Virus record (IMG/VR): IMGVR_UViG_3300045993_000593
Coordinates: 1-50,158 of that record
From: a virus
DNA: 50,158 nucleotides
Strand: one strand, 5' to 3'
In this document: positions 1 through 50,158 of the stretch, in pieces
Numbering within the stretch: position 1 is the first letter of the stretch
Layout: each line of letters starts with the position of its first letter
The notes under the pieces: model-generated
The model's database searches: none
What the model was told of the DNA's origin: nothing
Seen by the model: the letters and a program-made list of their open reading frames with translations, nothing else
Made by a program: the position numbers and the translations under genes

Positions 1-831
1 GGTGCGGAACTAAACGACTATACCAAACTAATAGGAAAACTGTGGTTTATTGGCATGGTAGCCAGGGCTTACAAGCCTGGGTGTACTAATCGGTTTATGA
101 TTATCTTCCAAGGCAAGCAATACATCGGCAAGTCTACCGCTTTAAGGATAATTGGCGGTAAATGGTTTAGGGATACGGTTCTAGACCATCGCAACAAAGA
201 TCAATATCTCAATTGGCAAGGTTGTTGGGTTTATGAGATAGGCGAACTGGATAGTTTTAACCGGGCCGAATCCACCACAATGAAAGCCATCATTTCGTCA
301 CCGTCTGATTATTTCAGGGCGCCCTATGAGGCCAAGCCGATGGATTACCCAAGGACGGTCATATTTGCCGGTACAACGAACCAGAACGAGTTTTTCAAGG
401 ATTCGACTGGCAATACGCGGTTTTGGCCCATACAAACCGGAACCATTGACTTGGATGGATTGGTTGCGATTAGGGACCAGTTGTTCGCAGAAGCGACAGA
501 GCTTTATCGCCAAGGAGGATCATGGTGGCCAACCATGGAGCAGCAGCGTGACTTGCTCTATCCCGAGCAATCGGAACGGGAGATTATCGACCCTTGGGAG
601 CAGATTGTAGAGGAGTATGTTATCACGAAAAATTTAACCACCATTAAGGATATTTTGATTGACTGTCTAAAGATTGACGCGGGGAAGATTGATGCTTCAC
701 GCAGTATGGCGATGCGGGTAGGTTCAATACTCCAGCGGCTTGGATGGAAAAGGCTAAGGTCAATGAGGGGCGGAAAACGAGAATACCATTATCAATCACC
801 CATCAATACCGGTAATTACGATGCATTCTAA
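1..831 (+). CDS. VapE-type helicase, C-terminal part (gene crosses the linear ends)
   Basis: This is the 3' part of one gene that begins at 48715 and runs through the circular junction. Base 1 is the first base of codon 440, and the joined protein is 715 aa. It is a VapE/VirE-family superfamily-3-like helicase. Walker A is G-KQYI-GKST (residues about 477-485) and the Walker B-like strand reads WVYEIGELD. The ATPase loads or drives replication at the phage origin. It ends just before the iteron-like repeats at 863-1100. A start at the ATG at 55 would lack the upstream domain, so reading this piece as a separate gene would be an artefact of linearisation. Family assignment is firm; the exact replication role is inferred. 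Confidence 0.9.
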   Translation, partial: GAELNDYTKLIGKLWFIGMVARAYKPGCTNRFMIIFQGKQYIGKSTALRIIGGKWFRDTVLDHRNKDQYLNWQGCWVYEIGELDSFNRAESTTMKAIISSPSDYFRAPYEAKPMDYPRTVIFAGTTNQNEFFKDSTGNTRFWPIQTGTIDLDGLVAIRDQLFAEATELYRQGGSWWPTMEQQRDLLYPEQSEREIIDPWEQIVEEYVITKNLTTIKDILIDCLKIDAGKIDASRSMAMRVGSILQRLGWKRLRSMRGGKREYHYQSPINTGNYDAF

Positions 832-862
832 TAAGTTTTCATCGTCGGCACAATTTCCCTTT

Positions 863-1100
863 TGCCCTACCTGCCCTACCATTGCCCTACCTGAAAATTC
901 TAAGGTAGGGCAGTCTATGTTATTGAAAATAATGGAGAAATTGACGATTGCCCTACCTGCCCTACCTTGCCCCCTCGCGTGTGTGGGCGCCCATGCGCGT
1001 AATGGTGATGTAGGGCAGGTAGGGCAGGTAGGGCAATGTGTGTGTAATCATGTAGTTATCATGACCTACCTAGTGTTTATATTGCCCTACCTGCCCTACC
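863..1100. repeat. Iteron-like 9-bp repeats, candidate replication origin
   Basis: The 492 bp between the helicase stop (831) and the next gene (1324) hold ten perfect copies of TGCCCTACC or its complement. Plus-orientation copies start at 863, 872, 883, 949, 958, 1083 and 1092; minus-orientation copies start at 904, 1018 and 1027, and a near copy sits at 1009. They form small clusters that alternate in orientation and so can fold into hairpins. The spacers are AT-rich. Clustered short repeats beside a replicative helicase gene are typical of phage origins. The alternative is a low-complexity coding repeat, because one reading frame (821-1327) stays open, but its protein looks unlike a real one. 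Confidence 0.6.
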
Positions 1101-1323
1101 TGAAATTAATAGGGAAAGTGATGAATGAATGTGTAGAATGTTCAAGTAAATGTTTTACTTACAATTTTGATCTTTTGTGCTGTCGGGTTCGTTTTTTATT
1201 GTCACTGCCTAATGCGAAAAACGGGCAATCATGGCGCATGGGTTGGGTTAAGCGATGGGAGTCGCAATACGGGCAGGAGGCTGCTCAATCATCCATGGCA
1301 CAGGCTAGGCAGGCGTTAGGGTT

Positions 1324-2103
1324 GTGAAGATCATCATCCAATCCAACATCAATGCGATACAACAGGCATTTAAAAACGATGCTAAAGGGCTGACTTATGC
1401 TACCAACTTTGCATTGAACAAAACGGCGGCGGCGGTGAAACAGGCAGAACTGTCCGCAATACGGCAAGTGTTTGACAGGCCAACGCCCTACACGTTGAAT
1501 GCATTGCAACTCACGCCATCTACACAGGATAACCAGACGGCCACTGTCTGGTTCAAAGGCAGGGCAAAGCACTACTTAGAGCCTCAAGTATACGGAGGAA
1601 GCCGTGACTTGCGGGCGTTTGAAAGCCATTTGCAAGCGGTAGGTGTCATGCCAGCCGGGACGTATGCAGTCATCCCAAGGGCGTCATCATGGGCGGCCAG
1701 GATTGATGCATACGGTAACCTTGCCAATGGGTTGATCGTGCAATTGCTGTCGTATTTCAGCGCAAGCGAACTGTGGGCAGGGCATACCAGCAACACGACT
1801 GCCAAAGGCAAAGCCAAACGTGCCAAGGTTGAGCGAACTCAAGATGGGCATGTAAGGATAGGTGGCATGGTCTACTTCATCAGCACAGGGCAGGAACACA
1901 CCAGGCATCTACACCCAGGCATATGGGCAAAGAAAGGCATACACGGCAGCAACATCGCGCCCGTCCTGCTATTCGTAAAACACGTTTCGTACAAGCAGCG
2001 TCTGGATTTCTTTGGTATAGGCAGGCGGATAGTGGCGCGGGATTTGCCAAACAACACCAAAATAGCCATTGCAAAGCTGTTAGGTTCTTCCAAGAACCGT
2101 TAA
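1324..2103 (+). CDS. Putative virion structural (neck/tail) protein
   Basis: The protein is 259 aa. Its N-terminal half resembles a phage family carrying a FDRPTPYTLNAL-type motif (here VFDRPTPYTLNALQL, residues about 48-62), an RFE/RAFE block, and a C-terminal block reading IAPVLLFVKHVSYKQRLDFF. Relatives are annotated as minor tail protein Z-like or uncharacterised phage proteins in structural clusters. The start overlaps nothing and opens the rightward block before the terminase genes. Role in the neck or tail is inferred from family resemblance only. Confidence 0.6.
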   Translation: MKIIIQSNINAIQQAFKNDAKGLTYATNFALNKTAAAVKQAELSAIRQVFDRPTPYTLNALQLTPSTQDNQTATVWFKGRAKHYLEPQVYGGSRDLRAFESHLQAVGVMPAGTYAVIPRASSWAARIDAYGNLANGLIVQLLSYFSASELWAGHTSNTTAKGKAKRAKVERTQDGHVRIGGMVYFISTGQEHTRHLHPGIWAKKGIHGSNIAPVLLFVKHVSYKQRLDFFGIGRRIVARDLPNNTKIAIAKLLGSSKNR

Positions 2104-2105
2104 AG

Positions 2106-2125
2106 TAAGGGTAATTAAACCCTTA
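2106..2125. terminator. Short inverted repeat after the 1324-2103 gene
   Basis: Perfect 7-bp arms TAAGGGT/ACCCTTA surround a 6-base AT loop, directly after the stop codon at 2103. There is no T-run behind it, so it may be a weak terminator or an mRNA-stabilising hairpin. Confidence 0.3.
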
Positions 2126-2183
2126 TGTTATGGCTAGTTACAAACTTTTGCGCTTTGGGTTGCAATTTTTTTTAGGTTTTTTA

Positions 2184-2828
2184 ATGAACAAGTCTACAAG
2201 TTCGCAATTATCGATTGAATACATTGCAATCGACCAATTGCAGCATGACCCGCACAATGCGCGTAAGCATCCGCGTTCGCAGATTGATGATTTGCAAGCC
2301 ATCATCCGCGAAGTGGGCTTCATTGACCCCGCCATCATCGACCACGCCAACGTCATCCAATGCGGCAATGGTGCGGTTCAGGCTGCCCGTGAGTTAGGAT
2401 TAACGCAAATCCCCTGCGTCAGGATAACCAACCTATCCGAAAGCCAACTACGAGCCTTCAGGATCGCCCACAACCGCCTTGCCGAACAATCCGAGTGGGA
2501 CCACATCATCCTGCGTCAAGAAATTAACCTATTGCCGCTAGACCTGATACCGCTGACAGGCTTCAACCCGTCCGACTACATCGGACAAATGTCCATCTCC
2601 AACCCATTCAACGACGACAGCCAATCAAACGACCAGACCCAAGAAGACCCTGCCCCCTACACTGTCAAGCAAGACAACGGCATCAAAGTCCCCATCATGC
2701 TTGAACTCACCAAGGCACAAGTCATCCGCGCAAGGGCCATCGCCAAAGCATTGAACATGCAAAGCGACATGTCCGCCTTGTTCCTGTATTTTTTAAACCA
2801 GTACAATGATGAAGGGGAAGCGTCATGA
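2184..2828 (+). CDS. ParB/Srx-type nuclease-domain protein
   Basis: The protein is 214 aa from the ATG at 2184; an upstream in-frame ATG at 2130 adds a hydrophobic stretch that is not part of the domain. It begins with the ParB/sulfiredoxin fold: LSIEYIAIDQLQHDPHNARKHP, then a region with I-D-PAIID and a GNGAVQAARELG motif in place of the usual G-HR-AA. Phages often carry such proteins upstream of the terminase genes. Some act as nucleases or as CTP/ATP-using DNA-modification partners. The gene overlaps the next by 4 bp (ATGA), so the two are translationally coupled. Confidence 0.8.
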   Translation: MNKSTSSQLSIEYIAIDQLQHDPHNARKHPRSQIDDLQAIIREVGFIDPAIIDHANVIQCGNGAVQAARELGLTQIPCVRITNLSESQLRAFRIAHNRLAEQSEWDHIILRQEINLLPLDLIPLTGFNPSDYIGQMSISNPFNDDSQSNDQTQEDPAPYTVKQDNGIKVPIMLELTKAQVIRARAIAKALNMQSDMSALFLYFLNQYNDEGEAS

Positions 2829-3208
2829 GCCTCCGCCCCTATGTCGGTGAATACCTGATCTCCCCCGTCCCGCTGCATTTCGGGCTTAACGTCTGCTCGC
2901 ACGGGTGTTTCTACTGCTTCGCCAACCTCAACAACCCGGAGCGCCGTTCCGACAACGCCGACATCCGCTGGCTGGCCAAATGGCAAGGGGACGACGCAAC
3001 GCTAATCGGCTGGTTCCTCAAGCAAGGCTACCCGTTGCTGGTTGCCAACGACAGCGACCCCTTCGCCGCCAGCAACGAACAAACCTTCCTCACCCTGCAC
3101 GGCATCTGCAAAGACAAGGACATACCGATCTGCTACCAGACCAAAGGCGGAAAGCCCGAACACGAAGCGCTTTTGCTGGATAGCAAGCCAACCATGATCT
3201 ACATCTAA
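2825..3208 (+). CDS. Truncated radical-SAM protein (N-terminal part)
   Basis: The 127-aa product contains a canonical radical-SAM cluster motif CSHGCFYC (residues about 24-31) that would bind a 4Fe-4S cluster, followed by an ANDSDPFAASNEQ segment and a YQTKGG segment typical of the spore-photoproduct-lyase-like branch. Full members are roughly 250-350 aa. This one stops at PTMIYI, where relatives continue into the second half of the barrel, and the 51 bp before the next gene do not restore it. It may be a decayed gene or a minimal relic. It is coupled to the ParB-like gene by a 4-bp overlap. Confidence 0.65.
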   Translation: MSLRPYVGEYLISPVPLHFGLNVCSHGCFYCFANLNNPERRSDNADIRWLAKWQGDDATLIGWFLKQGYPLLVANDSDPFAASNEQTFLTLHGICKDKDIPICYQTKGGKPEHEALLLDSKPTMIYI

Positions 3209-3259
3209 CCCCCGCCCATCACCGTGCGGGAACCCTAACCACCAGACCGGAAAAAGCCC

Positions 3260-3454
3260 ATGCCAAACCATGATATCAGCGACATCACCGTCATTTTGGA
3301 AGACGTTTACACCCAGGATGAGATCCATAACTGGATGAACACCGCACAAAACGGATTGGGCGGCCTTACCCCTGCCGAGGCTATTAGACAAGGCCAGCAC
3401 GGTACCGTGATGGAACTGGCGCAAGGGTTGATCGACATGGTTTTGTCCGACTAA
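3260..3454 (+). CDS. Small protein with Xre/MbcA/ParS-like C-terminal motif
   Basis: The protein is 64 aa. Residues about 24-62 read W-M-NTAQNGLGGLTPAEAI...GTVMELAQGL, which resembles the toxin-binding tail of Xre/MbcA/ParS antitoxins (DUF2384), with the LGG-TP turn followed by a final helix. No HTH or partner toxin is visible. It sits just upstream of the terminase small subunit, so it may instead be a packaging accessory protein. The function call is tentative. Confidence 0.55.
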   Translation: MPNHDISDITVILEDVYTQDEIHNWMNTAQNGLGGLTPAEAIRQGQHGTVMELAQGLIDMVLSD

Positions 3455-3459
3455 ATACC

Positions 3460-4065
3460 ATGCCCGCCCCCGGCAATTCCAAAAAGCTAGGCATCTCCAT
3501 CCGCGAAGCCTCCCGGCAACTCGGCGTGACCGACACTGCCCTGCGCAAATGGATAGCCAACAAGGGCTTTGAAACGCTGGAAGACGGCAGCATCGACCCC
3601 AAATACTTGGAAGCCCAGGCCGCGCTCATGCGCGAAAAGCACGACCCCTTGCGCGGCGGCAAGCGCGTCAAAGGCCGCAGTTTGCTTGACCCTGAGCCGC
3701 CCACTCAGGAAAGCCCGTTCATCGAACCCACACAGGCCGGACACCCCGTCGGCGCGACCCGGACTAACATCAGCTTCGAGGACGTGCGCAAGGAGAACAT
3801 CCTCCGCACCATCCGCCAGCAAGACCTCGACTATGCCGTGTCCGCCAAGACCCTCGTACTGGCCGCCTCGGTGGAAAAATCCCTGACCGACTTGGGCGCA
3901 CTGGTGCAGGCCAGCATTGACCGCTTGCTGGACAAGCTCCCCGCCATCCTCGCCGGGGAATCCGACGACCACAAGATTCGTGCCTTGTTGGAGCTGCATT
4001 TTGACGAAGCCAAGCGCGACATGGCGCACCGGGCGGAACAAATCGGCAAGGGTTTGACGGTATGA
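3460..4065 (+). CDS. terS: Terminase small subunit (Nu1-like)
   Basis: The protein is 201 aa. It begins with a winged-helix/MerR-like DNA-binding segment: ISIREASRQLGVTDTALRKWI (residues about 12-32). A charged linker and a helical C-terminal region follow, as in lambda Nu1-type small terminases. It recognises phage DNA and recruits the large subunit for packaging. Its stop overlaps the large-subunit start by 4 bp, which supports the assignment. Confidence 0.85.
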   Translation: MPAPGNSKKLGISIREASRQLGVTDTALRKWIANKGFETLEDGSIDPKYLEAQAALMREKHDPLRGGKRVKGRSLLDPEPPTQESPFIEPTQAGHPVGATRTNISFEDVRKENILRTIRQQDLDYAVSAKTLVLAASVEKSLTDLGALVQASIDRLLDKLPAILAGESDDHKIRALLELHFDEAKRDMAHRAEQIGKGLTV

Positions 4066-6080
4066 AACAAATAGCCTCCTTCCCCGGCATCGTCGACGGC
4101 TACCAGATCGCCCTTAACGCCTTTGCCCACGGGGTCAGGCCGGTGGAAAAGGTCCACATCTGGCAATGGGCCAACGTCAAGCGCTGGCTACCGGCATCCT
4201 CCGCTGGGGAATGGGGCCAATGGAAAACCAGCCGCGTCCCCTATGCCAGAAAACCCATGGAATGCCTCTCCCCCGGCCACCCGGCTAGGCGCGTCGTCGT
4301 CATGGCCTCGCGACAAGTCAGCAAGACCGAAATCGGCAACAACATGGTCGGCCACTGGATAGAATACCGCACCGGCAACCTAGGCTGCGTCCAGCCCACG
4401 CTATCCCTGGCGGAAAAGTTCAGCAAAACCCGCCTTCAGACCATGATCGAAGGCTGCGACACCCTCAAAACCAAGATAGGCAATCAAAAATCCCGCGACG
4501 GCAACAACACCATCTTCATGAAATCGTTTCCCGGCGGATTTATCCCGATCATGGGCGCAAATTCCGCCGCATCCCTGCGACAGATGCCCATGGCCGGGCT
4601 GTTTGCGGACGAGATCGACGAATACGAGCGCGACATCGAGGGCCAGGGTGACGTGCTGGACATCCTTGAAGGCGCAATGACCACCTTCCCGTTCCGCAAA
4701 ATCTACCTGTGTTCGACCCCGACCATCGAAAGCCTCAGCCGCATCAACTTGGAATACCTCGCCAGCAACCAAGAGCGCTACATTGTCCCCTGCCCCCACT
4801 GCGACACCCTCCAGCCGCTGGAATGGGACAAGCTCGACTGGCCGCACGGCCACCCAAAACAGGCAGTCTACGTCTGCCCCCATTGCGGTTGCGTCATCGA
4901 ACACCGCCAAAAAGGGGACATGCTGCAAGAGCAAGGCTACGGCGGCCGCGCCGAATGGCGCGCCACCTTCCCCGAACGCGAAAGCAACCTCGTCTACGGA
5001 TTCCACCTCAACGGACTGTATGCCCCGCTCGGCCTGGGGTTGACGTGGGGGGAACTGGCTGTCATGTACGAAGACGCGAAAGACGACCCGATCAAGTTCA
5101 AGACCTTCCAGAATATTCGGCTAGGGATATGCAGCAAAGACCCGAGCGAAAGGATAGAACACCACGAACTGCAAGCCCGAGCAGGAGGTTACGCAAAAGG
5201 CACGGTGCCGGCAGGGTTCTACATGCTGGCGGGTGGCGTGGACGTGCAGAAAAACCGCGTTGCCATGATAAAAGTCGCCTTTGGCCCAGACCGAGCCATG
5301 GCATTTGTGGATTACATCGAGGTCCACTGCGACCCCACCGACAGCACTGAACTTGCCCGCATCATCGACGAATGGATGGGCCAACCCTGCCCCAATACAC
5401 GCGGCCTTGAAATGCCGGTCGAGGCATGGGCCGTCGATGCCCGGTATTTGACGGATGACGCGCTGCACTACGCCACGCCACGCCGCGCCAGGGTCATCGC
5501 CGTGCAGGGTCATCCCTCCCCCGGTGCGCCGTTGATCGCCTCCAAGCCCAGGGCCAAGCACTTCAACTGGCCCCGGCTGGACACCCAGCGCTACCACGGC
5601 GAAATCTGGCCCATCGGCGGCCACACCTTCAACAACCATTTCTTTGCCCGGCTAGTGGCAGACCGCGAACTCCCCCCTCACCATCGACGGATACAGTTCC
5701 CCGGCATCCTCCTCACCGCCGAACCCTTGGAAGTCGAACACGGCTTTGACGAGGAGTTTTACCTGATGCTGACCGGCGAAGTGTATGACCCGAACAAAGG
5801 CCGCTGGGTCAAGTCCCGTCCGCGCAATGAAGCCAAGGACTGCGCCACCTACGCCGCCGCCGCCGCCTACCAACCCAAGTGGCGCGTCCACCAGCGACCG
5901 GCGGCATGGTGGGCGGCGCGGAAAGCCAAATGGGAGCCGCCGCTCGACCTGTTCAGCGAATCGGCGCAATACCCGGCTATTACCCCGGTCTTTACGCCAA
6001 AAGAACCCGTCAATCCCCAACCCGCCGCCGACAAACCGGGCATCCTCGCCAACTCGCCCCGCTTCAGGAGGAACCTGTGA
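4062..6080 (+). CDS. terL: Terminase large subunit (GpA family)
   Basis: The protein is 672 aa and covers the whole GpA-type packaging motor. The ATPase has a deviant Walker A, MASRQVSKTE (residues about 82-91), and a Walker B LFADEIDEYE. Next comes a zinc-knuckle pair, CPHCD and CPHCG, at about 245-276. The nuclease domain starts at GVDVQKNRVAMIKVAF. It cuts concatemeric DNA and pumps it into proheads through the portal. The last bases overlap the GTG start of the following gene. Confidence 0.95.
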   Translation: MKQIASFPGIVDGYQIALNAFAHGVRPVEKVHIWQWANVKRWLPASSAGEWGQWKTSRVPYARKPMECLSPGHPARRVVVMASRQVSKTEIGNNMVGHWIEYRTGNLGCVQPTLSLAEKFSKTRLQTMIEGCDTLKTKIGNQKSRDGNNTIFMKSFPGGFIPIMGANSAASLRQMPMAGLFADEIDEYERDIEGQGDVLDILEGAMTTFPFRKIYLCSTPTIESLSRINLEYLASNQERYIVPCPHCDTLQPLEWDKLDWPHGHPKQAVYVCPHCGCVIEHRQKGDMLQEQGYGGRAEWRATFPERESNLVYGFHLNGLYAPLGLGLTWGELAVMYEDAKDDPIKFKTFQNIRLGICSKDPSERIEHHELQARAGGYAKGTVPAGFYMLAGGVDVQKNRVAMIKVAFGPDRAMAFVDYIEVHCDPTDSTELARIIDEWMGQPCPNTRGLEMPVEAWAVDARYLTDDALHYATPRRARVIAVQGHPSPGAPLIASKPRAKHFNWPRLDTQRYHGEIWPIGGHTFNNHFFARLVADRELPPHHRRIQFPGILLTAEPLEVEHGFDEEFYLMLTGEVYDPNKGRWVKSRPRNEAKDCATYAAAAAYQPKWRVHQRPAAWWAARKAKWEPPLDLFSESAQYPAITPVFTPKEPVNPQPAADKPGILANSPRFRRNL

Positions 6081-6337
6081 GCAAGCCCCCCGACATCCTG
6101 GCGGTTTGCCTATGCCGCATCCGCACAGAGATTGGCAAACCCGACGGCTTGGATTTGGAGCGCATAGAAAGGGAATTGCGGCTGGAATACGGCGGCGACT
6201 GCCACCGCGTCTACTGCAAGCCGCCAGACCTCCCCGCCCGGATTATGGCTGACTTGGACAGCGGCCAAACCGTCGAAAACGTCACCCGGCGCTATGGCGT
6301 ATCCCGCGCCACAGTCTACCGTGCCAGGCTGAAATAA
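6077..6337 (+). CDS. Mor-like transcription activator / HTH protein
   Basis: The start is the GTG at 6077, which overlaps the terminase stop; AGGAGG lies 5 bases upstream (6066-6071). This gives 86 aa. A C-terminal helix-turn-helix (VTRRYGVSRATVYRARLK) follows an acidic helical part with LRLEYGGD, the layout of Mor/C-type late activators of Mu-like phages. The position at the end of the packaging genes suggests a role in late transcription, which is inferred. A longer upstream reading overlaps the terminase and is not credible. Confidence 0.7.
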   Translation: MSKPPDILAVCLCRIRTEIGKPDGLDLERIERELRLEYGGDCHRVYCKPPDLPARIMADLDSGQTVENVTRRYGVSRATVYRARLK

Positions 6338-6392
6338 TGGTCTACGGTCTATTTATAAACCTATTGCAATCAACATTTTATAGGAATAACCC

Positions 6393-6596
6393 ATGCTAAA
6401 CGATGTGTTTCAGGACGAACTGGATACAGTCATGCTGGCCAAACGACAGCGGGAACGGCGGGAAGTCCTCGCCTTGTGCGGATTCCTGCAAGACCACCTA
6501 GACGAATTCCAACGCCATGCCTCCGTACACGGCCACCTCGAACCGGAGGAAAGCTACGAATTGCTCATGAAATTGACCCGCCATGCCGCCGACTAA
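6393..6596 (+). CDS. Small uncharacterised protein
   Basis: The 67-aa protein is predicted to be highly helical and charged (MLAKRQRERREVL then LEPEESYELLMKL). AGGAATA precedes the ATG at a suitable distance. No family is recognised. Its stop codon lies inside the attC-like palindrome at 6591-6648, the way integron cassette genes end. Confidence 0.6.
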   Translation: MLNDVFQDELDTVMLAKRQRERREVLALCGFLQDHLDEFQRHASVHGHLEPEESYELLMKLTRHAAD

Positions 6597-6648
6597 CGCC
6601 TGAATTAAGCGGCAAGCGTAGCGAGTCCGCTTGAATTTAGGGTTAGTC
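6591..6648. repeat. attC-like imperfect palindrome
   Basis: The 58-bp element has fully complementary outer boxes GACTAAC (6591-6597) and GTTAGTC (6642-6648). It also has complementary inner boxes AAGCGG (6607-6612) and CCGCTT (6627-6632), with imperfectly pairing spacers between boxes and a 14-base loop. This is the architecture of integron attC recombination sites (RYYYAAC...GTTRRRY), each outer box being one base off consensus. It overlaps the stop of the gene ending at 6596. Confidence 0.45.
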
Positions 6649-6721
6649 TGGCGGGCAGAGAGACAGGGCCGGGGTTATCGGATTTTGCTCTTTAAATTTA
6701 CAAACTTGTGAGACTGTACCG

Positions 6722-6976
6722 ATGAAGAATTTAACAGCCGAGATTGTTGGTTGGGACAAGACATGCATACTAAAGCAAGCTCTGAAAAATGCTGGATTCG
6801 ATGCTGGCGAAACCATTGGAGGGTTGTGGGTGCTTGTGCCAGAGGATAAAGTCCAAGTCGCTGTAAATATTTGCCGGGACATGGGAGGAATCCTACATGA
6901 CAGGGGGACAACTTCCATGATGGATTTCCAAGATGCGATTCGGCAAGAGAAAGCGGCTAAAACTATAAGGATGTGA
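6722..6976 (+). CDS. Small uncharacterised protein, possible cassette gene
   Basis: The protein is 84 aa (begins MKNLTAEIVGWDKTCILKQ) with a compact alpha/beta pattern. No family is recognised. It has lower GC than the terminase block. The preceding attC-like palindrome, and GCCTAAC one base after its stop (6978-6984), resemble the borders of a gene cassette. The second border lacks a matching GTTAGGC, so this is only suggestive. Confidence 0.6.
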   Translation: MKNLTAEIVGWDKTCILKQALKNAGFDAGETIGGLWVLVPEDKVQVAVNICRDMGGILHDRGTTSMMDFQDAIRQEKAAKTIRM

Positions 6977-6993
6977 AGCCTAACGCGAATTAG

Positions 6994-7041
6994 ACACCTA
7001 AAAAGGTGTATAAACCCGAATTAACGCGCTTTTACACCTTT
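6994..7041. repeat. Nested inverted repeats downstream of 6976
   Basis: ACACCT (6994-6999) pairs with AGGTGT (7004-7009). Alternatively AAAGGTGTA (7002-7010) pairs with TACACCTTT (7033-7041). The two hairpins are mutually exclusive. They may act as a terminator between the plus-strand gene before and the minus-strand genes after, or be the decayed end of a cassette border. Confidence 0.35.
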
Positions 7042-7048
7042 AACCTTA

Positions 7049-7072
7049 GTTCCCACGTTTCGGCGTGGGAAC
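7049..7072. repeat. REP-like palindrome, copy 1
   Basis: A perfect 9-bp stem, GTTCCCACG/CGTGGGAAC, has a 6-base loop. The same stem recurs at 10489-10513. GTTCCCACG-type palindromes are abundant extragenic repeats in many gammaproteobacterial genomes, so this is probably host-derived sequence. The two copies bracket the accessory island. Confidence 0.65.
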
Positions 7073-7085
7073 GCCCAAGCCTACG

Positions 7086-7355
7086 CTACCACTTAACCCC
7101 TCGCTCCGCCAAAAACGCCTCCATCGTTGAAATGTTCTCGGCTTCCCATGACAAGGCCGCCGCCGTCAGCACATGCACCACATGCAGACGCTCCAACAGG
7201 ATGCCAACGTCCTCTTTTGCGCACAGCCCGTACACCGTCTCCAATTCGGTCAGCAACCCCGCCGCCCGTTGCAGCGTCTCGAACGTGAACGCCTCCGAAA
7301 TCAGCGGGTTCAACCGGCTTGCCTGTTCCCGCGTCAACTCAACCTCGGCGCTCAT
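7086..7355 (-). CDS. Small uncharacterised helical protein
   Basis: The 89-aa protein is mainly helical (MSAEVELTREQASRLNPLI...). Its ATG overlaps the stop of the Rha-like gene by 4 bp, so it is the last gene of the antirepressor operon. No family is recognised. Confidence 0.65.
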   Translation of the reverse strand: MSAEVELTREQASRLNPLISEAFTFETLQRAAGLLTELETVYGLCAKEDVGILLERLHVVHVLTAAALSWEAENISTMEAFLAERGVKW

Positions 7356-8089
7356 GACACCACCATCGGAGCAACCGGCGCTTGATAGGCATACACCCGC
7401 TTGCCGTTGCGCGAAGCCCGGAACCGCGTCCAGCTCAGCGCCTTCAACACCCCGCCCAGCTTGGTCAGCAAGGCCCGCCGCGTCATCGGGTACGGCGGCG
7501 CGACCTGCCCGGCCAGTTCGTCCATGGTGATGGTCGTCTTCCCCGCCACGAAAGCGGCCACTGCCGCCGCCAACCCGTCCGCTTGATGTTCACGCCTAGG
7601 CTGGGTTTTCGGTTTGTCGGCAGGTTCCGGCGGTACGCCATGCGCGTATGTGCGCTCGCGGACATAATCCAGCGTCACCCCGCAATCCACCAGGTAGGCC
7701 ATCGCAATCGGCGGCGACAGCTTCATCAAGAGGCCCATCATCCGCTTGTCCACGTGGGTAAAGGGCGATTCTGTCTTGTGGATGGATAAACCAGTTTCAA
7801 GTTCCTGCCAACGGTCATAAACACGCGCTTGGACTTTATAGCTCTCGCTCATCACCATCAAATGGGCTTCGCGCTTGGGAAGGTAGTAGCAGGGATACTC
7901 TTGCCCATTCTGAGGATGAAGGTAGGTGCCCTGAAATTTTAGGACACCCCCTTCACCCAAGACTTTGACTATTTTTTGCATGAAATTGTCATGCCGCAGT
8001 TCGGCTTGGCCTTCCTCGCGCATATCGTTGATGATTTTGACCAGTTCAAGGCTGGACATGGTGGGGGCGTTCATGGTCAATGAGTTCAT
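7352..8089 (-). CDS. Rha-family antirepressor / regulatory protein
   Basis: The protein is 245 aa. Residues about 12-100 match the phage Rha (pRha) domain: SSLELVKIINDMREEGQAE, RHDNFMQKI, then YYLPKREAHLMVMSESYKVQ and RVYDRWQELE. The C-terminal part (about 160-245) looks like a separate winged-helix module. A strong GGAGG site lies 7 bases before the ATG. Rha proteins are toxic or antirepressor-like regulators. Here it sits downstream of a C4-like RNA, as ant does in phages P1 and P7. It probably counteracts a phage repressor, which is inferred. Confidence 0.8.
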   Translation of the reverse strand: MNSLTMNAPTMSSLELVKIINDMREEGQAELRHDNFMQKIVKVLGEGGVLKFQGTYLHPQNGQEYPCYYLPKREAHLMVMSESYKVQARVYDRWQELETGLSIHKTESPFTHVDKRMMGLLMKLSPPIAMAYLVDCGVTLDYVRERTYAHGVPPEPADKPKTQPRREHQADGLAAAVAAFVAGKTTITMDELAGQVAPPYPMTRRALLTKLGGVLKALSWTRFRASRNGKRVYAYQAPVAPMVVS

Positions 8090-8091
8090 GA

Positions 8092-8718
8092 TTAAGCCTC
8101 CATTGCCATTAGATTAAAATCAACGGTAGGGCATTCATCGTTAACCACAGGTATTACTGGTTTTGGCTGTTTAATCCCTGACTTCCTCTCAATCATTGAA
8201 TAAGTCGCTTCATCCAACACTACTTTTGCGGCCCGCATGAATTTGATGGATTCCTTTTCCTCCTTCTTCAATGCGGCTAGGCGTAGCCGTTCATTCTCCT
8301 GTTCGCGTTTGATGTTGACTGTGCGCAACTGTTCCTCATGCAATTGCTGGCGGGCCAGCGCGGATTCCTTCTTCATCGTCCCATATTCGGTTTCCCCTGT
8401 ATGGTTTCCGTTCAAGGCGACGTTGATTTGCTTAATAAACGCTTTTAACTTGCGCCATGTTTCCCGTTTTTTATGCATGGCGTAGCGGGCGCGGCGCATC
8501 CAGTCAGTATCGATGGGTTTCCCCATTTTTCGCTCAAGTGTGGCTTGTTTGATTTGATCGTCTATCAAATCATAGCCAGCTTTCGCTTCTTCACACTGTT
8601 GGGTGATGCGCAATGCAAGTTCGGCCAGTTGCGGTTTGGTAAGGCCGTCAATAGGGATTGAAAGCAAAGGGTTTTCTTCGGACATGTGCGAAGATGGGTT
8701 GTTGGCGGGGTTGTTCAT
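8092..8718 (-). CDS. Coiled-coil phage protein in the antirepressor operon
   Basis: The protein is 208 aa from the ATG at 8718, which has GGAG 6 bases upstream; the TTG at 8730 is a poorer start. The middle (about 115-160) is a lysine/glutamate-rich coiled coil (LARQQLHEEQLR...ENERLRLAALKKEEK). No enzyme motif is visible. It lies between the C4-like RNA and the Rha-like gene, the position of icd in P1, but sequence similarity to Icd was not recognised. Confidence 0.7.
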   Translation of the reverse strand: MNNPANNPSSHMSEENPLLSIPIDGLTKPQLAELALRITQQCEEAKAGYDLIDDQIKQATLERKMGKPIDTDWMRRARYAMHKKRETWRKLKAFIKQINVALNGNHTGETEYGTMKKESALARQQLHEEQLRTVNIKREQENERLRLAALKKEEKESIKFMRAAKVVLDEATYSMIERKSGIKQPKPVIPVVNDECPTVDFNLMAMEA

Positions 8719-8773
8719 GGATGACTCCAAACTGGTAATTGAAATTAGCCACGTTCAGTTTGTCTGCTGAATG

Positions 8774-8905
8774 GGTGGCAGGATGTGCGAGGAGACAAAA
8801 ACCGGCAGTTTGGGACCGGCGAACCTAAAGGTTCCCCCGCACACCCCACCATAATGGATGGAATTCGGGCGTAAAAAAACGCCACATTCCGAATGGAGGG
8901 CGCTT
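8774..8905 (-). ncRNA. C4-like antisense RNA and its downstream target
   Basis: Read on the minus strand, the leader carries GGTGGGGTGTGCGGGG (8850-8835), a GAACC/GGTTC hairpin (8836-8821 region) and a CCGG-flanked hairpin, features that resemble C4 RNAs of P1-like phages. The GC-rich segment is complementary to a second stretch downstream at 8792-8774: TGTGCG pairs with CGCACA and GGTGG with CCACC, with one mismatch. In P1, C4 RNA pairs with such boxes to block translation of the icd-ant mRNA. The boundaries are approximate. Confidence 0.55.
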
Positions 8906-9018
8906 GGTGCGCCAAACTGTCTTTCCGGTTTGTCTTCCGGCCTTGCCAGATGCAAGGATGTACAGCCTAGCATGACCGGATTCACCCTGTCAAGCCATAC
9001 AGCAACAGCCTAAAAAGC

Positions 9019-9045
9019 TTACTGGCTTAAATTTTAAGCCAGTAA
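9019..9045. promoter_or_regulatory. Perfect 13-bp palindrome, candidate operator
   Basis: The arms TTACTGGCTTAAA and TTTAAGCCAGTAA are separated by a single T. The element lies upstream of the C4-like RNA, and the 10-mer TTCACCCTGT occurs on either side (8981-8990 and 9054-9063). There is no T-run, so an operator for the antirepressor operon is more likely than a terminator. The rest of 8906-9147 shows no credible gene. Confidence 0.45.
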
Positions 9046-9147
9046 TAACATGGTTCACCCTGTATAATACCCTTGCCATCCTGCCAAGTGCCAACCTTGG
9101 CCCCGTAGCGCACCGATTCACCTCCGGTGCGCGGGGTGGCACCATCA

Positions 9148-9327
9148 TCAAGGCCAATATTGCGTGCCTTTCCCCATCATGCCATGAGCCACCTTCAGCC
9201 ATTCCTTGATATAACGGTAGGATGGCACTGTGCGCCATTTCCCGTAGCGCTTAAAACCCCTGCGGTCCATGGCGCGGCCTTCTTGAGTCATGCTACGGTA
9301 GCGTTTTATTTCACGTTGAGCGTTCAT
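9148..9327 (-). CDS. Small basic protein, translationally coupled
   Basis: The 59-aa reading frame begins MNAQREIKRYRSMTQ. It is rich in Arg, Lys and aromatic residues (KRYGKWRTVPSYRYIKEWL). Its ATG overlaps the TGA of the upstream gene (ATGA at 9327-9324), which is the main support for calling it. A longer reading on the same strand (8990-9238) is less credible. Function unknown; the basic character would suit nucleic-acid binding. Confidence 0.6.
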   Translation of the reverse strand: MNAQREIKRYRSMTQEGRAMDRRGFKRYGKWRTVPSYRYIKEWLKVAHGMMGKGTQYWP

Positions 9328-9533
9328 TGTGCAATACTCCCCTCGTAACTGAAACCCTTGCGAATTTCAATCCCCAACTGCCTAGCCAGTTCAAAAGCCT
9401 TTTTCCAGTTATCCATTTCCGACTCGTAAACCGCCATTTTCCCGGCCAGAAATCCGCAAAACACAATCACCCGCTCGGTTTTGCCGTGGTTGAAATCGTT
9501 GATTGCCATGTACATAATCATCTCAGCGTTCAT
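9324..9533 (-). CDS. Small uncharacterised protein
   Basis: The 69-aa protein (MNAEMIMYMAINDFNHG...) has a mixed alpha/beta pattern, with AGGG before the ATG. It is coupled to the gene at 9148-9327. No family is recognised. Confidence 0.65.
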   Translation of the reverse strand: MNAEMIMYMAINDFNHGKTERVIVFCGFLAGKMAVYESEMDNWKKAFELARQLGIEIRKGFSYEGSIAQ

Positions 9534-9572
9534 TGTATTACCCTCAAAAAAGCCATCCTTGGCCGTTAAAAA

Positions 9573-9773
9573 TCAATTCAAATACCAGTTTTTCCAAGCG
9601 CTAGGCTGATGGATCCACTCACCCGGCTTTATCAATTTGACTGAATCCATGGTTTTGTCCGTTTTCACATGCCGCCTTTTCAACGTCTGCTTCAACGCTA
9701 TTGATTCCTCTCCCATTTGCATCATCATCCAGTTATGCATTGTGTTTCTGTCTGTTGTGTTGGTGGCTAACAT
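9573..9773 (-). CDS. Small uncharacterised protein, first gene of the leftward island operon
   Basis: The 66-aa protein starts at the ATG at 9773 with GGGAG upstream; the TTG at 9788 is a weaker start. The sequence is methionine-rich at the front and lysine-rich in the middle (LKQTLKRRHVKTDK). It is transcribed away from the operator array at 9849-10208, so it is probably under its control. Confidence 0.6.
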   Translation of the reverse strand: MLATNTTDRNTMHNWMMMQMGEESIALKQTLKRRHVKTDKTMDSVKLIKPGEWIHQPSAWKNWYLN

Positions 9774-9848
9774 GGTCTTATCTCCCAAGATTCGTTTTTC
9801 TATTGATATACACTATACAGCTATCATGCCAAACCCGTTAAAGCCTGA

Positions 9849-10208
9849 TTTTACCTTATTATGAGGTAAAAAATTAGTTATGACAAGCAAATTTTACCTT
9901 GTTTTGTCGTTAAATCCAGACAAAAACCCATAAAAAAACGCCAAACATCCAAAAAAAGACCGAAAAATACATAATATCAGATACTTATAGTTTTACCTTG
10001 TTTTGTCGTAAAATCCAGACGCAAAACCAAATAAAACCAATCAATAAAATAAAACACAATATAAAACAATACACTAGCGTTTACCTTGTAATGTCGTAGA
10101 TTGACGACAAAAAAAACCCGTGATAGACTGTCAATCAATAGTTTTAAGCATTAATTTAAACCGAATTATACAAATCAATGGCTTATCTTACCTTAAAATG
10201 AGGTAAAA
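9849..10208. promoter_or_regulatory. Array of five 23-bp operators between divergent promoters
   Basis: The AT-rich 9774-10268 gap has no gene. Five sites share an 8-7-8 design with the left half-site TTTTACCT: 9849-9871 (perfect palindrome with AGGTAAAA), 9892-9914, 9991-10013, 10079-10101 and 10186-10208. The three inner sites have a TCGTWAAW-like right half. Both outer sites are next to a TGGCATGAT-TGTATA block pointing outwards (leftward at about 9812-9830, rightward at about 10210-10229), which look like divergent promoters. A DNA-binding repressor dimer is expected; which protein binds is not shown by the sequence. Confidence 0.65.
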
Positions 10209-10254
10209 CTGGCATGATGATTGTATATAGATAAGCAAGAGCAAAAAACTTAAC

Positions 10255-10271
10255 AGGAGACAGCGAACATG
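10255..10271 (+). repeat. Duplicated leader, copy 1
   Basis: AGGAGACAGCGAACATG contains a Shine-Dalgarno site and start codon. It is repeated exactly at 10520-10536, in front of the next gene. Confidence 0.8.
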
Positions 10272-10475
10272 TACAGAGTAGTAATAGAGTCAGGAAAATT
10301 TATTGCAAACCCCTATGATGATTTATTGTAGGAGGAAAAATGCGTGAGGGGTGAGTTTGATGATTACGGTGATGCATTATTAGCATCCTCTAAATTATCT
10401 CAATCCACAGGTAAGGATTGGACTGTGCACGAAAAGGAAAGCAAACAAAATCCAGGATACGCGAAACGGGCTTAA
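10269..10475 (+). pseudogene. Small gene interrupted by an in-frame amber codon
   Basis: From the ATG at 10269, with a strong upstream site, the frame encodes 20 residues (MYRVVIESGKFIANPYDDLL). It then meets TAG at 10329-10331 and stays open for a further 47 codons to TAA at 10473. The second part (EFDDYGDALLASSKLSQSTG then KDWTVHEKE) reads like the continuation of the same small phage protein. It is either a recent nonsense mutation, a suppressed amber codon or a sequencing error. It is the first gene right of the operator array. Confidence 0.6.
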
Positions 10476-10488
10476 TGCTGGCATTAAT

Positions 10489-10513
10489 CGTTCCCACGGT
10501 CTTCGTGGGAACG
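10489..10513. repeat. REP-like palindrome, copy 2
   Basis: A 10-bp stem, CGTTCCCACG/CGTGGGAACG, with a 5-base loop, has the same stem as at 7049-7072. It lies between the amber-interrupted gene and the second copy of the leader. Confidence 0.65.
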
Positions 10514-10519
10514 CAACTG

Positions 10520-10536
10520 AGGAGACAGCGAACATG
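10520..10536 (+). repeat. Duplicated leader, copy 2
   Basis: This is an exact 17-bp repeat of 10255-10271 and supplies the ribosome site and ATG of the gene at 10534. The repeat suggests a local duplication of a translation start. Confidence 0.8.
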
Positions 10537-10833
10537 ACTACCAAAAAAACACAGCATATCGGAAAAATCACCACGGGCATTGATGTCAATGAAGACCGTT
10601 GGTTTGATATTCCAGTCCTATCAGCAGGAACCCAACTCCCAATGAATTCAATAAAAGTGACTATCCTTGGTGGCAAATCATTATGCACTCACGATAGCAC
10701 GGGCTATGTCATCGGATTATTGGAAATGGACACAGACGGGGCATGGTTTGGAACGGAAGGCTCGCCGTGGAAAACAAAAATCTTCAATCCTGAATTAAAA
10801 ATACTCGAACGCTACGGATTGAAAATTCAATGA
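10534..10833 (+). CDS. Uncharacterised accessory protein
   Basis: The 99-aa protein (MTTKKTQHIGKITTGIDVN...) is rich in beta strands, with the segment YVIGLLEMDTDGAWFGTEGS. No family is recognised. The start is set by AGGAGA 8 bases upstream. The stop overlaps the next gene by 4 bp. Confidence 0.65.
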   Translation: MTTKKTQHIGKITTGIDVNEDRWFDIPVLSAGTQLPMNSIKVTILGGKSLCTHDSTGYVIGLLEMDTDGAWFGTEGSPWKTKIFNPELKILERYGLKIQ

Positions 10834-11105
10834 AACCCAATCCTGAAACCTACAACCCGGACCCTGAATACCTTCAGGGTCTATTGCAGCAAGCCTACCC
10901 GGATTTGCCGCTGTTCAAGCGCTACGAAGCGGCGGCTTCGGCCTTGAATATCAGCGTCAAAAGCATACAAGCCTATATTGATGCAAGGGGGGTTGCCAGT
11001 ACAAGGGACATACCCTATACGGCACAATTTGCCTTGGAATGCCTGGCACGGGGTGAAGAACTCTGCCCCGTGTGCCACGCGCTGCTCAAAAACTTAGAAG
11101 GTTAA
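10830..11105 (+). CDS. Small HTH-like protein with CxxC
   Basis: The 91-aa protein has a helical segment, FKRYEAAASALNISVKSIQA, that may be a helix-turn-helix, and ends with a CPVCH pair. It is coupled to the gene before by ATGA. Its role is unknown; a DNA-binding regulator is possible. Confidence 0.6.
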   Translation: MKPNPETYNPDPEYLQGLLQQAYPDLPLFKRYEAAASALNISVKSIQAYIDARGVASTRDIPYTAQFALECLARGEELCPVCHALLKNLEG

Positions 11106-11107
11106 CA

Positions 11108-11539
11108 ATGAACGCCAAACCCTTCCTATTCCTGCTCTGTGCGGCATTGTCCGCACAGGCGGACATCTACAAATGCGAGATTAACGGCCGGACGGTCTAT
11201 CAAGACCATCCTTCAGCCTCCTGCCAAGCCACCGGCATAGACACTCAAGGCCCAAACCCGGAAGACATGGCGCGCATCCTCACCGAACGCGAAAACAACT
11301 CAAAGGACTATCATAGGCAAATGGCGGAATGGGAACATGGCTGGATAGCCAGCGAACGCGCCAAGATAGACGCGCAAAACGAGCGCACCCGGCAAGTCGG
11401 AATGGAAACCGACCGGCTACGCGCCAAAACCCGCGCCATCCTCAACGACATTGGCGTGGTGCATCCCCCCGTCTACGGAACGCCCTTTTTCCCCATGCCG
11501 GTCGTCATCGTCAACCCTCACCCGCACAGCCAAAAATAA
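11108..11539 (+). CDS. Secreted DUF4124-domain protein
   Basis: The protein is 143 aa from the ATG at 11108. It has a signal peptide (NAKPFLFLLCAALSAQA, cleavage expected after AQA). A DUF4124-type motif, DIYKCEINGRTVYQDHP, follows directly, and then a long charged helix (about 55-120) and a proline-rich tail. It is predicted to be periplasmic. DUF4124 proteins are common in proteobacterial chromosomes, so this may be a captured host gene. A lysis or envelope role such as a spanin-like function is possible but not shown. Confidence 0.7.
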   Translation: MNAKPFLFLLCAALSAQADIYKCEINGRTVYQDHPSASCQATGIDTQGPNPEDMARILTERENNSKDYHRQMAEWEHGWIASERAKIDAQNERTRQVGMETDRLRAKTRAILNDIGVVHPPVYGTPFFPMPVVIVNPHPHSQK

Positions 11540-11598
11540 TTCCGGCGTGTCTCAAAACACGCTGGAATTGCAACACCCGCCCGGCCTATGCTTCCCCC

Positions 11599-11832
11599 AT
11601 GGCCGCCATCACCCTTATTCAAGCGCAAACCCTCCTCGACAACTGGGTCAACCTCATGACCAAGCTATCGGCCTCCCCTGCCCAGTCGGTCACGTTTGAA
11701 GGCCGGTCCTACACCTCCAAGAACATTCAGGAAGTCCAGAACCAGATCGTGTTTTGGGAAAACCGCGTCAACGGCCTGACCAGCCAAGCCAACCGCCTGA
11801 CCCGCGCCGTGAGGGTCACGCCCGCATGGTAG
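11599..11832 (+). CDS. Small head-neck protein (DUF6148-like)
   Basis: The protein is 77 aa from the ATG at 11599 (MAAITLIQAQTLLDNWVNLM). It matches the short helical protein found directly upstream of lambda-type portal genes, with the SVTFEGRSYTSKNIQEVQNQI pattern. It overlaps the portal start by 7 bp. It is probably a packaging or head-joining accessory protein. Confidence 0.7.
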   Translation: MAAITLIQAQTLLDNWVNLMTKLSASPAQSVTFEGRSYTSKNIQEVQNQIVFWENRVNGLTSQANRLTRAVRVTPAW

Positions 11833-13427
11833 CCAAAGCCCTCCAGTACAAGAACACCGGCATCGACCTGTCCGGTTGCAGCATCAAAACCCAGTCCGAA
11901 ATATGGGAAACCCGCGCCATGCAAACCGGCGGCGGCTACGCGGGGGCCCGCTCCGGCGCTTTGCGCTTGTGGCGGCCGTTTGCAGGCAGCGCGGACACCG
12001 ACACCGTGTGGGATTTGCCGGACCTCCGCGCCAAGTCCCGCGACATGGGGCGCAACAACCCCATCGGCAGCGGTGCGTTAAGGACGGACGTTATCCGCGT
12101 CATCGGCACCGGGCTTTCCATGCAGCCGCGCATCAATCGTTCTTTATTGGGATTGTCCGACACGCAGGCGGAAGAATGGGAAGGCAAAGTCCGTGAACGC
12201 TGGGAAGACTACATTTCATCGCAGGACTGCGACGCGGAACGCAAGCTGAACGGCTACGGCCTACAAGTCATCGCCGAGCGCTCGCCATTGGAAAGTGGCG
12301 ATATGTTCGTCCAATTTGTGCATATCCCCGGCCGCAACCCGGAATCAAGCCTAGCCGTCAAGTTGATCGAGGCGGACAGGATCATGACCCCGCCGCACCG
12401 GGCCAACGGCATCAATCACATGGAAGGCATCGACCTCGACGCCAACGGCGCGGCAACCGGCGCATGGATATGCAACAAACACCCCGGCGACATGGTGTCT
12501 TCAACCATCACCGATTATGCCTATGTCCCGTTCTACGGCCCGGACAATACCCGATACTGCCTTCAGGTATTCGGAACACCCGAAACGCTTAGGCCGCAAC
12601 AAACCCGTGGCGTCCCCTGGCTGGCCCCGGTCATTGAACCGCTCAAGCAACTGGCCCGCTTCACCGAGGCGGAATTGCAAGCCGCCGTGAACAATGCCAT
12701 TTTCAGCATGTTCATCGAAATGGAGTCGAATGCGTTCAACGACTTGTTCAGCGGCAACGACATTTTCAACGAAACCGAAAAACGGGATTACGTCCAATCC
12801 AGACTGCAATGGGAAGGCGACATGACCGGCGGCAAGGCCGTCAACCTTCTCCCCGGCGAGAAGGTGCATGACGTGCAACCCACACACCCCAACGCGGGGC
12901 TGGACCCGTTCATGCAAGCCATCCTCAAGCAAGTCGGCCCAGCTCTCGGCCTTCCCCCCGAAGTGCTGACCCTGAGCTTCAACGCCTCCTATTCCGCAGC
13001 GCGGGCCTCGCTGCTGTCGGCTTGGCAAACCTGGCGATTCCGCCGCGAGAACGCAGCGGCTTATTTTTGCCAGCCGTGGTTCATGCAATGGCTGTACGAG
13101 CAAGTGGCCATCGGCAAAGTCCAAGCCCCCGGCTTCATGCAATCCTATTCCCGCCGCCTGGCGTGGTCCAAAGCCAATTGGATCGGCGACGGCCCCGGCA
13201 GCATCGACCCCGCCCGCGAAATCCAAGCCGCCCAAGGCCGCGTAGACCTAGGCATCTCCAACCGCGACATCGAATCCGTCCAATACGACGGCATACCTTG
13301 GTCGGAGAAATTTACCCAACTGACCAAGGAACAGCAATTAATGGAAAACGCCGGACTGATCGCCCCCGCCGTCCTGCCCAAAGACCAGGTTAAACAGGAA
13401 CCAAACGGCCCGGGAGGCCAGCCATGA
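11826..13427 (+). CDS. Portal protein (lambda GpB family)
   Basis: The protein is 533 aa from the ATG at 11826; the upstream reading overlaps the preceding gene. It has the typical portal opening with a disordered arginine-rich lead, DLRAKSRDMGRNNPIGSGAL (about 65-85), the AERSPLESGDMFVQF block, and the LSFNASYSAARASLLSAWQTW core near 380. It forms the dodecameric ring through which DNA enters and leaves the head and to which the terminase docks. It overlaps the next gene by 4 bp. Confidence 0.9.
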   Translation: MVAKALQYKNTGIDLSGCSIKTQSEIWETRAMQTGGGYAGARSGALRLWRPFAGSADTDTVWDLPDLRAKSRDMGRNNPIGSGALRTDVIRVIGTGLSMQPRINRSLLGLSDTQAEEWEGKVRERWEDYISSQDCDAERKLNGYGLQVIAERSPLESGDMFVQFVHIPGRNPESSLAVKLIEADRIMTPPHRANGINHMEGIDLDANGAATGAWICNKHPGDMVSSTITDYAYVPFYGPDNTRYCLQVFGTPETLRPQQTRGVPWLAPVIEPLKQLARFTEAELQAAVNNAIFSMFIEMESNAFNDLFSGNDIFNETEKRDYVQSRLQWEGDMTGGKAVNLLPGEKVHDVQPTHPNAGLDPFMQAILKQVGPALGLPPEVLTLSFNASYSAARASLLSAWQTWRFRRENAAAYFCQPWFMQWLYEQVAIGKVQAPGFMQSYSRRLAWSKANWIGDGPGSIDPAREIQAAQGRVDLGISNRDIESVQYDGIPWSEKFTQLTKEQQLMENAGLIAPAVLPKDQVKQEPNGPGGQP

Positions 13428-13762
13428 AATGCAACCAGGCCGGCCGCGACCTGATCGAACGGCGCTACAACCGAGCCATTGACGAAACATTGCTAAACGA
13501 CATCGAACACGTCATTTCCCGCAATCTGCAAGGTGCGCCCACCACGGACAACCAGTTCGCCGCCTTCTGTGTGTGCGCCTACGACTTCGGCCTCTATCCA
13601 TTCAAGGTTTCGGCCGTTTTCCAACAGCACGGAAATTATCGAAAAAATGCAGCGCTGTGGCTGACCCCGTATCTGACCCATGACGGCCTGTCCGCCGAAT
13701 ACCGCAAAGAAGAGCAATCCCTTTACATGGCCCCAGACACCTTACAGGCGCAAGCGGCATGA
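13424..13762 (+). CDS. Uncharacterised head-region protein
   Basis: The 112-aa protein is coupled at both ends (4-bp overlaps with the portal and protease genes). It is helical, with a cysteine-bearing middle (FAAFCVCAYDFGLYPFKV). No family is recognised. Its place between portal and protease suggests a head-assembly accessory role. Confidence 0.65.
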   Translation: MKCNQAGRDLIERRYNRAIDETLLNDIEHVISRNLQGAPTTDNQFAAFCVCAYDFGLYPFKVSAVFQQHGNYRKNAALWLTPYLTHDGLSAEYRKEEQSLYMAPDTLQAQAA

Positions 13763-15060
13763 GCAAGAAAACCGCCATAGACTTTATCAGCACCGGCGAA
13801 CCTTGGGCCATCCTCGAAGCCAGCCTGGACCAAATCTTGGCAATAGCCCAGCGGCTGAACGAGGAACCCGAAGCACTTGTTGCCAAGCTCGGCCGACCGC
13901 TGGAAAACACCCGCACAGTGTCCGTTTATGACGGCGTAGCCGTGGTCCCAGTGCAAGGCCCGATCTTCCCCAAGGCCAATTTGATGACCGAAATTTCCGG
14001 CGCGACCTCGCTGGAAATGTTCGTCCAAGACATGATCGCCGCCGACGAAAATCCCGCAGTCCTTGCCACAGTGGTGGACTTCCACACACCGGGCGGCCAG
14101 ACCGTGGGTGTTCACGAGGCTCAAACCCTGATGAAAAACTTGAAAAAGCCTTGCGTCGCCTACATCGGCGGCAATGCCGCCAGCGCGGGCTACCTACTGG
14201 CTTCGGCGGCGGATCACCGCGTCATCGACCCCATGGGCATGGCCGGTTCCATCGGCGTTGTGATAAAGCCGAAAAAGAACGACGACGGCAGCATGGAAAT
14301 CGTCTCCAGCCAGTCCCCCGACAAGCGCCCGGACCACACCACCGAACCCGGCCGCGCCGTTTATCAGGAAATGGTGGACAACATAGCATCGGTGTTTGTC
14401 GAAACCGTCGCCGAAAACCTAGGCGTTACCCCCGAACACATCATGAGCGCCAAGGGCCGGATGCTGGTCGGGCAAAAAGCCGTTGACCATGGTTTAGCCG
14501 ACGAAACCGGCACACTGCAAACCGCCATCAACCACGCCCGCCAACTGGCGGGGAGCCGCAACCCCCATCCACACGGGTACACCCACATGTCAAACGACCC
14601 AAACACCAGACTGCAACCCGGCGAACGCATCAATATGACTGCCGCCCAATTATTGGCCGAACACCCAACCCTCCATGCCGAACTGCTCGCCACCGGCGAA
14701 AAGACCGGGTTTGACAAGGGCTACGCCCAAGGCAAAACCGACGAACTGGCCCGCATTCAGGCGATTGAAGCGGTCGCCATGCCCGGCCATGAAGCGCTGG
14801 TCGCCACCTTGAAGGCCGACGGCAAGACCACAGCGCCTGAAGCCGCCGTTGCCATCATCAAAGCGCAACAGCAAGCCGCAGCCCTTGCCGGACAGCAAGG
14901 GCTTGACGCACTCGCCGCCTGGCAACAGGGCGCACCGCCGCCGGTCAAAACCCCTCCATTGGACGGCAAAGACGCGACCGGGGCCAACGACCAGGACAAG
15001 CCGGAAGCTTCCCTGCCTGACCCGGAAGACGTGTACGCCGCCCGCAAAAAAGCGGCTTGA
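13759..15060 (+). CDS. Prohead protease S49/SppA family with scaffold-like tail
   Basis: The protein is 433 aa. The protease domain (about 55-260) has VVPVQGPI, DFHTPGGQTVGVHEA, then AYIGGNAASAGYLLASAAD with the catalytic serine, and DPMGMAGSIGVVIKPKK. The C-terminal part (about 275-433) is helical and Ala/Gln-rich and looks like a fused or overlapping scaffold domain, as in lambda C/Nu3. It matures the prohead and is expected to cleave itself and the scaffold. A short internal product starting near the ATG at 14587 may exist. Confidence 0.9.
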   Translation: MSKKTAIDFISTGEPWAILEASLDQILAIAQRLNEEPEALVAKLGRPLENTRTVSVYDGVAVVPVQGPIFPKANLMTEISGATSLEMFVQDMIAADENPAVLATVVDFHTPGGQTVGVHEAQTLMKNLKKPCVAYIGGNAASAGYLLASAADHRVIDPMGMAGSIGVVIKPKKNDDGSMEIVSSQSPDKRPDHTTEPGRAVYQEMVDNIASVFVETVAENLGVTPEHIMSAKGRMLVGQKAVDHGLADETGTLQTAINHARQLAGSRNPHPHGYTHMSNDPNTRLQPGERINMTAAQLLAEHPTLHAELLATGEKTGFDKGYAQGKTDELARIQAIEAVAMPGHEALVATLKADGKTTAPEAAVAIIKAQQQAAALAGQQGLDALAAWQQGAPPPVKTPPLDGKDATGANDQDKPEASLPDPEDVYAARKKAA

Positions 15061-15093
15061 CCCATTCGCCACCCAACCCTATAGGCACACACC

Positions 15094-15729
15094 ATGACCA
15101 TATTAACCGAACCCGTCCACCCCGGCGAATTCCTGCTCAATGAAGGCGAAGGCACCATCAGCCGCGAATCCGTCACCATACCGACAGGTGAAAACCTAGT
15201 GCCAGGGACTGTCTTGGGCAAAATCACCCAAGGCACCATTACCGTGGGCACCGTTACCTTCGCGGGCACCGGCAATGGCACTTGCACCAAAGCCAGCACG
15301 GCCTATGGCGCGGGGGCCCACAATGGCAACTACACCGCCGTCTGCATTGAAAAGACCACCGACTCAGGCCTGTTTGAGGTGCTGCGGCCGGACGGTAGCA
15401 GCGACGGCTTTGCCTTGACCGGCAGCGCCTATGACGGACAGGTGAAGTTCACCATCGCCGACGGCAGCACCGACTTTGCCCAAAATGACAAGTTCACCAT
15501 TCCCGTCACAGTGGCTGTCGGTAGCGGAAAATACAAGGCGTATGACAAGGACAACACCGACGGCTCCGAAGTCGCGGCCGGCATCCTGTTTGCAGCATCG
15601 GACGCGACCGGCGGCGATCAACTGGCCGTCGCCATCGTCCGCAACGCGGAAGTGATCGAATCGCTGCTCACCGGCTTCGATGAGACCGCGCGGACGCAAC
15701 TCGCCGCCACCGCCGTCATTGCCCGCTAA
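15094..15729 (+). CDS. Head decoration protein
   Basis: The protein is 211 aa. The start (TEPVHPGEFLLNEGEGTISR) and the end (AAGILFAASDATGGDQLAVAIVRNAEV) match the phage head decoration (HDPD) family, beta-rich proteins that trimerise on the capsid. The middle is a longer Gly/Thr-rich beta region than in lambda gpD. It precedes the major capsid gene as usual. Confidence 0.9.
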   Translation: MTILTEPVHPGEFLLNEGEGTISRESVTIPTGENLVPGTVLGKITQGTITVGTVTFAGTGNGTCTKASTAYGAGAHNGNYTAVCIEKTTDSGLFEVLRPDGSSDGFALTGSAYDGQVKFTIADGSTDFAQNDKFTIPVTVAVGSGKYKAYDKDNTDGSEVAAGILFAASDATGGDQLAVAIVRNAEVIESLLTGFDETARTQLAATAVIAR

Positions 15730-15755
15730 CCCAACACAGGAAACAGGAAACCGCC

Positions 15756-16745
15756 ATGGCAACCCCCAATATTTTCGATAACAGGCTGTTCTCGCTGATC
15801 AGCCTCACCGCAGCCATCACCAACCGGCCCTACGTCCCCACCATGATATCCGACATGGGGCTGTTCGAAGAGGAAGGCGTACCGACATTGGATGTTTGGA
15901 TCGAGGAGGAGAATGGCATCCTCTATCTGCTGGATGTCAAGCCTCGCGGCGGACCCGGCGAGCCGGTCGTCACCGGCAAGCGCAAGGGTTACATCTTCCG
16001 CTGCCCGCACATCCCTCAATCGTGGGCGGTACAAGCCGACGAGGTGAACTTCATCCGCGAGTTCAACACCGAGAACGGCCAGCGCACACTGCAATCGGTC
16101 ATCAACCGCAAGCTGTCCATCGCCAGGCGCAACCTGGACTACACGATTGAAAGCCACAGGATGCTGGCGCTCCAAGGCATTTACATGGACCACAACAACG
16201 ACCAAAAGTCGCTGTTTACCGCGTTTGGCGTTTCCCAAACCCATCTCCACATGGACTTGGCAACCTCGGCCACCAGCCAGTCCGACAAGCACCAGCAGAT
16301 TTACGACGCGGTCGAAGCCGCGCTGGACGGCATCCCGTTCACCGGCATTGGTGTCATCGCCGGGAAAAACTACTGGACGGACTATATCGGCAACGACGAC
16401 ATCAACAAAACTTACTTGAACACGCCCATGTCGGCTGAACTAAGGGCCGATCCGCGCACACCGCGCACCTTCGGCGGCGTGGAAACCCGCCGCTACCGTG
16501 GCACGGCGGCGGTCAAACCGGCGGACGACGAAGCCATTGCCTTCCCGTTGGGCGTCCCCGGCATGTACCTGACCCGGTACGCCCCGGCGGACATCCTGCA
16601 AGCCATCGGCAATCTAGGACTGCCGTACTACTCCTACCCGATGGAAATTACGCCCAAGGGCGTTAGCGGCGAGGCCCAGTCCAACCCGCTGAACATCGTC
16701 ACCCGGCCTGCAGCCATCATCCGGCTGTACAAGGGCGCGAGCTAG
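15756..16745 (+). CDS. Major capsid protein (GpE family)
   Basis: The protein is 329 aa, normal for the lambda GpE capsid family (HK97 fold). Motifs include LFSLISLTAAITNRPYVPTM at the front, PRGGPGEPVVTGKRKGYIFR, and a C-terminal end reading PLNIVTRPAAIIRLYKGAS. The ATG has AGGAAACAGGAAACC before it. It forms the icosahedral shell. Confidence 0.95.
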   Translation: MATPNIFDNRLFSLISLTAAITNRPYVPTMISDMGLFEEEGVPTLDVWIEEENGILYLLDVKPRGGPGEPVVTGKRKGYIFRCPHIPQSWAVQADEVNFIREFNTENGQRTLQSVINRKLSIARRNLDYTIESHRMLALQGIYMDHNNDQKSLFTAFGVSQTHLHMDLATSATSQSDKHQQIYDAVEAALDGIPFTGIGVIAGKNYWTDYIGNDDINKTYLNTPMSAELRADPRTPRTFGGVETRRYRGTAAVKPADDEAIAFPLGVPGMYLTRYAPADILQAIGNLGLPYYSYPMEITPKGVSGEAQSNPLNIVTRPAAIIRLYKGAS

Positions 16746-16757
16746 GCTAAGGCAATC

Positions 16758-17546
16758 ATGATGCATCACGACCCCGCAAACTGGACATTCCAGCAATGGC
16801 TAACGCTGCTGCTGTTCCCCTTTTGCGGCGGTTTGATTAGTTTTTACCAGCATCATAAAAAACGGATGTATTGCAAGGATGCAAGGCCGTTTAATATGAT
16901 TGAGTTTATTGCCGAGATTTCCACATCAAGTTGCGTAGGTGTCGCCGTTGGATTCTTTCTGGTTCCGATTGACATTGAAAGCGCATGGATATATGCAATC
17001 GTCGGTTTTTCAGGGTATTCTGCCAACCGGATATTATTCCTTAGCCAAAACATAGCCGAATACAAATTAATCTCTTGGAGTGGTGTTAATAAAGACGATT
17101 TTAACAACATTCTCAAAACTCACGGCCAAGATGATTTAGACAAACTAGACTCGCTTGAAAGTTTGGAATCCGACGGGGTATGTTTGCCGGTTTGGCAAGC
17201 TTTTTATCTGATAGAGCAAGGCATAGCCATGCGGCATATGCTGTGGCCTAAAAACCAGTTCGTCAGTATGCCAACCACCGGAAAAATACATTTGAAAGCG
17301 GAAAACTTATGGTCAGAACCTAATGCGGCATTTGGCCGTACCCAACCCGATCAACTTGTCTTAATACTGCCTTCCATATCCATTAAAATGCCCAACGGGC
17401 AAATACTACCTGGATGGACACCGTCCGTGCAGGACATGTCCATTCCTGGATGGATCAGGGTTTCCGACACAGAAATAACCGGAATTGCCCAACAGTCGCC
17501 TACAACTGAAGGGCATACCGACCAAACGGAGGCTCAAAGTGACTAA
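16758..17546 (+). CDS. Holin-like membrane domain fused to a Tad2-like (DUF2829) domain
   Basis: The protein is 262 aa. Residues about 12-95 hold three hydrophobic segments (about 14-29, 49-69, 76-92) and match LydA-type phage holins, including EFIAEISTSSCVGVAVG and the AIVGFSGYSANRIL end. A linker (about 100-140) follows. Residues about 143-236 resemble DUF2829/Tad2: VWQAFYLIEQGIAMRHMLWP, then SISIKMPNGQILPGWTPS and QDMSIPGWIRV. Tad2 proteins bind Thoeris signalling nucleotides. The gene looks more AT-rich than its capsid neighbours and interrupts the head genes, so it looks like an acquired moron. Domain calls are by eye. Confidence 0.7.
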   Translation: MMHHDPANWTFQQWLTLLLFPFCGGLISFYQHHKKRMYCKDARPFNMIEFIAEISTSSCVGVAVGFFLVPIDIESAWIYAIVGFSGYSANRILFLSQNIAEYKLISWSGVNKDDFNNILKTHGQDDLDKLDSLESLESDGVCLPVWQAFYLIEQGIAMRHMLWPKNQFVSMPTTGKIHLKAENLWSEPNAAFGRTQPDQLVLILPSISIKMPNGQILPGWTPSVQDMSIPGWIRVSDTEITGIAQQSPTTEGHTDQTEAQSD

Positions 17547-17868
17547 TCCGTTTTTTGACTTAAGCCTGCTTAACGAATCCTTGGACTCCCTTGGCAACAC
17601 CGACATAACCATAAAGGTCGCTGGTGTCGCCACGGTATTGCCCGGCATATTCTACGCCCCCGACTCGCCGCAGACGATGGGAGGGTTTGGTTTCCCGGAA
17701 GTGCTGCCCCGAGCATCCCTGACAGCATCCTTGTTTTACCAGACCTTCGCAAAGGAAGGGGATTCTGTTGTTGTGGACGGCATTGAGTACACCATCTCCC
17801 AACCGCCCAACACCGACGGCGGCGGGCGGGTGTTGCTGACACTAAGCAAGGCGGTATCCAACCTATGA
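17539..17868 (+). CDS. Head completion / head-tail joining protein
   Basis: The protein is 109 aa from the GTG at 17539, 6 bases after GGAGG (17528-17532) and overlapping the preceding stop. Its beta-rich pattern (ITIKVAGVATVLPGIF, YQTFAKEGDSVVVDG) fits small head-tail connector proteins of the FII type. It is coupled to the next gene by a 4-bp overlap. Confidence 0.65.
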   Translation: MTNPFFDLSLLNESLDSLGNTDITIKVAGVATVLPGIFYAPDSPQTMGGFGFPEVLPRASLTASLFYQTFAKEGDSVVVDGIEYTISQPPNTDGGGRVLLTLSKAVSNL

Positions 17869-18317
17869 CCGCCATTGGCAACTTCTACGACTTGGAACCG
17901 CACATCATCGACCGTGTGAAGCTAAAGATGCCCATGGTCAACGCCGTGGCACCGTCTTCGACGCTGTTTGGCGAAGTCGGCCACCTGATCGACCCCTGTG
18001 GCGTGTTCGTGCGCGAAATGGGCTTTGTCAAAGTCAAGGATTCGCAAGGCAGGAACCCCGAAATAAGGCAGGCATGGCAACTCATCGTCAGTGTCCCTTT
18101 CCGCACCGAAGAAGGTGAATCGACCGCCAAAAAAAGGGCGGGCCCGTTCGTCTGGGACATCATCAAATTCTTTTCCGGTTGGGCGTCCCCGGTTGCGGGC
18201 CAAGGCATTTTTACCCTGTCGGACAACCAACCCCCGGCCGACTACCAACCCTCTGGCCGCGCCGATTTCGCCATCCAGTTTGAAACCCAATTCACGATTA
18301 AATCGGACATCACATGA
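17865..18317 (+). CDS. Tail terminator-like / Mu gp37-like protein
   Basis: The 150-aa protein (MTAIGNFYDLEPHIIDRVK...) resembles DUF1834/gp37-type proteins that cap the tail tube: an N-terminal helix, then strands with RQAWQLIVSVPFRT. Position between the connector and the tail tube supports it. Similarity is modest. Confidence 0.6.
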   Translation: MTAIGNFYDLEPHIIDRVKLKMPMVNAVAPSSTLFGEVGHLIDPCGVFVREMGFVKVKDSQGRNPEIRQAWQLIVSVPFRTEEGESTAKKRAGPFVWDIIKFFSGWASPVAGQGIFTLSDNQPPADYQPSGRADFAIQFETQFTIKSDIT

Positions 18318-18553
18318 ACATCAAAGACCTTGAATTTCCCGAAGCGGAAGAAATCAACGCCCGGCCGGTTAGCGAATTGCCGTTTGAGCCTACACTGCCG
18401 CCGCCGGTCATCGTGACGGCGGTAACTGTGCAATTTACCGACCCGAACCACACCCACAACGGCCAGCCGGCAGGCGGCCAACCCGTCAGCCTCGCGCCAG
18501 AACTGGCCGAGGCTTGCTTGAAACAACGCATTGCAACCCTAATCGAGGAATAA
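18314..18553 (+). CDS. Small uncharacterised tail-region protein
   Basis: The 79-aa proline-rich protein has a final helix, ELAEACLKQRIATLIEE. It overlaps the preceding gene by 4 bp. No family is recognised. Confidence 0.65.
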   Translation: MNIKDLEFPEAEEINARPVSELPFEPTLPPPVIVTAVTVQFTDPNHTHNGQPAGGQPVSLAPELAEACLKQRIATLIEE

Positions 18554-18556
18554 TCC

Positions 18557-19306
18557 ATGTCCGACCCCATCACTAATTCATGGCTGCATGGCAACCCACA
18601 ATTCGCCGTTTACAGCACGGAAACCGCGCTCGGCAACTGGTCCGACGAGATCAACGCCATTGATTTCAACGTAAACGCCTCTTCCGACGAAAAACGGGAG
18701 ATATCAATGGCGGCTGACGACAATCTCCAGACCAAGAGATCTCTGTTCGTCCAAAAGCCGACAGAGATAGAAATCAGCCTTTCCGAAGTCAACCGCACAT
18801 TAGTCGCCGCCGCGCTCCACGGCTCGGCATCCTCGCTGACCCGCGCATCGGCCACTGGCGAAACCGCCACCATGATACTGGTCCTGGGCGAATGGGTGCA
18901 GATCGTGGACGCCAACGGCAAGCCCGTCCGCCACGTGGATACCGCCGCCATTACCGATAAAGTGGAAGGCACTGATTTCCTGACCAACGAAGAACTCGGC
19001 CAGATCAAGGCATTGACGGCGGGCGGGGCAGGCTCCAAGACCGTGACCTACAACCTGAAAGCCTTTACCGGCTACAAATACGGCGTGGCAACCCAGTCGG
19101 CCATTTCATTCTCGGTGCAAATGCGCTTGAAAGACCATGCCACTGAGGTCTATTACCTTGTGACCATCCCCAAGATCACCGTGCAGGCATCCGAAGCCTT
19201 CAAACTGATTAACATGGACCGGCAAGACATCAAGTTCAAGGGGACGGTCATCAAAATGCCTAACCGCGAACTGGTCGAATACGAACAGTTGACGTTAACC
19301 GCCTAA
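18557..19306 (+). CDS. Major tail tube protein
   Basis: The protein is 249 aa. Beta-rich sequence with a long repeated strand pattern (SAISFSVQMRLKDHATEVYY, VTIPKITVQASEAFKL) fits tail-tube proteins. It is the only protein of suitable size and composition between the terminator-like gene and the tape measure. Assigned by context and composition. Confidence 0.7.
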   Translation: MSDPITNSWLHGNPQFAVYSTETALGNWSDEINAIDFNVNASSDEKREISMAADDNLQTKRSLFVQKPTEIEISLSEVNRTLVAAALHGSASSLTRASATGETATMILVLGEWVQIVDANGKPVRHVDTAAITDKVEGTDFLTNEELGQIKALTAGGAGSKTVTYNLKAFTGYKYGVATQSAISFSVQMRLKDHATEVYYLVTIPKITVQASEAFKLINMDRQDIKFKGTVIKMPNRELVEYEQLTLTA

Positions 19307-19352
19307 ATTCATTGGCAGAACTCTTTCAACCCATAGCTACGAGGACACCCCC

Positions 19353-19853
19353 ATGCTATCCGAAGCCGACAAATCCGCACTGACCGAAGCCATCCACGCG
19401 CTGAAGGTCAACCAAGCCGAAGGCGCAACCTTGCGTACATTGCTTGCGCTTAACCCTGCCACCACCGACGCGGTTGGGCCTGTGCGGGAGTACATCACCA
19501 ACCCCGACAATCCGGGTTCAGCCGTCGTCCCCCGCGCCAATCTATCCATACAAGACCTTCGCACCATGTTGGTCGCCTCGGATATGGTGATTAACACCAA
19601 GGCGGCAGATGTACAAGCCACCTATAAACAAGTCGTCTCCAATTTATCGGGGATGGTGACAGTCAACCTACTTGACGAGGGATGGTCCGAGTTTTTAGCC
19701 TTCCTTGCCGAAAACAACCTACTCAGCAACGACCGCCAAGCAGGGTTTACCACTGTCAAAGTTTCACTCGCCGAAAACGCCATAGGCCGCATTCCAAGCG
19801 AGTCTGAAGTCAGTTCGGTGCTGTTCGCGGACACCGGCGAACGGTTGATTTAA
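19353..19853 (+). CDS. Uncharacterised tail-module protein
   Basis: The 166-aa helical protein (MLSEADKSALTEAIHALKVN...) has GAGG 8 bases before the ATG. It lies where tail assembly chaperones normally sit, but no slippery site or overlapping G-T pair is seen. Function unknown. Confidence 0.65.
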   Translation: MLSEADKSALTEAIHALKVNQAEGATLRTLLALNPATTDAVGPVREYITNPDNPGSAVVPRANLSIQDLRTMLVASDMVINTKAADVQATYKQVVSNLSGMVTVNLLDEGWSEFLAFLAENNLLSNDRQAGFTTVKVSLAENAIGRIPSESEVSSVLFADTGERLI

Positions 19854-19856
19854 GCC

Positions 19857-20252
19857 ATGACGGCGCTGACAAAAACCGTTCAAACCGTCATCGCCTCCGG
19901 GACGGTGACGGCGGGGACGCCGTTGCGCGGGTCCAAGTCCATGAGTACCGCCATGGGCGGGCTGCTGACCGGGAAAATCACCAACGGCGGCACAGGGCCG
20001 ACGGTGCAAGCGACCCTCACCGTGCATGTGGCACATGATGTGTCCGGCTCGGACCCGTCAACCGCCGCAGCGGGGACGGTGTGGAAGATGCTGGCCGGGC
20101 CGTTTGGCGGCGGCACGACCGCCGGCGCAGTGAGCGAATGGGCGATTGAAATCCCGTTGGCGGCGGCGGCTGTGCAGGCCGAGTTTTCCGGCAACACGGG
20201 TCAGAACGTGACCGGCGAAGCCATTTTGACGAGGGTGGATACGGCATCATGA
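19857..20252 (+). CDS. Uncharacterised beta-rich tail-module protein
   Basis: The 131-aa Gly/Thr/Ala-rich protein (KTVQTVIASGTVTAGTPLRG) has a pattern of regular strands, as in small virion surface or tail proteins. Coupled to the next gene by 4 bp. No family is recognised. Confidence 0.65.
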   Translation: MTALTKTVQTVIASGTVTAGTPLRGSKSMSTAMGGLLTGKITNGGTGPTVQATLTVHVAHDVSGSDPSTAAAGTVWKMLAGPFGGGTTAGAVSEWAIEIPLAAAAVQAEFSGNTGQNVTGEAILTRVDTAS

Positions 20253-21580
20253 TCCGCACAGTGCGCAGACCCATCAATTGGGCATCCCCGCAAGCGCGTG
20301 GACTCATAGGATGGTGGCCCTTGGACGAGCGCAACGGTGCGACCGCTCATGAGTATGTTGGCCGTAAACATGGCGTGATTGCCGTGAAGGACCAGCAAAT
20401 TATCAGCCAAAACGGGCCAACCCTAAGGTTTGACGGAACGCAATCAGTGGATTTAGGTAGCGGAGATAACGTCAAGCCAGCCGCGATCTCGGTTTCTGCA
20501 TGGGCGTATTCTACACAAACGGCATTGCAGGTTTTATTGGCGAGGCAGCGTTCATATACCCAGGAAACCACATATGGATTATCACAACGCAGTGCATCGA
20601 CCATGTATTTCACAGTGGGGTATAACATAGGACTTGAATACCAAGCGTTAAGCAATAATGCGCTGCAAAACGTGTGGCAGCATTGGTTAGGCAGCTACGA
20701 TGGCAAAACCATCCGGCTTTACCTAGACGGCATTGCACAAACCAGCTACAACTACACGGGTTCGTTACTTTACACCAATGACTATCCGACCAAAATTGGA
20801 AATTATTTTTCCCCGTACCATTGGCAAGGCCGAATCCGTGATGTGAGAATTTACAACTATGCGGTCGATCCTTCTACTGTTAAACAAATATGGTCCAACC
20901 CGAATGGGTTAACGTCTGACAATCCGCCGATAGCTTACTGGATACAATCGCCCTGGCTGTCCATCGCGGAGATGACGTGCGACCCGACTGCCAACGCTCT
21001 GGCGCTGACCACATCGGCCTTGTTGACCCTTTCCAGCCTAAATTCCAACCCCATTTGCACTGCCTTTGAGCTTTCGGCGGCAGTGCAAATGCTGTTGGCG
21101 GACATTGATGAAAACCCGCAAGTCGGGGCTGTCACCATCCAACAAGCCGCCGCGCTGTTGTGCCTGGAATGCTTTGGCAGACCGTTTGCCGACGCTGCCA
21201 TCATGGACGATGCGGCGTTTTTGTCCGTGTCGGCAGCGGTTGGCAGGCCCACAAACGAAGCCGCAGAGCTTGCCAGTGCTTTATGGCTGGTGCTTTCCAA
21301 CCCCGGCGCAACCCCGTCCGCCGTGCCGTTGTCATTGTCCGGGCAACTGGCTTTGGCCTTGGCGCAAGCCACATCCAGCCCGGTTGCCGATACCTTGGAA
21401 CTGCAACAGGCCATTACGCTGCTGATTACCGAAATCACCGGGCTTCCCCGTCTGGACGCGGTTGCGTTGGGCGGTTTGCTGATCGGCTTGGGCAAGTTGA
21501 TAAACCCGAACCTTAAAATCGCCACATTGCCGCTTTCGCTGCATTCCGCCACACCTACGCACACTATCAGGAGAGCCTAA
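20249..21580 (+). CDS. LamG/concanavalin-like lectin protein with eight 22-aa repeats
   Basis: The protein is 443 aa. Residues about 12-215 form a LamG-like jelly roll: GWWPLDERNGATAHEYVG, then LRFDGTQSVDLGSG, WQHWLGSYDGKTIRLYLDG and GRIRDVRIYNYAVDPSTVKQ. It probably binds surface glycans. From about residue 250 eight tandem 22-residue units follow (20996-21520), with a pattern of A--L--A--LL near the front and P near position 19. The tail module setting suggests a tail-tube ornament or adhesin. It overlaps the next gene by 1 bp. Confidence 0.75.
   Translation: MIRTVRRPINWASPQARGLIGWWPLDERNGATAHEYVGRKHGVIAVKDQQIISQNGPTLRFDGTQSVDLGSGDNVKPAAISVSAWAYSTQTALQVLLARQRSYTQETTYGLSQRSASTMYFTVGYNIGLEYQALSNNALQNVWQHWLGSYDGKTIRLYLDGIAQTSYNYTGSLLYTNDYPTKIGNYFSPYHWQGRIRDVRIYNYAVDPSTVKQIWSNPNGLTSDNPPIAYWIQSPWLSIAEMTCDPTANALALTTSALLTLSSLNSNPICTAFELSAAVQMLLADIDENPQVGAVTIQQAAALLCLECFGRPFADAAIMDDAAFLSVSAAVGRPTNEAAELASALWLVLSNPGATPSAVPLSLSGQLALALAQATSSPVADTLELQQAITLLITEITGLPRLDAVALGGLLIGLGKLINPNLKIATLPLSLHSATPTHTIRRA
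20996..21520 (+). repeat. Eight-unit 66-bp (22-aa) coding repeat
   Basis: The units read, for example, AAIMDDAAFLSVSAAVGRP, AAELASALWLVLSNPGATP and TLELQQAITLLITEITGLP. They are diverged but keep the 22-residue period, an A--L--A--LL helix and a proline near the end. The last unit is 21 residues. Confidence 0.65.
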
Positions 21581-21990
21581 TGGCTGCAAAATATTACCAT
21601 CCAAACGTTCTGGATTCCGGGCTGAACTACATTCCCGCCCGTGTCACTGCCTCTAAAGCCCTGCGTGTCCATCTATTGAAAGCCTACACCCAAGGCGACA
21701 CCTATGCGACCTGCGTAACCAACTCGGTCGGCTCCAACTCGGTTGACCTTGTGGCGGGTGATTTTGCCCTTGCAGCCCAAGGCACACTAGGCCGCAAGCT
21801 GACCATAGCCACCAAGGGCGTGTTAGTCGGCTCAAATACCGGCGCAAGCCCCGATTTGCATGTCGCCATCCTCAACACCACGGACAGCGAGGTGCTTGCC
21901 GTCACCGACGAAACTACCAACGAGGTGCTGGTCACCGGCGACGTGCGGCAGATTCCGGCGATTGTTTTAAATATGAACCAGCCCACTTAA
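21580..21990 (+). CDS. Uncharacterised virion protein
   Basis: The 136-aa beta-rich protein (MAAKYYHPNVLDSGLNYIPA...) looks like a short virion or tail-surface component. It lies between the LamG-domain gene and the pre-tape-measure gene with minimal spacing. No family is recognised. Confidence 0.65.
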   Translation: MAAKYYHPNVLDSGLNYIPARVTASKALRVHLLKAYTQGDTYATCVTNSVGSNSVDLVAGDFALAAQGTLGRKLTIATKGVLVGSNTGASPDLHVAILNTTDSEVLAVTDETTNEVLVTGDVRQIPAIVLNMNQPT

Positions 21991-22356
21991 ATGCCAGCGT
22001 TGACCCTGCATTTTTGGCAAGGCCGCGACAATGCCGAGGATGTGGTGTTGCTGGAATCCGGCACACCCGTAGACCCGTCCGCCGTCACCCGCGTCCAAGT
22101 CGTCCCACTGCTCAAGGCCGGTGCCGATTATCTGCCCGACACGGACAATGCCATGGATTCCAACACATCACCTGCTTTGTTCGATTGGCCCGTGGATGTG
22201 GCGTCCGGTATCTATGCCGGTGAAAAGGCCGTCCGCCTGAAATTGGGGGAAAGCGGCCTGTCCCAAGGCGACCATTACTGCCACATTGTCACGTTCGACA
22301 CTGACAACCCGAACGGCCAAGTGTGGCCGCCCGCCTTATTGATCAAAATGGCTTAA
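21991..22356 (+). CDS. Uncharacterised virion protein upstream of the tape measure
   Basis: The 121-aa beta-rich protein ends GQVWPPALLIKMA, and its start abuts the preceding stop. Phage proteins of this pattern with a VRLKL and YCHIVTFD core resemble immunoglobulin-like tail or baseplate decorations. This is tentative. Confidence 0.6.
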   Translation: MPALTLHFWQGRDNAEDVVLLESGTPVDPSAVTRVQVVPLLKAGADYLPDTDNAMDSNTSPALFDWPVDVASGIYAGEKAVRLKLGESGLSQGDHYCHIVTFDTDNPNGQVWPPALLIKMA

Positions 22357-22360
22357 TCCC

Positions 22361-25300
22361 ATGTCCGCCAACCAAACCGAACTCACGCTTAAAATCACCA
22401 CCGACCAAGCCCAGGCGGTCCAGGCGCTGATCGACCTCGGCAACCGGCTGGAAACGTTGGGGCAGGAGCTGGACACAGCCAAGGCCAAGTCCGCCACACT
22501 GGAAAACGCTTGGGAGGCGGTGGGCCAGCAAGTGGACCACCTAGGGCTGCAAATCGCTTTGGGCAAAAAACAGCTACAGGACATGGCGGCCAATGGCATC
22601 GGCAAAACCCATGCGGACTATATCGATCTCAAGCGTGAAATCCAGGACAACGAAGCGGCGTTAAGGCGGCTCATGCCGTCGCTTAACCAAGCCGAGCGCG
22701 AGTATCGCGCACAGGCCGCCGCCGTGTCCAACCTGGACGCCAAGATCAAGCAAAACACAGCCACCTACCAAGCCAACAGTGCGGCTTTGCAAAAGGCCGG
22801 TGTGAACGTCGACCATTTGCAGGGCGAGTTCGCCCGGCTGACCCGCCAAGCCGACCAGAGCGCCCAAGCGCTCAAGGCGCAAGCCGCCGCATCGAAAACC
22901 GCAGGGGACGGCGCGGCAGGCTTGGGAACCTCCATCCGCAACACCATCGCCAGCTTTGCGGCCATGGCGACGGCGTATGTTGGATTCCAGCAGCTCAAGC
23001 AATCCATCATGTCGGTCATCGAGACCGGCGGCAAGTTTGAGAGCCTGAATGTATCGCTCCAGACATTGATGGGGTCCATGGAAGGCGCACAGCAAGCCTC
23101 CGACTGGATAGTCAAGTTTGCCAAGGATACGCCGGTTTCCCTTGACGGCGTGTCGCAAGCCTTCATACGCTTGAAAGCCTACGGGCTTGACCCGATGGAC
23201 GGGACACTGCAATCCTTGGTTGACCAAAACGCCAAGATGAGCGGTACGCAAGAAGATCTTATGGGCATGATCATGGGTGTCGGGCAGGCATGGACGAAGC
23301 AGAAGCTGCAAGCCGAGGAAGCCAACCAGCTGATTGAGCGCGGGGTGCCCGTGTGGGAAATCCTGTCCAAGGTCATGGGCAAGTCCACTGCTGAAGTCAT
23401 GGCGCTGTCCAAGGCGGGGGCCATCGGTCAACGGGAAATTAGGCTGCTGATCGAGGAGATCGGCAAATCCAGCGCGGGCGCCGCGAAAGCCCAAATGAGT
23501 ACATGGGGCGGGTTGATTTCAACGCTATCCGACAACTGGACGCAATTCCTCAATACGATTGCCAAATCGGGTTCGCTGGATTGGTTCAAGGACAAGGTCA
23601 AGGAGATCAACCAAGCCTTCACCGACATGGCAAAAAGCGGCGAATTGCAGGCCAAAGCCCATGAATTGAGCCAAGCCATCAAGGGCGTTGCCATTGCGGC
23701 GGATGCAGGGGCCAGTCTGGTTGCTGCGGGCTGGAAGAAAATACAGATTGCGGGCACCTACATCGCGGAATACGTCGTCACCGTCGAGGCCGGTTGGGAA
23801 AGGCTAAAACTCGGCCCGAAAATTGATTTTTCCAAGATCAACGCCGACTTTGCCAAGCAACGGGAGGAAATCCTTCACGGTTCGGAAGCCATCAAGCAAC
23901 AGGCCGCCGCCGCCAACGAACTCGCCGAGTCTCACGCGAAAATAGCCGGTTCGCTTATCCAGGGCACCGATGCATTGCGCGGGTTCACCAAGGAATCTGA
24001 TCGGTTGGACGGGTTTGCCAAGGCCATCAAAGCATCTGCCGACGATACCAAGGGCGCGGCCACCGCATGGAAGGATTACCTGGAAACCGTCAAAAGCTCG
24101 GACTTGGCGGCGCTCATTGCGGAAGCAACCAGTAAAATGGCCGAATTTGGCCCGATTATCGGGCAAAATTCCGAAAAGATGAAGGAGTGGCAATCTGTCA
24201 TCGATACGGCGTTAGGGGAATCTTTCAAACGTGCCGGAGTGGACGCAGAAGCCGCATTGACAGGGATTAGCACGGCCGTGTCAAAAAGCATCAAGGACAT
24301 ACTGGCACTGCAACAATCCATGACAGCATCCGGCATGGAAGCGCAAAAGGCGGCGAAGATCACCCTGGACGCGTTGACCGGCATGATCCCCAAGGCCAAG
24401 ACCACAGGGGACATCGCCGCCATCCGCACCGAATTGCAGACGCTAGGGCAGGGCGCACAGGCCGCCACACCGCTGTTCAATGGCCTGACTTCCGCTTACC
24501 AGCAATTGGACGAGCAGCAGAAGAAACTGGCTCCTGGCAGTGCGGCGCTCACGCTGGCATTAAACCAATCCCGCGCCAGCGCCGAAGCGTTGGCCGCGAA
24601 GTTCAAGGACGGGACCGCCACTGCGGCGGATTTTGCCAAGGCCAATGCCGACGCCGCATCGGCCGCCCAGATGCTGGCGGCAGCAGAAGGCCAAGCCGCC
24701 GCCGCCACGGGCAGTTTGAGCAATGCGCAAATCGCCGCGAATAGCGTGATGGCTGAAAAAGCCGCGCACAACACCACCGTCCGGGCGACCAATGCGCAAA
24801 TGGCGGAGGAGGAGCAAAAACAAGCCAGTGACAAACACGCATCCATGGCGCGGGCATCGGACGATGGTGTGCAGTACACCGCCACGCAATCGCTGATGAC
24901 GCAAGCCTTATGGAAATTCGGCGAGGCGGGGATTGCGGCGATTAAATCCACTAATGAGCAGAGCTTGAGCTTTGATACGTGGTTCCAGCAAATGGAGCGC
25001 TGGCGAATTATGGCGGAACAGCAAATTGAATCCGCCGCTTTTTGGGAGCAGGGATTGCAACGAGCCACGTTGAGCGGCGAGGGTTTGAGCGCATGGATAG
25101 CCGGGGCATCGCGCGACTTCGACAAACTTGGAAAGGAAAACCTGTCCGGGCTAAACGCCGCATTGGATGCGGCGAAGGCAAAACTCGAATCGCTTCGCCA
25201 AGCCGCAGACGACACGCGAAGGTCTTTGCAAGACGAACTTGACCAGATCGAAGGCAACCAGGCATCCATCGAACAGCGCCGCTACGAGTCGCGGATTGCC

Positions 25301-25606
25301 GAACTGCAAGATAAAATCAAGCAGGCATCCGGAGACCAGTCGATGCTGGCCGACCTGAACGCCTCGCTGGCTTTGGCGCAACAAATCCATAGCGCAAACC
25401 AGAAGAAATTAGCGGACGAGGCAAAGAGCAGGGAAGCCTCCGCCCAACCCAACAAAAGCACACAGACACCCCAAGCCTCCACACCGATGGTGCGCTATGA
25501 GATTATTGTCAACAATAAAAAACATACCGTCGATGCCACGGCAAGCTCCAGCGTCGATATGTTTGCCGCCTTTGACTCGCTGAAAAAGGCGCAGAATCTG
25601 CAATGA
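22361..25606 (+). CDS. Tail tape measure protein
   Basis: The protein is 1081 aa. It begins with coiled-coil heptads (about 10-170), then has a tape-measure core: IRNTIASFAAMATAYVGFQQ, FESLNVSLQTLMGSMEGAQQ, FAKDTPVSLDGVSQAFIRLK and GAIGQREIRLLIEEIGKSS. More helices follow, then another coiled coil near 920-1010. Length sets tail length; by the usual proportionality the tail is long, about 160 nm. It sits upstream of the distal tail genes. The 4-bp overlap with the next gene supports the end. Confidence 0.95.
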   Translation: MSANQTELTLKITTDQAQAVQALIDLGNRLETLGQELDTAKAKSATLENAWEAVGQQVDHLGLQIALGKKQLQDMAANGIGKTHADYIDLKREIQDNEAALRRLMPSLNQAEREYRAQAAAVSNLDAKIKQNTATYQANSAALQKAGVNVDHLQGEFARLTRQADQSAQALKAQAAASKTAGDGAAGLGTSIRNTIASFAAMATAYVGFQQLKQSIMSVIETGGKFESLNVSLQTLMGSMEGAQQASDWIVKFAKDTPVSLDGVSQAFIRLKAYGLDPMDGTLQSLVDQNAKMSGTQEDLMGMIMGVGQAWTKQKLQAEEANQLIERGVPVWEILSKVMGKSTAEVMALSKAGAIGQREIRLLIEEIGKSSAGAAKAQMSTWGGLISTLSDNWTQFLNTIAKSGSLDWFKDKVKEINQAFTDMAKSGELQAKAHELSQAIKGVAIAADAGASLVAAGWKKIQIAGTYIAEYVVTVEAGWERLKLGPKIDFSKINADFAKQREEILHGSEAIKQQAAAANELAESHAKIAGSLIQGTDALRGFTKESDRLDGFAKAIKASADDTKGAATAWKDYLETVKSSDLAALIAEATSKMAEFGPIIGQNSEKMKEWQSVIDTALGESFKRAGVDAEAALTGISTAVSKSIKDILALQQSMTASGMEAQKAAKITLDALTGMIPKAKTTGDIAAIRTELQTLGQGAQAATPLFNGLTSAYQQLDEQQKKLAPGSAALTLALNQSRASAEALAAKFKDGTATAADFAKANADAASAAQMLAAAEGQAAAATGSLSNAQIAANSVMAEKAAHNTTVRATNAQMAEEEQKQASDKHASMARASDDGVQYTATQSLMTQALWKFGEAGIAAIKSTNEQSLSFDTWFQQMERWRIMAEQQIESAAFWEQGLQRATLSGEGLSAWIAGASRDFDKLGKENLSGLNAALDAAKAKLESLRQAADDTRRSLQDELDQIEGNQASIEQRRYESRIAELQDKIKQASGDQSMLADLNASLALAQQIHSANQKKLADEAKSREASAQPNKSTQTPQASTPMVRYEIIVNNKKHTVDATASSSVDMFAAFDSLKKAQNLQ

Positions 25607-26001
25607 ACTCGCTAACCGTGGGCATGACGACCATTACCTTACCCGATGACCTGCTTTGGGCGGACGAGCTGTCATGGAGCACGGTCGCCCAGTCGGTCAA
25701 GCGCAGCGTGGACGGCGCGGCGATTGTGCAGGAGTCCATCAAGCAATCCGGCCGTACCGTCACGGTCAAAAGCCCGACTGAAGGCGGATGGATCAGCCGT
25801 TCCACGGTTCAAGCGATCATTGCAGCGGCGGAATCCCGCCCGACGGTGACCTTGAGTTTGGCCGGATATTCAAACATGACGGTGAAGTTCCGCTTCGACG
25901 GCGGTTCCTGCCTGGATGTCGAACCGGCTTTCACACAGTCGTTGCCCCCGTCCGGCGATCAATTCTATTCGATTGAAGCCCTTAAATTCATTGAGTTGTA
26001 G
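25603..26001 (+). CDS. Distal tail-like protein
   Basis: The protein is 132 aa, coupled to the tape measure by ATGA. Beta-sandwich pattern (TVGMTTITLPDDLLWADE, VTLSLAGYSNMTVKFRF) and position directly after the tape measure suggest a distal tail or baseplate-hub adapter. No specific family motif was recognised. Confidence 0.6.
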   Translation: MNSLTVGMTTITLPDDLLWADELSWSTVAQSVKRSVDGAAIVQESIKQSGRTVTVKSPTEGGWISRSTVQAIIAAAESRPTVTLSLAGYSNMTVKFRFDGGSCLDVEPAFTQSLPPSGDQFYSIEALKFIEL

Positions 26002-26003
26002 AC

Positions 26004-29000
26004 ATGACCCTATCCATTGAAAACGTCAAGCTCCAAACGCCCGAACGCACGACGGGAAACACCGGCGGACGCATGTCCGGCAATGAATTGGTGGACGGGC
26101 AGCTTAACAACCTGTTCCCCAACCTGACGACCGTGGACTTCACAGCGGGCGGGGTTTACATCGGCAAATGTTACGCATGGGTCAATTCCAATAACGTGGA
26201 CCAATTGCGCGGGGCCTATGCCGTGCTGACCAAACCGCCCACGAATCCAGACGTGACTGTGGCAATGTTAACGACAAGGAATTGGTTCGACTACATCGAT
26301 GCACACCGTGCGCACCTTAGCAATTACCTGTCCATTGGTCCTAGGATAAACTGGATACCCGCCGAAGGCGGCGCTGTTCAAGGTAGTTTGCAAATACAGG
26401 TTTGGGGCGGGGTGGATACGCCCAAGCCGGAAATCGGCAACACCTATTTTCTGGTCTACCACGAAGGGCTAGTGGACGAAGTGCGCGAGGCCATTAAAGT
26501 CGTAGACCTCACTCACACCGTCGAGCAGTTTGAGGACGAGAAAGGCACGTTCTACAAGCGCATTGTCAATATGCGGCTGGCCGCCGAGATCAACCAAACC
26601 TACACCGGGACCACCATGGCGCGGTATGCGGCCGGCGCGTTGCCAACATCGCTGCATTCGACCATTGCGGCGGGGGCTTCGCGGGTTTGGGGGGTCATGA
26701 AACTGGCTTCGCCAATACTTCAGGGCGATACCTCGTTCAGCGTGGAATCGATTTATACCCAAATCGTCCCGGCTTCCATCTCCGAGACGCTGGCAACCGA
26801 CCAGACTGCGGCGGGGCGCTCGCTGGTGCTTATCCCCGGCATGGGAGGCAATGTCAGCTTTGAATATGTGCTAGACATCGGCCCTGGCTACAACCTCTAT
26901 TTGGGGCAGCCAGCGCAAATCGGGTCGGTCTCCATTGTGGCGGGCCCGTCAACGTTGTCGGAAATTGGCGGAAACCTGTATAGCGGAGGGGCGCTGGTCG
27001 CCAACATCGACCACGAACACGGCATCATCCTACCAGTCACCGGTTCCCCAACGTATACCGGCAGCAAAACCGTCAGTTTCAGCCCTTCCGGGGCGATTGC
27101 ACAGCCGCTGTCTTCGTCTTCCATCCTTGTGACCCTGACCAACCAAGGCCGGGTTTGGTCATTCAACATCCCCACACGCCCGACGAAGGGTTCCATTGTC
27201 ATTAATTACATGGCGGGCGGCCAATGGTACGAGTTGCGCGACAATGGCACGACGATTGTCGGCAGCAGCACGGACTATGGCTCTGCCTCCCTGTCATCGC
27301 TCAATACCCTGTCCATGTCATTCGGCACCGCCCCTGACGTAGACTCCCGCATCATCATCTACTGGGGCGTGGATGTTTACACGCTGGACCAGTCGGCCAG
27401 CTTGGTGCCCAAGGCGAAGTTTGAAATCAACACGGCGGTTGCCCTGACCCCGTTGACCGTTGGCATAGAATGGACTGATTCAGAGGGTGCAAAAGTTGCA
27501 CTTGACGATGGCAGCGGGGCGTTGACCGGCGATGCGACGGGGACTGTCTACTACGCGAAAAAGCAAATCGTAATCCAGCCCAACCGCACGCCGACCAAAG
27601 GCACGGTATTCACCGTCAGCGTCACGCCTAGGCTGTCTGCCACCGAGGTTTTCACCCAAGCGTCGATCACTGCCGGGGATGTCGTCGTATCCGGGGGGAT
27701 GGCCTCATTCACCACGGCGCATTTCCCGATCATAGAAAAATCCATCTGGATGATCTACGAGGGGCTTAGAATCCCCGGCCAAGTCAAAAAGACCGGTTAT
27801 TCCGTCCCTTTTTACACGGCGATTGCGGTTGGGCATACCGTCACTGAAAACGTGTTGACGGACGGCAGCACTAACTGGCGTGACAATGGGTCGGGCGGGT
27901 TCACGTCGGGGTTTGCCGGTTCCGTCAATTACGCCACCGGCGAATTCAGCGTGGATGCAACCCCGACCATTGCCGCGTCAGTCAAACAAGATTGGGATTA
28001 CGGAGTGGCCGCGCCTGGCGGGGCTTATGCCGGCACCAGCTTTGTCGGCTGGAGCTACGAGCCTAAAGACGTCGAGTTTGGCGAGGGTTGGAAAGCCACA
28101 CTGACTTACTTATATGACGATGTATTGACGGCGGTCATCGAATACCATGCGGCATCAGTCGCGTTGATCGACTTCCTTCCTAACACGGGAGGGCGCATCG
28201 TTCCCGGCTCATTGCGCTTCACTTGGTGCGGCAAGACCGTCATGGAGCAAAACGGCGCGTTGTATGCCGATGTCTCGACCGCCACCGGTTCCGGCGTTCT
28301 GGTCGGCACGTTAGACCTGGCAGGGCGCAGGGCTTCCATGACCACTTGGATAGAATACGAGAACAGCCCGCAATTGATTTCACTATTGACGCGGCTGTCC
28401 GATGACATCCTGTCAGAGATTACCATCAAAGTCCCGTCCCCTCCCATTAAAACCGGTGGGTTTACTGTGCGGGCCACGCAATTGGATGGCACGATGATTA
28501 CGGCGACGGTGGGAGGCGACGGATCGATTTTGGATGTGGGGATGTATGGCAAAGTCTGGTATGAAATGGGCGTGGCTCACGTTCGCTTCGGCGACTGGGT
28601 GACGGCGGCGGGCAACGAAGGCGAACCGTGGTATCAAGCCTTGAACGTCGTTGGCGGGCAAGTCTTCAAGCCCGCGCCTGTCTTCGCCCAGTCCGTGGTC
28701 TATGATGCGACCCTGCAAAGCCGCTCCGCCCTGCCAGCCGACGTGATCGAGATTGAAACCGCCACCTTGCCCAGCGACGGCAAGCTTGAAGTGGTGCGTG
28801 CCCGCGACATGTTGTACTTGCATGACGACGATTCCATTACGGTTACGACACCCTCGGATGGCGAGGCGTTCGATTGCGGGCGCACGGCGCTGGAGCGCAT
28901 ATGGGTGAAGGATGCCACCGGATTGGCCGTTCCGCCAACCAAATACACCGCCACCGATGCGGAACTGGACGCGGGCGTGTGCCATTGGGCCAATCCGCTG

Positions 29001-29624
29001 AATTTGGACGGGTACACGACACCGTTGACGGTCTACCACCGCATCAGCGAAACCCGCACCGTCGGCGTGGTCGGGCGCTTCGGCACTTGCCGACTGCGGG
29101 ACTTGCCGTTTTCGCGTGATTATCCCGCCGGGGCATTTATTAGCTCCATGCTGTACATGGGCCATCTATTCGCCGACTGGTCCGTACCCGAGTTCAAGCA
29201 GACCTGGCAATCGTGGGCCACGGCCGGAACCGGCAACGACGCGGCGGCGGCTTACGATTACGGAAACTTCCCGTTCACCGTCAAGAACAACGGCGTGACC
29301 GTCAAATGCCGGGTGGCGTTCGTGTTCCAAACCACAACGACCTTCCGCTGTTTGCTGGAGGGCTTCGGCCAGATCGACTCCAACATCCCCATCACGGCGG
29401 ATTATGCCCCCATCAACCCGGCGACGGGCCAGCCGTATTTCACCATCACCGGCAACCACGACGGCGACGAACCATGGGGGGAAGGCTGGGCGGTTTTGAA
29501 TTATGTGCTATTTGAATTGCAACCGTCCTCGTTCCCGATTGAGCCGGTGCGTTGCGTCATGCCCTCCGACCCGGTGACCGGCATGGATTCTGCCACCATA
29601 GAAATTCACGGCAATTTCGGATAA
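26004..29624 (+). CDS. Large tail tip / central hub protein
   Basis: The protein is 1206 aa, beta-rich throughout, without a signal peptide or catalytic motif that I can see. The order tape measure, short adapter, very large protein, then a 631-aa protein and collagen-like fibre matches lytic and temperate siphoviruses of the Nazgul/Chi type. Probable role: central tail fibre or hub that makes contact with the host. Exact family uncertain. Confidence 0.7.
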   Translation: MTLSIENVKLQTPERTTGNTGGRMSGNELVDGQLNNLFPNLTTVDFTAGGVYIGKCYAWVNSNNVDQLRGAYAVLTKPPTNPDVTVAMLTTRNWFDYIDAHRAHLSNYLSIGPRINWIPAEGGAVQGSLQIQVWGGVDTPKPEIGNTYFLVYHEGLVDEVREAIKVVDLTHTVEQFEDEKGTFYKRIVNMRLAAEINQTYTGTTMARYAAGALPTSLHSTIAAGASRVWGVMKLASPILQGDTSFSVESIYTQIVPASISETLATDQTAAGRSLVLIPGMGGNVSFEYVLDIGPGYNLYLGQPAQIGSVSIVAGPSTLSEIGGNLYSGGALVANIDHEHGIILPVTGSPTYTGSKTVSFSPSGAIAQPLSSSSILVTLTNQGRVWSFNIPTRPTKGSIVINYMAGGQWYELRDNGTTIVGSSTDYGSASLSSLNTLSMSFGTAPDVDSRIIIYWGVDVYTLDQSASLVPKAKFEINTAVALTPLTVGIEWTDSEGAKVALDDGSGALTGDATGTVYYAKKQIVIQPNRTPTKGTVFTVSVTPRLSATEVFTQASITAGDVVVSGGMASFTTAHFPIIEKSIWMIYEGLRIPGQVKKTGYSVPFYTAIAVGHTVTENVLTDGSTNWRDNGSGGFTSGFAGSVNYATGEFSVDATPTIAASVKQDWDYGVAAPGGAYAGTSFVGWSYEPKDVEFGEGWKATLTYLYDDVLTAVIEYHAASVALIDFLPNTGGRIVPGSLRFTWCGKTVMEQNGALYADVSTATGSGVLVGTLDLAGRRASMTTWIEYENSPQLISLLTRLSDDILSEITIKVPSPPIKTGGFTVRATQLDGTMITATVGGDGSILDVGMYGKVWYEMGVAHVRFGDWVTAAGNEGEPWYQALNVVGGQVFKPAPVFAQSVVYDATLQSRSALPADVIEIETATLPSDGKLEVVRARDMLYLHDDDSITVTTPSDGEAFDCGRTALERIWVKDATGLAVPPTKYTATDAELDAGVCHWANPLNLDGYTTPLTVYHRISETRTVGVVGRFGTCRLRDLPFSRDYPAGAFISSMLYMGHLFADWSVPEFKQTWQSWATAGTGNDAAAAYDYGNFPFTVKNNGVTVKCRVAFVFQTTTTFRCLLEGFGQIDSNIPITADYAPINPATGQPYFTITGNHDGDEPWGEGWAVLNYVLFELQPSSFPIEPVRCVMPSDPVTGMDSATIEIHGNFG

Positions 29625-29627
29625 TGC

Positions 29628-31523
29628 ATGTACGCAACCGAAATCAACGGCGGCGACCTGGGCGGCAATGCCGATCCGATTGTCGCCCGCTACCGGGCCA
29701 ATGTCGCCGCCTTCGGGTTTGAGTGGCAGCTTGGGGTTAAGGGGTGTTTCAGGTTCGGTTTTAAGTGGTCAACCGGGGACATGTCGGTCACAACGGCCAG
29801 GATGCCATGGGGTACCGGCGCAAGGGCGTTAGCCGCGCATGAATTAGCTTGGCAAGGCTGGCCGGATTCGCTGATCGAGTCGGCTTTTGAGTGGGAAAAG
29901 GCGGAAAACGCCAACGATGATTTTACCCTGCCATGGGTGAATGCAAGGCTGGAAACAATTCAAACCGGCATGGCATGGGAGGATTCGCCCGACATGAAGG
30001 TTCCGATTCATTGGGTTTGGCAAGCCACGGCCCGCGCAGCGCGGCCTGTCGTTTTGCCATGGGGTAATGCGCAAGCCCTGGCGCAAGCCTTCAACCTGCC
30101 ATTCCTACCCTGCGCAAAACACGGCAAGGGTTGGCGGCTGCCGTGGCAAAAGGCCGGTAGGCCATTATGGTATTACCCCCAACTCATCATCCGCCCGGAC
30201 GATCCGGACCAAGGCGGCGGGCACGACCCGGAAACCGGGACGTGGATTATATTCAGAAAACGAGCCTATCGCATGTTTCATGACATCAGCTTAAAACGTC
30301 TGCCCGATATGCTGCCCATTCCGGTCAGCGGACTCTCGTTCACGATGACGGCAGACTCGCCGCATATCACATTCAGTGCCAGCGTGATTGGGCGCGAGGC
30401 GTTCGCGTCCGTGCTGGCAAGCGAATCGACGGGTGAAATACTGGTTCAAGCGGACATAGACGGGCTGGTTTTCAACAGTGTGCTGGACCCTGCATCGGCT
30501 TCCCGCTCGTTTGCCAATGACAGCTATTCGATTAGCGGCCGTTCCTTGTCGTGGTACTTGGGCAATCCCTTCTCGAAACCCCGCGACCGCACCAATGGCG
30601 ATGACTCCACCGCCCAGCAACTGGCCTTGGCGGAATTGGACGGGCTGCTCACCACCGGATGGACGGTCACATGGCCGGAAACCGGCGATTGGGCGATCCC
30701 TGCCGGGGCGTTCTCCTATGCCAACCTAACCCCCATCCAAGCAATTCAGCAATTGGCGGACGCGGGCGGCTTGATGGTCGTGCCTTCCCTGACCGGCAAG
30801 GCGCTGGACGTGCGCTTCAGGTATCCGGTCCTGCCTTGGGACTATGCCGCGACCACGCCCGACCTCATCATCCCCACATCGGCGGCCTTGTCCATTCCAC
30901 AAAAATACTACGAGCCTTACGACTACGCCAACGCGGTCTATGTCGTCGGCGGCAGTGTCGGCGGCGTGATGGCGCGGGTGTGGCGATCCGGCACGGCGGG
31001 CGACCAACTGATGCAGCAAGTGCAGAACAACCTGGCGACCGACGCGACCACGGCCTACAACATCGGCAAACGCGCCTTGGCAAGCCAATGGAAGCAGCCC
31101 ATCATCCGCGAGATTGAAATCCCCTTCGATAACGTCAGCTTCCCGATTGCCGAACTGGGGCAACTGGTCAAAGTGCAGGACTCCGAAGACGGCAATGTAT
31201 ACGGCATCGTCTCCGCCGTCACCATCTCCGTGACCGTGCAAGACGGCGGCATGGTGGAAGTCTCCCAATCCATCCGCCTGGGCGAGAATAGCGGAGACCC
31301 GCTGGCCTTGTTCCATTCCATCCTGCCGGCAGACCCGCTGCTGTTCGGCACGGTGGCATCGACCCATGCCGACGGCACACTGACCGTCGTGCAACCCGGC
31401 GGCGGATTGTTGCGGGTGCGCAATTCAGGCATTGCGGTAAGCGTCAGTGACACCGTGTTCGTCAAGTCGGGCATGGTCGTCTCAGTGGCCCCGTCGATGA
31501 CCCTCTACGAACTGGAGGCGTGA
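29628..31523 (+). CDS. Tail tip protein with tryptophan-rich N-terminus
   Basis: The protein is 631 aa. Residues about 25-175 contain repeated W-x-L/M-P-W modules (ARMPWGTGARALAAHELAW, DFTLPWVNARLE, VVLPWGNAQALA, WRLPWQKAGRP). The C-terminal two-thirds (about 230-630) read like a hub/baseplate protein of the gp27-like fold, with strands and QLVKVQDSEDGNVYGIVSAV. Its stop overlaps the next start. Function inferred from position. Confidence 0.7.
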   Translation: MYATEINGGDLGGNADPIVARYRANVAAFGFEWQLGVKGCFRFGFKWSTGDMSVTTARMPWGTGARALAAHELAWQGWPDSLIESAFEWEKAENANDDFTLPWVNARLETIQTGMAWEDSPDMKVPIHWVWQATARAARPVVLPWGNAQALAQAFNLPFLPCAKHGKGWRLPWQKAGRPLWYYPQLIIRPDDPDQGGGHDPETGTWIIFRKRAYRMFHDISLKRLPDMLPIPVSGLSFTMTADSPHITFSASVIGREAFASVLASESTGEILVQADIDGLVFNSVLDPASASRSFANDSYSISGRSLSWYLGNPFSKPRDRTNGDDSTAQQLALAELDGLLTTGWTVTWPETGDWAIPAGAFSYANLTPIQAIQQLADAGGLMVVPSLTGKALDVRFRYPVLPWDYAATTPDLIIPTSAALSIPQKYYEPYDYANAVYVVGGSVGGVMARVWRSGTAGDQLMQQVQNNLATDATTAYNIGKRALASQWKQPIIREIEIPFDNVSFPIAELGQLVKVQDSEDGNVYGIVSAVTISVTVQDGGMVEVSQSIRLGENSGDPLALFHSILPADPLLFGTVASTHADGTLTVVQPGGGLLRVRNSGIAVSVSDTVFVKSGMVVSVAPSMTLYELEA

Positions 31524-32356
31524 TGCTGGTTTTCAGCAAAGACTCCAATTCAAGGCTGGCGGCGGTTTTCCGCTCCAACCTTGCGCAGGGGGTTGCAACC
31601 GGCGCGACCTCGTTCACACTGGACGACGGGGCAGGGGACTTGCTGCCCACGTTGGCAGGTGACGATTCCATGGTGTTGTATTTCGGCTCCGACACCCATG
31701 GCGAGGAGGTAGTTTGCACCGGGCGCATGGGGGATGTGTTGGCCTGCCTGCCCATCACTCAGGACTGGCCGTATTGGACGGCGGTTTCGGCACGGGCCAC
31801 GCCGTATATGCTGAGTGCGTTTGTTCAGCGACTAGAGCTGAATGAGTTGGTTGTTTTCGGCACTGGCGACGATGCCGACCGGCTGTCTATCAATGGCACA
31901 GTGTCAGGGCCGCATTTGACCGGTCCGCAGGGCACGGCGGGGGTGAATGGTGCGCAGGGTGTCGACGGCTCTGCGGGGGCGGATGGTGCGCCGGGACAAA
32001 ATGGTGTTAACGGTGCGCCTGCCTCAGCCGATTTGCGCCTTACTGTTGTAAAGGAGACGTTCCCGCCGTTTTGCACAGTGCCGTTAAATGTGGGTTCGGT
32101 GTGGCTGGACAGCGCCACCTACCAAGCCCCAACCGCCGACATCGGCTGTGCCGACCCTGCCTATGCAGCAACCCTGAAAATCGTAAAATCCGACGGAACC
32201 GTGCTGGCAACCGTGGGCGGCTCGGCGGGGGGCATGGCATGGCACACGGCATCAGCCGGGTTCACGCTGGCTAATGCTGCTAACGTGGACATCACCCTTG
32301 AATCAAACCATCAAACTGCCGTTGCCATCGTGCGTGGCGTGAGGATTTATCAATGA
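31523..32356 (+). CDS. Collagen-like tail fibre protein
   Basis: The protein is 277 aa; the ATG at 31523 has GGAGG at 31514-31518 and is better than the GTG at 31520. A short Gly-x-y collagen-like stretch (GPQGTAGVNGAQGVDGSAG, continuing through GQNGVNG; about 136-168) joins an N-terminal attachment region to a C-terminal beta domain ending in HQTAVAIVRGVRIYQ. Such stretches form trimeric fibre shafts in phages. Confidence 0.75.
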   Translation: MLVFSKDSNSRLAAVFRSNLAQGVATGATSFTLDDGAGDLLPTLAGDDSMVLYFGSDTHGEEVVCTGRMGDVLACLPITQDWPYWTAVSARATPYMLSAFVQRLELNELVVFGTGDDADRLSINGTVSGPHLTGPQGTAGVNGAQGVDGSAGADGAPGQNGVNGAPASADLRLTVVKETFPPFCTVPLNVGSVWLDSATYQAPTADIGCADPAYAATLKIVKSDGTVLATVGGSAGGMAWHTASAGFTLANAANVDITLESNHQTAVAIVRGVRIYQ

Positions 32357-33441
32357 GCTATGTAGAATCATGGACTTTAGGCTATAACACCACGCCCACC
32401 GACCAGACCACATTGGTCAACCAGATGGCGTCGTTCTGTCTTCAATTAAAAAACTTCTTGGTAGCCGGGGGGTGGTCAGTTGTCCAAAGCTGCAACACCA
32501 CTTCGTTTGCAACGAACGGCACTGACTACTGGTCAACCATAGCCGACATCACCTTTGCAGCCACCACGTCAAACCATTCTTGGATTGTTTTGAAATCCCC
32601 AGAAGGCATGGTTGCAGGACTGGACGGTTCGTACACGGGCGACCAAAGCCGGTTGTGGTTTTCAATAGACTGCAATTATGCCAACACGGCAGCACAGGCC
32701 AAATTCTATTTCCACAGGGCCAATCCGACGATAGGCACAGCGGCGACCAACCTATGCCCAACTTCGACGTATCAATGGGGGTGGGCAACACAGCAATTCC
32801 TCCGCACTACACACGCGGCTACGGCTAGATTCCATTTTTTGAGGACGGCAAAGGGCGCATTTATGGCCTTCGTCGGTTATGCCTCGGTGGGGTATTTGCC
32901 GTTTAGTTTAAGTTTATTACCAGTTACGGCAGTCAAGCGCAACGCTGCAAATACGTTAGACTATCCATTTGCGTTGGTGGGTTTTTGCAAATGGTATGAC
33001 GCTGATTATGGTGCGCTGTATAACTACAAAGTGGCGGAAACGACAAATTCCACCACAACAAACAGAGGTCCGTGGGGGTATGGGTTGCTGGGATGGGCGT
33101 ATGATGGCACTGTGGCAAGTTTACAGCTTGGGACTGTGTCGTACTTTAACCAAAACTATAGCAATATAACAGGAATAGGTTTTGCAACCTATCCGTGGCC
33201 TGGGATGATCGGTGAAGCGTTCCCTTCCACCGGCGACGCATGGGGCGGGGCAAAGCGCATAGACGGCGATGTGCCTGTCATCTGCACGACAACCAACAAA
33301 ACTGCGGCCATCGGCATATTGTCCGACATCACCTGTTCCGGCCTGCCAGTTTCGCAATCGTCCGTTAACGACGATGCCGACGTACGATATGCTTATGTTG
33401 GAAGTTATTGGCTACCGGCTAACGTAGCCCCAACACTTTAA
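32353..33441 (+). CDS. Tail fibre / receptor-binding protein candidate
   Basis: The protein is 362 aa. It is coupled to the fibre gene before by 4 bp. Ser/Thr/Asn/aromatic-rich, with a long globular beta domain (for example PFALVGFCKWYDADYG, GYGLLGWAYDGTVASLQLG). Its distal position and composition suit a receptor-binding tip. No catalytic motif is seen. Confidence 0.7.
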   Translation: MSYVESWTLGYNTTPTDQTTLVNQMASFCLQLKNFLVAGGWSVVQSCNTTSFATNGTDYWSTIADITFAATTSNHSWIVLKSPEGMVAGLDGSYTGDQSRLWFSIDCNYANTAAQAKFYFHRANPTIGTAATNLCPTSTYQWGWATQQFLRTTHAATARFHFLRTAKGAFMAFVGYASVGYLPFSLSLLPVTAVKRNAANTLDYPFALVGFCKWYDADYGALYNYKVAETTNSTTTNRGPWGYGLLGWAYDGTVASLQLGTVSYFNQNYSNITGIGFATYPWPGMIGEAFPSTGDAWGGAKRIDGDVPVICTTTNKTAAIGILSDITCSGLPVSQSSVNDDADVRYAYVGSYWLPANVAPTL

Positions 33442-33444
33442 GTC

Positions 33445-33675
33445 ATGGCTATCATCAAGCAAGTTAAGTATTCAGGCATTATTAACACTGCAAATGCCCG
33501 TGAAGTGGCAAGACAAGCAAAATTTCCTCGCGATGTTAATTTCACTATGACCGGCATCGACAGCATCGGAACCCATGTACAGTGGACTACGACCAACCCG
33601 ATAGCCACACCGACAAGCACCACGCCAACGGCAATAGGCACTATCGCCAATGTGCAAATTCTCGCGGCGTTTTAA
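33445..33675 (+). CDS. Small virion protein at the end of the late operon
   Basis: The 76-aa protein, Thr/Ile/Ala-rich (MAIIKQVKYSGIINTANARE...), is the last plus-strand late gene. The 40 bp before the convergent primase gene include a weak CATCAT/ATGATG hairpin that could serve both strands as a terminator. No family is recognised. Confidence 0.6.
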   Translation: MAIIKQVKYSGIINTANAREVARQAKFPRDVNFTMTGIDSIGTHVQWTTTNPIATPTSTTPTAIGTIANVQILAAF

Positions 33676-33715
33676 TGCTCAACGCCAGACCATTCATCAT
33701 CGGCCTATGATGGTA

Positions 33716-35023
33716 CTAACCCAAAGCACCATACATCAACCACTGTGGATTGGCTTTTGCAGACTTGGCAGGATTCCTCAACCCCACAACCTCCGCCAGT
33801 CTTGCCGCCATCTGTTCGCGCAAGTCCGGGCAGGGGATTTGCTTAATCAGCGGACGAGCATTCGCCGATAACGCCGCCCTGCCTTCCATCGTGTCCAAGT
33901 CAACACCGGCTGACAAAGCTTGAAACAGGAATGACGACAACGGCACGGCCTCGGCTATCCGTGCCATGAACGCCTCCGCGCCTTCCGCCCTAACCAGCGA
34001 ATCAGGGTCTTCGGCCTCGGGCAAGATCACAAACCCCACCGAGCGACCGGCGCGGCATTCGGAAATGCTGGTTTCCAGCGCACGGACAGCGGCCTTGAAC
34101 CCCGCCTCGTCGCCGTCAAAGCAAAACACCATCCGCTTGGCATGGCGGAACAGCAAGGCCACTTGCTCCACACCCACAGCCGTCCCGAGCGTGGCGACGG
34201 TGTTCGTCAAGCCAAACTGGGCCAAAGCAATCACATCTAGGTTGCCTTCCACGATGATGATTTCATCCGGTCTACTATTGGCTTGCAGCAGTTCGTACAG
34301 CCCGTACACCTCGCGGCCCTTGTTGAACACCGGCGTTTCCGGCGAATTCAGGTATTTCGGCTTGCCGTCCCCCAATAAACGACCGCCAAAGCCGATAACA
34401 TCCCCTTTCCGGTTGCGGATGGGGAACATGACCCTGCCACGAAAGCGGTCGTAGTGCTTGCCTTCACGCTCCACCATCAAACCCGACTCCACCTTGTGCG
34501 CCATCGGCCACTCGTCTGGCAGGTTGCGCCACGCATCCGGCGCGAAGCCAAGCGCGTAAGTCTTCGCCATGTCGCCAGTCACGCCACGGCCTTTCAGGTA
34601 GCCAATCGCGTCCTGGCTTGCCTTCAGGCTGGACTGGTACACCCGCATGGCGGCATGTTGCACCGCCAGCAATGCCTCCGTGTCCACGCCGTGGCTTTCA
34701 GCTTGCGGCTTGGCGAACCTTGGCCGCTCCATGCCAGACTGACCCGCCAGCCAGTCCACCGCATCCAAGAAATCCATCCTGTCGTATTCCATTAGAAAGC
34801 CGATGGCGTTCCCATGCGCCCCGCAACCGAAGCAATGGTAAGTCTGTCTGACTGGCGACACGTTGAAGCTCGGGCTTTTCTCGCTGTGAAACGGGCATCG
34901 TGATTGGTACGACATGCCGGCCTTTTTCAACGGCACACGGTGGTCGATCAGGGTTACAATGTCGGTCTTTGCCAGCAAGTCATCCAGCCAGTCCTGCGGG
35001 ATGCGGTGCTCGGGGTTAGCCAT
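33716..35023 (-). CDS. DnaG-type DNA primase without a helicase-binding domain
   Basis: The protein is 435 aa. The N-terminal CHC2 zinc finger is intact: CPFH at about 43-46 and CFGC at about 64-67. The catalytic core follows, with the TOPRIM acids present: IIIVEGNLDVIALAQFG (E of VEG) and FCFDGDEAGFKAA (DGD). Cellular DnaG is about 580-600 aa with a C-terminal helicase-interacting domain. That domain is missing or reduced here, so recruitment must work differently, perhaps through the VapE helicase. It is the last gene of the leftward operon. It makes RNA primers. Confidence 0.9.
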   Translation of the reverse strand: MANPEHRIPQDWLDDLLAKTDIVTLIDHRVPLKKAGMSYQSRCPFHSEKSPSFNVSPVRQTYHCFGCGAHGNAIGFLMEYDRMDFLDAVDWLAGQSGMERPRFAKPQAESHGVDTEALLAVQHAAMRVYQSSLKASQDAIGYLKGRGVTGDMAKTYALGFAPDAWRNLPDEWPMAHKVESGLMVEREGKHYDRFRGRVMFPIRNRKGDVIGFGGRLLGDGKPKYLNSPETPVFNKGREVYGLYELLQANSRPDEIIIVEGNLDVIALAQFGLTNTVATLGTAVGVEQVALLFRHAKRMVFCFDGDEAGFKAAVRALETSISECRAGRSVGFVILPEAEDPDSLVRAEGAEAFMARIAEAVPLSSFLFQALSAGVDLDTMEGRAALSANARPLIKQIPCPDLREQMAARLAEVVGLRNPAKSAKANPQWLMYGALG

Positions 35024-35028
35024 TGCGA

Positions 35029-35244
35029 TTATTGTTGCTCATCGCTTTCATTATCCTCAATCCATTCTTTGTACTTATTTATTGCTTCATTTAATGCCTC
35101 ATTGGGTGAATTTTCATCGTATCCTTCTAAATAACAGTCCCCCGTTAACTGAACATAAAAACCTTTGCCTATACCCGATACGGCATATAATCGTATTTCT
35201 TGCCCATCTGTCAGTAGGATTTCTTTTAAATCATCTTCGTTCAT
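35029..35244 (-). CDS. Small acidic protein
   Basis: The 71-aa, strongly acidic protein (ends KEWIEDNESDEQQ) has a beta-rich front. It lies 5 bp upstream of the primase start, so probably cotranscribed. No family is recognised. Confidence 0.65.
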   Translation of the reverse strand: MNEDDLKEILLTDGQEIRLYAVSGIGKGFYVQLTGDCYLEGYDENSPNEALNEAINKYKEWIEDNESDEQQ

Positions 35245-35257
35245 TAACCATCATCCT

Positions 35258-37021
35258 CTATTCATTAAAATCAAACATTCGCGCAAACAAGATCCGCCAA
35301 GCCAACGCCATGGCTTGCGGCACCTGCCCGTTGCCGATGGCTTTGATGCGCTGCGCGGCATGGGGCTGTTTTGGGCAGACTCTTTTTATAGGGGGTTCAA
35401 TACACCATGGATTTCCCGTGACAAGATATAGTGACACCCAATTTTTTTCTTCGTAAGACATGGATCGCCATACCTCTTGAAGCGTTGATAATGTTTTCCG
35501 CAAAAGTCCAATTTCTTTGCAGGCATCCCACAAATTTTGCAATCCGACTGTCGCTTCGGCATTTCTTTCCCATTCATCCAATGATGTTTCGCGTGACAGA
35601 ATATGCATAATGTCTCTAGGTTCAAAGGGTCGTTGTTTGATGGGTTTTCGTCTTTGTGATGGACTTGCAGTCTCGTTGTCACCCCACAAATTTTGCAACT
35701 TAATTTTTTGAATTTTTGCGCCCTGTATTGGAGTGCTGATTTTGTTGGGTTCTCTTTCATCCTGTGAAGGCTTGCGCACGTACTGTTGCAATAAATCCTT
35801 TTTTGAAATACTGTAAAATCTTCTAGCCTTTCGCCGTATCGTTTTCTGATTAGTGTTTTTGAGCAATGAAGGCATTGTTTCTCTGGCAATATTTTTGCTT
35901 TTGGCATTGTTTGCTCTCTGTTGAATAGTGTCGTAATAATTCGTTAATTCTTTAGAAATAACAGAATCAATCGATGTCCAGCCGACAGGCCAATTCATCA
36001 GCCATTCAGTCCAATCTGGATTAAGCTGGCCTTGAATCGCCGCCGTCTCGTTTTCGCGCATGATATGGCCGATGACTGAATCCCTACTTTTTTGCGAAGC
36101 GGGGAAGGTGATGTTCTTGCCGTCTTGGTGGCTAGGCGTGGGGAACGCCTGCACTTGGTCGGTCAAGTTCATGCCTCCGCCCTTAAATGCCCCTTTGGTT
36201 TTTTGATACCGGCCCACCCTATCGGCATAGCCTTTTTTGTGGTCATGGGCTTGCGGGGTTTGCCACAATGCCGGCCCGTCATTTTCCGCTTGCATGACGG
36301 CGGTTATCAAGCCGTCGCCACTACTGGCCGATGCGCCTTTTTTATTGTAGTTGCCGTTGATTGTGGGCGTGGGCCAGAGGGTTTGTGTCCTGACTTGGGC
36401 CGCTAGGCTTAACATGTGTCCTTTGGCAACTCTTGATAACCTTGGGTTGTCGTCAATCCGCCGCGAGTCATTCACATCCGAAACGGTCGGTGTGCGCCAA
36501 TATCCACAGTCGCTTTCTAAGGTGCTTGGCGCCGGCATCGGCCGCCGATACAACCGCCCATTCCGAGTCATACCCGAGGGCGGCAAGGTCAGCAACGACT
36601 CGCCATCCTCCTCGAATAGCGAGTGCTGGACTGTTCTCCACGAATGCGAAACGGGGTCGAATGTCGCCAATAATGCGGGCGAACTCGAACCACAAACCGC
36701 TTCTGGCCCCGTCCAGCCCAGCGCCTTTCCCTGCGACGGAAATATCTTGACAGGGAAACCCGCCGCTGATGACGAGCCTGTGAGCGTTTGCGCGTAGCGC
36801 TCCAAACATTGCTGCACACTCTGGGTTGTCGGGCAGGAAGGTTCGCACGTCGTCCCATATTGGGAATATAGGTAAACTTCCATCCAGTTGCCTTGCAAGC
36901 AAAACTTTTCTGGCATATGGTTCAATTTCGACTGCGCCAAAACATCTATGTCCGAGTAATTCTCCGCCAAGGACGGAACCTCCTGCCCCGGCAAATAATT
37001 CAAAGGAATACAATTCCACAT
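35258..37021 (-). CDS. Overlapping-frame protein with methyltransferase C-terminal motif X
   Basis: The 587-aa frame runs from ATG 37021 through the whole C5 methyltransferase gene in another phase. Residues about 120-190 carry SHSWRTVQHSLFEEDGES, LPPSGMTRNGRLYRRP and YWRTPTVSDVND, resembling a phage/prophage protein family recalled from neighbours of C5 methyltransferases. LNPDWTEWLMNWPVGW follows near 340. The end, RIKAIGNGQVPQAMALAW, is motif X of C5 methyltransferases. Residues about 355-530 are the back-translation of a nested HNH insertion. Whether this is a separate protein, or the C-terminal half of the methyltransferase reached by frameshifting, is open. Confidence 0.6.
   Translation of the reverse strand: MWNCIPLNYLPGQEVPSLAENYSDIDVLAQSKLNHMPEKFCLQGNWMEVYLYSQYGTTCEPSCPTTQSVQQCLERYAQTLTGSSSAAGFPVKIFPSQGKALGWTGPEAVCGSSSPALLATFDPVSHSWRTVQHSLFEEDGESLLTLPPSGMTRNGRLYRRPMPAPSTLESDCGYWRTPTVSDVNDSRRIDDNPRLSRVAKGHMLSLAAQVRTQTLWPTPTINGNYNKKGASASSGDGLITAVMQAENDGPALWQTPQAHDHKKGYADRVGRYQKTKGAFKGGGMNLTDQVQAFPTPSHQDGKNITFPASQKSRDSVIGHIMRENETAAIQGQLNPDWTEWLMNWPVGWTSIDSVISKELTNYYDTIQQRANNAKSKNIARETMPSLLKNTNQKTIRRKARRFYSISKKDLLQQYVRKPSQDEREPNKISTPIQGAKIQKIKLQNLWGDNETASPSQRRKPIKQRPFEPRDIMHILSRETSLDEWERNAEATVGLQNLWDACKEIGLLRKTLSTLQEVWRSMSYEEKNWVSLYLVTGNPWCIEPPIKRVCPKQPHAAQRIKAIGNGQVPQAMALAWRILFARMFDFNE
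35386..35907 (-). CDS. HNH endonuclease nested in the methyltransferase region
   Basis: The protein is 173 aa. The HNH core is clear: CKICGVTTRLQVHHKDENP then LETLCIFCHAKHHW (about 72-115), with zinc-binding CxxC pairs before (CLHCSKT) and after (CKICGMP). It lies in a frame different from the surrounding long frame, within an AT-rich insert of about 540 bp. It is a homing-type nuclease inserted between the target-recognition and motif X parts of the methyltransferase locus. No intron boundaries could be proven. Confidence 0.85.
   Translation of the reverse strand: MPKAKILPEKQCLHCSKTLIRKRYGERLEDFTVFQKRIYCNSTCASLHRMKENPTKSALQYRAQKFKKLSCKICGVTTRLQVHHKDENPSNNDPLNLETLCIFCHAKHHWMNGKEMPKRQSDCKICGMPAKKLDFCGKHYQRFKRYGDPCLTKKKIGCHYILSREIHGVLNPL
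36468..37019 (-). CDS. C5-cytosine DNA methyltransferase, catalytic half
   Basis: The 183-aa frame starts at GTG 37019, two bases after the ATG of the overlapping frame; one AGGATAG site serves both. It has motif I FAGAGG, motif IV GFPCQDIS with the catalytic cysteine, motif VI VENSPAL, and motif VIII HLRKRLWILAH. It stops just after motif VIII, so target-recognition and motifs IX-X are missing from this frame; motif X is found in the other frame. Full C5 methyltransferases are 300-450 aa. It could act as a split enzyme with the partner frame. Confidence 0.8.
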   Translation of the reverse strand: MELYSFELFAGAGGSVLGGELLGHRCFGAVEIEPYARKVLLARQLDGSLPIFPIWDDVRTFLPDNPECAAMFGALRANAHRLVISGGFPCQDISVAGKGAGLDGARSGLWFEFARIIGDIRPRFAFVENSPALAIRGGWRVVADLAALGYDSEWAVVSAADAGAKHLRKRLWILAHTDRFGCE

Positions 37022-37023
37022 GA

Positions 37024-37545
37024 CTATCCTATTTCTAATTGTTTAGTCGATTTAGACACCTTAAAATTAAGATGTTTATTATCATACTTACAGTGGCATG
37101 AACGGCACATTCTTTTGAAATCATTTGGGTCATCATAATTACCTGTTAAATTAGCCCAATCATATATTTTTGATTCATCAGTAGTTCCACAAACTTCGCA
37201 TTTTGAAGGTTGGCCAAACCTTCTATATATCCTTGTATGTTTTTTTACAATTCCCGCATTACTTCCTTTCCATCCAGAATTATTTTCACCCCACTGATTT
37301 ATTTTGTATGCCTTTCTTGGTTTAATCTCAAGTCTTTTCATGGCGTTTTCTATCACTTTCCCAGTTACTTCTAACGCTAATGCACACTCTTGTTGAGTCT
37401 TCCCTGATTGGTATAACTGTTTTAGCAATTCGTCATCTATTTTTGTCCTGTACACATTGGCTTTATTATTTCTCCATTCTTGAGTACATCTGCTTTTAGC
37501 AGCTAAAGACATTTTTTGTTTCGTTTCTTTAGAAAAAGTTTTCAT
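37024..37545 (-). CDS. HNH endonuclease with NUMOD-like motif
   Basis: The protein is 173 aa from the ATG at 37545; an upstream TTG or ATG start near 37569 is possible. It starts with a NUMOD3-like motif, KTFSKETKQKMSLAAKSR, then a helix-turn-helix-like segment (KTQQECALALEVTGKVIENA), and an HNH core CEVCGTTDESKIYDWAN with RMCRSCHCKYDNKH. It ends 2-3 bases before the methyltransferase start, and its composition is AT-rich. It is a free-standing homing endonuclease or a site-specific nuclease linked with the methyltransferase. Confidence 0.85.
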   Translation of the reverse strand: MKTFSKETKQKMSLAAKSRCTQEWRNNKANVYRTKIDDELLKQLYQSGKTQQECALALEVTGKVIENAMKRLEIKPRKAYKINQWGENNSGWKGSNAGIVKKHTRIYRRFGQPSKCEVCGTTDESKIYDWANLTGNYDDPNDFKRMCRSCHCKYDNKHLNFKVSKSTKQLEIG

Positions 37546-37665
37546 AATACCGCCCGCACTAGCGAACAATGCCAGTTCATTAAGGTGTGTGGTTTTTTAA
37601 AGTGGTTTATTCATTGTATACACATATAGGTTATTGATAATATGTATTTTTGTGGATAATGTTCA

Positions 37666-37714
37666 ATGGCCTGCAAAGCCGTGTACGTGGGTTCGATTCC
37701 CGCCTCAGCCTCCA
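37666..37714 (+). other. attP core: 3' half of a tRNA-Cys(GCA) gene
   Basis: The 49 bp make the anticodon arm (ATGGC/CTGCAAA/GCCGT with anticodon GCA at 37673-37675), variable bases, T arm (GTGGG TTCGATT CCCGC), the 3' acceptor strand CTCAGCC, discriminator T and CCA. No matching GGCTGAG acceptor 5' strand lies upstream, so it is not a full tRNA gene. A tRNA 3' end beside an integrase is the hallmark of attP: integration would restore an intact host tRNA-Cys. Confidence 0.85.
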
Positions 37715-37823
37715 ATCTTTTTAATAATATCAATCTGTTGGAAATGTTGTTAATTTTCATTGGTTGATTTTATCGTTAAAAATAGCTCAAAATAACGTTA
37801 AAAAGTGTCAAAAAAGGCTTATA

Positions 37824-37841
37824 GTGTGGTTGAAACCACAC
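37824..37841. repeat. Inverted repeat between attP and integrase
   Basis: GTGTGGTT and AACCACAC form a perfect 8-bp stem with a 2-base gap. It may be an arm-type integrase site or a terminator for the minus-strand zinc-ribbon gene. The remaining attP flank (37570-37863) is AT-rich and has no gene. Confidence 0.35.
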
Positions 37842-37863
37842 GGCAACGGCTTTTTTGTCCGTT

Positions 37864-38040
37864 TCAATCCCATGGGCCTTTTTCTTGTAAGTGCGCTTTT
37901 GTCCCGCAGAACGGGCAAGTCAAGGCTTGCACGGGGTTGGTTTGAAATTCGCCGACCGTCCACCATCTGGAACATTGGCAGCATTCAAAGTGATACAAGG
38001 TTTCGATTGAATATTCATGCTTAAATTTATCGTGTGACAT
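37864..38040 (-). CDS. Small zinc-ribbon protein
   Basis: The 58-aa protein starts at the ATG at 38040, which overlaps the integrase start (CATG). It has CxxC pairs in CCQC and CPFC (about 20-23 and 44-47), as in zinc ribbons. A longer start at 38106 lies inside the integrase gene and is unlikely. Its role may be regulation of the divergent integrase, which is inferred only from position. Confidence 0.6.
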   Translation of the reverse strand: MSHDKFKHEYSIETLYHFECCQCSRWWTVGEFQTNPVQALTCPFCGTKAHLQEKGPWD

Positions 38041-39073
38041 GGCGACTATCCGGCAAAGAAGTTCTGGCAGTTGGGAGGTGGTGATACGGTCCAAGTCGCT
38101 GCCCAAGCCGTACTATGCCACATTGGACACGGAGGCCGAGGCGAGGGACTATGCCCATCGCATCGAGGGGATGATTGCGGCGGGTGAAACCCCTAATGAG
38201 TTGATGGGGGTAGAACCGCAAGCGACCACTGTGGGCGATTGGCTCAAGATGTACCGTGCCGGTTCGCGGGTGTCGGCGCACGATGCCGATGTGATTGGTC
38301 GCTTGCCGGACGTGGTGACGGGATTTCCCGGCCACAAGTTGACGGTGGCATGGGCATTGTCGTGGGTGTCTTCGATGCATTCCTCTGGAATAGCACCTGG
38401 GACGATTCGTAAAAAGGTGGGAGCGCTGGCGAGGTGTTTGGATTGGTGCAAGATGGCTGGTTTGGTTGCAGCCAATCCAGTGAGGGAGTTGCCGCGTAAC
38501 TATGCCGCCTACCCAGACGGGCATGTCAACCGGCGTGAGGATGATGAACGGGACCGCCGCCTGTTGCAGGGTGAGGAGGATAGGATTCGTCAAGTGCTGG
38601 TTCATCGGTATGACTGGTTGTTATTGTTCGACATGGGTATTGAAACCGCCATGCGGATGCGCGAAATGTTCACGATGGATTGGGGGCAGGTCTCCTTGGA
38701 AAAACGCACGGTATTTCTGGAGAAGACTAAGAATGGCGACCGGCGGCAGGTGCCAATGTCCAGTACCATCCATGCCGTCCTTGCACAGATAACGAATCAG
38801 GAAGGCCGGTTGTTTCCATGGTGGGACGGGGACGTAGTGACAATGGCGAAGACGACCGCCAGATTGAGCCACCAGTGGGCTAGGATTGCCCGTGATGCCG
38901 GTTGTGTTGATTTGAGGTTTCATGATTTGCGGCACGAGGCGACGTGCCGACTCTATGAGCGGACGACGCTGAGTGACATTCAGATTGCTAGGATTACCGG
39001 GCATAAGTCATTGCTCATGTTGAAAAGGTATGCCAATTTACGGGGTTCCGATTTGGCATTGAGTTTATGGTGA
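38039..39073 (+). CDS. int: Tyrosine-type integrase
   Basis: The protein is 344 aa, normal for phage integrases. The arm-binding N-terminal domain (MATIRQRSSGSWEVVIRS), the core-binding domain (about 65-160) and the catalytic domain with R in TAMRMREMF, K in EKTKNGDRRQV, HDLRHEATC, and GHKSLLMLKRYANL with the nucleophilic tyrosine are all visible. It is the only plus-strand gene in the leftward block and faces away from the attP-like tRNA half. It inserts the circle at a host tRNA-Cys gene. Confidence 0.95.
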   Translation: MATIRQRSSGSWEVVIRSKSLPKPYYATLDTEAEARDYAHRIEGMIAAGETPNELMGVEPQATTVGDWLKMYRAGSRVSAHDADVIGRLPDVVTGFPGHKLTVAWALSWVSSMHSSGIAPGTIRKKVGALARCLDWCKMAGLVAANPVRELPRNYAAYPDGHVNRREDDERDRRLLQGEEDRIRQVLVHRYDWLLLFDMGIETAMRMREMFTMDWGQVSLEKRTVFLEKTKNGDRRQVPMSSTIHAVLAQITNQEGRLFPWWDGDVVTMAKTTARLSHQWARIARDAGCVDLRFHDLRHEATCRLYERTTLSDIQIARITGHKSLLMLKRYANLRGSDLALSLW

Positions 39074-39074
39074 T

Positions 39075-39431
39075 TCAATGGTTATATCGACAGTCTGTAT
39101 GCCCGCATTTATGACACATAGGCGATGATATGGAATATTCCAATGTATGAAAATAATAATGCTTACGTCTTCTTGCGGCCCTTAGTTCAAATAACCAAAC
39201 AGACGCTTTTAACAGAAACATTATAATAGGATTGACCCAATGCGGAATTTCATCATTCAGATATTGAACTCGATCATACAAAACCCTTAAAACATCTTGG
39301 CAATTAGTCCCAGAATAAACTTCTGATTTTGGTTTTCGCATATATGTTCGTTTAACAAATACTAAAGTTTGAATTTCATCACCATCTAATGATAGTAATT
39401 TATAAGCATGGCCATTGTCTAATATTTCCAT
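39075..39431 (-). CDS. Acb2/Tad1-type cyclic-nucleotide-binding protein
   Basis: The protein is 118 aa. The pattern YKLLSLDGDEIQTLVFVKR, YSGTNCQDVLRVLYDRVQYL and FLLKASVWLFELRAARR (residues about 10-93) is that of the Acb2/Tad1 helical-hairpin family (for example GTTN-E-L-LI-RL-YLN and the ALxWLxxR end). Acb2 binds CBASS cyclic dinucleotides and Tad1 binds Thoeris signals. A CxxC-CxxxxC tail (about 108-115) is extra. Its convergent neighbour is the integrase. Function is inferred from the family. Confidence 0.7.
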   Translation of the reverse strand: MEILDNGHAYKLLSLDGDEIQTLVFVKRTYMRKPKSEVYSGTNCQDVLRVLYDRVQYLNDEIPHWVNPIIMFLLKASVWLFELRAARRRKHYYFHTLEYSISSPMCHKCGHTDCRYNH

Positions 39432-39498
39432 AAATAATCCTGTATAAAATTAAATAGTTATTATATTCTTTTTTAAATAACTCTTTATCTTGCAATGG

Positions 39499-39804
39499 TT
39501 AATCATGTAACCAATTTGCTAATCTGTTTAAATCTTGATCTAAATTTGCAAGTGCAACGTCTTTAGTTGTACCCATACCCGATGCATAGTTATCGTTAAA
39601 TCCAGCATCAAACGGGTTTGCTTGTTTAAGTTGTTCTTCACTCATGTTTGAAAAACCTAACAACGCAATCCCACACCTCGCCTCAATTATGCCGTCTGCG
39701 TTTGTTTGAAACCATGTTTCAGTTGTTTTAGCTACACCTACATGTCTGCATACAAAAACATTTATCGGTTCTTGATTACTCTGCATAATATTATTTTCGT
39801 TCAT
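39499..39804 (-). CDS. Uncharacterised accessory protein
   Basis: The 101-aa protein may start at the first ATG or at 39786 (MQSNQEPINVFV). It is a small alpha/beta protein with a final helix DQDLNRLANWLHD. No family is recognised. It lies next to the Acb2/Tad1-like gene on the same strand, so an anti-defence role is possible by association. Confidence 0.6.
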   Translation of the reverse strand: MNENNIMQSNQEPINVFVCRHVGVAKTTETWFQTNADGIIEARCGIALLGFSNMSEEQLKQANPFDAGFNDNYASGMGTTKDVALANLDQDLNRLANWLHD

Positions 39805-39831
39805 AAATTTCCCTTGGTTTTACCTAAATAA

Positions 39832-40035
39832 TTATGTTAAAAATTCAACCCCAAACCGTCCTATTCTAAACACCCTGCGCCATCCATTGAGTTCGCTGTA
39901 AACGGGATGGTGTTTGCGCTTGTCCACGATGCTTAAGCCTTTGCCGAATACCCTGACCCATCCGCCACCGTCGTATAGGCATAGGCTGAACCATGGGTGG
40001 TTGATGGTTAGCGTGTCGTCATTGCCGATGTTCAT
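39832..40035 (-). CDS. Small phage protein of unknown function
   Basis: The 67-aa protein has the pattern WVRVFGKGLSIVDKRKHHP and GWRRVFRIGRFGVEF, which resembles a recurring small phage family of unknown function. It overlaps the upstream gene by 17 bp. Confidence 0.65.
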   Translation of the reverse strand: MNIGNDDTLTINHPWFSLCLYDGGGWVRVFGKGLSIVDKRKHHPVYSELNGWRRVFRIGRFGVEFLT

Positions 40036-40276
40036 GAATCAGCGCCTTTCTGCGGTTCTTGCGCTGGGCAAGTTCTACGGGTTTGTTTTTGCTGGCTTCC
40101 TTTTCCATGTATTTCAACAGATGCTTGCGGACGAACCTTAAGCCGTTGCCACGGCCACGGCCGAGGTCTTTGGCTTCGATCTGCTTTGCGCTGACCAGCC
40201 GCTTCAGCAATGCCATGGAGACCTTGATGGTTTCCGCCGCTTGCCGAAGATTGAGTATTTCGTCTGCATAATTCAT
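40019..40276 (-). CDS. Small HTH DNA-binding protein (excisionase-like)
   Basis: The protein is 85 aa from the ATG at 40276; the in-frame start at 40303 is less likely. A winged-helix/MerR-like front, ILNLRQAAETIKVSMALLKR, followed by a strand and basic helix RFVRKHLLKYM, is typical of excisionase or HTH-17 proteins. It may be an Xis for the nearby integrase or an operon regulator. Confidence 0.65.
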   Translation of the reverse strand: MNYADEILNLRQAAETIKVSMALLKRLVSAKQIEAKDLGRGRGNGLRFVRKHLLKYMEKEASKNKPVELAQRKNRRKALIHEHRQ

Positions 40277-40418
40277 TTGACATGCCTCCATGCATGATCC
40301 CAAATAAATCGTTCAAAACAATTCATCGGCGCATTGACATCAACCTTGTACCATTTACTTAAAAACAGGTGATAACATAAAAAACATAATATTTTATCGT
40401 ATCTTTTTTTTATATGGT

Positions 40419-40769
40419 TCATGGCTTGACGGCCCGTTTCAGGGTGTAGTAGTCATAATAGACGGGGATGTTCAATTCGCCCGCACGTTGGATTTCAGCC
40501 AATGTACCCGCCGAGTTTTCATATCCTGGCAACACCAGCACGGCATGGCAGCATTCGAGAAATGCCATGGAATACTCGTAATAGCGGGATTTTCTGATTG
40601 TGTCCGAGGGTTTTGTCATCAAGTGAAACAGGAAGTCTGACCATGGGCAAAACGGCGCATAGCCGGCGACAAACAGCCTGGTGGAGACATGCAGCCCGTT
40701 GCGGATGTTGTCCAACACGCCGAGGACGTTGTCTGCACTATACGGCCCTGCGACATAGATGCGTTTCAT
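40419..40769 (-). CDS. Nucleoside 2-deoxyribosyltransferase-like protein
   Basis: The protein is 116 aa from the ATG at 40769, after a 53-residue upstream extension that is non-coding in type. The motif MKRIYVAGPYSADN at the front, the PWSDFLFHL segment and GTLAEIQRAGELNIPVYY are those of the nucleoside 2-deoxyribosyltransferase/DUF1937 superfamily. It may salvage or exchange nucleobases, or bind NAD-like ligands. Coupled to the gene upstream by ATGA. Confidence 0.8.
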   Translation of the reverse strand: MKRIYVAGPYSADNVLGVLDNIRNGLHVSTRLFVAGYAPFCPWSDFLFHLMTKPSDTIRKSRYYEYSMAFLECCHAVLVLPGYENSAGTLAEIQRAGELNIPVYYDYYTLKRAVKP

Positions 40770-40918
40770 AACTGCCCCTTTTTCAGGTCGCGGTAGATTT
40801 TTCGATAAGCGCCGTTGCCGTGCTTGAGCGCAAGCCCCTTGCTTTCGGCGGACAGTGCGGTGTGCAGGGCGTGTTCCGCCGCCTGTTTGCATAGTTTTTT
40901 GGCGGTTTTGGCGTTCAT
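40766..40918 (-). CDS. Small basic phage protein
   Basis: A 50-aa frame (MNAKTAKKLCKQAAEHALHT...) linked by ATGA overlaps to both neighbours (40766-40769 and 40915-40918). It is lysine-rich, ending YRKIYRDLKKGQL. Its coupling, rather than any family, supports it. Missed by length cut-offs. Confidence 0.65.
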   Translation of the reverse strand: MNAKTAKKLCKQAAEHALHTALSAESKGLALKHGNGAYRKIYRDLKKGQL

Positions 40919-41082
40919 GAATCCTCACTTTCCGATTCGGTTAATTCACAAGCCCGCAAACGCGCAATGGCTTGATCAATGGTTTCGGTTATTTCCTTTG
41001 GCTCCAATGGCATCTCTGGCAATACACCCGTCCTCCATGCGTTGTAAACGATTAGATTTTGCATAATTTGCTGGAGAGTCAT
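40915..41082 (-). CDS. Small phage protein in the replication operon
   Basis: The protein is 55 aa from the ATG at 41082, which overlaps the methyltransferase stop (ATGA). The pattern QNLIVYNAWRTG then TIDQAIARL matches a recurring small phage family of unknown function. Confidence 0.7.
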   Translation of the reverse strand: MTLQQIMQNLIVYNAWRTGVLPEMPLEPKEITETIDQAIARLRACELTESESEDS

Positions 41083-44000
41083 GCCGCCTCCATGTCGGGG
41101 ATGTCGTTCTCGGCATTTTCGGCTTCCATCAGTGCGATCAAATCCGGCATGGCGTGTTCTTGTTCCGCCGCCTTGCAATAGGCCGCGCCATCAAGGAAAT
41201 AGCGCGGAGAGAGTTCCACAGCAATCGCTTTGCGGCCTTTTTTGATGGCACGGTACGGCACTGACATGATGCCGCCAAACGGGTCGTAGACGGTCTCGCC
41301 GGGGTTGGTGAAGCGTTCCACCACCCTATCAATAATGTCAAATTGGAGTGGGCAATTTTTTACTATGCAACCTTCAGCAGTATAACTTTCATCTTCTTCG
41401 ACACGAAGATTCCACGTTTCTATTTCCGATGATTCATCACATGACCTAACCTTTTTCCATGCGCCATCATCCAGTATAAATGGTGACCCCTTGGCTCTTT
41501 CTTTTATTTGAATATCGAAAGAAACAATATATTCCTGTTTAGTGTTTACCGTCCTTTCTTCGATGACGGTTGTTCCGGCTTTTCGACCAAGGTAAACACT
41601 TGCGATTGAACCATAAGCTCTTTGGGCAAGCATTGACAATCCGAGTGCAAGAGTTTTAGATACTGTTGTTGCCATAAATCTTGATCTATTTTCATGATAA
41701 TGACCATCGCCTGATAAATACCCGTCCAGTAAGCTTTTTGCATATTCTGGTGGCAATGTATAGGCATTAGGTGGAATCCGCTTATTTGAAGCACCACGCC
41801 CACAAAGTGATAATGTATCCCTTAATTTAAAATCCTTATCTTTCAAAGTTATCTGAACAGATGATCCTGTATCGTTCAATGAGTTTCCTCCATATACCCC
41901 AAGATTATTAACAAGTTCTGTAATCCTGTGTTTTCCACATGATATTACATAACTATCATTTCTTCCTGATATATGCCCATCAGCAATCCATCTTCCCACA
42001 ACAAACCAATACGCATGATCTTGTACCGATGCATCTTCAATTGGTGGTAGTTTTAAATTAACATAACTTCCTACTGTATTTTTAGATTCTATCCATTCAG
42101 GGTCGCGTTTACATGCATCCGTTTTTGAATGGCTTTCGGCCCAAGGAATATCCCTCACAGTCCTTGTCCATAATTTATGGTCTGGTGTAAGCATTATGCC
42201 CGGAACCCCATGTGCTTTAACCTGAACAACAGGTTGAACACCTGTGCTATGCGATACCAAAACCTTCCTCCACCTGCCTTTGTGAGTCAGCACATAATCA
42301 TTATTGGTAACATTTTCAATGGGAATGTATCCTTGGTTTTTGGTCAACACCAAAGAACCTATTGCAAGGCAAAGATGCATTTCTTGGCCCTTGCGCTCTT
42401 GCAGCATGTTCAAGGTGCGCATCCGTGCCACGTCGGTCCACACGTCGGGGTTCCACGAGGGCGGTTGCAGCAGCATGAAGGTGACGGGGAGCCTCCCGTG
42501 GCCGTCGATGCTCTCGCCGATGCGGACGTGCTGCTCGTAGTCGTAGATGTTTTCAAGGTGGTAATCCCTGAACCATCTGAACATAGTCGTGTGGGGCAAG
42601 GATTGCAGTTCTTCGGGTGTCATCATGCGATTTCCGCTGGAACGCCAAAAATCGTGTGCGTCCACCTGCCATCTGGCGCGGCTGTAGCCGGTGCCTTGCA
42701 ATTCCCTGCCGCCGCGCTTGTGCGGGATGATGCTGCCTTCATTGTCCAGGCAGTCGGGCTTTAGCTTGGTCACCGGCTCGTCGGCATAGGCGTTGCTGGT
42801 ATCTGTCGGGACTTTACGAAACAATAAAAGGTATTCCGGCATTCCAAAGCCGATCTTGGTACCGTCTTTGCACACTTCAGACCATCCTAGCCGGTAGGTT
42901 TGATTGTTTTCCCTGACAACATCGGTGACTATGGTAGCCATTCCCATATAATAAAAGCCGTGTTTTTGGTAGTGTTCGACGCATTTACAGTGAAACGGAT
43001 AGACAGTCTGGAAGCCCAAGCCGGTCAAGCCACCCGGCACAATCCTATCCTTGACGTGAATCGCGGCTAAACGGCCCGGTTTCAACACTCTGAGCAAATT
43101 GGGCGTTAGGAAGTCCATCTGCTCGAAAAAATGCGCGTTGTGGTCGGTGTGGCCGAAGTCGGCAAAGTTCGGGCTGTATTCGTATTGGGTGGAGAACGGC
43201 ACGGAGGTTAAGATCAGGTCCACGCTGTTGTCGGGCATGGCGGCGGTTTCCACCACGCTGTCATGGTTGACGATTTTAAACTTCTCGCCGCTGACTTCCA
43301 CCCGCGCCACGCCCATGGCCCTATGCAAGTGGTCCATCATGGCAGCGTCGGAAAGCCCGTATTCATTGATGATTCGTGTCATGTTTTGCACCGTGATGAT
43401 GTGTTTTTGCCATTTGTCCTCCAGAATCCGGCGTATTTCGCGCTCGGATTCGGTGTAAATCAGGTCAATGCGGACTTTTCCCGTCTGCAAAAACCGATGG
43501 ATTCGATGGATGGCTTGGATGAAGTCGTTGAACTTGAAGCCTATGCCTAAGAAGATGGCCCAACTGCAATGGCGCTGGAAATTGCAGCCGGAACCGGCAA
43601 TGACCGGCTTGGCCGCCAGTTCTTGAATGGCACCGTTGGAGAAGTCGATGATCGACTGTTCGCGCCGGTCTAAGTCTTGCGATCCGTACACGCTGGATAT
43701 GCCGGGGATGGCCTTATCAATGGCCTTGCGTTCCGCCTCCAAGTCATGCCAGATCAGCCTGTGCGCGGATGGGTCAAGGTTGCGAAGTTCCAGCATCTTT
43801 TCGATGCGTTTGGGCAGCGAGTCGCGCTTTTCACGCGCCGATTCCACCACGCCGAGGGCTTGCTCTTTGAACAGCAGCCCTTGGCCGTAGAAATTGTGAC
43901 CGGCGTTTTCATGGTCGTCGGGGATTTCATGCCAATGGATTTCCATTTCCGGCAACTGATAGCCCTCGTCGGGGTGTCCGAGGTCGGAGGGCTTTTGCAC

Positions 44001-44756
44001 GAACAAGCCCCACGAACTGACCCATAGCCAAAACTCATGTTCCTTGTGCTTGTGCAGGGTGAGCTTGTCGGCCTTGGTCGAGTCCCGCTTGAAAAACCGG
44101 GTCTTGCCTTGGCTGACATCGGAAACGCCCAAAAACGCGGCATAGGCCAATAGCTCTATGTAGTCGTTGGGCGAGGGCGTGGCGGTTGCCACGAAGCGGT
44201 ATTGCACCTCGTCGGAGGCTGTCCGCTCGTTCAGGGTTTTTCTATCACCCGCAAACGTTGCCATGAATTCGCGGAAGGTCTTGGTGCCGCCAAACCCCCT
44301 TAAACAAGATGCTTCGTCCAAACTGGCGACGATGAACTGGCGCGGGTCCATCTTCTGGTCGCGGATGGTTTCGTAGTTGGTCAAATAGATGCCGGTGTCC
44401 CCTGCTTCCCCAATCCGCCGGATGAATTTGACCGTCGTGCCAAGCATCGCCGCGTCGCGCATAAACTCTTGACGCACACCGAGTGGCAATACGATCAGCC
44501 CGCGCCCGTGGTTGCCAAGTTCTGCCAATTTTTTCAAGGTCAGCCGCACCACTTCCAACTGCACGACGGTTTTGCCCAGTCCGAAGCTGGAGAAGTTGGC
44601 GCAGCGGCCCTTGCGCACCATCCAGCGGATGGTGTCGCGCTGGTGCGGCTTGCAAATTGCGTTGATTTCGTCGTCGGACACGTCAAAGCCATGTTCGCCT
44701 GCCAGTTTGACCTTGGCCTTGAGGAAGGATTGATAGCGGGTTAGCAAGTCGTTCAT
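41079..44756 (-). CDS. SNF2-type helicase / DNA methyltransferase, interrupted by an intein
   Basis: The start is the ATG at 44756, two bases after the clamp stop, giving 1225 aa; after intein removal (residues 796-1134) it is 886 aa. The SNF2-like front has HQRDTIRWMVRKG, Walker A SSFGLGKTVV, and Walker B VASLDEASCL. The methyltransferase half carries the motif IV region DLILTSVPFSTQYEYSP (about 520-540) and motif I DPFGGIMSVPYRAI after the intein. This is a fused helicase-modification protein of the type seen in phages. It probably moves along phage DNA and methylates it. The intein splits it just before CPLQFDIIDRVV. Confidence 0.85.
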   Translation of the reverse strand: MNDLLTRYQSFLKAKVKLAGEHGFDVSDDEINAICKPHQRDTIRWMVRKGRCANFSSFGLGKTVVQLEVVRLTLKKLAELGNHGRGLIVLPLGVRQEFMRDAAMLGTTVKFIRRIGEAGDTGIYLTNYETIRDQKMDPRQFIVASLDEASCLRGFGGTKTFREFMATFAGDRKTLNERTASDEVQYRFVATATPSPNDYIELLAYAAFLGVSDVSQGKTRFFKRDSTKADKLTLHKHKEHEFWLWVSSWGLFVQKPSDLGHPDEGYQLPEMEIHWHEIPDDHENAGHNFYGQGLLFKEQALGVVESAREKRDSLPKRIEKMLELRNLDPSAHRLIWHDLEAERKAIDKAIPGISSVYGSQDLDRREQSIIDFSNGAIQELAAKPVIAGSGCNFQRHCSWAIFLGIGFKFNDFIQAIHRIHRFLQTGKVRIDLIYTESEREIRRILEDKWQKHIITVQNMTRIINEYGLSDAAMMDHLHRAMGVARVEVSGEKFKIVNHDSVVETAAMPDNSVDLILTSVPFSTQYEYSPNFADFGHTDHNAHFFEQMDFLTPNLLRVLKPGRLAAIHVKDRIVPGGLTGLGFQTVYPFHCKCVEHYQKHGFYYMGMATIVTDVVRENNQTYRLGWSEVCKDGTKIGFGMPEYLLLFRKVPTDTSNAYADEPVTKLKPDCLDNEGSIIPHKRGGRELQGTGYSRARWQVDAHDFWRSSGNRMMTPEELQSLPHTTMFRWFRDYHLENIYDYEQHVRIGESIDGHGRLPVTFMLLQPPSWNPDVWTDVARMRTLNMLQERKGQEMHLCLAIGSLVLTKNQGYIPIENVTNNDYVLTHKGRWRKVLVSHSTGVQPVVQVKAHGVPGIMLTPDHKLWTRTVRDIPWAESHSKTDACKRDPEWIESKNTVGSYVNLKLPPIEDASVQDHAYWFVVGRWIADGHISGRNDSYVISCGKHRITELVNNLGVYGGNSLNDTGSSVQITLKDKDFKLRDTLSLCGRGASNKRIPPNAYTLPPEYAKSLLDGYLSGDGHYHENRSRFMATTVSKTLALGLSMLAQRAYGSIASVYLGRKAGTTVIEERTVNTKQEYIVSFDIQIKERAKGSPFILDDGAWKKVRSCDESSEIETWNLRVEEDESYTAEGCIVKNCPLQFDIIDRVVERFTNPGETVYDPFGGIMSVPYRAIKKGRKAIAVELSPRYFLDGAAYCKAAEQEHAMPDLIALMEAENAENDIPDMEAA
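41355..42371 (-). mobile_element. Intein with LAGLIDADG homing endonuclease
   Basis: The 339-residue insert begins with Cys (block A, CLAIGSLVLTKNQGYIPIEN) and has TPDHKLWT in block B (about 62-69). Two endonuclease motifs follow: FVVGRWIADGH (123-133) and LLDGYLSGDGH (214-224). It ends with ESYTAEGCIVKN, followed by the extein cysteine of CPLQ. The usual penultimate His is Lys here. Its AT content is visibly higher than the flanks. Splicing joins MHL to CPLQFD and rebuilds the methyltransferase strand. Confidence 0.95.
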
Positions 44757-44758
44757 GG

Positions 44759-45868
44759 TCACAGCTTCATCGGCATGACTAAGTATTTCGCCTCCGCGTT
44801 GCCGGGTTGTTCGATCAGGCAAGCATTGAGCGTGGCGGGCAACGACAGGGTGATGGTCTCGGTTTCAACGGCATTAATGGCTTCGAGCAGATAGGACGGG
44901 TTCATGCCGATGGATACGTTGCCGCCTTCCAATTGGCAGTCAACAAACTCTTGCGCGTCTTCGTTGTTCAGCGCCATGGACAGTTTTATGCCGTTCTCGT
45001 CCACTTGCATTTCCAGCCCTGATGCGCGGCTTTCCGACATCACGGAGACGCGGTTTAGCGCGTCTTTCAGATTTGCTGTGTTGACCGTGATTTGATGCGC
45101 CATGTCGCGGGGCATGACCCTGTTGATGTCGGGGAACCGTCCGTCGATCAGCTTGGCGGTAAAGCCAAACCCCGGCGTTTCCAGCCCGAAAACGTTATCC
45201 CCGAATAGCATGGTGACCGGATCGGGTACCTCTTTGAGCAGTTTAACCAGTTCCAAAACGCCCTTGCGTGGCAATATACATTGTCTGTCACTCCCTGGGT
45301 TTTCATCCAAGTAAGTTGTATACAAAGCCAACCGGTGGCCGTCTGAGGAAACACACTTAAAGGCTTTGCCGTTCACGTCCAGCAACATGCCGTTGAGGTA
45401 GTAGCGCACGTCACTGATCGCCATGGCGAATTGGGTCAGGCCCAAGGCGCGTTTTAGCAACTGGCCGTCAATTGTCACGCTGTCCTTCATGGATCCTCCG
45501 TCGAAGGCTGGGTAGCTGTCGGCGGGGAGCGTCCCCAACTGGTAGCGGGACCGCCCGCTTTTGACCAGTGCGCGGGTGTCCTGCCCGCCGCCGTTGAGTT
45601 CCACCGAGACCGGCGCGCCGTCAGGGAGCAGCCGGACGATGTCCAGCAGCTTCTTGGCGGGGAGGGTGACGGACCCGGCCTGTTCGGTGTCCACCGTGGC
45701 AGAGGCGGTCATTTGGATTTCAAGGTCGGTGCCGGTCAGGGTCAGTTTCCCCCCGTCCAATTCCATGAGTACATTGGACAGGACGGGCAGGGTTTGGCGC
45801 TTTTCGATGACCCCGGAAACCCGTTGAAGGGGTGCCAGCAGGGCTTCGCGGGTGGTTGTAAACTTCAT
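44759..45868 (-). CDS. dnaN: DNA polymerase III beta sliding clamp
   Basis: The protein is 369 aa, the full size of bacterial DnaN. Three clamp domains are visible: MKFTTTREALLAPLQRVSGV, the LPVLSNVLME block, RYYLNGMLLDVNGKAFKCVS, and IGMNPSYLLEAINAV with the C-terminal YLVMPMKL. AGGATAG lies 7 bases before the start. It binds polymerase and increases processivity; an uncommon gift of a phage. It is followed 2 bases later by the helicase-methyltransferase. Confidence 0.95.
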   Translation of the reverse strand: MKFTTTREALLAPLQRVSGVIEKRQTLPVLSNVLMELDGGKLTLTGTDLEIQMTASATVDTEQAGSVTLPAKKLLDIVRLLPDGAPVSVELNGGGQDTRALVKSGRSRYQLGTLPADSYPAFDGGSMKDSVTIDGQLLKRALGLTQFAMAISDVRYYLNGMLLDVNGKAFKCVSSDGHRLALYTTYLDENPGSDRQCILPRKGVLELVKLLKEVPDPVTMLFGDNVFGLETPGFGFTAKLIDGRFPDINRVMPRDMAHQITVNTANLKDALNRVSVMSESRASGLEMQVDENGIKLSMALNNEDAQEFVDCQLEGGNVSIGMNPSYLLEAINAVETETITLSLPATLNACLIEQPGNAEAKYLVMPMKL

Positions 45869-45883
45869 ATCTATCCTATTTTG

Positions 45884-46000
45884 TCAGTCAGGCTTGCCGG
45901 TCTCTTCGATGGCTTGCACCAGTTCGGTTAGCATGTCCGAGGTGTCGGCCATGAAAGCGCCGTTGTTTAGATGGGTCAGCAGTTTGTTAAGCGATGCCAT
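45884..46000 (-). CDS. Small protein, 38 aa
   Basis: Frame beginning MASLNKLLTHLNNGA, in the leftward operon. Its start overlaps the gene before by 14 bp. It looks helical and acidic at the end. Supported by position and by an in-frame second ATG at about residue 17; no family recognised. Confidence 0.5.
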   Translation of the reverse strand: MASLNKLLTHLNNGAFMADTSDMLTELVQAIEETGKPD

Positions 46001-46163
46001 GGTTGACCTCCCGTTGGATTTGTTTGAGTGTGCCCGCCTCCCAGCCGTCGTTCCAGTCAAGGTATCCGGCGGTGTCGGGGATGTGTGGGTTGTCGTTTTG
46101 CGGCTGGCCGTTCTGTCCGGCCATGAAGCCGTCGCGCCAGGTTGGGTTTTTCAGTTCGGTCAT
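45987..46163 (-). CDS. Small Rmf/CrpP-like protein
   Basis: The 58-aa protein (MTELKNPTWRDGFMAGQNG) has two GxxA/G helices, DGFMAGQNGQPQND and WNDGWEAGTLKQ, spaced like ribosome modulation factor and CrpP proteins. It is the first gene after the leftward promoter at 46194-46223, so it would be made early. Ribosome or host-factor binding is inferred. Confidence 0.55.
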   Translation of the reverse strand: MTELKNPTWRDGFMAGQNGQPQNDNPHIPDTAGYLDWNDGWEAGTLKQIQREVNHGIA

Positions 46164-46193
46164 GGTGTTTGTCCGGTTGGTTAGGGTGTGATA

Positions 46194-46223
46194 AGATTAG
46201 TACTAACTGTTCTGTTTTGTCAA
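46194..46223 (-). promoter_or_regulatory. Leftward early promoter with operator palindrome
   Basis: On the minus strand a perfect -35 TTGACA (46223-46218) is followed by the self-complementary TTAGTACTAA (46206-46197) in the -10 region. The -10 itself is weak (TAATCT at 18-bp spacing is the best). The same palindrome lies in the CI-Cro intergenic region, so the CI-like or Cro-like protein probably binds both. It would silence the whole leftward operon, including dnaN and both methyltransferases. Confidence 0.6.
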
Positions 46224-46255
46224 GTACAATTGGTACAGATTTTTTTAAAAGGCAC

Positions 46256-46280
46256 AAAAAAACCCGCAAAAGCGGGCTTT
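46256..46280 (-). terminator. Intrinsic terminator of the repressor operon
   Basis: Minus-strand stem GCGGG/CCCGC (46276-46272 and 46267-46263) with a 4-base loop, followed by seven T. It ends transcripts from the CI-like and coiled-coil zinc-ribbon genes before they reach the leftward promoter. Confidence 0.75.
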
Positions 46281-46305
46281 AATCAATCGAAAATGAGGTT
46301 AAATC

Positions 46306-46500
46306 ATGTCAGAGCAGTTGGAAGACGATGTTTATAGTGGCGATTCCAGCCATTTAATGCTTAAAAGAGCCTCCGGTGCTTTCCTCTTTAGTGATGACGT
46401 GGACTTTTATATATCAGGCGAACCATCATCAAGCCCGTTAAGGAAAGCTACATTTCAGGAATTGTTTAGTGATGAAGTGGACGAGTACCCCGGTCACTAG
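46306..46500 (+). CDS. Small acidic protein
   Basis: The 64-aa protein (MSEQLEDDVYSGDSSHLM) is strongly acidic, with two similar stretches, FLFSDDVDFY and ELFSDEVDEY. AGG sits about 9 bases before the ATG. It is the only plus-strand gene between the leftward promoter and the repressor gene, opposite the repressor transcript. No family is recognised; DNA mimicry is a loose possibility for such acidic proteins. Confidence 0.5.
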   Translation: MSEQLEDDVYSGDSSHLMLKRASGAFLFSDDVDFYISGEPSSSPLRKATFQELFSDEVDEYPGH

Positions 46501-46518
46501 CCATTTGGCAGCAAGTCG

Positions 46519-46878
46519 CTATTGCGCCTTGCCTTGCTGGGTGAATGCGCTTTCCTTACCGCATTCCTGGCAAGAAAAAATGCTTTGCTTAATCCCCACA
46601 ACCCCAAAAATGGGGTCAAGATCGCTCCTGGTTCTGGTGAGCTTGGCGCTTCCGCAATGGTCACACACATATCCCAGAGGATTGCTATTATGACTTTCCA
46701 AGAGTTTTTGTTCGATCTGTTTTTCGAGTGCCCGCCTTTGCTGCTCAGACTCCTCCAGCTTCACTTTGAGAATCGCATTCTCCGCTTTCAACGCTTTATT
46801 CTCCGTTTCAATGTCGATAATTTTTTCACGAAGCACCGCCGATAGCGGAATATCCTTCAACAAGTCCAGAATGCCCAT
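46519..46878 (-). CDS. Coiled-coil zinc-ribbon protein
   Basis: The 119-aa protein begins MGILDLLKDIPLSAVLREKI, with a long coiled coil (about 20-65) followed by a zinc ribbon with CDHC and CQEC (about 72-105). This pattern recurs in phage and prophage repressor operons. Function unknown; it may be co-expressed from the lysogenic promoter with the CI-like gene. Confidence 0.7.
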   Translation of the reverse strand: MGILDLLKDIPLSAVLREKIIDIETENKALKAENAILKVKLEESEQQRRALEKQIEQKLLESHNSNPLGYVCDHCGSAKLTRTRSDLDPIFGVVGIKQSIFSCQECGKESAFTQQGKAQ

Positions 46879-46917
46879 TATGTCTCCTGTTGTGTGCCTA
46901 ATGTGTCAGTTAATAGC

Positions 46918-47349
46918 TTAGCCTTCCCCGTTGGCCGCTTTCAATTGATCGGATTCAGGTTGCGCCGTAGCGCACAGCAACGCCCATCGTTCCATAGACC
47001 GGCGATCATCTTCGGTGCATTGTTTGACGTTTTCCAGCAAGGCACGGTCACGCGGTCCAAGGTAAACCGGGGCAGCGTCGTTAATGCCTAGTTCGCCCAC
47101 AATCCTTTTTTGACCCCTGCCGGTCAATAGCCAATCCATTGAGACATTGCCCCAAACTGCCATTTTGATGATCTTGTCAGTGGACGGGAACGATTCCGCT
47201 TCCAGCCATTTGCGGGCACCCCTTTGCCCAACTCCAAAAATACGGCCAAGCTCCACTTGCCTGCCTTTTTGCTTAAAAGGCAGTTGCATTTCGTCGCAAA
47301 CTTGATTGAGCCTTTCAGAAAAGGCTTTTAATTCATCACTTTGTTCCAT
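46918..47349 (-). CDS. CI-like repressor lacking a peptidase domain
   Basis: The protein is 143 aa from the ATG at 47349; an 18-residue longer, leaderless start at 47403 is possible. The HTH segment is QVELGRIFGVGQRGARKWL (about 31-49), followed by WLLTGRG, as in phage CI/Xre proteins. The rest is a helix with no Ser-Lys S24 peptidase motifs. So it should maintain lysogeny but should not self-cleave with RecA. It diverges from the Cro-like gene. Confidence 0.8.
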   Translation of the reverse strand: MEQSDELKAFSERLNQVCDEMQLPFKQKGRQVELGRIFGVGQRGARKWLEAESFPSTDKIIKMAVWGNVSMDWLLTGRGQKRIVGELGINDAAPVYLGPRDRALLENVKQCTEDDRRSMERWALLCATAQPESDQLKAANGEG

Positions 47350-47414
47350 CCAAATAGGATGGCGCAAATTAAATGAACAGTCAGTGGCAAAAATAACTTG
47401 CATAATCAGAATAT

Positions 47415-47456
47415 TTAGTACTAATCTATTGTCGTTTCCATATGACTAATTATAGC
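47415..47456. promoter_or_regulatory. CI-Cro operator and rightward promoter
   Basis: TTAGTACTAA at 47415-47424 equals the leftward operator. Downstream, TTGTCG (47429-47434) and TATAGC (47451-47456) with a 16-bp gap are a plausible rightward promoter. The first credible Cro-like start is downstream at 47532, which fits this promoter, and an earlier ATG at 47442 lies within it. Confidence 0.5.
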
Positions 47457-47531
47457 AATTTAATGAACCAACAGTTCAAACCAAAAAAGGGGCCAAGGGT
47501 CAAAATAAAGCCCCCCCTTGAAAACAATTTA

Positions 47532-47816
47532 ATGAGGCGGGTTTTTAAGATCATTAGTGCCAATGCATTGGCACAACAGCTAGGGTTGTCTCAAAAAGGC
47601 GTTTACAAATGGATGGCAAACGGACTCCCCAGCACCGAACTGACCGGCGACACCACGTGGGCCAAGCAAATCGCCGAGGCGACGGATAACCAAGTCACCG
47701 AGGAGGAATTGCTGGCGTGGTCGTTCCCCAACCGCCCGCCGTGCGCTTGCCAACAGGTAGGGTCGGTGCCTGTGATTGAAGAACGCCGCCAAACCCCCGA
47801 CCGCCGATCAGTCTAA
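47532..47816 (+). CDS. Cro/YdaS-like repressor
   Basis: The protein is 94 aa from the ATG at 47532. The HTH ISANALAQQLGLSQKGVYKWM (about 9-29) and the LPSTELTGDTTWAKQIAEAT segment fit Cro/YdaS-type regulators. It is read rightward toward the dNMP kinase and helicase and is expected to counter the CI-like protein. The shorter start is preferred because the promoter overlaps the longer one. Confidence 0.7.
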   Translation: MRRVFKIISANALAQQLGLSQKGVYKWMANGLPSTELTGDTTWAKQIAEATDNQVTEEELLAWSFPNRPPCACQQVGSVPVIEERRQTPDRRSV

Positions 47817-47827
47817 AAAAAAAGAAC

Positions 47828-48139
47828 ATGAAACCACTCTTCGCATTCGTCCAAAAAACAGGTCTGCCCAAAGGCGTACTCTACCGCGTATCCATTCGGG
47901 GCGGGGCTTATGACCGCACCAAACCCCTCAATGGAGAGCATCCTGAATTCATCAACCGCTATTCCGGTCTACTGATTGAACGCTATCGGATGAATGGCGA
48001 AGAGGTCGCAGTGGACAAGGTTTACAGTGCCAAGAACTTCTGGCGAACCGCAACCCGTCAATATGCCTCCGAGGTGTATTTCGAACGGCATGGCTGGTAT
48101 GCCATCGAAGCGGACGGCTACCGCAGGATGGACCCATGA
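47828..48139 (+). CDS. Small uncharacterised early protein
   Basis: The 103-aa protein (MKPLFAFVQKTGLPKGVLY) is mixed alpha/beta and aromatic, with RMNGEEVAVDKVYSAKNFWR. No family is recognised. It overlaps the kinase start by 4 bp. Confidence 0.65.
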   Translation: MKPLFAFVQKTGLPKGVLYRVSIRGGAYDRTKPLNGEHPEFINRYSGLLIERYRMNGEEVAVDKVYSAKNFWRTATRQYASEVYFERHGWYAIEADGYRRMDP

Positions 48140-48711
48140 AAGACCATAAAACCCGCATCATCGGGCTGGCCGGGCCGCGGCATTCCGGCAAGGGCAGCGT
48201 CTACCGGATTTTGAACGATACGCAGGGGGCCATGGAATACGCCTTTGCCACGCCGATAAAATTGGCGATATGCACGTTTTTAGGCGTGGACATTGCCTGG
48301 CTGGAGGCTAACAAGGACAATGTGGCCAACTTGCACGGCACGGATTGGGACATTCGGAAACTGCATTTGGACATTGGCGATTGTTTGCGGGCGCATGACG
48401 ATTTGGTGTTCGTCAACCGGCTGATGGACAGGGTGTTGCACCGCGTCCAGGAGTCACAGGGCAAAACGCTGGTCATAACCGACGTGCGGCGGCCGCCCGA
48501 GGCGGCGGCGGTGCGGCAGATGGGCGGGGAGATATGGCACATCCGCAGGCATGGCACCGGGGATGGGCCGCATGATTCCCATGAGGTCGAATCTTATTTT
48601 GACGATCTGGTGCAGGTGGCAGACAAGATCATCGTCAATGACCGTGATTTTGCGTCGCTGTACGTGAAAGTCATGGCGGCTTTTGGCACTCCGATAGCGG
48701 AAGCTGCCTAA
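48136..48711 (+). CDS. Deoxynucleoside monophosphate kinase
   Basis: The protein is 191 aa. The P-loop is GLAGPRHSGKGSVYR (about 9-23), and a later LVITDVRRPPEAAAVR segment and an HDSHEVESYFDD motif match phage dNMP kinases (T5 and coliphage type). It phosphorylates dNMPs to feed replication. Coupled to the gene before and 3 bases from the helicase start. Confidence 0.85.
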   Translation: MKDHKTRIIGLAGPRHSGKGSVYRILNDTQGAMEYAFATPIKLAICTFLGVDIAWLEANKDNVANLHGTDWDIRKLHLDIGDCLRAHDDLVFVNRLMDRVLHRVQESQGKTLVITDVRRPPEAAAVRQMGGEIWHIRRHGTGDGPHDSHEVESYFDDLVQVADKIIVNDRDFASLYVKVMAAFGTPIAEAA

Positions 48712-48714
48712 GCC

Positions 48715-50158
48715 ATGACGAACGCGCAATTCAAGCCTGTCATACCGATCCCCGACGGCACCCCCTCGCCGCCGACTTCGCACACACACCGGGGCGAGCC
48801 TTCCAAACGATACCCCTACTATTTTGACGATGGAGCCTTTGCGGGTTGGGTGTGCGAGTTTTCGGATTCGCACGGTCAGCCCGTTTTTTTGCCGTTGTCA
48901 TGGTGTCAAAATTCACAACCGCCGCATGAGTTGATGTGGCGCTGGCAAGCATTCATGGATCCTAGGCCGTTGTATGGCTTGATGGACTTGGGGGGCGGGT
49001 TGCTGGACTCGGGTTTTGCCGTTCCCGTGATCGTGTTCCCCACCGAGAGGGATGCCGATATTGCCCGTGAAGCCCTGTCTTGTGTGGCATTGGATGGGGT
49101 GACTATACACATCCCCTGCCTGTCGTGGCCGGGCGGGCCGCTGTGTGCGCTCAAGGCTGACTGGTCCCCTTTGCGCAACCGCCCGGTGTGGGTGTGGCCT
49201 GGATATTCCGCCATGCGCAAGCGGCTGACGAAGCTGGAGGAGGAATCCGGCGAAAGCCCCGAGTCCAAGCCGTTTTTGCAGCCGTTGCGCCAACCCGGAT
49301 GGGTGGCCGCCGCGAAGGTCGCGGACGTGCTGACGCAGAACGGTTGCGAAACGCAGATCATGACCCTGCCGGAACCGGGCGTATACCGCGCCGGATGGGG
49401 GGTTTCCGATGTGATCGGGACGGACGGTTTAACCGGACAATTACTGTTTGATTTCATTCGTACACGGATGAATGCGTTTTATCCTTCCAAAACTGGCACG
49501 GACAAGCCCGGCAAGGCCGCAGATTTGCCAGTGGAGGGGCTTTCTACCCCACAACAGGCTTGCGCCATGCCGGATAAAAACAACCCGCAAAGCGAAAATG
49601 CGGGCGCGAATCCCGCTGGCGCGGGCCGTGTGGAAACCGGCGAAGATTGGTCGTGGCTGGCACAATTGAAAGGTGGCAGGGATTCGCCTCTTGATTGCCG
49701 GGAAAACATACAACGGTTTTTACAGCATCACCCCGAATTAAGGGGAATTGTTTGGGCCGATGAGTTCGCCCGTACCATCGTCATGCGCAAGCCCGCGCCA
49801 TGGGTTAGCCATGACGGGTTTCAGGAGCGTGTATGGGAGCAGTTGGACAGTTTTGAATTAGGCGACTGGCTCTCTCAAAGGGCCAATTTGCTATGTCGCA
49901 GCATGGACCCGATAAATCAGTCTTTGGCGTGGAACGCGGGGAAGCACCGTTATATCCCTCCAAAGGACTATTGCGATTCGCTGCAATGGGATAAAGTGGA
50001 AAGGCTTGATACTTGGCTGAATCAGTATCTAGGTGCGGAACTAAACGACTATACCAAACTAATAGGAAAACTGTGGTTTATTGGCATGGTAGCCAGGGCT
50101 TACAAGCCTGGGTGTACTAATCGGTTTATGATTATCTTCCAAGGCAAGCAATACATCG
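48715..50158 (+). CDS. VapE-type helicase, N-terminal part (continues at base 1)
   Basis: Starts at the ATG at 48715 and stays open through the junction to 831, total 715 aa. Residues about 75-240 match the phage TOPRIM-like region, but the catalytic residues are changed. Where relatives have VEGEKTAD this protein has FPTERDAD (about 108-115), and where they have WPDxD it has WPGYS (161-165). So the TOPRIM is probably inactive. The linker (about 255-315) is low-complexity, and the helicase part follows at 470-700. Priming probably depends on the DnaG-type primase at 33716-35023. Confidence 0.9.
   Translation, partial: MTNAQFKPVIPIPDGTPSPPTSHTHRGEPSKRYPYYFDDGAFAGWVCEFSDSHGQPVFLPLSWCQNSQPPHELMWRWQAFMDPRPLYGLMDLGGGLLDSGFAVPVIVFPTERDADIAREALSCVALDGVTIHIPCLSWPGGPLCALKADWSPLRNRPVWVWPGYSAMRKRLTKLEEESGESPESKPFLQPLRQPGWVAAAKVADVLTQNGCETQIMTLPEPGVYRAGWGVSDVIGTDGLTGQLLFDFIRTRMNAFYPSKTGTDKPGKAADLPVEGLSTPQQACAMPDKNNPQSENAGANPAGAGRVETGEDWSWLAQLKGGRDSPLDCRENIQRFLQHHPELRGIVWADEFARTIVMRKPAPWVSHDGFQERVWEQLDSFELGDWLSQRANLLCRSMDPINQSLAWNAGKHRYIPPKDYCDSLQWDKVERLDTWLNQYLGAELNDYTKLIGKLWFIGMVARAYKPGCTNRFMIIFQGKQYI
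50032..50158. repeat. Terminal overlap identical to bases 1-127
   Basis: The last 127 bases equal the first 127. This length is a common assembly k-mer, so it marks a circular assembly rather than a biological terminal repeat. The unique circle is 50,031 bp and the helicase gene reads through the join. Confidence 0.95.

Follow-up and report, generated by a model that had tools for sequence, protein, structure and literature searches.

Tad2 proteins are homotetramers which bind gcADPR, His-ADPR or cyclic dinucleotides and are known as free cytosolic sponges; holins are known as lysis clocks. In the window analyzed here, i.e., the entire 50,158-nucleotide stretch of the viral record IMGVR_UViG_3300045993_000593, we found a gene (P0001) that joins both kinds of domains in a single frame and is inserted in the head operon (Table 1). 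This fusion architecture is nearly certainly real. Like LydA class-III holins (PF16083, phrog_785), the encoded protein possesses a full-length holin part with three helices and the N-terminal and central motifs of the family, but it goes 157 residues further than these holins (~101–112 aa) and is not adjoined by an endolysin gene. Its C-terminal part resembles the Tad2/DUF2829 proteins (SPO1 gp34.65, HgmTad2, which is AcrIIA7, SptTad2, and ModTad2) in predicted fold and core W/D residues. Unlike in those proteins, the domain stands behind a holin, the GWNG and LAEDW motifs are replaced and the PF11195 match stays below the cut-off.

Table 1. Positions of the fusion gene, its parts and its neighbors in the window, and of a membrane-Tad2 frame from an Acinetobacter plasmid-prophage.
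Feature	Position	Strand	Basis
Major capsid protein, Phage_cap_E (upstream neighbor)	15756–16745	+	Pfam
Holin-Tad2 fusion gene (P0001)	16758–17546	+	Open frame, 262 aa (ATG at 16758, stop 17544–17546)
Full-length class-III (LydA, PF16083) holin, residues 1–105	16758–17072	+	Pfam, PHROG, custom profile
Predicted TM helix 1, residues 11–38	16788–16871	+	AlphaFold, pLDDT ~90
Predicted TM helix 2, residues 47–71	16896–16970	+	AlphaFold, hydropathy
Predicted TM helix 3, residues 75–107, extending beyond the membrane	16980–17078	+	AlphaFold
Linker, residues 106–143	17073–17186	+	Partly helical by AlphaFold; GC ~40%
Predicted Tad2-fold domain, residues 144–236	17187–17465	+	Pfam (weak), custom profile, AlphaFold/PDB matches
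AENLWSEPNAAFGR, insertion common to phage Tad2 kin reading A-[ED]-N-F-W-S-P-H-N-A-A-F-A-R	17298–17339	+	Alignment
Head-tail attachment protein Hc1 (PF05354 Phage_attach, phrog_82)	17539–17868	+	Pfam, PHROGs; GTG start
2TM-Tad2 frame, pANC7919.1	L003:2710–3300 (record 8257–8847)		Open frame

The initial annotation had proposed LydA-type membrane segments in the N-terminal part of the protein and a DUF2829/Tad2-like domain at about residues 143–236, and both assignments are borne out. The N-terminal part is matched by Phage_holin_3_3 of Pfam (residues 16–94, E 9.8e-9) with 35.7 bits, which exceeds the curated cut-off of 28.4 bits, as well as by the PHROGs family phrog_785 “holin” (E 1.6e-7), and AlphaFold places three helices there. 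A profile of 21 viral holins, built without the fusion protein, gave 68 bits over residues 1–105 (best of 2000 shuffles, 8.8 bits), and Foldseek with the full-length model led to LydA-family holins. With three TM helices within 105 aa, the holin part corresponds to the class-III layout of three such helices in a module of ~100 aa. The conserved motifs M-x-x-x-DP at the N-terminus and FN-x-x-E-x-I-x-EI-x-TS in the central region are present, and alignments with holins encoded by Janthinobacterium, Sulfurimonas, and Nitratiruptor phages begin at residue 1 of the protein. We found around 35 holin relatives in IMG/VR and five in GTDB, and all those with a readable end stop at ~101–112 aa. Their gene neighborhoods make the relatives look like genuine lysis holins: one adjoins an endopeptidase gene in Janthinobacterium phage Donnerlittchen and another a lysozyme gene in Nitratiruptor phage NrS-3. 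A precedent for the location exists in Sulfurimonas phage SNW-1, where a class-III holin is encoded a few genes downstream of a “capsid protein E” gene. The charges of the loops (+4 in the loop joining helices 1 and 2, −2 in that joining helices 2 and 3, and +1 after helix 3; in homologs, in the same order, +3.6, −1.2, and +1.1) point to an N-out/C-in topology, by which the Tad2 part is predicted to face the cytoplasm.

As for the C-terminal part, modelling allows us to assign a Tad2 fold to residues ~144–236 with confidence. Pfam detected the Tad2-like family PF11195 at residues 147–228 with an E-value of 0.006 (17.5 bits) in the full protein and 0.0012 (19.7 bits) with the domain alone, both scores lying under the curated cut-off of 25 bits, while 30.6 bits (E 4e-8) were reached with a profile made from 38 Tad2 domains of viruses, the fusion protein excluded; the best shuffle scored 8.0 bits. 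In PHROGs, three unnamed families were weakly matched via their C-terminal halves, and two of the three are also strongly matched by a genuine Tad2 protein. Residues 147–238 share 29% identity (E 0.01) with an Acinetobacter DUF2829 protein, which in turn gives 41% against SPO1 Tad2 (PDB 8sme, E 9e-11). A PDB sequence search with the whole 262-aa protein returned nothing useful. In a full-length alignment, the N-termini of the Tad2 rows were put onto the holin part, and the two domains were therefore modelled separately. The AlphaFold model of residues 136–262, made with 70 relatives, has a mean pLDDT of 88. When compared with known structures, as had been suggested initially, it retrieved Tad2 proteins as all of the 24 best PDB matches (E 7e-6 to 3e-3, probability 1.00), the next match having an E-value of 1.6; those at the top were HgmTad2/AcrIIA7, ModTad2, SptTad2, and SPO1 Tad2, with a TM-score of up to 0.87 over the target. 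The named best matches in a viral structure library were Tad2-like throughout. The core residues W163, W220, D226, and W232 are retained in the domain, as is the FWSPHN-type insertion; the latter is shared with the Tad2 kin L037 and L038, and viral kin have the common stretch A-[ED]-N-[LF]-W-S-x-x-N-A-A-F-x-R.

Both signature motifs of characterized Tad2 proteins are, in turn, replaced: R-x-G-W-N-G by HMLWP and L-A-E-D-W by SIPGW, and the position of W-x-x-S-Q-x-D-x-L-A-E-D-W reads WTPSVQDMSIPGW. The missing motifs are common to characterized Tad2 proteins of different ligands, and the solved Tad2 sequences also carry both of them or close variants. Among 70 viral Tad2 relatives, 37 columns reach a conservation of at least 80%; of these, the fusion protein keeps 13 and the next lowest family member 23, a contrast which is overstated, as these relatives were collected by patterns derived from the GWNG/LAEDW motifs. 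The ADPR pocket of Tad2 comprises the β1-β2 loop, the β4-α3 loop, and helix α3 (PMC12043709). We infer that both lost motifs fall in the region of this pocket, and thus, judging from the sequence, the ligand has likely been changed or lost in the fusion protein.

The gene lies between capsid and connector genes and is more AT-rich than its neighbors, as was noticed from the outset; Pfam recognizes Phage_cap_E upstream and Phage_attach downstream, and the GC content is 45% vs. 55–61% in the neighboring genes, with a GC3 of 0.48 vs. 0.65–0.81. GC3 is low in each half of the gene (0.50 and 0.48) and the frame is intact over 786 bases, with neither a stop nor a frameshift between the halves, which argues against an assembly chimera; together with the coupling to hc1, we consider such an artifact unlikely. 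According to AlphaFold, helical pieces of the linker continue to residue 138. The capsid gene stops 12 bases before the fusion gene, whose ATG is preceded by a weak AAGG. On the other side, hc1 with its GTG start shares 8 bases with the end of the fusion gene, and the hc1 ribosome site GGAGG (17528–17532) lies inside the fusion gene. No such insert was seen among capsid relatives: for 80 IMG/VR relatives, all 54 distinct readable next genes follow the capsid gene directly, starting from 39 bases upstream to 20 bases downstream of its stop, and the connector gene directly follows the capsid gene also in Pseudomonas phage U8. Pfam recognized Phage_attach in one of the IMG/VR next genes (E 5e-9); in U8, the match is weak (E 0.006). 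Given this and the overlap with the connector start, the fusion gene is an accessory insert, translationally coupled to hc1 and fitted into late translation. The presence of integrase and CI-type repressor genes in the window indicates that the phage is temperate. The fusion protein is the sole holin candidate recognized in the 50 kb, and no endolysin gene was recognized in the window, the next gene after the fusion gene being hc1. The record looks like a fragment, since the VapE-type gene at the left end of the window starts at profile position 39, and might miss an endolysin gene.

The novelty initially claimed for the arrangement holds within the searches run. Using P0001 patterns, no second holin-Tad2 fusion was found in IMG/VR, the collection searches for relatives being limited to short patterns, and none of the ~35 holin and ~80 Tad2 relatives were fused to each other. 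In two overlapping draws of Pseudomonadota, 767 genome look-ups with PF11195 yielded five genomes with Tad2 and no fusion; 369 Pseudomonadota look-ups with the A5 alignment profile yielded no holin-Tad2 fusion. Around half of the 80 best IMG/VR Tad2 relatives have a soluble N-terminal domain of ~75 aa starting with YIGTK, and a holin was found in none of the 80. The phage Tad2 proteins with this YIGTK-type partner (phrog_872, phrog_1048) are the closest sequence kin of our Tad2 domain and likewise carry Tad2 at the C-terminus, yet their partner is soluble, whereas that of the fusion protein is a membrane domain. The YIGTK domain follows the pattern YIGTK...GYLVEY-x-DGG...GYISWSP-x-x-VF...AYR (L066, L071, L072, L073, L087, L101, L103, L111, L115, and others); in L038, which carries such a domain, Pfam names the Tad2 part only.

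Membrane segments in frame before Tad2 also occur in a head operon of the Acinetobacter plasmid-prophage pANC7919.1, where the annotated DUF2829 frame extends upstream through two TM segments to 197 aa. In contrast to the fusion protein, this frame has two TM segments and no LydA holin, and its annotated start omits the TM part. The start is ambiguous, as GGAG before the upper ATG and AAGGA before the lower one are both good ribosome sites; the frame possibly encodes a second membrane-Tad2 protein, or two products. It suggests that membrane attachment of Tad2 arose maybe more than once. The same head operon contains, a short distance downstream of the capsid gene, a gene encoding an RyR-domain protein (PF02026; L235:12808–15605). 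Members of the RyR-domain family were shown to degrade or sequester cADPR signals (PMC13232231), and the two pANC7919.1 genes possibly represent clustered anti-Thoeris genes. In an E. coli phage-plasmid-like record, the DUF2829 gene adjoins dut, with no holin beside it.

With respect to other Tad2 phages, Tad2 adjoins the endolysin gene in Vibrio phage 1F273_PE002 and lies one gene from it in 41E34.2, while Sinorhizobium phage AP-20-A encodes a holin (p014), Tad2 (p015), and an autolysin (p016) in a row (PMC13299392). A general Tad2-endolysin linkage was rejected: among 17 other Tad2-phage records with PF00959 or PF05838 endolysins, the two were within 3 kb in two records, which is not above chance (P 0.67). 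A PF16083 holin was found within 5 kb of Tad2 in three of four records (P 0.03), a sample too small to bear weight.

We tentatively favor, at somewhat less than even confidence, the explanation that the gene encodes a late class-III holin whose C-terminal cytosolic Tad2-fold domain regulates hole formation. The protein would build up in the inner membrane at a late stage of infection, and the Tad2-fold domain would determine whether the holin assembles into holes and at what time, controlled either by binding of a host nucleotide signal or by oligomerization alone. This explanation is favored by the completeness of the holin, its lysis-type relatives and its status as sole candidate, and by the Tad2 fold, the C-in charge pattern, the late-operon position and the translational coupling. 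The lack of a recognized endolysin in the window and the absent Tad2-endolysin linkage across the 17 records count against a lysis role, and, the canonical motifs being lost, there may be no ligand at all. Binding of a signal, if it occurs, could allow the phage to link lysis to the immune-signalling state of the host. The more specific proposal, in which the presence or absence of a host immune nucleotide is sensed by the Tad2-fold domain and hole formation is advanced or delayed accordingly, we consider unlikely; were it true, the phage would adjust the moment of lysis to the defence status of the host. The replacement of both signature motifs weakens this proposal as well as a Thoeris-sponge function. 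The fusion of complete modules hints either at a coupling of immune-signal sensing with lysis timing or at sponging combined with a membrane location.

The main rival, which we see as possible though on the unlikely side, makes the holin part a mere anchor, so that Tad2 takes up signals of Thoeris or CBASS in the vicinity of membrane effectors while being produced alongside the capsid proteins that trigger these systems. The major head protein can set off Thoeris, and a prohead protease can set off CBASS (PMC11312562, PMC12043709). Stand-alone Tad2 genes also belong to head modules in Escherichia phage EF2-1, where Tad2 follows the coat gene, and in Acinetobacter plasmid pACI-6db8, where it comes two genes after a gene for capsid cement. 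Taken together, this favors an anti-defence role. The position between head genes of a known trigger kind and the predicted cytoplasmic location of the Tad2 domain favor the anti-Thoeris reading as well, as does the different 2-TM segment before Tad2 in the RyR-bearing head operon of pANC7919.1, ambiguous as its start is. Yet, the GWNG and LAEDW motifs are lost, late genes come late for signal capture and the holin half is conserved whole, beyond the needs of an anchor. The capsid families PF05065 and PF03864, by which a linkage to head modules would show, are essentially absent from the 42 Tad2-phage records.

The loss of both motifs and the low number of conserved columns kept are in line with a captured Tad2 part that no longer binds a signal and solely alters the assembly or stability of the holin, or is decaying, and Tad2 is often a C-terminal module behind other N-terminal domains. 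The unbroken frame, the confident fold prediction, and the retained tryptophan/aspartate core and insertion make this quite unlikely. By analogy with Cap15/OptE (S-2TM-β), the protein might also be a prophage-borne defence effector, i.e., a membrane protein that senses nucleotides and brings about host death upon infection by another phage. It has in principle the same layout of a TM part and a nucleotide-binding-type domain, the phage is temperate and the GC content of the gene differs from that of its neighbors. The resemblance is one of working principle only, as the Cap15/OptE domains are unrelated and are encoded in bacterial defence operons with a synthase. Here, no partner synthase gene was recognized alongside, the gene is situated among head genes of a late operon without promoter space and neither a PADLOC match nor an S-2TM-β match in Pfam was obtained, which renders this function very improbable.

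Elsewhere in the window, a DUF4124 protein with a signal-peptide-like start is encoded just upstream of the portal gene (11072–11539, +), beside an AT-rich stretch between terminase and portal at ~9–11 kb. A DNA methylase/helicase-like gene of 1247 aa (41079–44822, −) carries an apparent intein, with LAGLIDADG at residues 1028–1095, an intein C-terminal splicing region at 1138–1157 and methylase pieces on both sides. Within 33716–50158, the phage encodes a DnaG primase, a DNA polymerase III beta clamp and a dNMP kinase of its own, and the region also has a nucleoside deoxyribosyltransferase-like gene.
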